Origin: Paracoccus jeotgali | GTDB taxonomy: Bacteria > Pseudomonadota > Alphaproteobacteria > Rhodobacterales > Rhodobacteraceae | Reading direction: 5' to 3' | NCBI RefSeq assembly: GCF_002865605.1 | Contig: NZ_CP025583.1 | Location: forward strand, 1-37,500 | DNA length: 37,500 nt | Shown: one piece after another, positions 1 to 37,500 of the stretch | How the letters are laid out: the number at the start of each line of letters is the position of its first letter | Position numbering within the stretch: position 1 is the stretch's first letter | Made by a program: the position numbers and the translations under genes | Notes under the pieces: model-generated | Databases searched by the model: none | What the model was told of the DNA's origin: nothing | Seen by the model: only the letters and a program-made list of their open reading frames with translations

Positions 1-1
1 T

Positions 2-442
2 GTCGACGGGCGGCTGATGGCGCTGATCTTTGCCATGCTCGCGGTCGGGGCGGGGCTGGACAGGTCCGGCGCGGTCGAGCTGATCGTCAACCACGTCTCG
101 CCCTACCTGATCTCGCTGCCGTCCTGGGGGCTGATCCTGGCGGTCTATCTGCTGGCGATGACGCTGACCGAACTGGTCACCAACAACGCCGTCGCCGTCA
201 TCGTGACGCCGGTCGCGATCACGCTGGCGACGACGCTGGGGGTCGATCCGCGCCCGCTGATCATCGCGGTGATGATGGGTGCTTCGGCCAGTTTCGCGAC
301 GCCCATCGGCTATCAGACCAATACGCTGGTCTATGGGCCGGGCGGCTATCGTTTCGCCGACTTCATCCGGGTCGGCCTGCCGCTGAATCTGCTGATGGCG
401 TTGACGGCGGCGCTTGTGATCCCCATCTTCTGGCCTCTCTGA
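2..442 (+). CDS. SLC13/DASS-family permease, C-terminal part (5' end outside the window)
   Basis: This is the last 146 or so residues of a multi-pass inner-membrane transporter; the reading frame is already open at base 2, so the true start lies upstream. Long hydrophobic segments alternate with short polar loops. The stretch TNNAVAV, then ASFATPIGYQTN and VYGPGGYRFADF near the C-terminus, is typical of the SLC13 (divalent anion:Na+ symporter) permease group, where the conserved Thr-Asn-rich hairpins help bind substrate and cation. Family members carry sulfate, dicarboxylates or other anions; the substrate cannot be told from this fragment. The gene ends 10 bases before a small lipoprotein gene on the same strand, which may be cotranscribed. 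Confident on family, not on substrate. Confidence 0.8.
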   Translation, partial: VDGRLMALIFAMLAVGAGLDRSGAVELIVNHVSPYLISLPSWGLILAVYLLAMTLTELVTNNAVAVIVTPVAITLATTLGVDPRPLIIAVMMGASASFATPIGYQTNTLVYGPGGYRFADFIRVGLPLNLLMALTAALVIPIFWPL

Positions 443-452
443 GCATGAGGAC

Positions 453-818
453 ATGATGGCCCTGAAAACTCTTGCCGCCGCCGGACTGGCCGTCGCTGCC
501 CTTGCCGGCTGCGCCATCCCGAACAGCCGGGCCGTCCCCGACGATGTCAGCCTGCTGAACAACCGGCTGAGCGTCAGCTTCTCGAACGGCGTCCGCTGCC
601 GGGTCGACGGGATCAGCGAGCAGCCGACCGGCGCCCTGACCGGCTGCCCCATCCCCGCGCAATACGACGTGCGGATGCAGCGCCCCGGCTATTTCGGCGA
701 TGTGATCACGGAACCCTATGCGGATATTCTGATCACCGATGCCAGCGGCCGGGTGCATCTGTTCAAGACCCCGGGTTCGCGCAACTGGTCGGCGCGGCTG
801 GGCAGCGACGAAGGGTAG
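453..818 (+). CDS. Small putative outer-membrane lipoprotein, unknown function
   Basis: A 121-residue protein with a hydrophobic N-terminal stretch ending in a lipobox (LAGC, Cys about residue 19-20), so it should be cleaved by signal peptidase II and lipid-anchored. The residue after the Cys is Ala, which would favour outer-membrane sorting under the E. coli rule. The mature part contains several Cys (RCRVDG, GCPIP) and ends in a positively charged tail. I do not recognise a family. Two adjacent ATG codons (453 and 456) are possible starts; an AGGA just upstream spaces better with the second. It lies directly downstream of the permease gene and could share its transcript. Confidence 0.7.
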
Positions 819-916
819 CGCCGCGTTCGGCTGCACAGGCTGGCCCGTTTCTCTTGTCTGCGGCGGGGGCGGATTCTATAGACGCTGCACATTACCCAAC
901 CCGCAAGGAGCCATTC

Positions 917-1660
917 ATGGCCGGCCATTCCAAATGGGCGAACATCCAGCATCGCAAGGGTCGTCAGGATTCGATCCGTTCCAAACTGTTTTCCAAGCTG
1001 GCAAAGGAAATCACCGTTGCCGCGAAGATGGGCGATCCCGACCCCGACAAGAACCCCCGCCTGCGTCTGGCCGTGAAAGAGGCGCGGTCGAACTCTGTCC
1101 CCAAGGACGTCATCGACCGGGCGATCAAGAAGGCGCTGGGCGGCGACGCCGAAAACTATGACGAGATCCGCTACGAAGGCTACGGCCCGAACGGCATCGC
1201 CATCATCGTCGAGGCGATGACCGACAACCGCAACCGCACCGCCTCCAACGTCCGCAGCTATTTCACCAAGCATGGCGGCGATCTGGGCCAGACCGGCAGC
1301 GTTTCCTTCATGTTCGACCGGGTGGGCGAGATCATGTATCCGGCCAGCATCGGCGATGCGGACACGGTGATGATGGCCGCCATCGAGGCCGGCGCCGAGG
1401 ATGTCGAATCGACCGAGGACGGGCACTGGATCTATTGCAGCGACGCCGATCTGAACGAGGTCTCGAACGCTCTGGAAGCCGCGCTGGGCGAATCGGAGAC
1501 CGCCAAGCTGGTGTGGAAGCCGCAGGCCCCGGCCGAGGTGACCGATCTGGAAACGGCGCAGAAGCTGATGAAGCTGATCGACACGCTGGAGGATGACGAC
1601 GACGTGCAGAACGTCACCGGCAATTTCGATCTGTCCGAACAGGTCGCAGCGCAGCTTTAA
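917..1660 (+). CDS. yebC: YebC/PmpR-family protein
   Basis: A 247-residue cytoplasmic protein, full length for the family. The start [15 protein letters not shown] is the family hallmark, and a strong ribosome-binding site (AAGGAG at 905-910) sits 6 bases before this ATG, which decides the start over an upstream in-frame codon at 854. Further family segments are seen in order: [14 protein letters not shown], the [17 protein letters not shown] block and [11 protein letters not shown]. Members were long annotated as transcriptional regulators; some are reported to help ribosomes through difficult sequences, so the role is best left open. It stands alone, with about 100 bases before it and the LysE-type exporter gene after. 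Confidence 0.95.
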
Positions 1661-1711
1661 CTCGGCGGCAGGCGCGGCCTGACCGCCGCCGCGCCGCCCG
1701 GAGCATCCGTC

Positions 1712-2305
1712 ATGCAGGCATATCTGGCCGGTCTGGGCACCGGGCTGTCGCTGATCGTGGCCATCGGGGCGCAGAACGCCTTTGTGCTGCGGCAGGGCCT
1801 GCTGCGCGCGCATGTCTTCGCGGTCTGCCTGTTCTGCGCGCTGTCCGATGCGGTGCTGATCGCTGCAGGGGTGTTCGGCGCGGATCTTCTCAGCGACATC
1901 GCGCCGTGGTTTTCCGAGGCGATGCGTTGGGGCGGGGCGGCGTTTCTGATCGTCTATGGCCTGCGCGCCGCGCGGTCCGCGCTGGCGGGCGGCGAGACGA
2001 TGCGGGCGAGCGGGCGGGCGGCGCCGCTATGGCCCACGCTTGCGACGGCCGCGGCGCTGACCTGGGCCAATCCGCATGTCTATCTGGACACGGTGGTCCT
2101 GCTGGGCGCAGTCTCGGCGGGGTTCGAGGATCGCCCCGCCTTTGCCGGCGGTGCCGTCACCGGGTCGTTTTTGTTCTTCTTCGCGCTCGGCTATGGGGCG
2201 CGCCTGCTCGAGCCGGTCTTTGCCCGGCCGATGGCGTGGCGCGTCCTGGACATGGCCATTGCAGCGATCATGTGGTCCATCGCGGCAAAGCTGTTGCTGG
2301 GATAG
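1712..2305 (+). CDS. argO: LysE/ArgO-family amino-acid exporter
   Basis: A 197-residue inner-membrane protein with about six hydrophobic segments. The N-terminal GLGTGLSLIVAIGAQNAFVLRQG motif is diagnostic for LysE/ArgO, as is the central TWANPHVYLDTVVLLG. These proteins export basic amino acids (lysine, arginine) and relieve intracellular excess. In many bacteria a LysR-type regulator (ArgP/LysG) is encoded next door; none is present here, so regulation is unknown. It lies 51 bases after yebC on the same strand and converges with the choline ABC operon. The family is clear; arginine versus lysine preference is not readable from sequence, so the symbol is the family default. Confidence 0.9.
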   Translation: MQAYLAGLGTGLSLIVAIGAQNAFVLRQGLLRAHVFAVCLFCALSDAVLIAAGVFGADLLSDIAPWFSEAMRWGGAAFLIVYGLRAARSALAGGETMRASGRAAPLWPTLATAAALTWANPHVYLDTVVLLGAVSAGFEDRPAFAGGAVTGSFLFFFALGYGARLLEPVFARPMAWRVLDMAIAAIMWSIAAKLLLG

Positions 2306-2365
2306 ACCACCCGATGGCAACCATCGCCTGACTTACCCTGCGCGGGCGGGCCGCGCCCGACGCCG

Positions 2366-3361
2366 CTATGCCGCCAGCCGCCGGATCACCGCGTCCCGGG
2401 TGACCACACCGCCGCCCGCCACCGGCCGCGCGCTGGTATGCGACAGCGCCGACAGCACCTGTTTCAGCGGCATGTCGGCGGGCAAGGGGGTGCCCTCGGC
2501 CCGGCCCTCGCAGGCCAGATCGCCCGCCGTCAGCACATCCAGCGGGTTCATATGCGCCACGAAATCCGCGACATATCGGTTCGCGGGCTGGGCGAGGATC
2601 TGCCGCGCGGTGCCGATCTGGACGATCCGGCCGTCCTGCATCAGCGCGATGCGGTTGCCCAGCCGGAACGCCTCGGACATGTCGTGGCTGACGAACAGGA
2701 TGCTGCGCCGGGTCTGGCGCTGCAGCTCCAGCAGCTCGTCCTGAAGCCGGGTGCGGATCAGCGGGTCGAGCGCGCTGAAGGGTTCGTCCATCAGCAGGAC
2801 CGGGGCCTCGGTCGCGAATGCGCGGGCGAGACCGACGCGCTGCTGCATCCCGCCCGACAGCTGCCCGACCGGCCGCGTCGCCCAGTCGGACAGCCCCACC
2901 ATCGCCAGCTGCCGGTTGACGCGGGTGCCGCGGTCCTGCGCGGAGAGGCCAGCCAGTTCCAGCCCCAGCCCCACATTGTCGGCGACGCTGCGCCATGGCA
3001 GCAGCCCGAACTGCTGGAAGACCATCGAGACCTGGTTCAGCCGCAGCCGCCGCAGCTTGTCGCGGCTGGCACCGGGGATCGAGACCATGCAACCCTCGAC
3101 CCGCAGCCGGACATCGCCGCGCGCCACCGGGTTCAGCCCGTTCACCGCCCGCAACAGCGTCGATTTGCCCGATCCCGACAGGCCCATCAGAACGACGATC
3201 TCGCCCTCGGCCACGTTCAGCGTCGCGTCATGGACGCCCAGCACGCAGCCCGTCGCCTCTTGGATGGCGGCCCGGCTGAGGCCCTCGTCGGCAAGTTGCA
3301 GGCAGCGCGGCTGCGAGGGGCCGAACAGGATCGAACAGCGGTCGAACTCGATGACATTCAT
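2366..3361 (-). CDS. choV: Choline ABC transporter, ATP-binding protein
   Basis: A 331-residue ABC ATPase of the ProV/OpuAA type that powers choline import from the periplasm. Visible motifs in order: Walker A GLSGSGKST, Q-loop region VFQQFG, signature LSGGMQQR, Walker B VLLMDEPFSALD and the switch histidine in LFVSHD. The C-terminal part after about residue 270 is a short CBS-like remnant, as in other choline and glycine-betaine ATPases. The start MNVIEFDRCSILFG overlaps the permease stop by four bases (ATGA), a mark of translational coupling; the frame is open further upstream but there it runs inside choW. It is last of three genes choX-choW-choV. A paralogous glycine-betaine or proline-betaine role is possible, but the linked binding protein points to choline. 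Confidence 0.92.
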   Translation of the reverse strand: MNVIEFDRCSILFGPSQPRCLQLADEGLSRAAIQEATGCVLGVHDATLNVAEGEIVVLMGLSGSGKSTLLRAVNGLNPVARGDVRLRVEGCMVSIPGASRDKLRRLRLNQVSMVFQQFGLLPWRSVADNVGLGLELAGLSAQDRGTRVNRQLAMVGLSDWATRPVGQLSGGMQQRVGLARAFATEAPVLLMDEPFSALDPLIRTRLQDELLELQRQTRRSILFVSHDMSEAFRLGNRIALMQDGRIVQIGTARQILAQPANRYVADFVAHMNPLDVLTAGDLACEGRAEGTPLPADMPLKQVLSALSHTSARPVAGGGVVTRDAVIRRLAA

Positions 3362-4221
3362 GGTTTTTTCCTGACGCGCAACATTCGGTCGAGCATGATT
3401 GCCACGACCACGATCACCAGCCCCGATTCGAACCCGAGTGCCGGGTTCACGCTGTTCAGCGCCCGCACCACCGGCACGCCCAGCCCGTCGGCGCCAACCA
3501 GCGCCGCGATTACTACCATCGACAGCGACAGCATGATGGTCTGGTTCAGCCCCGCCATGATCTGCGGCAGGGCACTTGGCAGCTCGACCTTCCACAGCAA
3601 TTGCTGGCGGGTGGCGCCAAAGGCGGTTGCGGCCTCGGTCAGGGCGCGCGGGGTCGAGGCGATGCCAAGCTGCGTCAGCCGGATCGGCGCCGGCAGCACG
3701 AAGATCACCGTCGCGATCAGCCCCGGCACCATGCCGATGCCGAAAAACACGATGGCGGGGATCAGATAGACAAAGGTCGGCAGCGTCTGCATCAGGTCCA
3801 GCAGTGGCCGGACCCAGTCGTAAAGCCGCGGCCGATGGGCCAGCGCGATGCCCAAGGGCACGCCGATGGCCATGCAGGTCAGGCAGGCCGACAGCACCAG
3901 CGTCAGCGATTGCATCGTCTCGGACCAGTAGCCCTGGTTCAGGACGAACAGGAATCCCGCGACGATGCCCAGCGTGGTCGGCCAGTGCCGCTGCACCAGA
4001 TGGGCAAGGCCCGCAAAGACCGCGACGATGATCAGCGGATGCGGGGTGACCAGCACCCACAGGATCGCGTCGATCATCGTCTGCATCGCCACCGACAGCG
4101 CATCGAAAGCGGCGCCGGCATGGGCGGTCAGCCAGTCGAAGCCCCGCGCGGCCTGCGGGCCGACGGGGATCTTGGTGGCGGTGACGAAATCCGTCACGCG
4201 ATCCAGAAGCGCGTCAGCCAT
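3358..4221 (-). CDS. choW: Choline ABC transporter, permease protein
   Basis: A 287-residue inner-membrane permease with about six predicted helices and the binding-protein-dependent transport (EAA) loop around EAATAFGATRQQLLWKVELP, which docks on the ATPase. The segment QTLPTFVYLIPAIVFFGIG is typical of the ProW/OpuAB/ChoW family. Its start overlaps the end of choX by 8 bases, and its stop overlaps the choV start by 4, so the three proteins are probably made together. It forms the membrane channel of the choline importer. Family assignment is firm; choline rather than betaine specificity is inferred from ChoX. Confidence 0.92.
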   Translation of the reverse strand: MADALLDRVTDFVTATKIPVGPQAARGFDWLTAHAGAAFDALSVAMQTMIDAILWVLVTPHPLIIVAVFAGLAHLVQRHWPTTLGIVAGFLFVLNQGYWSETMQSLTLVLSACLTCMAIGVPLGIALAHRPRLYDWVRPLLDLMQTLPTFVYLIPAIVFFGIGMVPGLIATVIFVLPAPIRLTQLGIASTPRALTEAATAFGATRQQLLWKVELPSALPQIMAGLNQTIMLSLSMVVIAALVGADGLGVPVVRALNSVNPALGFESGLVIVVVAIMLDRMLRVRKKP

Positions 4222-5146
4222 CCAGCGCGGCAGTCAGAACCTCGAGCGCGTCGCGCCCGTCCTGCGCGGTCACGCCGTTCAGCCAGCGGGTCGCCGCGTC
4301 GGGATTGGCGGTCAGCCATGCCTTGGCGGCGGCCTTGGGCTCGGTCCGGTCGTTCAGGATCGCGCCCATGATCTCGTTCTCCATCGGCAGGGTGAATTCG
4401 AGGTTTTGCAGGAACTTGCCGACATTCGGACATTCCTGCACATAGCCCGCGCGCACCGTGGTCATCACCTCGGCCCCGCCCAGATCGGGGCCGAAGATGT
4501 CGTCGCCGCCGGCCAGATAGGTCAGGTCGAACTGGCTGTTCATGGGATGCGGCTCCCACCCCAGAAACACCACGGGCTTGTCGGCGCGGACCTGACGGCC
4601 GACCTGACCCAGCATCCCCTGTTCCGAGGATTCGACGATCTGGAAGGTGCCCAGCCCGAACTTGTCCTGCGCGACCATGTCGATCAGCAGGCGGTTGCCG
4701 TCATTGCCCGGCTCGATCCCGTAGATCTTGCCGTCGAGCGCGTCGCGATGTTCGGCGATGCTGTTGAAATCGGTGATGCCCAGATCGGCGCCGGCCTTGT
4801 TGGTGGCCAGCGTGTATTTCGCGCCGGTCAGATTGGTGCGGACGATGTCGATGGTGCCCGATTCGCGATAGGGGGCGATGTCGGCCTCCATCGTCGGCAT
4901 CCACAGGCCCAGAAACACGTCGACATCATTGGTCGATTGCGCGGTGAAGGTCACCGGCACCGACAGGACGCGGGTGTTGGTGTCATATCCCAGGGCGTCC
5001 AGAATGACCGTCGCGACCGCCGTCGTCGCCGTGATATCGGTCCAGCCCACATCCGAAAAGGTGATCTTGCGACAGCTGTCGGGTTCCTGCGCGGCAGCCG
5101 GGACGGCCAGAAGCGACGCGAGGATCAGGGCGGAAATACGGGTCAT
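4214..5146 (-). CDS. choX: Choline-binding periplasmic protein of the ABC importer
   Basis: A 310-residue OpuAC-type substrate-binding protein with a Sec signal peptide (MTRISALILASLLAVPAAAQ, cleavage about residue 19-20). The aromatic residues that form the choline cage in characterised ChoX proteins have visible counterparts: W in VGWTDI, W in FLGLWMP, Y in GAKYTL and W in VFLGWEPHP. The start has a good ribosome-binding site (CAGGAG) seven or so bases upstream; the frame upstream of this ATG runs into the promoter/operator region. It is the first gene of choX-choW-choV and is divergent from betI, with a perfect dyad between the two starts that probably controls it in response to choline. 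Confidence 0.93.
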   Translation of the reverse strand: MTRISALILASLLAVPAAAQEPDSCRKITFSDVGWTDITATTAVATVILDALGYDTNTRVLSVPVTFTAQSTNDVDVFLGLWMPTMEADIAPYRESGTIDIVRTNLTGAKYTLATNKAGADLGITDFNSIAEHRDALDGKIYGIEPGNDGNRLLIDMVAQDKFGLGTFQIVESSEQGMLGQVGRQVRADKPVVFLGWEPHPMNSQFDLTYLAGGDDIFGPDLGGAEVMTTVRAGYVQECPNVGKFLQNLEFTLPMENEIMGAILNDRTEPKAAAKAWLTANPDAATRWLNGVTAQDGRDALEVLTAALDG

Positions 5147-5165
5147 GCAGACTCCTGAAAGAATG

Positions 5166-5185
5166 TTGATTGACCAGTCAATCAA
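5166..5185. promoter_or_regulatory. Probable BetI operator (perfect dyad) between choX and betI
   Basis: A 9-bp arm TTGATTGAC, 2-bp spacer, and exact reverse complement GTCAATCAA lie 20 bases before the choX start and 41 before the betI start. TetR-family regulators such as BetI bind dyads of this size in divergent promoters, usually repressing until choline is present. The dyad is seen directly; binding by the adjacent BetI is inferred from position. Confidence 0.75.
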
Positions 5186-5225
5186 AGCTTGTTATCCAGA
5201 CGCATACCGACCGCGAGGTGCGCGG

Positions 5226-5810
5226 ATGCGTAAACATGCGCGACAGACTACTCGAAAGACCGAATTAATCAACGCCGCAATTCACACGATTGCGCGTTCC
5301 GGCACGCTTGACGTGACGGTGGCCGAAATCGCACGCGAGGCGGGGATGTCGCCGGCGCTGGCGCATCATTATTTCGGCTCCAAGGAACAGATGCTGCTGT
5401 CGACGATGCGCGAGATGCTGCGTCGTTACGGCGAATCGGTGCGGCAGGCGGTAGCGCAGGCCACGGGCCCGCGCGGTCGCCTGCTGGCGGTGCTGGATGC
5501 GAGCCTTGGTCCCGAACATTTCAACGCTGAAATCATCGCCGCATGGCTGAATTTCTATGTCCTCGCCCAGCAGGGTGGCGAGGCCGCGCGTCTGCTGCGG
5601 GTCTATCACCGTCGTTTGCGGTCGAACCTGATGGTCGATCTGCGCCCGCTGGTCGGGCGGCAGGCGGGGCAGGTGGCCGACACGCTGGCGGCGCTGATTG
5701 ACGGGGTCTATCTGCATCAGGCGCTGGGTGTCTCGGCCTCGGCCGACCGGCTGGACCTGCCGCGCCAGTTTCTGCTGGCCGCGCTGCCGGTCGAGGGCGA
5801 TGGCCCCTGA
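5226..5810 (+). CDS. betI: TetR-family choline-responsive regulator BetI
   Basis: A 194-residue TetR-type repressor. An N-terminal helix-turn-helix covers roughly residues 13-60 (LINAAIHTIARSGTLDVTVAEIAREAGMS, then the family-typical ALAHHYFGSKEQML). The C-terminal part, with AEIIAAWLNFYVLAQ and YHRRLRSNLMVDLRPL, matches BetI. Start choice: ATG at 5226 precedes the usual RKHARQTTRKTELI opening and has GAGG upstream; earlier in-frame codons overlap choX. BetI normally represses betaine synthesis genes (betB, betA) and choline uptake. Neither betA nor betB is in this window, so here the local target appears to be the choline importer and betI itself. Confidence 0.9.
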   Translation: MRKHARQTTRKTELINAAIHTIARSGTLDVTVAEIAREAGMSPALAHHYFGSKEQMLLSTMREMLRRYGESVRQAVAQATGPRGRLLAVLDASLGPEHFNAEIIAAWLNFYVLAQQGGEAARLLRVYHRRLRSNLMVDLRPLVGRQAGQVADTLAALIDGVYLHQALGVSASADRLDLPRQFLLAALPVEGDGP

Positions 5811-5853
5811 CGCGGGAATTGCGCTTTCGCGCGGCAGGGAATAGCTTCGCCGG

Positions 5854-8800
5854 ATGCCAGATCCCATGCCGCGATTCATCCATCTGCGCACCCATTCCGA
5901 GCATTCGCTGCTGGAGGGTGCCGTCCCCGTCAAGAAGCTGATCGGCCTGACCCGCGAGGCCGGGATGCCGGCGGTCGCGCTGACCGATACCAACGCCATG
6001 TTCGCCGCGCTGGAGTTCAGCGTGAAGGCGCTGGAGGAGGGCGTGCAGCCCATCATCGGCTGCCAGTTGACGCTGGCCTTGGGTCCGGTGATGGGCGGGG
6101 TCGTCGCGCTGGCGCAGAACCGGACCGGCTGGCTGAACCTGATGGCGCTGTCCTCGTGCCTGTATCTGCGCCGCGACAGCAACCACCTGCATGTGACCGA
6201 GGCCGAACTGGCCGCCCATTCCGACGGGCTGATCCTGCTGACCGGCGGTGCCGACGGGCCGTTCGGGCGGCTGATCCGTGCCGGCGAGACGCCCGAGGCC
6301 GGATCCGCGCTGCGCCGCCTGCGCGATGTGTTCGGCGACCGGCTGTATGTCGAATTGCAGCGCCACAAGGACGAATCCGGACGCCTGACCGAGGCCGAGG
6401 CCGCGACCGAGCACGCCTTTGTCTCGCTCGCCTATGATCTCGACTTGCCGCTGGTGGCGACGAATGACGTGCATTTCCCCTCGCCCGAGATGTATCACGC
6501 CCATGACGCGCTGATCTGCATTGCCGAGCGTGCCTATGTCGACCAGTCCCAGCCGCGCCGCCGCCTGACGCCGAATCACGACTTCAAATCCGCCGAGGAA
6601 ATGGCGGTGCTGTTCGCCGATCTGCCCGAGGCGATCGAGAACACCGTCGAGATCGCGCGCCGCTGCGCCTTTGCCGTGTCGCGGCACAAGCCGATCCTGC
6701 CCCGCTTTGCCGATGACGAGGTGCAAGAGCTGCGCCGTCAGGCCCATGCAGGGCTGCAGGCGCGGCTGGCGATCATCCCTCATGCCGTGCCGGTCGACGA
6801 GTATGAAAAGCGCCTGGATTTTGAGCTGAACATCATCGAGCAGATGGGCTTTCCCGGCTATTTCCTGATCGTCGCGGATTTCATCAAATGGGCCAAGGAT
6901 CAGGGGATTCCGGTCGGGCCGGGCCGGGGTTCGGGCGCGGGCTCGCTGGTGGCCTATGCGCTGACCGTCACCGATCTGGACCCGCTGCGCTATAACCTGC
7001 TGTTCGAACGCTTCCTGAACCCGGAACGGGTCAGCATGCCGGACTTCGACATCGACTTCTGCATGGACCGCCGCGAAGAGGTGATCCGCTATGTGCAGGA
7101 AAAATACGGCGCCGAGAAGGTGGGCCAGATCATCACCTTCGGCGCGCTTCTGTCCAAGGCTGCGGTCCGCGATGTCGGGCGCGTGTTGCAGATGCCCTTC
7201 GGTCAGGTCGACCGGCTGTCCAAGATGATCCCGGTCGAAGGGGTCAAGCCGGTCAGCGTGACCAAGGCGCTGGCCGACGAACCGCGCCTGCGCGAGGCCG
7301 CCAAGGAAGAGGTCGTGGCCCGGCTGCTGGATTATGCCGCCAAGCTCGAGGGGCTGTATCGCAACGCCTCGACCCATGCCGCGGGGGTGGTGATCGGCGA
7401 CCGGCCGCTGGATCAGCTTGTGCCGCTGTATCGCGACCCCGGCTCGGACATGCCGGCCACGCAGTTCAACATGAAATGGGTGGAACAGGCCGGGCTGGTC
7501 AAGTTCGACTTTCTGGGGCTGAAGACCCTGACCGTGATCCAGAACGCGGTCGAACTGATCAACGGCGCCGGGCGTCCGCTGCATGTCGCGGCCGATGGGC
7601 GGCGGCTGTATGATCCGCCCGAGGGGGCCGAGAACCAGATCAACCTGATCCCGCTGGACGACAAGGCCAGCTATGAGCTGTTCGCCAGCGCCCGCACCGT
7701 CGCCGTGTTTCAGGTCGAAAGCAGCGGCATGATGGACGCGCTGCGGCGCATGAAACCGACCTGCATCGAGGATATCGTGGCGCTGGTGGCGCTCTACCGC
7801 CCCGGCCCGATGGAGAACATTCCCACCTATTGCGAGGTCAAGAACGGCCAGCGAGAGCTGGAATCGATCCATCCCAGCATCGACCACATCCTGGCCGAAA
7901 CGCAGGGCATCATCGTCTATCAGGAACAGGTGATGCAGATCGCGCAGGTCATGGCAGGCTATTCGCTGGGCGGCGCCGACCTGCTGCGGCGCGCCATGGG
8001 CAAGAAGATCGCCGAGGAAATGGCCAAGGAGCGGCCGAAATTCGTCCAGGGCAGCGTCGCCAACGGCGTCGACGCCAAGAAGGCGGGCGAGGTTTTTGAC
8101 CTGCTGGAGAAATTTGCGAATTACGGCTTCAACAAATCCCACGCGGCGGCCTATGCGGTGGTCAGCTACCAGACCGCATGGCTCAAGGCCAACCACCCGG
8201 TCGAGTTCATGGCGGCGGTGATGAATTGCGACATCCACCTGACCGACAAGCTGGCGATCTACAAGCGCGAGGTCGACCGCATGGGGATCGAGGTCATCCC
8301 GCCCTGCGTCAACCGATCCGGCGCGCGCTTCACCGTCGGGCAGGGGCGCATCCATTATGCGCTCGGCGCGCTGAAAGGCGTCGGCGTGGACGCGATGCGC
8401 GTGATCGTCGAGGCGCGCGGCGACCGGCCCTTTGCCGATCTGGTCGATTTCGCCCGCCGCGTCGATCTGCGCCGCATCGGCAAGCGGGCGCTGGAAATGC
8501 TGGCCAAGGCCGGCGCCTTTGACCTGCTGGACGACAACCGCGCCCGCGTTCTGGCGAGCCTTGACGGGCTGGTGGCGTTTTCGGGCGCCAGTGCCGATCA
8601 GGCGGCCTCGAACCAGTCCTCGCTGTTCGGCGGGGGCGAGGATCTGCCGCCGCCGCGCCCGGTTCTGGCGCCGGTCTGGCTGCCGCCGGAAAAGCTGGGG
8701 CAGGAACATCAGGCGATCGGCTTCTACCTTTCCGGCCACCCCATTGACGACTACCTGCCGGCGCTGCGCCGGATTGACGTGGCGACGCTGGCCGAATTGC

Positions 8801-9315
8801 GCGCGGCCGCCGCCTCGGGCCCGCTGGTCAGCTATATCGCCGGCACCGTGTCCTCGCGGCAGGAAAAGAAATCGGCCAAGGGCAACCGCTTTGCCTTCAT
8901 CGGCGCCTCGGACCCGACCGGGCTTTACGAGGCGGTGGTGTTTTCCGACGTCCTCGAAGCCTGCCGCGAACATCTGGAGCCCGGCTGCAACGTCGTCATG
9001 CAGGTCCAGGTCGAGCCGCAGGGCGACGAGATCAAGATGCTGGCCCGCTCGGTCGTGCCGCTGGACACGGCGATTGCCAATGTCGGCCCGGCAGAACTGG
9101 TGCTGAACGTGGCCGATTCGCTGGATCTGGGCGGGCTGCGCGAGACGCTGGCGCTGCTGGAAAGCGACCGCGGGCGGCGGGGCCGGCTGATCCTGCGGCT
9201 GCATCAGGCCGCCGATGTCTATGATGTGGAACTGACCCCACGCGCCCCGGTCAGCCCGGCCGCCCGCCAGCGCCTGCGGGTGGTGCCGGGGGTGCTGGAT
9301 GTGGTGGAGCAGTAG
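5854..9315 (+). CDS. dnaE: DNA polymerase III alpha subunit (replicative polymerase)
   Basis: A 1153-residue DnaE1-type C-family polymerase, full length. In order: PHP domain starting FIHLRTHSEHSLLEGA (about residues 6-220); the polymerase active-site region with GPGRGSGAGSLVAY and the catalytic aspartates of PDFDIDFCMDRR; GLYRNASTHAAGVVIGD; the fingers block with YRPGPMENIP and IIVYQEQVMQIAQ; helix-hairpin-helix region near ALKGVGVDAMR; and a C-terminal OB fold (PLVSYIAGTVSS onward) and tau-binding tail. The start could be ATG 5854 or 5866; no strong ribosome-binding site separates them. It follows betI by 43 bases on the same strand but is a housekeeping gene and probably has its own promoter. 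Confidence 0.97.
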   Translation: MPDPMPRFIHLRTHSEHSLLEGAVPVKKLIGLTREAGMPAVALTDTNAMFAALEFSVKALEEGVQPIIGCQLTLALGPVMGGVVALAQNRTGWLNLMALSSCLYLRRDSNHLHVTEAELAAHSDGLILLTGGADGPFGRLIRAGETPEAGSALRRLRDVFGDRLYVELQRHKDESGRLTEAEAATEHAFVSLAYDLDLPLVATNDVHFPSPEMYHAHDALICIAERAYVDQSQPRRRLTPNHDFKSAEEMAVLFADLPEAIENTVEIARRCAFAVSRHKPILPRFADDEVQELRRQAHAGLQARLAIIPHAVPVDEYEKRLDFELNIIEQMGFPGYFLIVADFIKWAKDQGIPVGPGRGSGAGSLVAYALTVTDLDPLRYNLLFERFLNPERVSMPDFDIDFCMDRREEVIRYVQEKYGAEKVGQIITFGALLSKAAVRDVGRVLQMPFGQVDRLSKMIPVEGVKPVSVTKALADEPRLREAAKEEVVARLLDYAAKLEGLYRNASTHAAGVVIGDRPLDQLVPLYRDPGSDMPATQFNMKWVEQAGLVKFDFLGLKTLTVIQNAVELINGAGRPLHVAADGRRLYDPPEGAENQINLIPLDDKASYELFASARTVAVFQVESSGMMDALRRMKPTCIEDIVALVALYRPGPMENIPTYCEVKNGQRELESIHPSIDHILAETQGIIVYQEQVMQIAQVMAGYSLGGADLLRRAMGKKIAEEMAKERPKFVQGSVANGVDAKKAGEVFDLLEKFANYGFNKSHAAAYAVVSYQTAWLKANHPVEFMAAVMNCDIHLTDKLAIYKREVDRMGIEVIPPCVNRSGARFTVGQGRIHYALGALKGVGVDAMRVIVEARGDRPFADLVDFARRVDLRRIGKRALEMLAKAGAFDLLDDNRARVLASLDGLVAFSGASADQAASNQSSLFGGGEDLPPPRPVLAPVWLPPEKLGQEHQAIGFYLSGHPIDDYLPALRRIDVATLAELRAAAASGPLVSYIAGTVSSRQEKKSAKGNRFAFIGASDPTGLYEAVVFSDVLEACREHLEPGCNVVMQVQVEPQGDEIKMLARSVVPLDTAIANVGPAELVLNVADSLDLGGLRETLALLESDRGRRGRLILRLHQAADVYDVELTPRAPVSPAARQRLRVVPGVLDVVEQ

Positions 9316-9486
9316 GGGGCTTTGGTCCCGGTCTGAGGCTGGCTGGAGGACTTTCAGACGGGGTTTGTCCTGATTGAGCTGCCGCTATGGCTGTCGCGCT
9401 CAATCCCCTGTCAGCACAGCCTATTTCCGGGATTGTGCCGTCGGTTCGGGATCGCGTCGCGCCCTACGCCCTGACGAAACCGCCGC

Positions 9487-10137
9487 TCAATCCAGCCCGG
9501 CGATGATCGCCCGCAGCGTCGCGATGCCGTGGCCCTTGTCCGACGAGGTCACGACCAGTTCGGGAAAGGCGGCGGGGTGCTTTTGCAGTTCGGTCTCGAC
9601 CTGATCCAGCACCGGCTTGATCGCGTTCGGACCCAGCTTGTCCGCCTTGGTCAGCACGACCTGAAACGGCACAGCCGAGCGGTCCAGAAGCGTCATGATT
9701 TCGTGATCGACTGGCTTGATGCCGTGGCGCGAATCGATCAGGCAAAAGGCGCGGCGCAGGGTCGGGCGACCGGCGAGATAGGCCTTCAGCAGCGCCTGCC
9801 ACTTGCGCACCACCGGCAGCGGCGCGCGGGCAAAGCCATAGCCGGGCAGATCGACCAGATAGGCCCGCTCACCCAAGGTGAAATAGTTGATTTCTTGGGT
9901 CCGGCCCGGCGTATTCGACGCCCGCGCGATCCCCTTGCGCCCGGTCACGGCGTTGATGAGGCTTGATTTTCCGACATTCGACCGGCCGGCAAAGCAGACC
10001 TCGGGCCGGTCGGCGGGGGGCACGCCGTCCATGGCGACGACGCCCTTGACGAATTCGACCGGTCCGGCGAACAGCTGCCGCGCGGCCTCGGCTGTTTCGG
10101 CATCGGGTTCGGGGGCTTGCGGGAATGACACCTTCAT
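9487..10137 (-). CDS. engB: Ribosome-biogenesis GTPase EngB (YihA/YsxC)
   Basis: A 216-residue TrmE-Era-EngA-EngB-type GTPase that acts in assembly of the large ribosomal subunit. All G motifs are visible: G1 GRSNVGKSS, G2 in NTPGRTQEINYF, G3 DLPGYG and G4 TKADK. A short N-terminal tail of about 50 residues precedes the GTPase core, usual for alphaproteobacteria. The start overlaps the stop of the MOSC gene by four bases (ATGA), so translation is likely coupled. It is last in the leftward block rpmH...yidC-MOSC-engB, a conserved neighbourhood in this group. Confidence 0.96.
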   Translation of the reverse strand: MKVSFPQAPEPDAETAEAARQLFAGPVEFVKGVVAMDGVPPADRPEVCFAGRSNVGKSSLINAVTGRKGIARASNTPGRTQEINYFTLGERAYLVDLPGYGFARAPLPVVRKWQALLKAYLAGRPTLRRAFCLIDSRHGIKPVDHEIMTLLDRSAVPFQVVLTKADKLGPNAIKPVLDQVETELQKHPAAFPELVVTSSDKGHGIATLRAIIAGLD

Positions 10138-10937
10138 GCGGTCAGGCTTTCGCTGCGGGGCTGCGTTTCGTCCAGCTCGACCACGATGATCTCATCGAGC
10201 GGCGCGATCTCGGCGCCGGTCAGCACCTCGGCATAGACGCCGAAACAGGCATCGCCGAAGCCTTCGGTCAGGACGCGGATCATGTCGTGATCGGGCTCGC
10301 CCGTATCGGTGTCGACCGAGGTCGCGGCGCAGCGGCCGATGCCCTCGCGCAGGATCACGGTCGCCGCGCCGATGCGCAGGCATTTGCCGATCCACTCACG
10401 CTCGGCAAAGGGCTCGAACCCTTCCACCCACAGATTGCCGCGCCAGCGTTCCACGCCAAGCCGCTGCCCGACATGGCTTTCCACCGCGCGCAGGCTGTCG
10501 AGCGACAGGATCGAGATGAAGGGCGCGCGGCTGTCGGTCAGCGGCACCGGCCCCGTCACCAGCAGCGCGGGTTCAGGCTTTTCTGCGGGCCAGAGCGGCC
10601 GCAGCCAGTCCAGCAGGCTGGCGTGATCCTCGTCCTTGGTGGGGTCGAGCTCGATCTCTCCGGCCGTCGGGTGCTGCAGGCACAGCTTGCCATTGGTCAG
10701 CCCGCCGCTGATCGCCTGCAGTTCCGGCCCGGCGGCTCCGCGCAGGAAGGCTGCCTTGGGCAGCCAGCCGGCGAGCTGATCGCCCTCCGTCAGGCGCTGG
10801 GTTGCGCTGTCATGCATGACCGCCCAATGCCGGTCCCAAGGCAGCGTCCGCCCCGCCTCGAGCCGGGCGCTGTCCAGCTTTTGACGCCCGATGGACTTGA
10901 CCGGATAGCGCCAGATCTGGGACAGGCGGCCGGTCAT
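10134..10937 (-). CDS. MOSC-domain protein (YcbX-like)
   Basis: A 267-residue protein with an N-terminal MOSC_N beta-barrel (residues 1-120, opening LSQIWRYPVKSIG) and a C-terminal MOSC domain. The conserved cysteine of the molybdenum-cofactor site is present in GRCAATSVDTDTGEPD, close to the family pattern RCxxTxVDxxTG. Relatives (YcbX, mARC) transfer or carry a sulfurated molybdenum cofactor and reduce N-hydroxylated compounds; substrate here is unknown. Its ATG overlaps the yidC stop by four bases (ATGA), and its stop overlaps the engB start the same way, so it is translationally linked on both sides. No direct functional link to membrane insertion is known. Confidence 0.88.
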   Translation of the reverse strand: MTGRLSQIWRYPVKSIGRQKLDSARLEAGRTLPWDRHWAVMHDSATQRLTEGDQLAGWLPKAAFLRGAAGPELQAISGGLTNGKLCLQHPTAGEIELDPTKDEDHASLLDWLRPLWPAEKPEPALLVTGPVPLTDSRAPFISILSLDSLRAVESHVGQRLGVERWRGNLWVEGFEPFAEREWIGKCLRIGAATVILREGIGRCAATSVDTDTGEPDHDMIRVLTEGFGDACFGVYAEVLTGAEIAPLDEIIVVELDETQPRSESLTA

Positions 10938-12808
10938 TTGCCCTTCTTTATGCGCACGCTGTCGCGGATATTGCCGAACAGGTTGGGCGGGTGGCCGTGC
11001 ATCGACATGATGCCGTATTGCTGAGCAATGGTGATGAGGTTGTTGGTGATCCAGTAGAGCACCAGCCCCGAGGCGAAGCCGCCCAGCATGAACATGAACA
11101 CCCAGGGCATCCAGGCGAAGATCATCTTCTGCGTCGGATCGGTGGGGGCCGGGTTCAGCTTTTGCTGCAACCACATCGAGATGCCCAGCACGATCGCCAT
11201 CAGGGACAGCGACAGGATGCCGACCAGGCTGTCCCGCGCGGGGGCCGCATAGGGCAGCAACCCGAACAGGTTCAGGATCGAGGACGGATCCGGTGCCGAC
11301 AGGTCGCGGATCCAGCCGATCCACGGCGCCTGCCGCAGTTCCAGCGTGACGAAGATCACCTTGTAGAGGCTGAAGAAGATCGGGATCTGGATCAGGATCG
11401 GCAGGCAGCCGGCGGCCGGATTGACCTTTTCGCGCTTGTAGAGGGCCATGACCTCTTGCTGGTATTTCTGGCGGTCGTCGCCGGTGCGCTCCTTGATCGC
11501 CTCCATCTGCGGCTGCAACTCGCGCATCCGCGCCATCGAGACGAAGGATTTCCGCGCCAGCGGGAAGACCAGCGCCTTGAGGATGAAGGTCAGCGCGATG
11601 ATCGACCAGCCCATATTGCCGATGATGCCATGCAGCCAGTGCAGCACGCGGAAGATCGGCTTGGTCAGGAAGTAGAACCAGCCCCAGTCGATAGAATCCA
11701 CGAATCGCTGGATGCCGGGGTTCTGCTCATAGGCGCGGATCGTCTCCCACTCTTTCGCGCCGGCGAACAGGAAGGATTCGCTGGACGCGCTTGCGCCGGG
11801 GGCGACGGTGACGACGGGGAAGCGGGTCTCGGTCTGATAGATGTCCGCGCCTTCGCTGTATTTCGACACGGCGGTGAAGGCGGTGCCGGGCTTGGGGGCC
11901 AGCGTGGTCATCCAGTATTTGTCGGTGAAGCCGATCCAGCCGTTTTCGGTGACCTGGGTGATCTTGGCGCGGCCCTCGCGCTCGACCGGGTCCAGCTTGG
12001 CGATGTTCTTGTATTTGGTCTCGTTCAACTCGCCATCGGTCATCGACACGCTGCCCTCGTGCAGAACAAAGAAGTTCTGCGTATCGGGCTGCCCCTGACG
12101 GGCGATGATGCCATAGGGCGCGGCGGCAAACGGGGTGTCGGCGGTATTTTCAACCGATTGCGAGACGGTGAACAGGTATTTGTCGTCCATCGAGATGACC
12201 CGGCGGAAGATCTGGCCCTGTCCATTGTCCCACCGCAAGGTGACGGGGGTCGAAGGGGTAAGTGTCTCGCCCGATTCAAGCTCCCAGATGGTGCTGGCGC
12301 TGGGGACGGCGGCGGGGTCGGTGCCGGCGGCCGGGCTCCACCCATAGACGGCGTAATAGGGTTTCTTCAGCACCGTTTCCGGATCGCCCGAGGGCGCGGC
12401 GGGGGTGCCGGTGTCGACGGTCTTCAGGAACGCGCTGTCGGTTGGGGTCAACAGGCGGACATAGCCCGAATCCTCGTCCAGCGTTTCGTGATACCGGGTC
12501 AGCAGCAGGTCGTCGATACGCCCGCCGGCCAGCGAGATCGAGCCCGACAGCGAGCCGCTGCTGATCTTGACGCGGCCTGCCGCGGCCGAGGGGTCCTGCG
12601 AGGCCGGGTCGGCCGCCGGCGCCGTGCCGACCGCAGGCGCATCCGTCGGTGCGCCGACCTCGGCCGGGGCAACCGGCTGGGTCTGGCTTTGCACCGCGGG
12701 TTCGGTCGGAGGCGGGGCGGGGTCGGGCGAGAAGAAGGTGAACCAGACGAGCACCACCAGCATGGACAGAACCATGGCCAGGATCAGATTGCGGTTGTTG
12801 TCTTCCAT
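10934..12808 (-). CDS. yidC: Membrane protein insertase YidC
   Basis: A 624-residue inner-membrane insertase. The N-terminal anchor NLILAMVLSMLVVLVWFTFF is followed by a Pro/Ala-rich linker, a large periplasmic beta-sandwich domain (about residues 75-360), then the conserved five-helix insertase core beginning near FYFLTKPIFRVLHWLHG, with the hydrophilic-groove region around FPLARKSFVSMARMRELQP and LPILIQIPIFFSLYKV. Start chosen at MEDNNRNL, the standard alphaproteobacterial beginning; the frame is open further upstream but that stretch has no YidC character. It is separated from yidD by ttcA and an EAL-like gene, an expansion of the usual rnpA-yidD-yidC order. Confidence 0.97.
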   Translation of the reverse strand: MEDNNRNLILAMVLSMLVVLVWFTFFSPDPAPPPTEPAVQSQTQPVAPAEVGAPTDAPAVGTAPAADPASQDPSAAAGRVKISSGSLSGSISLAGGRIDDLLLTRYHETLDEDSGYVRLLTPTDSAFLKTVDTGTPAAPSGDPETVLKKPYYAVYGWSPAAGTDPAAVPSASTIWELESGETLTPSTPVTLRWDNGQGQIFRRVISMDDKYLFTVSQSVENTADTPFAAAPYGIIARQGQPDTQNFFVLHEGSVSMTDGELNETKYKNIAKLDPVEREGRAKITQVTENGWIGFTDKYWMTTLAPKPGTAFTAVSKYSEGADIYQTETRFPVVTVAPGASASSESFLFAGAKEWETIRAYEQNPGIQRFVDSIDWGWFYFLTKPIFRVLHWLHGIIGNMGWSIIALTFILKALVFPLARKSFVSMARMRELQPQMEAIKERTGDDRQKYQQEVMALYKREKVNPAAGCLPILIQIPIFFSLYKVIFVTLELRQAPWIGWIRDLSAPDPSSILNLFGLLPYAAPARDSLVGILSLSLMAIVLGISMWLQQKLNPAPTDPTQKMIFAWMPWVFMFMLGGFASGLVLYWITNNLITIAQQYGIMSMHGHPPNLFGNIRDSVRIKKGK

Positions 12809-12965
12809 ACGGATAGGGCCCTCTGTTGTCAGTGCAGGGTTCAACAGAAGGGGCGGGCAAAGGTCAAGGCAATTCACGGTGCGATTGCTGGGTCCAAGGG
12901 CTGCGCCAGCCGCATTTCGCCGGCCAGCGACGCCGCTGCGGCGCCGTTTCGTCATGCGTGTCCGG

Positions 12966-13754
12966 TCAGGCCGCTGGACGCTTGATGCCGATGCGCGGGC
13001 GCTGCACCTCGGTCATCGCGTGCAGGAACTGCGCCATGCCGGAGGCGTCCAGAACCGGGGCCACCGCCTCACCCTGCACGATGTCGCAGCCAAGCTGGGC
13101 CAGAAAGCCGTGCTGGTCGCGGCTGGCCACGTCGCAAGCCAGTGTCGGCAGCCCGAAACGCTGCGCCATCGCCAGCAGGGACAGCAGCATGCGCCCGCCC
13201 CCGGGCCGCGTATGGCAGTCGCGCAGCGCGTGGTGCGGCAGCCGCAGCCGCGCCATGCCCGGCCCCAGCTGACGCAGCGCGCCCAGATCCGAGACGTCGA
13301 AGCGCGCCGCCTCGATCACGCAGCCGAAGCGGGCGAGCAGCAGCAGCCCCCATTGATCCTCGACAGGACCGGCATCGAGCGGCGCGGCAAAGATCAGCCG
13401 GTCGGTCGGAAATTCCTGACGGTCGATCTCCCACAGCAGGGGCATGACCAGGTCCGGGCTTTGCGCCATGGCCGCGGGCAGATCGAAAGCCAGCGGCGGC
13501 GGCTCGATCCCGTCCTTGCGCCAGCGCAGCCAGTGCCGCAGCGCAAGCCGCAGCGGCGTGTCATCGCCGCCCGGCAGGAACGGCGCGGCGACGTGGACCG
13601 AGGCCACGGCGCCGGTATGGCAACAGATCTGTGCGCGGAAACGGATATCCGCCACGGCAGCCTCGCCGACAGGCGGCACCGCGTCTTGCGTCACCGGCCC
13701 CGCCACGACGCGCCGCCGCGCGATCCAGCCCCATAGTTTCAAAAGCCAACCCAT
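12966..13754 (-). CDS. Degenerate EAL-domain protein, probably not a phosphodiesterase
   Basis: A 262-residue cytoplasmic protein that looks like a decayed EAL (cyclic-di-GMP phosphodiesterase) domain. FRAQICCHTGAVASVHV sits where active proteins have their Glu-Ala-Leu motif, but the Glu is lost. The end keeps the fold signature: LLSLLAMAQRFGLPTLACDVASRDQHGFLAQLGCDIVQG resembles the EAL pattern around AEGVET...L..LGCD..QG, with key acidic residues changed. A catalytically dead protein of this kind could bind c-di-GMP or a protein partner. The N-terminus is a basic amphipathic stretch that might touch the membrane. It lies between ttcA and yidC, just after a hairpin with a short T run. Assignment is from motif reading only. 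Confidence 0.6.
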   Translation of the reverse strand: MGWLLKLWGWIARRRVVAGPVTQDAVPPVGEAAVADIRFRAQICCHTGAVASVHVAAPFLPGGDDTPLRLALRHWLRWRKDGIEPPPLAFDLPAAMAQSPDLVMPLLWEIDRQEFPTDRLIFAAPLDAGPVEDQWGLLLLARFGCVIEAARFDVSDLGALRQLGPGMARLRLPHHALRDCHTRPGGGRMLLSLLAMAQRFGLPTLACDVASRDQHGFLAQLGCDIVQGEAVAPVLDASGMAQFLHAMTEVQRPRIGIKRPAA

Positions 13755-13765
13755 GCGTCATTCCC

Positions 13766-13806
13766 CAAAAGACCCGTTCCGCCACGCTATGCCGCAACGG
13801 GTTTTT
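13766..13806 (-). terminator. Probable intrinsic terminator/attenuator between ttcA and the EAL-like gene
   Basis: Seven-base arms ACCCGTT (13772-13778) and AACGGGT (13796-13802) flank a 17-base loop. Read leftward, the stem is followed by CTTTTGG. It lies after the ttcA stop and only about 12 bases before the downstream EAL-like gene, so it may act as an attenuator rather than a full stop. Confidence 0.5.
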
Positions 13807-13812
13807 GTTCAG

Positions 13813-14727
13813 TTAATGTTCGCGCAGATTCGGCGCCCCGTCACCGGGGAAATTAGACGGCATTTTATCTTCCGCAGGCCAGAGCCCGGCGAAATCGAAC
13901 AGCGCCGGGTCAAGCAGATGCGAGGGCCGCGCGTTCATCAGGGCGCGGAACATGACCTGCCGGCGGCCGGGGCTTTTCGCCTCCCACTCGTCCAGAAGGC
14001 GCTTGATCTGCGCGCGTTGCAGCCCGTCCTGACTGCCGCAGAGGTCGCAGGGAATGATCGGATAAGCCATGTCGCGGGCGAATTTGTCGCAATCGGCCTC
14101 GGCCACATAGGCCAGCGGGCGCAGCACCAGCAGGTCGCCATCCTCGTTCAGCAGTTTGGGCGGCATGCTGGCCAGCCGCCCGCCGAACAGCAGGTTGAGG
14201 AAAAACGTCTCGAGCATGTCGTCGCGATGATGGCCCAGAACGACGGCCGAACAGCCCTCTTCCCGGGCGATTCGATACAGATTGCCGCGCCGCAGCCGCG
14301 AGCACAGGCTGCACATCGTCCCGCCGGGCGCGATCTTGTCGGTGACGACAGAATGGGTGTCGCGATACTCGATGCGGTGGGCGACGCCGCGGCTGGCGAG
14401 AAATTCGGGCAGGACGGTCGCCGGAAAACCCGGCTGACCCTGATCGAGGTTGCAGGCCAGCAGATCGACCGGCAGCAGCCCACGCCATTGCAATTCATGC
14501 AGGATCGCCAGCAAAGTATAGCTGTCCTTGCCGCCCGACAGACAGACCAGCCAGCGGTCGCCGGGCCGGATCATGCCGAAATCCTCGATCGCGCTGCGGG
14601 TCTCGCGCACCAGACGCTTGCGAAGTTTGCGAAAGGCGGTGGTGTCGGGCGCGCCGTCGAATAGCGGGTGGATCTCGGTCTTGCCCGGCAAGGGGGCGAG
14701 GTCATCGATCTGGTCGCTATCGCTCAT
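13813..14727 (-). CDS. ttcA: tRNA 2-thiocytidine(32) synthetase TtcA
   Basis: A 304-residue ATP-dependent tRNA thiolase that converts cytidine 32 to 2-thiocytidine. The PP-loop [10 protein letters not shown] binds ATP, and the Cys pairs CSLC and CDLC are the family's iron-sulfur and sulfur-relay cysteines. [19 protein letters not shown] is another strong family block. Start chosen at MSDSDQIDD; it overlaps the end of yidD by 11 bases. A frame extends 57 bases further upstream but shows no family similarity. It is inserted between yidD and yidC in this genome. The product acts in the cytoplasm on tRNAs. Confidence 0.93.
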
Positions 14728-14986
14728 GGTCGTCTTTCGGATCGGGGTCGGCATCGCCGCGATGTGTGCCGGGCACCGGGTCATAGCCGTCGCCGCCCCA
14801 AGGGTGGCACCGCGCGATCCGGCGCAGGGTCAGCCAGCTGCCACGGATCGCGCCGTGGTGGTGCAGCGCGTCGAGCGCATAGGCAGAGCAGGTCGGCTGA
14901 AAGCGGCAGCCATGCCCAACCCAGGGGCTGAGAAGCAGCCGATAGGCGCGGACCGGCAGCGCAACGAGATGGGCAAGGGGGGTCAC
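14717..14986 (-). CDS. yidD: Membrane protein insertion efficiency factor YidD
   Basis: An 89-residue protein of the YidD (DUF37) family, a small peripheral inner-membrane protein thought to assist YidC-dependent insertion. The hallmark is present: [27 protein letters not shown], followed by [24 protein letters not shown]. The start codon is GTG, overlapping the rnpA stop by four bases (GTGA), so it is translationally coupled to rnpA. The C-terminal tail is rich in Asp and basic residues, which is common and variable in the family. Confidence 0.95.
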
Positions 14987-15450
14987 TTACGCGGCCTCGG
15001 CGGGCGGGGGCGGCGGTCGGTGTCGCCCGAATGGACGCGGGTCAGCGCCTGCTGCAGGTCCTGCACAAGCGCGCTGAAATCGCGGGAAACGGTATGTTCG
15101 GGCCGCCCGACGAGCACATAATCCCAGCCGGGACGGGCAAGGCGGGGCATCACCTCTCGCGCCACGGCGCGAAGCCGCCGCTTGGCGCGGTTGCGGGTGA
15201 CGGCATTGCCGATCTTCTTGGAACAGGTATAGCCGATTCGCGTCGTATCCGGGCCGGCTTCGCCTTCGGCACGGGGCCGCGCCTGCAGCAGAAAGCCCGC
15301 CGTTCCGGCACGGCGGGCCTGCGCGGCCTTCAAAAAATCCGCCCGCTGGCGCAGCACGACGATCTGCGAGGGCGGAACGCATGACGCCGCCGCATCCCCG
15401 GACCCGTCGCTGCTGTCAGACACGGGCGGGGGATGAGACGGGTCGATCAT
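14983..15450 (-). CDS. rnpA: Ribonuclease P protein component
   Basis: A 155-residue basic protein that partners the RNase P RNA in trimming tRNA 5' ends. The family signature is clear in [27 protein letters not shown], with [10 protein letters not shown] before it. The N-terminus up to about residue 27 ([18 protein letters not shown]...) is unusual and low in similarity; a later start such as a GTG just before LRQRADF is possible, so the annotated start is the longest ATG option. It follows rpmH, the standard gene order, and its stop overlaps yidD. Confidence 0.94.
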
Positions 15451-15492
15451 GTCATGGCTGGCGCGCGAGGCACGCCTGCATGCGCGACGGCC

Positions 15493-15630
15493 TTAGGCCG
15501 ACAGGCGCTTGCGGCCCTTGGCGCGACGGCGGTTCAGCACCAGACGGCCGGCCTTGGTGGCCATGCGGGCACGGAACCCGTGGCGACGGGTGCGAACCAG
15601 GTTCGACGGCTGGAACGTGCGCTTCGACAT
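15493..15630 (-). CDS. rpmH: Ribosomal protein L34
   Basis: A 45-residue, strongly basic protein, typical length for L34, beginning [10 protein letters not shown] and containing the [15 protein letters not shown] core and the C-terminal GRKRLSA. It is a structural protein of the 50S subunit. A GGAG ribosome-binding site lies about 8 bases before the ATG. It heads the leftward block rpmH-rnpA-yidD and has a plausible promoter about 100 bases upstream. Confidence 0.97.
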
Positions 15631-15721
15631 CTTCTCTACTCCAATCTCGGGCGCGGAAGGTCTGGGCTGGCGAATGCGACCATCCGCCCCACGCGACCGC
15701 GTCGGCTAACTCGAAGCCTGC

Positions 15722-15750
15722 GAAATAGGTGAAGCCATGGACCGAGTCAA
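15722..15750 (-). promoter_or_regulatory. Candidate sigma-70 promoter of rpmH-rnpA
   Basis: Read leftward, TTGACT (complement of 15745-15750) is followed after 16-17 bases by CTATTT/TATTTC (complement of 15722-15728). The spacing and -35 match the vegetative consensus, and it sits about 95 bases before the rpmH start. Sequence match only. Confidence 0.5.
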
Positions 15751-15885
15751 CGCCGCAATCGCGTCAGGCGCCGAAAAACCGCGCAGGGCGGGGTATACCC
15801 GACCACAAGCATTTGAAAAACCCGGTCACTGTCGCTAGGTGTTGGCCCGGCGGACCGGCGATCGGCCGCCCGGAGAGCCGCGCGA

Positions 15886-17310
15886 ATGTCGATCGACACA
15901 CTGACTGGCCGTTTTGCCGCGCTGACATTGCTGTTTGTCGCGCTGGCCGAGCTGTTCGTGCTGATCCCGGCGGTCTCAAACTTTCGTACCGACTATCTGC
16001 AGACGCGGCTGGAAAAGGCGCAGATCGCCTCGCTGGCCCTGCTGGCCGCGCCCGAGGATGAGAGCATCACCGCCGAACTGGAATCAGAGCTGCTGGCCAA
16101 TGCCGGCGTCTATAACGTCGTGCTGCGCCGCGACGATGTGCGCCAGCTTGTGCTGTCCTCACCCCTGCCGGGGCCGGTGGCGGCGACGCATGACCTGCGC
16201 CAGCGCTCGACCCTGCGCAGCGCGCTGGCCGCCTTGCGCCAGCTTGCCGACCGCCGGGACGAGGTGATCCGCGTCATCGGCGCCCCGGTCAATCACGCCG
16301 GTCAGTTGATCGAGATCACGCTGTCCACCGGCCCGCTGCGGCACGCGATGGTCGAATACGGGCTGCGGGTGCTGATCGGCTCGGCCGTGCTGATCGCGCT
16401 GACGGCGGCGCTGCTGAACTTGGCCGCGCAGCGCCTGATCCTGAAACCGATCCGCCGGGTGATCCGGCACATGGCCAGCTATTCCGCCGCGCCCGAGGAT
16501 GCGCGTCTGATCATCAAGCCCGCCGCCCGCATCACCGAATTGCGAGAGGCCGAATCGGCGCTCGCCTCAATGCAGACGACGCTGACCCAGGCGTTGAAGC
16601 AGAAAGAGCGGCTGGCCGGGCTGGGGCAGGCGGTGGCCAAGATCAGCCATGATCTGCGCAATATCCTGACCACCAGCCAGATCTTTGCCGACCGGCTTGA
16701 GGACAGCGCCGATCCCGCCGTGCGGCGGGCGGCGCCGAAGCTGGTGAACTCGATCAGCCGCGCGGTGAACCTGTGCGAAACCACGCTCGCCTTCGGCAAG
16801 GCCGAGGAGCCGCCGCCGACGCTGTCGCGCTTTGACCTGCGCGGGCTGGCCGATGACATCACCGAGGCTGAGTTGCTGCTGCTCGACCGCGCGGCGGGGC
16901 CGCCGCTGGTCGATTTTGTCACCGATATCAGCCCGAATCTGGTGATCCGCGCCGACCGCGACCAGTTGCACCGCGTGTTGTCGAACCTGATCCGCAACGC
17001 CCGCCAGGCGATCGAGGCCAGCGGCCGCCCCGGCACCATCGAGATCGCGGCGGCCGAGACCGATCACGATTGGCAGATCCGCGTCGGCGACAGCGGCCCC
17101 GGTCTGCCGCAAAAGGCGCGCGACTTTCTGTTCCAGCCCTTCACCAGCACCACCCGCAAGGGCGGCAGCGGGCTGGGGCTGGTCATCGCCGCCGATCTGG
17201 TCCGCGGCCATGGCGGGCGGCTGGAGCTGCTGCGCAGCGACGGGAACGGCACCGAATTCTGCATCACCCTGCCACGCGGCTCGCTGGGCGAAAATCTGGC
17301 GGATGGATGA
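15886..17310 (+). CDS. Orphan membrane-bound sensor histidine kinase
   Basis: A 474-residue two-component sensor. Two transmembrane segments (about residues 9-30 and 162-185) bracket a periplasmic sensing domain of about 130 residues. A HAMP-like linker leads to the dimerisation helix with the phospho-acceptor histidine in KISHDLRNIL, then the ATPase: N box NLIRNARQAIE, G1 DSGPGLP, and G2 GGSGLGLVIA. The ligand is not evident. No response regulator is encoded next to it, so its partner must lie elsewhere. It is followed by tRNA-Arg and the inserted element. The start has GGAG about 9 bases upstream. Confidence 0.9.
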   Translation: MSIDTLTGRFAALTLLFVALAELFVLIPAVSNFRTDYLQTRLEKAQIASLALLAAPEDESITAELESELLANAGVYNVVLRRDDVRQLVLSSPLPGPVAATHDLRQRSTLRSALAALRQLADRRDEVIRVIGAPVNHAGQLIEITLSTGPLRHAMVEYGLRVLIGSAVLIALTAALLNLAAQRLILKPIRRVIRHMASYSAAPEDARLIIKPAARITELREAESALASMQTTLTQALKQKERLAGLGQAVAKISHDLRNILTTSQIFADRLEDSADPAVRRAAPKLVNSISRAVNLCETTLAFGKAEEPPPTLSRFDLRGLADDITEAELLLLDRAAGPPLVDFVTDISPNLVIRADRDQLHRVLSNLIRNARQAIEASGRPGTIEIAAAETDHDWQIRVGDSGPGLPQKARDFLFQPFTSTTRKGGSGLGLVIAADLVRGHGGRLELLRSDGNGTEFCITLPRGSLGENLADG

Positions 17311-17371
17311 GATTTTCCGCTTTTGGGGGTTGCACCCCGCAGCGCTGCAATCTAGTTAGCCGTCCTACAGC

Positions 17372-17448
17372 GGACCCGTAGCTCAGCTGGATAGAGCACC
17401 AGACTACGAATCTGGGGGTCGGGCGTTCGAATCGCTCCGGGTCCGCCA
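17372..17448 (+). tRNA. tRNA-Arg (anticodon ACG), integration target
   Basis: A complete cloverleaf of 77 bases with encoded CCA. Acceptor arms GGACCCG and CGGGTCC pair; D stem GCTC/GAGC; anticodon stem CCAGA/TCTGG around loop CTACGAA (anticodon ACG, read as inosine for CGU/CGC/CGA); T arm GGGCG-TTCGAAT-CGCTC. Its last 15 bases plus TT are repeated at 29609-29625, so an element integrated into the 3' end and restored an intact tRNA. Confidence 0.97.
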
Positions 17449-17450
17449 TT
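17434..17450 (+). repeat. attL: left copy of the 17-bp attachment core (tRNA-Arg 3' end)
   Basis: GCTCCGGGTCCGCCATT, covering the 3' side of the T stem, the acceptor stem, discriminator and CCA of tRNA-Arg plus two more bases. The identical sequence recurs at 29609-29625 and the flanks differ immediately on both sides. Confidence 0.92.
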
Positions 17451-17495
17451 AATCCAGAAATTTCGTTGATCGTCAGCCGCTTGCGGGACTGATTG

Positions 17496-18563
17496 TCAAA
17501 CCGCCTCTGCGGGTTTGACAGTTGCAGTGTCGTCTTCGGTTTTCCCGAGCGCAAGCATAGCCCGCGCTGCGAGATCTTTTCGGCTGGCTGCGACAGTGTA
17601 TCGAGTCACCTCTGCCAGGGATCTATGGCCGGAAATGGCCATGATTTCGTGAGCGGTGCATCCCGCTTCCGCCAGGCGACGGCACGTAGCTTTCCGCAAT
17701 CCGTGCGGCGACAGCCCGTCCGGCAGGCCCGCTTCCCGCACCATCTGCCTAAACCAGTTGGTGAAGCCTGCGGGCACGAACGGCTTGCCCTGCGCGGTCA
17801 TCAGGAAGGTCAGGTTATCGAGCGGCAGCTTGTCCAGCAGCGCCTTCAGGTCCGGGTGCAGGGGAATATGCACGTCCTGCCCGGTCTTTTGCTGCGTGAT
17901 CGACAGGACGCCGCTGCGGACATGCTGCCGCCCCATACGAACGACATCGCTGCGCCGCTGGCCGGTGTAAAGCAACAGCATCAGGGCGAGGTGTGCCCGG
18001 CTTCCGGCCTCGTGCTTCGCGGTGAAGGTAGCGATGTGATCCTCTTCCCACGTCAGGAAGCCGCCGCTTTTGCGCTTCGGCTTGCGAACGCCCTGCGTCG
18101 GATCATCCCCGCGCCAGCCAAGATCGACTGCGTGACGCATCAGCAGGTGAATCATCCGCAACATGTTTCCGGCTGCGGCGGGCGTGTCCGTCATGCCGCT
18201 GATGATGTTCTGCACGTGCCGCTTTTCCATGTGCGCAACGCGCTTGTCGCCATGGGCGAGGCGGAAGCGTTCGAGGATGCCGCGATAAGTCGTCTTCGTG
18301 GAGTCAGCCAAGCCTGTGAAGTCGCCCGTTCGATAGTAGCTGGCGACAAGTGCCGCAATGGTGCCGGGTTTGGATCGGCTTAGCCCAGCTTCGAGTCGTT
18401 CGCCCGCTGCCGCCTTATCGTAAGCCGCCATGAAGTCAGGACTCCAAGGCAGGCCCGGCAGGGCGATGCGGGAAAAACCAGGGCGGCGGTAATACCAGCG
18501 GATCTTGCCGTGCCGGTCTTCGAATCCTTGGCAATATTTTGGAGGCTTCCGCATCTGCTTCAT
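17496..18563 (-). CDS. Tyrosine recombinase (integrase) of the element
   Basis: A 355-residue phage-type site-specific recombinase. The N-terminal part has an arm-binding-like region and a SAM-like core-binding domain (about residues 70-160). The catalytic domain shows every key residue: Arg in LLLYTGQRRSD, Lys in QQKTGQDVHIPL, His and Arg in LSPHGLRKATCRRL, His in ISGHRSLAEV and the nucleophile Tyr in VTRYTVAAS. It should recombine the tRNA-Arg 3' end (attB) with the element attP. Start chosen at the ATG two bases after the AlpA-like stop; a TTG 12 bases earlier is also open. It lies next to attL, reading toward the tRNA, and is last in the leftward unit. Confidence 0.95.
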   Translation of the reverse strand: MKQMRKPPKYCQGFEDRHGKIRWYYRRPGFSRIALPGLPWSPDFMAAYDKAAAGERLEAGLSRSKPGTIAALVASYYRTGDFTGLADSTKTTYRGILERFRLAHGDKRVAHMEKRHVQNIISGMTDTPAAAGNMLRMIHLLMRHAVDLGWRGDDPTQGVRKPKRKSGGFLTWEEDHIATFTAKHEAGSRAHLALMLLLYTGQRRSDVVRMGRQHVRSGVLSITQQKTGQDVHIPLHPDLKALLDKLPLDNLTFLMTAQGKPFVPAGFTNWFRQMVREAGLPDGLSPHGLRKATCRRLAEAGCTAHEIMAISGHRSLAEVTRYTVAASRKDLAARAMLALGKTEDDTATVKPAEAV

Positions 18564-18565
18564 GC

Positions 18566-18862
18566 TCAGTCCCAATCGTTCGTTTCGGGGACTGAATCCT
18601 CGCCCGGAAGGTCGTCAAACGCCAAGTCCAAAGCGCGCACGTCCCAAATCTTGCGGGTGCCGACGCGCTTGGGACCGGGCATTTCGCCAGCAATCACCAT
18701 CTTGTCGAAAGTCGTAGGGCTGACGCCGATGTAGCCCGCCGCCTCGACACGCGACAGCCCACGCCGGGAAGGCGGTGCAATCGGTGAAGAGGGGCGGGCT
18801 TCCATCTGCATCGGTTCAGCCTGCGAACGTCGTGCCGTCTGCCTTGGCTTGCGCTTCGGCAT
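18566..18862 (-). CDS. AlpA/excisionase-like helix-turn-helix protein
   Basis: A 98-residue DNA-binding protein. The segment LSRVEAAGYIGVSPTTFDKMVIAGEMPGPKRVGTRKIWDVRALDLAFD is a MerR-superfamily winged helix of the AlpA/Xis type; such proteins direct excision or activate the integrase gene in satellites and prophages. The start at 18862 overlaps the upstream gene by 47 bases; an internal ATG at 18811, four bases after that gene's stop, would give 81 residues and keep the whole domain. It is two bases from the integrase start, so both are surely cotranslated. The acidic C-terminus contains FDDLPGED, resembling short motifs in two other element proteins. Confidence 0.8.
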   Translation of the reverse strand: MPKRKPRQTARRSQAEPMQMEARPSSPIAPPSRRGLSRVEAAGYIGVSPTTFDKMVIAGEMPGPKRVGTRKIWDVRALDLAFDDLPGEDSVPETNDWD

Positions 18863-19010
18863 GGGCTTTCACTTCGTCAGCAGTCGCGGGGCGTGCCGAC
18901 TTCAGCGCGTCGAACTGCTTGGCCTCGGAAGGGGTGGCTTCGAAGACCGTGCGGGCAGGAATGACTTCCTCGCCACGGATGATCTTCGTTTTCGAGAACA
19001 GTTTAGCCAT
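18816..19010 (-). CDS. Small element protein, unknown (64 aa)
   Basis: A 64-residue protein with an N-terminal basic strand (KLFSKTKIIRGEEVIPARTVFEA) and an Ala/Glu/Lys-rich helical C-terminus. The layout recalls small proteins often found next to decoration and capsid genes in Mu-like and HK97-like head clusters, but I cannot name a family. GAGGAAA lies upstream at good distance for a ribosome-binding site. It sits 12 bases after the DUF2190-like gene and overlaps the AlpA-like gene, so it belongs to the head operon. Confidence 0.7.
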   Translation of the reverse strand: MAKLFSKTKIIRGEEVIPARTVFEATPSEAKQFDALKSARPATADEVKAHAEAQAKADGTTFAG

Positions 19011-19022
19011 GGTCGTTTTTCC

Positions 19023-19349
19023 TCAAAAGCCGCTAAGGCGAACGCGGACGGTTGCAGTGCTGGCGGGTGCGGCTTCGACAGCCACGCCCAGTTTCGTGTT
19101 GCCGCTGGCGGTGCTGGTCGCGAGGCCGGAGTCCGCGTTCCAGTGGACAGCCGCGCCGACTGGGAAGGCGTTGGCTGCGATCTTGGGCAGTTCGAAGACG
19201 CCCGTGACCGACACGTCAACAGCTTCACCGGCCAGTGCATCGCCGCCCGCAACGCCCTTGATCTCGCCCGCGATGACCACGCCGCCCGACAGGACGACAG
19301 CGGGGGCGGGGATGGTGAGCGTGTCGCCCTTCTGGATGTAGTTGCGCAT
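19023..19349 (-). CDS. DUF2190-like capsid decoration protein
   Basis: A 108-residue beta-rich protein. It opens MRNYIQKGDTLTIPAPA and contains VVIAGEIKGVAGGDALAGEAVDVSVTGVFELPK and VGAAVHWNADSG, a pattern typical of DUF2190 proteins, small head-decoration (cement) proteins found beside major capsid genes in tailed phages. It should bind the outside of the mature capsid and stabilise it. Its ATG is one base after the stop of the gpW-like gene. Family call is from pattern recognition. Confidence 0.8.
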   Translation of the reverse strand: MRNYIQKGDTLTIPAPAVVLSGGVVIAGEIKGVAGGDALAGEAVDVSVTGVFELPKIAANAFPVGAAVHWNADSGLATSTASGNTKLGVAVEAAPASTATVRVRLSGF

Positions 19350-19350
19350 G

Positions 19351-19569
19351 TTAAAGCCCTTTCGAGGTTTGCAGCCGGATCAGCGCCATCCGTCCGCGTT
19401 GAAGTTGTGCAATCTCGGAGTCCAGCGCTGCGATTGCCCGCTCAATCTCGGCCTGCGACCGATACTGAACCGACTCCCCGTTGCTGTCGGTGAAGCTGCG
19501 GACGCTCGAGAACCGGGCGTCCTGTAGTTCCTCGCGGAACTGGTGAAGGCGATAGACGCGCCCGTCCAT
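19351..19569 (-). CDS. gpW-like head-tail connector protein
   Basis: A 72-residue protein of the size of lambda gpW. The segment FSSVRSFTDSNGESVQYRSQAEIERAIAALDSEIAQLQ fits the gpW pattern: a short beta hairpin followed by a helix. gpW sits under the portal and makes the head ready to accept a tail. In a tail-less satellite this would be the piece that must fit a helper's tail. The start is ATG 19569, sharing one base with the upstream stop (TGATG); a GTG three bases earlier is also possible. Confidence 0.7.
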   Translation of the reverse strand: MDGRVYRLHQFREELQDARFSSVRSFTDSNGESVQYRSQAEIERAIAALDSEIAQLQRGRMALIRLQTSKGL

Positions 19570-21380
19570 CACGCACCCGCCGCACGGTAAGAGCCGCGCC
19601 AGTCAAGCCAGCCGCAGCCGAAGTCCAGCCATGCCCGGAACTTCATGCCAAGCTGGTCCCATGCTTCCTGACGTTGGATCTGCACGCCTTGGGCTGCCGA
19701 CAGATAGGCATATTGCAGCGACGGCACGCGGGACGGATCGGCCATCAGATACCAAGCATTGCCGGTCAGGCGCGGCTCGACCACGGGGATCAGCTTGCCT
19801 GCGAAGGCGGCAACATCATCGGTCGTCGCGGCATAGATCGAGGCAAGCAGCTTTTCGGCAGTGGTTTCGAGGTCAGGCGACACGATCAGGTAACGCGGCT
19901 TGGCGTCGATGATGGTCTTGCCGTCCAAACCCTTGACCCTCCGCATGTGCTTGCGGGCTGCCGACAAGGCCGCTTCGGTCAGAGCCGAACCTGCGCCCGT
20001 GCCCACATTGCCCCGGCTGGCGTGGAAAACCGGCTGCCCATCGGACAGAACCGGATTGCCGGTCAGCAGCGCGACCAGTTCGTCAGCCTCAGTCTGCGCG
20101 GCGGCTTGGCCCATTGCAGCGGTCATGTCGCCCAGAAGGCCCAGATCGTCGTCGATCAGCAGCTTGCGGCTGGCGTTGATTGCCCGCCCGAAGGTGCGCA
20201 GCGACATCGACTCGCCCGCCTCGGCGCGGGTCGTGTGGGTGAACTCTCCATGTTCCGTCATCTCTTCGAATCGGCCCATCTCGCCAAGGCGGACGGCAGT
20301 CGAACTTTTGAAGTTCGGAAGCGTCCGTTGACGGGCAAGCGCCTTCAGCGGGCTTTCGGCTGCCTGATAGGCTTGGGCCGCAACCTTGCCCATCGCGTTC
20401 GAGACCAGCAGCGGGAAGTCGGACGTGCCGTGCATCGACCGCGTGAAAATCTCATCCGCCGACAGTCCACGAGTCGAGGTGCCCGCCCGTTGCAGGGCAT
20501 CGGCAGCCAGATCGCGCAGCGACATGTTGACGAATTCGCGGCTGGCTTCTGGCAGGTCGCCGCCCGTCATGCGGAAGGCCAGCGCATCGGCAGCGCGCGT
20601 CTGGATCTCTGCCGGGTTGTCGTGCGACTGGCGGACGCGGATGCGCGGGGCTTGGCACGTCATCATCGCTTCACGGGCAGCGGTGCGGACTTCTTCGTCC
20701 GTCACGGCTTCTTCGCCCAGATCCTCACCCCAGGTTTCGGGCAGGTTGCAGGCGCTGCGCAGCGTGTCGATCAGCGCAGCGCGGGTTACGAGGTCAAAGG
20801 GCATTTCTGCGCTCCTATGGATGATTGCATTGCGGTCGGCAGGCACCGGCACAAGGCTGACCTCCAAGAGCCGCCATTTGCTGGCAGTCTTGATCCTTGT
20901 GCCGTCAGGGTTCCGGGTCTCGCGCCAGGCGAGAACTTGATAGCCAGCGGAGACGTGGCGCAAACTGCCATCCGTAATCCGCTGGCGAAGGGGTTCGACA
21001 TCTTCCGCCATGCTCAAGCGCAGGGTGGCGCGCACGGACGAACCGTCGATAGTCAGCCCGTAAGCCCGGCCAACGGTTTCGCGGGCGGATTGCCGATGGT
21101 CCGTCAGCAGCGGGACATCCTCATCAGCCTCAAACAGCAGGCCAGCCGGGTCGAGAACTTCGAGGAAAGGCCCCCGACTGTCGCGGCGCTGAACAGGAGT
21201 CCCGGTTGCCACAACAGCCGTCACGGTCAAAGCTTCAGGGTCGAGTGTCCCGGCCAGCGGCATCTTGCGCGTCAGCCGTTCGCCTGTCGTGCCATCTGGC
21301 GCGGGCGTATGGATGGGCTTCACATCGCGGATGCGGGACGCGCGGTCGGGATTGCCGGTCAGTGTGACGCGCTCATTCAT
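19569..21380 (-). CDS. Prohead protease / major capsid protein fusion
   Basis: A 603-residue two-domain head protein. Residues about 35-190 are an HK97-type (U35) prohead protease: His95 in LLTDHRQ, Ser144 in RHVSAGY and the EVSLVPVPAD block are the expected catalytic region. Residues about 300-603 are a Mu gpT/HK97-like major capsid protein, with TRAEAGESMSLRTFGRAINASRKLLIDDDLG, QPVFHASRGNVG, LIVSPDLETTAEKLL and a C-terminal QRQEAWDQLGMKFRAWLDFGCGWLDWRG. Between them is an acidic helical scaffold-like segment. Normally these are separate genes; fusions are known in some phages. The protease should cut itself away after assembly. It overlaps the portal gene end by 8 bases. Confidence 0.88.
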   Translation of the reverse strand: MNERVTLTGNPDRASRIRDVKPIHTPAPDGTTGERLTRKMPLAGTLDPEALTVTAVVATGTPVQRRDSRGPFLEVLDPAGLLFEADEDVPLLTDHRQSARETVGRAYGLTIDGSSVRATLRLSMAEDVEPLRQRITDGSLRHVSAGYQVLAWRETRNPDGTRIKTASKWRLLEVSLVPVPADRNAIIHRSAEMPFDLVTRAALIDTLRSACNLPETWGEDLGEEAVTDEEVRTAAREAMMTCQAPRIRVRQSHDNPAEIQTRAADALAFRMTGGDLPEASREFVNMSLRDLAADALQRAGTSTRGLSADEIFTRSMHGTSDFPLLVSNAMGKVAAQAYQAAESPLKALARQRTLPNFKSSTAVRLGEMGRFEEMTEHGEFTHTTRAEAGESMSLRTFGRAINASRKLLIDDDLGLLGDMTAAMGQAAAQTEADELVALLTGNPVLSDGQPVFHASRGNVGTGAGSALTEAALSAARKHMRRVKGLDGKTIIDAKPRYLIVSPDLETTAEKLLASIYAATTDDVAAFAGKLIPVVEPRLTGNAWYLMADPSRVPSLQYAYLSAAQGVQIQRQEAWDQLGMKFRAWLDFGCGWLDWRGSYRAAGA

Positions 21381-22731
21381 CTTTGTTTACCTTTTGTTCA
21401 ACAAAATGTTGAATAGGGCTGCTGAAGGTCAGGCCCAGCGACGTTTCGCGCGCCCGGTCGGCGGCAATTTCGGCGTCCAGCTTTTCGATGGAATAGCCCA
21501 GTGCGCTGACAGCTTGGCGGCGGCTCATCAGCCCGGCTTCCATCTGTTCGATAACCGCGCGGGCATCCTTGGCCGGATCGACCCACGGCTGAGCGGGCGG
21601 GATGAATTCCACGTCAAACAGTTCGTCGCTGAACTCTAGCCCCAGTTCCAGCGCCGCCATGGTCGCCACCCGACGCCAGACCGGATCGAGGAACTGCGGA
21701 ACAAGCGTCTGAAACTGGTAGCGTTCGACGCGCTGGCGGAATGCGACAAGAGCCGCCCGCAAGCTGCTGTAGTTCGCTTGGGAAACGTCAGACGTGACCA
21801 GCCAGACCGGCACACCTACACCCGACGCGATGCGGTGGGTCAGGTGGCGCAGGAACTCGCCTGCCTGCTGCGACTGCTGCGGCGCGACGGCATGGACCTT
21901 CCAGTTGCCCGCCAGACGCAGGATCGCACCGGGTTCTAGGCTCTGCCCGTCTGCCAGCGGATCGTCGGTTGCAACGTCGGATTCGTTGGTTAGGATTACC
22001 GACAGCAGTGCCGCGATCTTGGTTTGCGTCAGCAATGCGTCTTCGGCGCTGTCCAGTTCGGCCAGGGCCAGAAGGATCGGGGCGAGCGGGCTGACACCAC
22101 GGACAGCGCCAGGGCCAGCGGGTTCGAAAACCTGCATCATGTCGGCAGCGTCCACCCTGACAGGCGGGGCATAGGTGGCCTGAATCGCGTCCGGGCGGGT
22201 CGGGTGGACGTGGAAGGCGATAGCCGCCCCGTCATCGTTCAATTCGACGCCTGCCGCGATGGAGTCGGTCGTCAGATCCGCGACCTGTTCCGGGGGCAGT
22301 TGCAACAGCTTGTCACCGCGCCACATGGCGAAGGCTTCGCCGTCGATGCGCTGGGCTTTCACGATAGCGGTTTGCATGGCCCAGAAGTCGCCCCGCCCGC
22401 TGGCATCGGCCCGCTTGGCCCATCGGGCAAAATAGGCGTCCAGAGCCTTCCGCGTTTCGGGGTCGCTGTGCTGGCTGGTCGGGACCATGCCCGCGCCGAT
22501 GGTGGCGTCTACCCAAGCTGCGATAGCAGAGACCGCAAGCGCGTTGTTTTCGGCGGCATGGCGGGCGCGGCTGCGGATCGAGGAACTGGCCGCGATGGTT
22601 TCCGGACCATAGCTGGCAAATCGGTTCTGCCCCGCGTTGAACCGGGTTCGGCTGGCCGTGGCAGCGTCATAAGCGCGAACCGCAGATGGCTTTTCAGGGG
22701 CGCGATTGAGGATGCGCGACAGCAGGCCCAT
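21373..22731 (-). CDS. Phage portal protein (lambda gpB family)
   Basis: A 452-residue portal subunit; twelve copies form the DNA entry vertex of the capsid. Lambda-family features: an N-terminal RAYDAATASRTRFNAG, the SRARHAAENNALAVSAIAAWVDATIGAGM block, DGEAFAMWRGD, and SQANYSSLRAALVAFRQRVERYQ. The C-terminus is helical and charged. Start chosen at ATG 22731, with GAAAGG about 8 bases upstream; the frame extends to a TTG at 22749 inside the preceding gene. Stop of the upstream regulator gene lies just 5 bases before this start. Confidence 0.93.
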   Translation of the reverse strand: MGLLSRILNRAPEKPSAVRAYDAATASRTRFNAGQNRFASYGPETIAASSSIRSRARHAAENNALAVSAIAAWVDATIGAGMVPTSQHSDPETRKALDAYFARWAKRADASGRGDFWAMQTAIVKAQRIDGEAFAMWRGDKLLQLPPEQVADLTTDSIAAGVELNDDGAAIAFHVHPTRPDAIQATYAPPVRVDAADMMQVFEPAGPGAVRGVSPLAPILLALAELDSAEDALLTQTKIAALLSVILTNESDVATDDPLADGQSLEPGAILRLAGNWKVHAVAPQQSQQAGEFLRHLTHRIASGVGVPVWLVTSDVSQANYSSLRAALVAFRQRVERYQFQTLVPQFLDPVWRRVATMAALELGLEFSDELFDVEFIPPAQPWVDPAKDARAVIEQMEAGLMSRRQAVSALGYSIEKLDAEIAADRARETSLGLTFSSPIQHFVEQKVNKDE

Positions 22732-22735
22732 GGGA

Positions 22736-23293
22736 TCAGCCTTTCGCAAACAGCGGAAGGATTTCGGCGATCAATTCGGAGGCGGGCAGCGAAAAGCGCG
22801 CGATCTCCGGCTTCGGACCTTTGCCGATCAGGCGCAGCGCGTTGTCAGCGCGCGCTTGGCTTTCCGGGTCGATTTCCCGATCAGACTTCCAATCAGCCCG
22901 GACAAAGACCGTCCGCTCTGTCGTCATGATGATGTGAAGGGCGAACTCTTCGCCGGCTTCGACTCGCTGGATCGCCTCGGCAGCGTGGGAGACGCCCATT
23001 TGGCCGCCGCTCGGCAGCTTCTCACGACGCTCACCCGAGCCGCTGAGCCAGCGCGTCAGCGTATCAATCGAGGCGCGGGGGATGCCGAATTCCGATGCGA
23101 TCTGCGCAAGTCGGATCGTTGCGGCGGCGGCGCGATCATACAGGAAAATGCGCCCCTGCTGAGTGGTCGGCGGCAGGAAGTGACGCTGCACTAGGTTGCG
23201 AAGACCTTTCTCGAACTGCGCGTGGTGCTCATCCTCTACATCGTCGTGACGAGCAAGGCGGGCAGCGATCTCGGCAAGCGTGTAATCGGCCAT
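22736..23293 (-). CDS. MerR-like DNA-binding protein, putative element regulator
   Basis: A 185-residue protein. The N-terminal half (YTLAEIAARL..., then EKGLRNLVQRHFLPPTTQQGRIFLYDRAAAATIRLAQIASEFGIPR) looks like a MerR-type winged helix-turn-helix that reads DNA and ends in a helical dimerisation stretch. The C-terminal half has no family I recognise (AEAIQRVEAGEEFALHIIMTTERTVFVRADW). A good ribosome-binding site (AAAGGAG) precedes the ATG. It opens the leftward head-gene operon and faces a structured intergenic region, the position of a master regulator; no CI- or Cro-like gene is otherwise seen in the element. Function is inferred from fold and place only. Confidence 0.65.
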   Translation of the reverse strand: MADYTLAEIAARLARHDDVEDEHHAQFEKGLRNLVQRHFLPPTTQQGRIFLYDRAAAATIRLAQIASEFGIPRASIDTLTRWLSGSGERREKLPSGGQMGVSHAAEAIQRVEAGEEFALHIIMTTERTVFVRADWKSDREIDPESQARADNALRLIGKGPKPEIARFSLPASELIAEILPLFAKG

Positions 23294-23331
23294 GGCTGAA
23301 TCTCCTTTCGTCTCTATATCTCACGGATGAG

Positions 23332-23361
23332 TTGACGAGTCCAGATGTTTCTGCCATATAG
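23332..23361 (+). promoter_or_regulatory. Candidate rightward promoter of the cargo genes
   Basis: TTGACG (23332-23337) is followed after 17-18 bases by CATATAG (23355-23361), a fair sigma-70-type match. It points toward the three stem-loops and the 23533 gene. Unverified. Confidence 0.4.
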
Positions 23362-23386
23362 GTTTCAGTCCCAAGTTCCAGAGAAC

Positions 23387-23506
23387 GGACGGGGCGGCGC
23401 AGGTCGCCCCGTCCACCCACCCCATCGGAACCGTTCGTCCTCCTGGCGCACCCGATGGCGAAAGGCCCTCGTCTCGCTGTCTGGGTCAGCAGGGCGGGGG
23501 CCTTTC
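23387..23506 (+). ncRNA. Three tandem stem-loops: structured leader RNA or attenuator (candidate)
   Basis: Three inverted repeats follow each other within 120 bases: GGACGGGGCG/CGCCCCGTCC (23387-23396, 23405-23414), CCATCGG/CCGATGG (23422-23428, 23452-23458) and GAAAGGCCC/GGGCCTTTC (23460-23468, 23498-23506), the last with an inner GCTG/CAGC stem. All arms match exactly. They lie between a promoter-like sequence and the first rightward gene, whose ribosome-binding site starts 15 bases after the last stem. This may be a leader, attenuator or small RNA. Confidence 0.45.
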
Positions 23507-23532
23507 TCATTCTGAGAGGCAAAGGAATGACC

Positions 23533-23856
23533 ATGCCAGACGTGCTAGAGGCTTCAGCTAAGATCGACCGGCGCTTTGCCCGCCGCTTTCCCCAGCGCCA
23601 ATGCTGGTTGCGACCTGCAACACCTGCAGAACGAAAGCAGCTTTTCGCGGCATCGCTGGAAGGGCTTCAACCGTGTATGGCGATCTGGCGAACGGGGGCT
23701 GACTACATGTGCTTTCCATTTTTGAGCACGTCATCAGATGTTGCAGACGCTTATGAAGGTGCGGCGGCTGAGACCGTAGTTAAGGCTGCTCAAGCACTAC
23801 GTGAAGGCGGGATCGCGCGCATCATCGCGGCTCGGTCGGGACGCCTGATTCGCTAA
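23533..23856 (+). CDS. Hypothetical protein, first cargo gene of the element (107 aa)
   Basis: A 107-residue soluble protein of unknown family, with an N-terminal helical and basic part (KIDRRFARRFPQRQCWLRPATPAERKQLF) and a C-terminal Ala-rich helix ending in a basic tail. No signal peptide or membrane segment. ATG 23533 is preferred because AAGGA lies six bases upstream; ATG 23527 is in the same frame. It runs opposite to the head genes and is preceded by three stem-loops. Being in the accessory slot of a satellite, it could be host-beneficial or anti-phage cargo; there is no direct evidence. Confidence 0.6.
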   Translation: MPDVLEASAKIDRRFARRFPQRQCWLRPATPAERKQLFAASLEGLQPCMAIWRTGADYMCFPFLSTSSDVADAYEGAAAETVVKAAQALREGGIARIIAARSGRLIR

Positions 23857-23940
23857 CGACGAGCGGCGAGACATCCACTTGCAATGCTTGCGCCGCTGAG
23901 ACCTGAGGGGCTATAAGCGCATCGTTTAGCCGGATTGCGC

Positions 23941-24441
23941 ATGTTTGAATCTCTTCTGCCTCACGCTGACTTCATGCCGCGAATCCAACAGCACGGGCCG
24001 CATCGCTGGGCAGAGGAGACCATCGGGCATAATCGCGTTGTGGGGCGGGTTTACGCCCTTAGGGTCACCTTGTGCGGGTATGGGTTCTGCGAAGATTTAG
24101 GCGACGAAGCTGCGGAACTAGTGTTTACGGTTTGTGCTTACGACGCGCTTGATCCAGAGGCAGAAGAGGAAGTGTTCTACTCAGGCAGCGAGACTAAGCA
24201 GCACTTCTCAGACAAGCCATTTCGCAAGAAAGTCATTAAACTTATTGCTACCCTGGGCTGCCATCTGGTGGAAGATGTAAAGCCTAAAAGGCTGATTTTC
24301 GTGACGAAATTCCCTGCTCTTCCTCTTGCAGCTGCGCCGAAGTACGAGTTGCTCTGTGAGAAAATCCTTGCGCTTGGGTACACGTGCTCTAAATATGAGA
24401 CTACCGATCGAAGGCAACTCTGGGACATGCGTAGGACTTAG
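23941..24441 (+). CDS. Hypothetical protein, second cargo gene (166 aa)
   Basis: A 166-residue soluble protein with no family that I recognise. It mixes aromatic-rich beta-like stretches (VYALRVTLCGYGFCEDLG, ELVFTVCAYDALDPEAEEEVFYSG) with a basic central helix (FRKKVIKLIATLGCHLVEDVKPKRLIFVTKF) and has several Cys. Codon use and base composition are visibly richer in A/T than the surrounding phage and chromosomal genes, suggesting separate acquisition. ATG 23941 was chosen; a TTG six bases earlier is also open. The gene ends 37 bases before the next rightward start. Confidence 0.6.
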   Translation: MFESLLPHADFMPRIQQHGPHRWAEETIGHNRVVGRVYALRVTLCGYGFCEDLGDEAAELVFTVCAYDALDPEAEEEVFYSGSETKQHFSDKPFRKKVIKLIATLGCHLVEDVKPKRLIFVTKFPALPLAAAPKYELLCEKILALGYTCSKYETTDRRQLWDMRRT

Positions 24442-24478
24442 AGTAGGTACTCGTGGTGCGGCGTGCATGGAGCGCAAG

Positions 24479-24682
24479 ATGAGCAAGCATAAGCTGGAAC
24501 AGCAGGTTGTCGACCGCGTAGTGTCGAACCACCTTGAACGACTGAAAGCGATAACCGCTTCGACAAAGTCGGATCGGGCTCACCGTATGCGCGTGATCTC
24601 CCAATACAATGAAATGGTGGAGCATCCTAATCGGCACTTTGAGTTCGATTGGTTCATGGAGCAGCGCAAGCTTCGGGCATAA
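24479..24682 (+). CDS. Hypothetical small protein, third cargo gene (67 aa)
   Basis: A 67-residue, charged, mostly helical protein (KLEQQVVDRVVSNHLERLKAITAST..., YNEMVEHPNRHFEFDWFMEQRKLRA). No family recognised. The start at 24479 has GGAG seven or so bases upstream; ATG 24467 and much earlier codons are in the same frame but overlap the preceding gene. It converges with the terminase gene, ten bases apart, and a strong hairpin lies just beyond its end. Confidence 0.55.
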   Translation: MSKHKLEQQVVDRVVSNHLERLKAITASTKSDRAHRMRVISQYNEMVEHPNRHFEFDWFMEQRKLRA

Positions 24683-24692
24683 GTGTACCTCC

Positions 24693-26480
24693 CTATCGGA
24701 CTAACCAGTTCGAGTGCGTTATTCTAACAGGTTTTCTGGGTGCGGCAGGCGAGGAAAGTTCCTCCTGCCGCCTTCTCTTATCCGCCGTCACGAGAGACCG
24801 TGCCGCGACAGCATAAGTCGCACAGTCTAGCGCTTCGACCCTGCGCCCGCTAAGGCGGTGCCATTCGAGGACCGGGACGCCCTTGCTGTAGCGGGTCCGC
24901 AGCCGTTCGCCCGTGATCTGTTCCGCCCATGACGCACTCAGACTGTCGCTGAACCGCATTGTGCCAGAGGTGACGAGACCCATGATCCGACGCTTGACCG
25001 AGTCCACGCCCACAAGCTGAAGGCGCAGCCATTTCTTGCCCGGCACGTTACCTAGGCGGGCCGGCGGCTCACGGAAGCCCGAGATGCCCTTGCACGCGAA
25101 GACGCGCTGCGATGCCCGGCCCCGGCAGAACTCATAGACCGCTTCTGATGTCTGACCATCCCCCGAGTCGATCAGGGCCGCGTCATAGCGTAGCATTCCG
25201 CCTGCGGGATGCTGGAACGTCCGCGCTAGCAGATCCGACAGCCCTAGCCAGAGGTCCGGCCCGAACGGATTGCCCCAGATGATTTCGTGCGCCAGGACGA
25301 TTGGCGCGTCCTCCGCTGTCCAGCCCAGCGTTGAGACCTCTAGCCGGTCATGCTGCACGTCCACGCCAGCCGTCAGGGCGATGACCTCAGACGGCACCCG
25401 GTCTAGCCCGACAGGTTCTAGGCGGCTGAGAATTTCGGCATCGTCCATGCCGTCGCTGTCATCGCGCCAGACCTGACCGGCAACCGTGTTGATCCACGTC
25501 TTGAGGGTGGCCGGGTCGCGCTTGGCTGCCAAAAACTCGGACGCCAGCACGCCCCAAGCTGCTGTTGACAGGATGGACGCGCCGAAGGTGTTGAGCCGGT
25601 AACTGTGATGTCCCGTGACCTCGGGGCGGGTCGCCCGCCACCTGCCGCGCTCAATCATCGCGGGCTTGCCGGACTCTTCCGTGATGCAGCCACAAGACGG
25701 GCAGACAAAATAAGCGTCCTGCGGCTTTCCTTCCGGCCAATGGATCATGGACCACGCCAGTTCGTGGAAGTCGCCGCAGTGCGGGCATGGCAGTTCCCAG
25801 ACGCGGCAGTCGCCATCCTCATAGGCGCGGGCGATCCGGCTTGTCGCTTCATCGACAGGAGTCGAGGCCATGACGATCTTGCGGCGGGTGCCGTAGGTCA
25901 TTGTTCGACGGATTGCGAGCGACACAGGGTCGCCCTCATCGCCTGCTGACATGTCGAGCCCGTCCACCTCATCGAGCCACAGGACGCGGGCCGTCCGCGC
26001 GCGCAGGTTCTTGGGGCTCGCGCCAGAGATCAGCGCCAAACTGCCGCCAGGATAATGCCGCGAAAGCATGGTGTCCCGTCCGCTGACGTTCTCTGTCAAG
26101 GCTGACCGCAAGGCGGGACTGGCGGCAAAGGTCGGCTCGATAATCGAGGTCAGCAACATGCGGCAGTCGGACTCGGACGGCATGACGACAAGCTGCGGGG
26201 CCGGATCGTTCAAGGCGAAGTGCCCGATGCCTGCGACCATCAACTGTGTCGCCCCGACTCGGGCACTCTTGAGGATCGTGACACGCTCGACGCGCGGATC
26301 GCCTATCGAGCGGGCGACTTCGCGCTGCCACGGCATCAGGACCATGCGCCCAGACTGCGCCGCGACAGTAGCGGGCAGCCGGACATTCGACTCGACCCAA
26401 TCCCCAAGGTCGAGATGCGCCGGGGGCTTCAGCGCCGCATAGAGGTCAGCGCGCAGTGTGCGGAAGGTTTCAGCGTTCAT
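24693..26480 (-). CDS. Terminase large subunit (lambda gpA family)
   Basis: A 595-residue packaging motor and nuclease. ATPase part: adenine-binding MPWQREVARSIGD, the deviant Walker A KSARVGATQ and Walker B VLWLDEVDGLD. A zinc-ribbon-like pair CPHC and CPSC follows. Nuclease part: acidic residues in GVDVQHDRLEV, ALIDSGDGQTSEAVYEF and ALDCATYAVAARS. This matches the gpA terminases, which cut at cos sites and translocate DNA into the prohead through the portal. Start MNAETFRTLR overlaps the small-subunit stop by 11 bases. As the element has its own terminase, it should package its own DNA. Confidence 0.95.
   Translation of the reverse strand: MNAETFRTLRADLYAALKPPAHLDLGDWVESNVRLPATVAAQSGRMVLMPWQREVARSIGDPRVERVTILKSARVGATQLMVAGIGHFALNDPAPQLVVMPSESDCRMLLTSIIEPTFAASPALRSALTENVSGRDTMLSRHYPGGSLALISGASPKNLRARTARVLWLDEVDGLDMSAGDEGDPVSLAIRRTMTYGTRRKIVMASTPVDEATSRIARAYEDGDCRVWELPCPHCGDFHELAWSMIHWPEGKPQDAYFVCPSCGCITEESGKPAMIERGRWRATRPEVTGHHSYRLNTFGASILSTAAWGVLASEFLAAKRDPATLKTWINTVAGQVWRDDSDGMDDAEILSRLEPVGLDRVPSEVIALTAGVDVQHDRLEVSTLGWTAEDAPIVLAHEIIWGNPFGPDLWLGLSDLLARTFQHPAGGMLRYDAALIDSGDGQTSEAVYEFCRGRASQRVFACKGISGFREPPARLGNVPGKKWLRLQLVGVDSVKRRIMGLVTSGTMRFSDSLSASWAEQITGERLRTRYSKGVPVLEWHRLSGRRVEALDCATYAVAARSLVTADKRRRQEELSSPAAPRKPVRITHSNWLVR
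24742..24781 (+). terminator. Hairpin beyond the cargo genes, possible rightward terminator
   Basis: GCGGCAG-GC-GAGGAA (24742-24756) pairs with TTCCTC-CTGCCGC (24759-24771), a two-base bulge on the left side, then CTTCTCTTA. It lies 60 bases after the last rightward gene, inside the 3' end of the terminase gene on the other strand. T run is broken, so the terminator call is tentative. Confidence 0.4.
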
Positions 26481-27012
26481 CGTGGAGTCCTTCCAGCGCC
26501 AAGCGCATTTCTTCTTCAAGGATCACGGCGGCGTCAAGGTTCAGCCCAGCGCGGGCCGCAACACGTGGCGGGATAGCGAGGATCTGGGACCGCAAATCCG
26601 TCGCGACCGTGACCCATTCCGCACGCACCTCCGAAACTGCCACCATCTCGCCAGCGGCCAAACGGTTCTTCTGTTCTTGCGCTGTCGCCTGCGCGCGGGT
26701 GAGCCGCAGCTTTTCCGCCTTCAGTTCGTCACTGGCCGCAGAAGCGGGACTGCCGTTGCGCGATGCAGCTTCCCGCAGGCGCGAAACGTAGCGGCGGACG
26801 GACTCGTGAACATCATAGCGCCCCCGATTTGAGCGAACGAAGACGCCCTCACGCGCCTTGGTTCGAACCATGCTCAGAGACAGCCCCAGAAGCTCGCTCA
26901 TGCCTCTTTCGTCCAGCTCATAGACCGATGGTGCGGAATCGGCAGAAGGGGCCTCTGAGGGGCTGGTTTCGCCGCCCAGCAGGTCATCGAACATCTCAGA
27001 GTGTACGCTCAT
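26470..27012 (-). CDS. Terminase small subunit (Nu1-like)
   Basis: A 180-residue packaging-recognition protein. An N-terminal tail (MSVHSEMFDDLLGGETS) leads to a winged helix-turn-helix (ERGMSELLGLSLSMVRTKAREGVFVRSNRGRYDVHESVRRYVSRL) and then a long coiled-coil-like helix (LKAEKLRLTRAQATAQEQKNRLAAGEM) for oligomerisation and large-subunit contact. That order matches lambda Nu1. It should bind the element's own cos or packaging site. Start ATG 27012 overlaps the stop of a small upstream gene by four bases (ATGA); a longer frame exists but runs into that gene. Confidence 0.85.
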   Translation of the reverse strand: MSVHSEMFDDLLGGETSPSEAPSADSAPSVYELDERGMSELLGLSLSMVRTKAREGVFVRSNRGRYDVHESVRRYVSRLREAASRNGSPASAASDELKAEKLRLTRAQATAQEQKNRLAAGEMVAVSEVRAEWVTVATDLRSQILAIPPRVAARAGLNLDAAVILEEEMRLALEGLHDER

Positions 27013-27188
27013 GCCGGATTCCCCATTTCGAAAAGTTTTGAAAAGCGAAAACCTCTGCGGCTCCGCGTCCCCCGCAAGCCGTGCCCCCAAGGGAAGGACC
27101 CGCACGACCTCACAACCCACAAGGGCTGCTGGCCTTCCTTGCGCGATCTCACAACCGTTTCTGCTGCGCTCATCATTCCAGCCTTCAT
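27009..27188 (-). CDS. Small coupled gene between primase-helicase and terminase (59 aa, unknown)
   Basis: A 59-residue basic protein (SRKEGQQPLWVVRS and GLRGTRSRRGFRFSKLFE). It is real by context: its ATG shares a base with the primase-helicase stop (TGATG), with AAGGAG upstream, and its stop overlaps the terminase small-subunit start (ATGA). No family recognised. It might regulate packaging or simply carry translation through to the terminase genes. Confidence 0.55.
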   Translation of the reverse strand: MKAGMMSAAETVVRSRKEGQQPLWVVRSCGSFPWGHGLRGTRSRRGFRFSKLFEMGNPA

Positions 27189-29482
27189 CACAGGACTCCT
27201 TGCCCCGCATCGTCCGGACAATCGGACACTCCTAAAGGAGTGTGTCCGAGTCCGTCCGGATTTCGACGCTTTGCCATCTCGGACAGTCCGGGATTTGTCC
27301 GGACAGAGTCCGGATTGTCCGGCTCGCCTAGGTCATCGAAGTCGTCGGCATGATCGTCTTCGATCCGATAAGCGCCATCTTGGAAGATCACGCTGCCCTT
27401 CTGGACCAGTCCCTTTAGCGCCCTGTCCGTCACGCGCCTGCGGCTGTCCGGATTGTCCGAGGATGAAACCTTACGGCTGTCGATGCAGAGCGGACGCAGT
27501 TCGGCTTCCGTCACTTCGCCGCCCGATAGGTGGATCACGTCGAGCACGGCGCGTTCTGCCGCTGTCAACTTCACCGCCTGCGGTGCTGACGATGCGTCCA
27601 GTTCCTCGCAACGGGGCAGGGTAATCGCATCCCCGTCTTCATCCTTGCCGCCATCTTCGACAGCGATACGGAAGGCGATGTCGCGGTCACAGGTGCCGTT
27701 GCGGTTCTTGGTGAGCTTGCCCCGGATCACGCCGCTGTCATCCCGCTTCACATGCAAGGCGACATCTAGCGCACCATTCAGCAGGCTATGCCCGCGCGGG
27801 GTAGCGCCTTCGGCCTTCGTGTCGTGATGGATCAGCACGACTGCCGCGCCCCATTGCGTCAGCTTGCGGGCCACTGCCACGACGCGCCCCATCGCCTCGG
27901 CGCTGTTTTCCTCCAGGCCGGGAAAGGCCATTGCCAGCGTGTCGATGACGATCAGCTTGGGCAGACGTTCCTTCACCGCCGCGACCAGTGCCGCGAGGTC
28001 GGGCGACTCCACCGCCAGCAGGTTCGACACGCCTTCGACCAGGTGGAAGTCGGGCGCGTCATAATGGGCCAGCCGCAGGGCCTTCACCCGTCCGCGCATC
28101 CCGTGCGGATCTTCGGCAGCAACATAGAAGACGCCCCCGGCCTTGCAGCGCATCCCGAACGCTTCCCGCCCTTGGGCGACAGCATAGGCGAGGGCAGGGG
28201 CCAGTAGCGATTTGCCAGCACCCGGCGCACCAAAGATGCAGCCAACGTCACCCTCAGCGATCAGGCCCTTGATCAGATAGGACCGCGCTGGGGCTGCATC
28301 GCACTCGGCAGGCGTCAGGAAGGTCAGCCGTGCGGGCTTCTTTGCCTTGGCGGCTGGCGCGTCAGGCTGGTCTTCGAAGTCCGCGTCCAGATCGTCATAC
28401 TGGTCCGGCTCTTGCCAGCCGAACGCCTTGGCGCGGATCATGATCGTCCCGCCGCCCGTGTTGCCAGCGCGCCCGGCTTTCAAGCTGCGCCAAATCTTCG
28501 CGCATTCGACCCGGCTATAGCTGGGGTTCTGTTTTGCCCATTGGCAGAAGGCGTCAAAGCCTTTACGCGACCCATCCGACTCCTCATGCAGCGCCATGCC
28601 GATGTCGCGGAAGTCCATCCATCCCGGCGCGCCATCGTTCGGAATATGGCTCAGCGCGGAAAGGACGACATCCCACGACTTGCCGCACTTGCCCTGTCCT
28701 TTGCGATCAGGAATGTCGCCGCCCAGGATGTCGTCGAACATGTCAGCGACGACTGCCCCACGCTTGCCGATTGCGGGTACGTCCGATGCAGTGTCGATCG
28801 CGCGTCCTTCGACCAGATGCACCTCGGGATCGCTGCCGATGCCGCCGAAGTAATAGCTTTGAGACCTAGCGAACGACTCGTTAGCAAGGATGCCGCCCAG
28901 CGCGCCGTTGACGCGGGCGCAGAGGGCATCACGCTCTTGGGGCGTCACTGGGGCTGAGGTCGGGACCAGCACCCGCCAGCGGGGCGCGTCGGGCTTGTGC
29001 GACGGGGTAGTGTAGACCAGCGCGGCGATGTCAGCAGCCTTCAGCATCTGGACTGCTTCAGAGGCCGTCACGCCCCCGGCGTCATAGTCGCCTTCTATAC
29101 CGTGGATCGTGCCAAGGTTGCCGTCATGGCGAAGTGAGCCCTTTTCCGTCCGCTTGTCTCCGAACGTCGCCAGCTTCAGCAGGGGTAACGCCGCCTTGCT
29201 GTCAGCCCGCATCCTGCGGATGACACCGGCCAGCGTCCGAAGGCTCATTGCATCGGTGCTGAGGCGCTTGGCGTGGACGTTGGAAAAGCGCGTGACCGCA
29301 AGGGGCGCATCGAGCGGCGAAAGCCCCCCTAGCAATCCGTCCACATCGTGATACATTGCGGTCTGAGGTTGTGTGACTTCCTCTGAGACTTTCGACCCGG
29401 TTGCGCCCGCCAGCGCGCCGGGTCTTGTCGTTTCAGGGCTTCCGCTTAGCAGATCCTCGAATTGATCTAGATGCATTCCCAT
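27188..29482 (-). CDS. Primase-polymerase / RepA-type helicase replication protein
   Basis: A 764-residue multidomain replication protein. Residues about 60-235 resemble an archaeo-eukaryotic primase: acidic motif GIEGDYD (128-134) and TPSHKPD with the SxH (159-165). Residues 269-345 (SWDVVLSALSHIPND...KIWRSLK) are a PriCT_2 domain. A RecA/RepA-like helicase follows: Walker A GAPGAGKS (418-425), Walker B LIVIDT (about 510-515) and HHD (552-554). The C-terminus has a winged helix and an NPD-rich tail whose DNA holds a GTCCG repeat cluster. It should start replication of the excised element, as the alpha protein of P4 does. ATG 29482 has GAGGA upstream; ATG 29476 is an alternative. Confidence 0.85.
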   Translation of the reverse strand: MGMHLDQFEDLLSGSPETTRPGALAGATGSKVSEEVTQPQTAMYHDVDGLLGGLSPLDAPLAVTRFSNVHAKRLSTDAMSLRTLAGVIRRMRADSKAALPLLKLATFGDKRTEKGSLRHDGNLGTIHGIEGDYDAGGVTASEAVQMLKAADIAALVYTTPSHKPDAPRWRVLVPTSAPVTPQERDALCARVNGALGGILANESFARSQSYYFGGIGSDPEVHLVEGRAIDTASDVPAIGKRGAVVADMFDDILGGDIPDRKGQGKCGKSWDVVLSALSHIPNDGAPGWMDFRDIGMALHEESDGSRKGFDAFCQWAKQNPSYSRVECAKIWRSLKAGRAGNTGGGTIMIRAKAFGWQEPDQYDDLDADFEDQPDAPAAKAKKPARLTFLTPAECDAAPARSYLIKGLIAEGDVGCIFGAPGAGKSLLAPALAYAVAQGREAFGMRCKAGGVFYVAAEDPHGMRGRVKALRLAHYDAPDFHLVEGVSNLLAVESPDLAALVAAVKERLPKLIVIDTLAMAFPGLEENSAEAMGRVVAVARKLTQWGAAVVLIHHDTKAEGATPRGHSLLNGALDVALHVKRDDSGVIRGKLTKNRNGTCDRDIAFRIAVEDGGKDEDGDAITLPRCEELDASSAPQAVKLTAAERAVLDVIHLSGGEVTEAELRPLCIDSRKVSSSDNPDSRRRVTDRALKGLVQKGSVIFQDGAYRIEDDHADDFDDLGEPDNPDSVRTNPGLSEMAKRRNPDGLGHTPLGVSDCPDDAGQGVL
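27212..27460. repeat. GTCCG iteron-like repeat cluster with a central palindrome (candidate origin)
   Basis: Within 250 bases GTCCG/CGGAC recurs about a dozen times on both strands. GTCCGGATTGTCCG occurs identically at 27308-27321 and 27446-27459, and an inverted variant at 27212-27229. The palindrome ACACTCCT-AA-AGGAGTGT (27226-27243) is flanked by TCGG and GTCCGA. Repeats at a replication gene suggest an origin, but they also encode NPD-type peptide repeats. Confidence 0.45.
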
Positions 29483-29608
29483 GTGCAGTTCCTCTGTTGA
29501 GGCCCCGCAAACGGGTTGACGATCTCAAAGAAAATCCTTGGAAAGCAATGGCAAAAACTCGAACGGTTTGACACGTCAGCATGTTGTTCTTGCTAACTTG
29601 TTTCATTT

Positions 29609-29625
29609 GCTCCGGGTCCGCCATT
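29609..29625 (+). repeat. attR: right copy of the 17-bp attachment core
   Basis: Identical to 17434-17450. It is the displaced tRNA-Arg 3' end; the bases to its right (GTTTTTCCG) should be the original sequence downstream of the tRNA. The stretch 29483-29608 before it is A/T-rich and carries no gene. Confidence 0.92.
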
Positions 29626-29701
29626 GTTTTTCCGAGAAAGAATAGTGTGAACCTCTCCGCTGATGCGGTGGGGTTTTGCGGGGTCTAGACGGTATGCCGT
29701 G

Positions 29702-29738
29702 CCTGCGTCGCCAGCCCGTCAAGACTGGGCGACGCAGG
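29702..29738 (-). terminator. Strong inverted repeat downstream of mgtE
   Basis: CCTGCGTCGCC (29702-29712) and GGCGACGCAGG (29728-29738) are exact reverse complements around a 15-base loop, 39 bases beyond the mgtE stop. No clear T run follows in either direction. It may be a transcript-end structure or part of the sequence originally downstream of the tRNA. Confidence 0.4.
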
Positions 29739-29776
29739 ACGGCACGCGTGGGAGCTGCGCCCTGTGCAGCCGAGTC

Positions 29777-31114
29777 CTAAAGATCCAGCACCGCCGTCGC
29801 GATCGAGAAGTAGATGAGCACGCCCATCGCGTCCGAGATTGTCGTCACCAGCGGACCGCTGGCGGTGGCGGGGTCGAGGCGCAGGCGGCTGAGCAGGAAG
29901 GGCAGCGACATGCCGACGGTCGAGCCGATGATCACGACCGTCAGCATGGTCAGCCCGACGACCAGCCCGATCTCGTATCCGCCGCGCCAGATGCCAAGCG
30001 GGACCACGACCAGCATCATGGTCAGGCCAAGCGCGCCTGCGACGGCCAGTTCGCGCAGGATCAGGCTGCCCCAATCCTTCATCGCGACATCGCCGGTGGC
30101 CAGCGCCCGCACCATCAGCGTGGCCGATTGCGAGCCGGCATTCCCGCTGCTGTCGATCAGCAGGGGCAGGAAGAACACCAGCGCGACATAGGCGAGGATC
30201 GTGTCCTCGAAATAGGAAATTCCGGCGCCCGAAAACAGGTTGCCAAAGACCAGCAAAACCAGCCAGAACACGCGCCGCGAATACAGCATCCCGATGGTCG
30301 CGCTGCGCAGGCTTTCCGAAAAGGGGCGCACGGTCGAGATGCGCTGGAAATCCTCAGTCGTGGCGGCCTGCATGGCGTCGGCGGCATCGTCATGGGTGAC
30401 GATGCCGACCAGCCGGCCATCGTCATGGATGACCGGGATCGAGGCGAGGTCATAGCGCTCGATCGCCTTGGCCACATCCTCTTGGTCGGTGTCGACGGTG
30501 ACCGAGACCGGGTCGCGGCGCATGATGTCGCCGACATGGGCGCTGTCGGGGGCGACGATCAGCTGATGCAGCTCGACCGAGCCCAGCAGCACGCCCTCAT
30601 CATCGACGATATAGGGGCGCGAGATCGCCTCGCGCTTGACGGCCTGGGCGCGCAGGGCCTCGATGGCCTGTTGCGGCGACATGCGGGCGTCGATGGTGGC
30701 GAAATCGGTGGTCATTAGCGAGCCGGCGGTGCCTTCCTCGTGCGAGGAGAGGCGGCGGATGTCGTCGCGCACCGACTGCGGCAGGTTTTCCAGCAGCGTG
30801 GCCTGGCTGCGCCGGTCCATGTGCTTGAACAGGTCGGTCCGGTCGTCGCTGTCCATCTGGGTGACCAGATCGGCCAGGTCGCGTGCCGGCATCCTGGCCG
30901 CGAACTCGACCTGCAGCGGCAGATCGAGATGGGCGAACACCACCGCGCGGCGGGGCAGGGGCAGCTTGCCCAACTGCCGCTGCGCCTGCGCGGCGGGCAG
31001 ACCGGCCAGCCATGCGGCGACATCGACCGAGGGCGCGGATTTGCGGAACTGCCGGGTATCGCGCGCCGAGGCGGGAGACACCTGGTCGGTGACGCTTTTC
31101 AGACCGTTGCTCAT
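29777..31114 (-). CDS. mgtE: Magnesium transporter MgtE
   Basis: A 445-residue Mg2+ channel of the inner membrane. In order: cytoplasmic N domain with superhelical repeats (LPLPRRAVVFAHLDLPLQ..., ADLVTQMDSDDRTDLF), paired CBS domains (about residues 125-245; VGDIMRRDPVSVTVDTDQ, IPVIHDDGRLVGIVTHDD), then five helices with the pore signature SSGNAGSQSATLMVRALATGD. N and CBS domains bind Mg2+ and close the pore when cytosolic magnesium is high. Start chosen at MSNGLKS after GAGG; an upstream frame adds 20 residues without family character. It lies just right of the integrated element and is divergent from ggt. Confidence 0.95.
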   Translation of the reverse strand: MSNGLKSVTDQVSPASARDTRQFRKSAPSVDVAAWLAGLPAAQAQRQLGKLPLPRRAVVFAHLDLPLQVEFAARMPARDLADLVTQMDSDDRTDLFKHMDRRSQATLLENLPQSVRDDIRRLSSHEEGTAGSLMTTDFATIDARMSPQQAIEALRAQAVKREAISRPYIVDDEGVLLGSVELHQLIVAPDSAHVGDIMRRDPVSVTVDTDQEDVAKAIERYDLASIPVIHDDGRLVGIVTHDDAADAMQAATTEDFQRISTVRPFSESLRSATIGMLYSRRVFWLVLLVFGNLFSGAGISYFEDTILAYVALVFFLPLLIDSSGNAGSQSATLMVRALATGDVAMKDWGSLILRELAVAGALGLTMMLVVVPLGIWRGGYEIGLVVGLTMLTVVIIGSTVGMSLPFLLSRLRLDPATASGPLVTTISDAMGVLIYFSIATAVLDL

Positions 31115-31385
31115 CCCCGCACCTCGTTTTTCTGGGCCAGACCTGCATCTATAGGCCAGTGCCGGGGCTTGCAAAACCTAAAGTGGTGCGCGGGTGTTGT
31201 GGGTAGCGCCGCCGGTCAGAGGCGGCGGTGCCGAACAGAAGTTGTCATGCGGTTTTCCGCGCCCGCGCAGCCGCTCAAAGGCACCGCAGATGCCGCCTCA
31301 CCCGTCCCGCCTCGCCTTCGGGGTTGACCCAAGCGGCTTTCCTCGGTCGACTGGCGTTGTTTCGATTGAGAGGGAGGGTTTTTCG

Positions 31386-33116
31386 ATGAAGATATTCAGC
31401 TATCTGCCGCTCGGGCTGGCGGCGTTGTCGCTGGCGGCCTCGCCATTGCTGGCGCAAGAGGCGGCCATCTATTCCGGCATGGACCGGGTTCACCCGGTCT
31501 GGGCCGAAAACGGGCTGGTCGCGGCGCAGGAACAGGTGGCGGCCGAGGTCGGACGCGATATTCTGGCGCAGGGCGGCAATGCCGTCGATGCGGGGGTGGC
31601 CGTGGCCTTTGCGCTGGCCGTAACCCTGCCGCGGGCCGGCAATCTGGGCGGGGGCGGCTTCATGCTGGTCCATGACGCCGAAACCGGCGAGACCCACGCC
31701 ATCGACTATCGCGAGATGGCCCCGGCCAGCGCCAGCCGCGACATGTTCCTGGACGCCGAGGGCAATGCCGACAGCGAGCTGTCGCGCTATAGCGGTGCGG
31801 CCTCGGGCGTGCCGGGCACGGTTGCGGGGATGAAGCTGGTGCTGGACGAGTTCGGCAGCATGGAGTGGGCCGACGTCATCGCGCCCGCGATCAAGCTGGC
31901 CGAAGAGGGCATCACCGTCACCCCCGATCTGGCCGACAGCCTTGAAGCGATGCAGGAGCGGCTGACCAAATATCCCACTGCCGCCAAGATCTTCTATAAG
32001 GAAGACGGCGCGCTGTTCCGGCCCGGCGACACGCTGGTGCAGGCCGATCTGGCGCAGACCCTGAAGACCGTGGCCGAAGAGGGGCCGGACGGCTTCTACA
32101 AGGGCCGGATCGCCGAGGCGATTGCGAAATCCGTCACCGATGCGGGCGGCCAGATCACCGTCGAAGACATGGCGAACTACAAGGCCGTCAAGCGCGAGCC
32201 GGTCAAGGGCACCTATCGCGGCTATGAGATTGTCTCGATGCCGCCGCCCTCGTCCGGCGGGGTGCATCTGATCCAGATCCTGAACGCGCTGGAAGGCTAT
32301 CCGATCGGGGCGCTCGGCGCGAACTCGTCCGAGACGATCCACCTGATGGCCGAGGCGATGAAGCTGGCCTATGCGGACCGGTCGGAATATCTGGGCGACC
32401 CGGATTTCGTCGATGTGCCGGTCGATGTGCTGACCAGCAAGGAATATGCCGAGGGCATGCGCGACAAGATCAGCGCGGCCTTTGCCACGCCGTCGCAGCA
32501 GATCAAGCCGGCGGACCTCGCGCCCTACGAATCCGACCAGACGACCCATTATTCCATCATCGACAAGGCAGGGAACGCGATCTCGAACACCTATACGATC
32601 AACTTCTCTTACGGGTCGGGACTGGTCGCGGACGGGACCGGCGTGCTGATGAACAACGAGATGGATGATTTCTCGGCCAAGCCCGGCGTGCCGAACGCCT
32701 ATGGTCTGATCGGCGGCGACGCGAACGCGGTCGAGCCGGGCAAGCGGCCGCTGTCGTCGATGACGCCGACCATCGTCAACAAGGACGGCAAGGTCTGGCT
32801 GGTCACCGGCTCGCCCGGTGGGGCTCGGATCATCACCACGGTTCTGCAGGTCATCATGAACATGATCGACCATGACATGAACGTGGCCGAGGCCAGCACC
32901 GCCGCGCGCATCCATCACCAGTGGCTGCCGGACGAGTTGCGGATCGAAGAGGGGATCAGCCTCGACACCCAGCGCGCCCTGCAGGCCAAGGGTCACACCA
33001 TCTCGCTGGATGAGGTGATGGGCTCGACACAATCGGTGATGCAGGATCCCGAAAGCGGCTATCTGCTGGGTGCGTCCGATCCGCGCCGGGCCGGGGCGGC
33101 GACGGTGGGCTATTAA
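31386..33116 (+). CDS. ggt: Gamma-glutamyltranspeptidase (periplasmic)
   Basis: A 576-residue Ntn hydrolase that cleaves glutathione and other gamma-glutamyl compounds. A signal peptide (MKIFSYLPLGLAALSLAASPLLAQ) exports it. The precursor self-cleaves before the catalytic Thr, here Thr386 of DQTTHYSIIDKAGN, the family's cleavage site. Other family blocks: GGNAVDAGVAVAFAL, LPRAGNLGGGGFMLVHD, MPPPSSGGVHLIQILN, and the substrate-pocket SSMTPTIV and GSPGGARI. Start chosen because GGGAGGG lies upstream and the signal peptide begins here. An intrinsic terminator follows. Stands alone between mgtE and trpS. Confidence 0.96.
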   Translation: MKIFSYLPLGLAALSLAASPLLAQEAAIYSGMDRVHPVWAENGLVAAQEQVAAEVGRDILAQGGNAVDAGVAVAFALAVTLPRAGNLGGGGFMLVHDAETGETHAIDYREMAPASASRDMFLDAEGNADSELSRYSGAASGVPGTVAGMKLVLDEFGSMEWADVIAPAIKLAEEGITVTPDLADSLEAMQERLTKYPTAAKIFYKEDGALFRPGDTLVQADLAQTLKTVAEEGPDGFYKGRIAEAIAKSVTDAGGQITVEDMANYKAVKREPVKGTYRGYEIVSMPPPSSGGVHLIQILNALEGYPIGALGANSSETIHLMAEAMKLAYADRSEYLGDPDFVDVPVDVLTSKEYAEGMRDKISAAFATPSQQIKPADLAPYESDQTTHYSIIDKAGNAISNTYTINFSYGSGLVADGTGVLMNNEMDDFSAKPGVPNAYGLIGGDANAVEPGKRPLSSMTPTIVNKDGKVWLVTGSPGGARIITTVLQVIMNMIDHDMNVAEASTAARIHHQWLPDELRIEEGISLDTQRALQAKGHTISLDEVMGSTQSVMQDPESGYLLGASDPRRAGAATVGY

Positions 33117-33139
33117 GCTGACACCTGCCTGAAACGGGA

Positions 33140-33167
33140 CAGGGCCGGATCGCTCCGGCCCTGTTTT
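33140..33167 (+). terminator. Intrinsic terminator of ggt
   Basis: Ten-base perfect stem CAGGGCCGGA / TCCGGCCCTG around a four-base loop, followed by TTTT, 24 bases after the ggt stop. It also separates ggt from the convergent trpS. Confidence 0.9.
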
Positions 33168-33183
33168 CATTTGTTGCAGCCTG

Positions 33184-34203
33184 TCAGCGCGACAGGATCA
33201 TGCCCATGATCTCACGCGTGCGCGCGGTGATGGGGGACGAGATCCCCTCGGCCTTTTCCGCGCCCTGACCCAGAATGCGGTCGATCTCGGCCGGGTCGGC
33301 CAGAAACTCGGCCATCCGGCCCGAAATGGGCCCCAGAACCGAGACCGCGACATCGGCCAGCGCGGGCTTGAAGCTGCCGAAGCCTTGGCCTTCGAACCGG
33401 GCCAGCACGTCGGCGGGCGCCTCATTGGCGAGGGCCGCGTAGATATTGACCAGGTTGCGCGCCTCGGGCCGGTCCTTCAGCGCGTCCATATCGCCGGGCA
33501 GGGGCTCGGCATCGGTGCGGGCCTTCCGGAATTTCTGGGCGATGGTGTCGGCGTCGTCGGTCAGGTTGATGCGGCTGGCATCGGAAGGGTCGGATTTCGA
33601 CATCTTCTTGCTGCCGTCGCGCAGCGACATGACCCGCGTCGCCGGGCCTTCGATCACCGGCTCGGGCAGGGGGAAGAAGTCGACGCCGTAATCATGGTTG
33701 AACTTGGCGGCGATGTCGCGGGTCAGCTCGACATGCTGCTTCTGATCCTCGCCCACCGGGACATGGGTCGCGTGATAGGCAAGGATGTCGGCGGCCATGA
33801 GCGCGGGATAGGCGTAAAGCCCAAGGCTGACCGCCTCGGAGTTCTTGCCGGCCTTGTCCTTGAACTGCGTCATGCGGTTCATCCAGCCCAACCGCGCCAC
33901 GCAGTTCAGCAGCCATGCCAGTTCGGCATGGGCCGGCACCTGGCTCTGGTTGAACAGGATCGAGCGCTGCGGGTCGATGCCGGCGGCCATGAAGGCGGCG
34001 GCGGCCTCTCGGGTCTGCTGGCGCAGGGCGTCGGGGTCCTGCCAGACGGTGATGGCGTGCAGATCGACGAGGCAATAGACCGTCTCGACCCCCTGATCCT
34101 GCCGTTCGGCAAAGCGCTTGAGCGCGCCCAGATAGTTGCCAAGCGTCAGATGCCCCGAGGGCTGGATGCCGGAAAAAACGCGGGGGGTCGGGGCTTGGGT
34201 CAT
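33184..34203 (-). CDS. trpS: Tryptophanyl-tRNA synthetase
   Basis: A 339-residue class I aminoacyl-tRNA synthetase that charges tRNA-Trp in the cytoplasm. The HIGH-type motif is in [12 protein letters not shown] and the KMSKS motif in [12 protein letters not shown]. Tryptophan-pocket blocks [11 protein letters not shown] and [21 protein letters not shown] are present, and the length is normal for the bacterial enzyme. Start [17 protein letters not shown]. It faces ggt tail to tail and is divergent from the rhomboid-like gene. Confidence 0.97.
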
Positions 34204-34301
34204 GGCGGGCCTGCTTGGAAAATCCTCGCGGTTGGCTTAACGCTGCGGGCAGGCGGGCGCAACAGCCCTGCGACTGCGTGCCCGAACGGGAAGGAACCGA
34301 C

Positions 34302-35003
34302 ATGCGCCCCGGATATGACGAATCGCCGATCAACGCCATTTCGCCGGTGGTCTGGCTGCTGGTCCTGCCCATGATCGCCACCGAGGCCGTGTTCGGTCTG
34401 GGCGCCATCGGCTTCATCGGCGGCGCGCAAGGGATCGGGCTGCGCCTGAACGGGCTGGAGCTTGCGGCCTATATCCCGCAACTGCCGGTGCGGATGTGGG
34501 AGCTGGGCGTCTTCAACCTGCGCCACGCCGCGCGGGTGCTGACCTATCCCTTTGTCCATGGCAGCCTGACGCACGCGCTGTTCGTCATCGTCTTTACGCT
34601 CGCGTTGGGCAAGATGGTGGCCGAGCAGTTCCGGCCTTGGGCGCTGCTGGCGCTGTTCTTCGGCTGCGCCATCGGCGGGGCGGCGGTCTATACCATCTTT
34701 GGCCAGATCGCAGGGATCGAGCTGGCCCCGCTGATCGGCGGCTATCCGGCGGTCTATGGGCTGGTCGGCGCGTTCACCTTTCTGCTGTGGGTCCGGCTGG
34801 GGATCGAGAACGTCAACCGGCTGCGCGCCTTCACCCTGATCGGGATGCTGCTGCTGTTCCAGCTGGTCTTCGGGCTGCTGTTCGGCAATGCTGGCTTTGG
34901 CTGGATCGCCGAGATCTCGGGCTTTTTCATCGGCTTTCTGCTCAGCTTCGTGCTGGTGCCGGGCGGGTGGGGCAGGGCGATGGTCGCCCTGCGCCGCCGT
35001 TAG
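34302..35003 (+). CDS. Rhomboid-fold membrane protein, probably an inactive pseudoprotease
   Basis: A 233-residue protein with six predicted helices and the rhomboid layout. TM2 keeps VHGSLTHALF, resembling the family's HxxxxH, but the Asn used for the oxyanion hole is Val. The catalytic GxSG position reads GGYPAVYG, so the Ser is Tyr148 and its neighbour Gly is Pro; the catalytic His of the last core helix is Glu204 (IAEISGFFIGF). All catalytic residues are therefore lost. Such rhomboid-like proteins bind membrane clients without cutting them. Start at ATG 34302 with AAGGA upstream. Its stop overlaps the convergent crotonase-family gene stop by three bases. Confidence 0.8.
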   Translation: MRPGYDESPINAISPVVWLLVLPMIATEAVFGLGAIGFIGGAQGIGLRLNGLELAAYIPQLPVRMWELGVFNLRHAARVLTYPFVHGSLTHALFVIVFTLALGKMVAEQFRPWALLALFFGCAIGGAAVYTIFGQIAGIELAPLIGGYPAVYGLVGAFTFLLWVRLGIENVNRLRAFTLIGMLLLFQLVFGLLFGNAGFGWIAEISGFFIGFLLSFVLVPGGWGRAMVALRRR

Positions 35004-35833
35004 GCCCGAACCGGATCGCTGCCGGGTGCCGCTTCTTCCTCGGCCGTGTCATCCCAGTCCGGCCGCCGCTTTTCCAGAAAGGCGTTGATGCCTTCATCGG
35101 TGTCGCGCAGCATCATGTTGGCGACCATGGTATCGCAGGCGGCCTCGTAAGCGGACGGGGTGTCGTGGCCGAGCTGTTCATAGAACCCGCGCTTGCCCAT
35201 GCCCATGGCCGAGGGCAGCTTGGCCGCGATCTTCTCGGCCAGCGCCATGGTTTCGTCTGCCAGCTTCTCCGCCGGGACGGTGCGGTTGACGAGGCCCAGC
35301 CGCGCGGCCTCCTCGGCCGACAGGAACTCGCCCGTGGCGAGCATGTGGAAGGCTGCCTTGCGCGGAATGACCCGCGACAGCGCCACGGCGGGGGTCGAGC
35401 AGAACAGACCGATATCGATGCCGTTCACCCCGAAGCGCGCCTTTTCCGAAGCAATCGCCAGATCGCACGAGGCGACAAGCTGGCAGCCGGCGGCGGTGGC
35501 CACGCCCTGCACCTCGGCGATGACCGGCTGGGGCAGGGTCGAGATCAGCTGCATCAGCTGGCTGCACCCGTCGAACAGCGCCACATAGCCGGCCCGTCCG
35601 CCATCGCGGTTGGCGCGCGCCGCCTGCATCTGGCGCAGATCGTGCCCGGCGCAAAAGGCTTTCCCCTCGGCCGCCAGGATCACCACCCCGATCTCGTCAT
35701 CATTGGCGATGGTCGCGAGCGTCGTGTACAGCCCCGCGATCATCTCGGCCGACAGCGCGTTGAAATTCGTCGGGCTGTTCATCACCAGCCGCGCAATCGG
35801 CCCGGTGTCGTTGCGTAAGATCAGTTCGGACAT
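35000..35833 (-). CDS. Enoyl-CoA hydratase/isomerase (crotonase) family protein
   Basis: A 277-residue crotonase-fold protein. The oxyanion-hole loops are present: FCAGHDLRQM and GVATAAGCQLVASCDLAIASE. The two glutamates that hydrate enoyl-CoA in classic ECH are missing: Gln occupies the first (GCQL) and Gly the second (FGVNGIDIG), as in the ECHDC3 subgroup, so hydratase activity is doubtful. The end carries the usual EGINAFLEKRRPDW. Substrate unknown; another acyl-CoA reaction is possible. Start MSELILRND. It is divergent from the thioesterase gene, whose products may act on related acyl-CoAs. Confidence 0.85.
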   Translation of the reverse strand: MSELILRNDTGPIARLVMNSPTNFNALSAEMIAGLYTTLATIANDDEIGVVILAAEGKAFCAGHDLRQMQAARANRDGGRAGYVALFDGCSQLMQLISTLPQPVIAEVQGVATAAGCQLVASCDLAIASEKARFGVNGIDIGLFCSTPAVALSRVIPRKAAFHMLATGEFLSAEEAARLGLVNRTVPAEKLADETMALAEKIAAKLPSAMGMGKRGFYEQLGHDTPSAYEAACDTMVANMMLRDTDEGINAFLEKRRPDWDDTAEEEAAPGSDPVRA

Positions 35834-35894
35834 GGTTGATTTCCTTCTCGCCTCATCGGCAGCATAGGGCCAAAGCGGCGACGGAGGAAAGCGC

Positions 35895-36314
35895 GTGGAC
35901 GTAAAGATGGATGCAAAGGCGCTGAATGCCTTTCTGGCCGAGGATTTTTCGCAGGTGGCGCCAGAGTTCAGCGTGACGCGGATCACTGATCACGGGCTGG
36001 TGGTGCGGCTGGCGGTGGGCGACCGGCATCTGCGGCCCGGCGGCACGGTGTCGGGGCCGACGATGTTCGCGCTGGCCGATCTGGCGATCTATTGCGCGAT
36101 CCTGTCGCGGATCGGCAAGGTCGCCTTGGCAGTAACGACAAATGCCAGCATGGATTTCATGCGCAAGCCCGAGGCCGGGCGCGATCTGCGGGCCGAATGC
36201 CGCCTGCTGAAGCTGGGCCGCAACCTCGCCGTGGCCGATGCGCTGATCTTTTCCGAAGGCGCCGAGCCCCCCGTCGCCCGCGCCGCCATGACCTATGCGA
36301 TTCCGCCGCGGTAA
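35895..36314 (+). CDS. PaaI-type hotdog-fold thioesterase
   Basis: A 139-residue hotdog protein. LRPGGTVSGPTMFALADLAIYCAIL carries the family's HGG-to-PGG-like turn and the helix with the catalytic acidic residue; ALAVTTNASMDFMRKPEAGRDLRAECRLLKLGR is the usual strand pair. Enzymes of this family hydrolyse acyl-CoA thioesters. The start codon is GTG 35895, favoured by GAGGAAA six bases upstream; ATG 35907 is possible. The gene is divergent from the crotonase-family gene, 61 bases apart, and precedes the rplM promoter region. Confidence 0.85.
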   Translation: MDVKMDAKALNAFLAEDFSQVAPEFSVTRITDHGLVVRLAVGDRHLRPGGTVSGPTMFALADLAIYCAILSRIGKVALAVTTNASMDFMRKPEAGRDLRAECRLLKLGRNLAVADALIFSEGAEPPVARAAMTYAIPPR

Positions 36315-36359
36315 GGGTCTGGCGCGTAAAGCGCGCCGTCTTACAGCAGCGAAAGCTGT

Positions 36360-36450
36360 GGTAAATAATTACCTATCTGCCAAGCCCTTGGTTTCGCAGG
36401 CTTAATCCGCGTCGGTTTGTCTTGACCTGACCGGCGCGATCGCCGATACA
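36360..36450 (+). promoter_or_regulatory. Promoter and leader region of rplM-rpsI
   Basis: TTGACC (36422-36427), a 17-base spacer and GATACA (36445-36450) form a good vegetative promoter 40 bases before rplM. Before it lie an imperfect stem GGCGCG/CGCGCC (36321-36337) that may end the upstream thioesterase transcript and a small dyad GGTAA-ATAA-TTACC (36360-36373). Confidence 0.6.
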
Positions 36451-36490
36451 CCCCCATCTCGAACATGAATTCCCCCAAAAGGGCACCGAA

Positions 36491-36955
36491 ATGAAAACCT
36501 ACACCGCAAAACCGGCGGATATCGAGAAGAAGTGGATCCTGATCGACGCCGAGGGCGTCGTGCTGGGTCGTCTCGCCTCGATCGTCGCCACGCGCCTGCG
36601 TGGCAAGCACAAGCCGACCTTCACGCCGCACATGGATATGGGCGACAACGTCATCATCATCAACGCCGACAAGGTGCAGATGACCGGCGACAAGCGTGAC
36701 GAGAAGAAATACTACTGGCACACCGGCCATCCCGGCGGCATCAAGCACCGCACGGCCCGCCAGATCCTTGAAGGCGCCCACCCCGAGCGGGTCGTCACCA
36801 AGGCGGTCGAGCGTATGATCTCGCGCAACAAGCTGGGCAAGCAGCAGATGTCCAATCTGCGCGTCTATGCCGGGACCGAGCATCCGCACGAAGCCCAGCA
36901 GCCCGAAGTCCTCGACGTCAAGTCGATGAACAAGAAGAACACCCGGAGCGCGTAA
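36491..36955 (+). CDS. rplM: Ribosomal protein L13
   Basis: A 154-residue 50S protein, normal length for alphaproteobacteria. Family blocks: [62 protein letters not shown] and [20 protein letters not shown]. It is an early-assembly protein of the large subunit. rpsI follows two bases after the stop, the conserved rplM-rpsI pair, both from the promoter just upstream. Confidence 0.98.
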
Positions 36956-36957
36956 TC

Positions 36958-37455
36958 ATGGCCGAAGACATCAAATCCCTCGACCAGCTGAAAGAAGCGG
37001 TCACGGACAGCGCGGCCCCGGTCGCGACCGAAACCGCCGCCGCCCCGCGCGAGCCGGTGCGTGACCAGTTCGGCCGCGCCTATGCCACGGGCAAGCGCAA
37101 GGACGCCGTCGCCCGCGTCTGGGTCAAGCCGGGCAACGGCAATATCATCGTGAACGACAAGCCCGCCAGCGAGTACTTCGCCCGGCCGGTGCTGCAGATG
37201 ATCCTGCGTCAGCCCTTCGACGTCGCCGGCGTGGGCGGGCAGTATGACGTCGTCGCCACCGTCAAGGGCGGCGGGCTGTCGGGCCAGGCCGGTGCGGTCA
37301 AGCATGGCATTTCGAAGGCGCTGCAACTGCACGAGCCGGGCCTGCGCGCCGCGCTGAAGGCAGCCGGCTTCCTGACTCGCGATGCGCGTGTCGTGGAACG
37401 CAAGAAGTACGGCAAGGCCAAGGCCCGCCGCAGCTTCCAGTTCAGCAAGCGCTGA
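36958..37455 (+). CDS. rpsI: Ribosomal protein S9
   Basis: A 165-residue 30S protein, with the alphaproteobacterial N-terminal extension of about 40 residues rich in Ala and acidic residues, then the S9 core [20 protein letters not shown], and the C-terminal RRSFQFSKR whose final basic tail reaches into the tRNA-binding P site. Complete at both ends. Cotranscribed with rplM. Confidence 0.98.
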
Positions 37456-37500
37456 TCGTCAGGCCGCCACGGCTTCGACAGGATATTGGGCGCGACCTTC

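What the first reader, a model, noticed from the sequence alone, without database searches (positions are those of the whole stretch)
17434..29625. A tail-less, capsid-encoding satellite (cf-PICI-like) integrated in tRNA-Arg of an alphaproteobacterium
The sequence shows integrase, AlpA-like protein, primase-helicase, both terminase subunits, portal, protease-capsid fusion, connector and decoration protein inside exact att repeats, with no tail, baseplate, lysis or CI-type gene in 12.2 kb. By established knowledge this is the content of capsid-forming phage-inducible chromosomal islands. Intact, overlapping genes argue against a decaying prophage. Its details (all-leftward order, integrase last, fused protease-capsid) may make it a new subtype.
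Basis: partly seen in the sequence, partly recalled or inferred. Interest (0 to 1): 0.88.

Follow-up and report, generated by a model that had tools for sequence, protein, structure and literature searches.

The report
Tail-less capsid-making satellite in tRNA-Arg
A 12-kb mobile element in a bacterial chromosome carries the genes for a virus head but none recognisable for a tail, and similar units sit in dozens of related bacteria, so it is probably a satellite that makes its own shells and borrows tails from other phages.

Summary
Window 17434-29625 is a 12,192-bp unit inside exact 17-bp repeats at the 3' end of tRNA-Arg(acg); the repeat occurs only twice in the 3.3-Mb genome. It encodes integrase, AlpA-like protein, primase-helicase, both terminase subunits, portal, protease-capsid fusion, connector and decoration protein, and no recognisable tail or lysis gene.
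It is a family, not one deleted prophage. Of 60 relatives, 37 have the integrase 351-1313 bp after the capsid gene; 22 of those 37 are closed by repeats at tRNA 3' ends (9.9-13.7 kb). Tail homologues turned up in one of 63 loci, apparently a satellite-prophage fusion. One tree branch splits 61 satellite-locus capsids from 15 phage/prophage capsids; core genes show purifying selection.
It works like a capsid-forming PICI but fails two tested traits of that family: HNH nuclease and PF05065 capsid. The host list I could read names no Alphaproteobacteria.
No excision, packaging or helper was shown.

The parts
17372..17448 (+). tRNA-Arg(acg), attachment target; its 3' end lies in the att core
   Evidence: ARAGORN, Rfam tRNA 64.6 bits
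17434..17450 (+). att core, tRNA side
   Evidence: 17-bp exact repeat, 2 copies in the genome
17494..17520 (.). two TGTCAAACC words in opposite orientation, probable integrase arm sites
   Evidence: exact at 17494-17502 (+) and 17512-17520 (-); three exact matches in the 37.5-kb window, all within 70 bases of an att core (with one mismatch 7 matches against 4.1 expected, so the number alone is not unusual); the word is in 7 of 16 far-end regions of the family; role inferred
17496..18563 (-). tyrosine integrase (ATG 18563; TTG 18575 possible)
   Evidence: PF00589 4.2e-20, PHROG 1 5.6e-44, start
18566..18862 (-). AlpA-like HTH protein
   Evidence: PHROG 25900 3.7e-11, PHROG 66 excisionase 1.6e-6; Pfam HTH_17 below cut-off
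18816..19010 (-). 64-aa protein of unknown function, after the decoration gene in some relatives
   Evidence: relatives; no family match
19023..19349 (-). head decoration/cement protein
   Evidence: PF09956 1.1e-25, PHROG 122 2.2e-28
19351..19572 (-). gpW-like head-tail connector (Ad1)
   Evidence: PHROG 2545 4e-7; family profile matches the gene between TerL and portal of tailed phages at 9e-5 to 7e-9
19569..21380 (-). prohead protease-major capsid fusion
   Evidence: S78 + Phage_capsid_4 + Mu gpT, PHROG 4523 1.4e-150
21373..22731 (-). lambda-type portal (ATG 22731; TTG 22749 possible)
   Evidence: PF05136 4.9e-66, start
22736..23293 (-). predicted MerR-type regulator with CvkR-like fold, directly upstream of the portal
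23533..23856 (+). cargo gene (107 aa from ATG 23533; longer frame from 23455), relatives in three other satellites
   Evidence: no family match
23935..24441 (+). cargo gene, 168 aa, unknown
   Evidence: no Pfam or PADLOC match; one marginal PHROG match, 8e-3, unknown function
24467..24682 (+). possible small cargo ORF, 71 aa
   Evidence: coding not shown
24693..26480 (-). terminase large subunit, GpA type (ATG 26480)
   Evidence: PF05876 9.3e-75, PF20454 3.3e-69, start
26470..27012 (-). terminase small subunit (ATG 27012)
   Evidence: PHROG 57 2.5e-23, Phage_Nu1 below cut-off, start
27188..29482 (-). primase-helicase
   Evidence: PriCT_2 6e-13, AAA_25 9e-35; RepA in the PDB 1.8e-8
29565..29573 (-). 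third exact TGTCAAACC word, other arm
29609..29625 (+). att core, far side

Best explanation
It is an integrated phage satellite that makes and fills its own heads and depends on a helper phage for tails (and probably lysis). Likely cycle: a helper signal relieves repression, perhaps by the MerR-type regulator before the portal (inferred); integrase with the AlpA-like protein excises a 12,175-bp circle (att anatomy shown, excision inferred); the primase-helicase replicates it (domains shown, act inferred); portal, fused protease-capsid and decoration protein build a small head, TerS/TerL fill it, and the gpW-like connector makes the neck (genes shown, assembly inferred); helper tails join it (inferred from the absence of tail genes). 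The slot between TerL and the regulator holds exchangeable cargo, in some relatives with matches to anti-phage genes.
For: Complete head and packaging set within att repeats. 37 of 60 relatives have the integrase 351-1313 bp after the capsid gene; 22 of the 37 are closed by att repeats of 13-45 bp (45 was the longest word tried) at tRNA genes of ten further anticodons besides Arg(acg), 9,896-13,703 bp. 33 tail proteins of four phages hit 1 of 63 loci, against 9 ORFs in each of three prophages of the same genome. No tail Pfam among 79 further ORFs (95 aa or longer) of 23 att-bounded units, the window included; one head-tail attachment protein. One branch (SH-aLRT 98) splits 61 satellite-locus capsids from 15 phage/prophage capsids. 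dN/dS 0.09-0.16 integrase (five nearest), 0.14-0.17 portal (four nearest), 0.17-0.32 capsid. Three tailed prophages in the same genome.
Against: No excision, particle, packaged DNA or helper was seen. 15 of the 37 gave no att pair (nine without a tRNA found, six with one; some end at a contig end), and 23 of 60 have no integrase downstream. No empty site with the window's right flank was found in 23 loci of the genus. G161 shows a satellite-type capsid beside tail fragments, and G006 carries a broken capsid gene. dS is often above 1; dN/dS is higher for small genes and distant pairs (up to 0.45 for portals, 0.57-0.68 for distant regulators). Tails unlike those of the four reference phages could be missed; the three prophages used as positive control are close to one of those phages; only 25 of 73 PHROG families of the cargo scan were printed.
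Confidence: 0.85

Rival explanations
1. A prophage that lost its tail and lysis genes and is decaying.
For: Head genes resemble those of three prophages of the same genome (portal 32-34% identity; capsid 36-37%); a broken copy exists (G006), and G161 joins satellite and tail pieces.
Against: Same order in 37 of 60 relatives, 22 closed by att repeats; satellite capsids separate from phage capsids; purifying selection; the window's core genes are open frames of full length.
Confidence: 0.05
2. A helper-independent mini-virus whose tail function lies in unrecognised genes (the 64-aa gene, cargo) or that needs no tail.
For: Several small genes have no family.
Against: Unassigned genes are small (64, 107, 168, 71 aa) and the cargo differs between relatives; apart from frames antisense to assigned genes no long unassigned frame is left for a tape measure; the connector is of the tailed-phage type.
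Confidence: 0.05
3. A domesticated capsid island (defence or gene-transfer-agent-like) that no longer moves itself.
For: Some relatives carry cargo with defence-model matches; the genome also has a GTA-like cluster.
Against: Integrase and AlpA-like gene under purifying selection, att cores at many different tRNA genes, and a second AlpA-integrase pair next to one unit (G346) argue for movement.
Confidence: 0.05

Closest known systems
Capsid-forming PICI (cf-PICI)
   Same: integrase, AlpA-like gene, primase, TerS, TerL, portal, protease, capsid, connector; no tail; integrated; similar size (12.2 kb against an average of 14 kb in PMC10803314)
   Different: No HNH gene; capsid not PF05065 but gpT/PF25209 type fused to an S78 protease; GpA terminase and lambda-type portal; Alphaproteobacteria are not in the host list of PMC10803314
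cf-PISP satellite-plasmid TG54 of Vibrio (PMC13230959)
   Same: small, tail-less, own head genes
   Different: episomal with parA/repA, PF05065 capsid, HNH
Streptomyces satellites MulchRoom/MiniFlayer (PMC10690885)
   Same: own capsid and packaging genes; helper tail inferred by its authors for one of them
   Different: virulent helpers, no primase, direct terminal repeats, unrelated hosts
Tailed phages vB_PsuS_Psul1 and RcKemmy, and the RcKemmy-like prophages of this genome
   Same: GpA-type terminase, lambda-type portal, fused protease-capsid, cement protein
   Different: 38-41 kb (the two named phages) with tail and lysis genes; Psul1 has CI/Cro; the gpW-like gene lies before the portal, not after the capsid
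CvkR repressor of type V-K CAST (PMC9938897)
   Different: 12% identity, another kind of element; function here not tested

Membership tests
cf-PICI | own capsid, protease, portal, connector, TerS and TerL | tested here: met
cf-PICI | no tail genes | tested here: met
   sensitivity limited to the models and tails used
cf-PICI | integrase, AlpA-type regulator, primase | tested here: met
   AlpA below the Pfam cut-off, supported by PHROGs
cf-PICI | HNH endonuclease beside the terminases (PMC10690885, PMC13230959, passages) | tested here: not met
   no HNH match in the 15 ORFs scanned at E 0.1
cf-PICI | capsid of Pfam PF05065 (900 published cf-PICI capsids in the tree of PMC13230959) | tested here: not met
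   P0006 matches PF25209, PF10124, PF04586 only; the one PF05065 hit in the genome is at 709164
cf-PICI | packages its DNA in its own heads and uses helper tails | not testable with these tools
   needs induction and DNase-protected DNA
cf-PICI | induced by a helper through a repressor | tested here: inconclusive
   a MerR-type regulator is predicted; role unknown
Classical PICI / P4-like | relies on helper capsid proteins | tested here: not met
   encodes its own capsid set; other P4 markers not tested
Deleted prophage | close relatives continue into tail and lysis genes | tested here: not met
   tail hit in 1 of 63 loci
Gene transfer agent | resident cluster without integrase and att (recalled) | tested here: not met
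   integrase and att present; the genome's GTA-like cluster is elsewhere

The most novel reading that the evidence does not exclude
A lineage of capsid-forming satellites that arose in Rhodobacterales independently of the known cf-PICIs, with another head type and a CvkR-like or Arc-like switch, and that takes its tails not only from phages but from the GTA and GTA-like tail modules that its hosts carry, so that a domesticated gene transfer agent could serve as its helper.
Probability: 0.08. Interest if true: 0.9.

Novelty: new variant of a known kind. Interest (0 to 1): 0.62.

Why it matters
If it works as proposed, building one's own head and stealing tails is not confined to the PF05065-type cf-PICIs: a second head type, with lambda-type portal and Mu gpT-related capsid, supports the same life style. 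Its capsid gene occurs at E 1e-90 or better in 39 of 394 sampled genomes of the host's family. Named strains with apparently complete units (Rhodobacter viridis JA737, Gemmobacter aquatilis DSM 3857, Rhodovulum steppense DSM 21153) make the idea testable, and the cargo slot is a place to look for anti-phage genes.

Tried and rejected
Deleted-prophage reading: rejected by synteny, att closure, capsid tree and dN/dS. 'Fused protease-capsid as a new trait': rejected, common in Paracoccus prophages. Empty-site search: of 23 genus loci with the left flank, 22 hold the tRNA-Arg; in none did the MgtE gene of the window's right flank lie in the fetched stretch after it (about 1.5 kb, less in two cut by contig ends), so no exact empty site. 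cos/pac search upstream of TerS: only a short shared word (GGGTCCTTCCC in 6 of 12 regions, the window's included), too weak to call. Rfam on 17300-29800: only the tRNA. PADLOC: nothing for the window's cargo; the primase matched mads_8 at 9e-5 over an AAA stretch. PDB by sequence: Mu gpT-type capsids and portals only, plus a chance-like hydrogenase and RedE row. The viral fold library gave no match at E 0.001. Literature: searches listed no title or abstract start that describes this family, but lists 27, 42 and 108 were cut (1 of 128,402, 20 of 154, 15 of 115), the library is partial, and the two defining cf-PICI papers (Alqurainy 2023, Moura de Sousa 2023) are not held (nothing of them read); absence from print is not shown.

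Rows dropped or left out: locus 'MAG' (L064) duplicates G345a; it, the broken G006 and the window are outside the count of 60 relatives. IMG/VR loci L049, L052 and L055 resemble named loci L061, L062 and L060, L050 is short and L056 weak: these five were not counted. Some of the 60 are near-copies (for example G259/G414, V54/G345a). In the downstream scan 68 of 98 ORFs were submitted. The regulator profile was built from 20 proteins, so only five of its 25 matches in 56 loci are independent, one of them a near-copy and one weak. Row L131 of alignment A3 was a wrong frame; it and six others were left out of A4. The two class genomes outside the family (G470, G494) were not examined for context.

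Full report
1. What is there. The window holds a unit of 12,192 bp (17434-29625) between two exact 17-bp repeats. The first repeat covers the 3' end of tRNA-Arg(acg), and the repeat occurs nowhere else in the 3.3-Mb genome. Three exact TGTCAAACC words, the only ones in the window, lie within 70 bases of the two att cores (with one mismatch there are 7 against 4.1 expected, so it is the position that counts), and the word occurs in 7 of 16 far-end regions of the family, the window's included. I take them for integrase arm sites (inference).

2. Genes. Leftward, in order of transcription: primase-helicase, TerS, TerL (GpA type), a 185-aa regulator, lambda-type portal, S78 protease-capsid fusion, gpW-like connector, cement protein, a 64-aa protein, AlpA-like protein, integrase. 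Several overlap. Two ORFs and a possible third between TerL and the regulator run rightward; none has a family in Pfam above cut-off or in PADLOC, and PHROGs gave one marginal match (8e-3, unknown function) for the 168-aa protein. The 107-aa one has relatives in three other satellites.

3. Relatives. The capsid fusion was sought in 61 genomes, in IMG/VR, in named GTDB genome contigs, and in 394 genomes of the family, of which 39 had a match at E 1e-90 or better, the own genome included. In 385 genomes drawn from the class, two outside the family reached that level. Regions of up to 20 kb were fetched and annotated with profiles built here. Named carriers are Gemmobacter serpentinus, G. aquatilis, Rhodobacter viridis, Rhodovulum steppense, Paracoccus lutimaris, Corticibacterium sp. 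and a Paracoccaceae MAG. The host itself is unnamed; Paracoccus or a near genus is a guess.

4. The unit is closed. Among 60 relatives (duplicate, broken copy and window excluded) 37 have the integrase 351-1313 bp after the capsid gene. 22 of the 37 have a repeat of 13 to 45 bp (45 was the longest word tried) joining the tRNA 3' end to a point upstream, 9,896-13,703 bp in all. The tRNA genes of the 22 are Arg(acg, cct), Met(cat), Ser(gga, gct, tga), Tyr(gta), Phe(gaa), Glu(ttc), Cys(gca) and Gln(ctg): 11 anticodons, 8 amino acids. Of the other 15, six have a tRNA but no pair found and nine no tRNA found; some of these end at a contig end. 23 of 60 have no integrase downstream: in a few an integrase match lies upstream, in others the fetched stretch or contig ends; these are less well defined.

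5. Tails. 33 tail proteins of four annotated phages hit nine ORFs in each of three prophages of the host genome, and one of 63 satellite loci: G161, where a truncated portal follows fragments of a tail tube and a tail chaperone gene 66% and 82% identical to a prophage of the host genome. This looks like recombination between a satellite and a prophage. The three prophages are close to one of the four phages, so the control does not prove sensitivity to distant tails. Pfam on 79 further ORFs (95 aa or longer) of the 23 att-bounded units listed 23 families, none of tails, one a head-tail attachment protein. The PHROG scans printed 25 of 73 and 25 of 56 families, no tail among those printed.

6. 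History. In a tree of 92 capsids, 61 from satellite loci (G161 and the window included) and 15 from phages or known prophages fall on two sides of one branch (SH-aLRT 98; 16 rows in no group; quick method, midpoint root, some long branches). dN/dS of the window against relatives is 0.09-0.16 for the integrase (five nearest; 0.38 for the dissimilar one of G018), 0.14-0.17 for the four nearest portals (0.38-0.45 for two distant ones), 0.17-0.32 for the capsid, 0.26-0.31 for the primase, 0.20-0.43 for the connector, 0.24-0.34 for the cement protein, and for the regulator 0.15 (G. aquatilis) and 0.57-0.68 in distant pairs; dS is often above 1. Capsid and portal identities do not run in parallel (G. 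serpentinus: capsid 77%, portal 36%), so modules are probably exchanged.

8. Cargo. In the 79 ORFs PADLOC matched HEC-06, SspE, DrmD and other models, most in single members (25 of 51 families printed), and Pfam found a GmrSD nuclease; the window's own cargo is unmatched.

9. Helpers. The host genome has three RcKemmy-like prophages and a fourth GTA_TIM locus about 7 kb from a PF05065 capsid, with tail homologues between them, which I read as its GTA (the satellite capsid profile matched one ORF there at 3e-7, not resolved further). Any may be the helper; none is shown.

10. Against what is known. Seen: passages of PMC10803314, PMC13230959, PMC10690885, PMC11389934, PMC12324425 and PMC13345588; of PMC6536676 the outline, abstract, part 1 of section 15 and passages. 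[quoted passage not shown] The window's unit lacks the HNH gene and has another capsid, so I do not file it as a cf-PICI; I say it works like one. A small element with PF05065 capsid and HNH gene sits at the same tRNA-Arg in G014, so both kinds use one site in the genus.

11. Verdict. Observation confirmed, interpretation supported with corrections; new variant of a known kind; packaging, helper and switch remain to be tested.

Noticed in passing
L174 (G014) 386-11148: A different tail-less-looking element at the same tRNA-Arg(acg): PF05065 capsid, PF04860 portal, PF03354 TerL, HNH, S78 protease, Prim-Pol, Arc repressor; about 10.7 kb between tRNA repeats. It resembles the classical cf-PICI head type in an alphaproteobacterium.
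   Followed up: partly
L187 (NZ_OW485609.1, Rhodovastum atsumiense RHOAph, 10,690 bp): Small ParA replicon with a protease-capsid fusion that falls on the satellite side of the capsid tree (long branch) but with no terminase or portal in the annotation given.
   Followed up: partly
L188 (NZ_KT751091.1, pANS of Synechococcus elongatus PCC 7942, 7,842 bp): Encodes a prohead-protease family protein weakly similar to the capsid fusion (25.6%, 2e-12): the plasmid may descend from a capsid satellite (guess).
   Followed up: no
L128 (G161): Satellite-type capsid after a truncated portal and fragments of tail tube and tail chaperone genes 66% and 82% identical to a prophage of the window's genome: probable satellite-prophage fusion.
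   Followed up: partly
L100 (G346): A second AlpA-integrase pair directly before the far att site: probably tandem satellites at tRNA-Phe.
   Followed up: no
L189 (Paracoccus sp. SMMA_5_TC plasmid pNSM5TCa): Head and packaging genes of the same order on a 326-kb plasmid, with two DNA methyltransferases and an HNH protein between TerL and portal, and no integrase annotated just after the capsid genes.
   Followed up: no
G000:C1:702000-720000 (L203): GTA-like cluster in the host genome: PF05065 capsid at 709164, GTA_TIM at 716358, tail homologues.
   Followed up: partly
L060 6944-7423 and L038 8758-9243: Similar lipoprotein-like cargo ORFs next to the relative of the window's 107-aa cargo gene in two satellites; a superinfection-exclusion role is a guess.
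   Followed up: no
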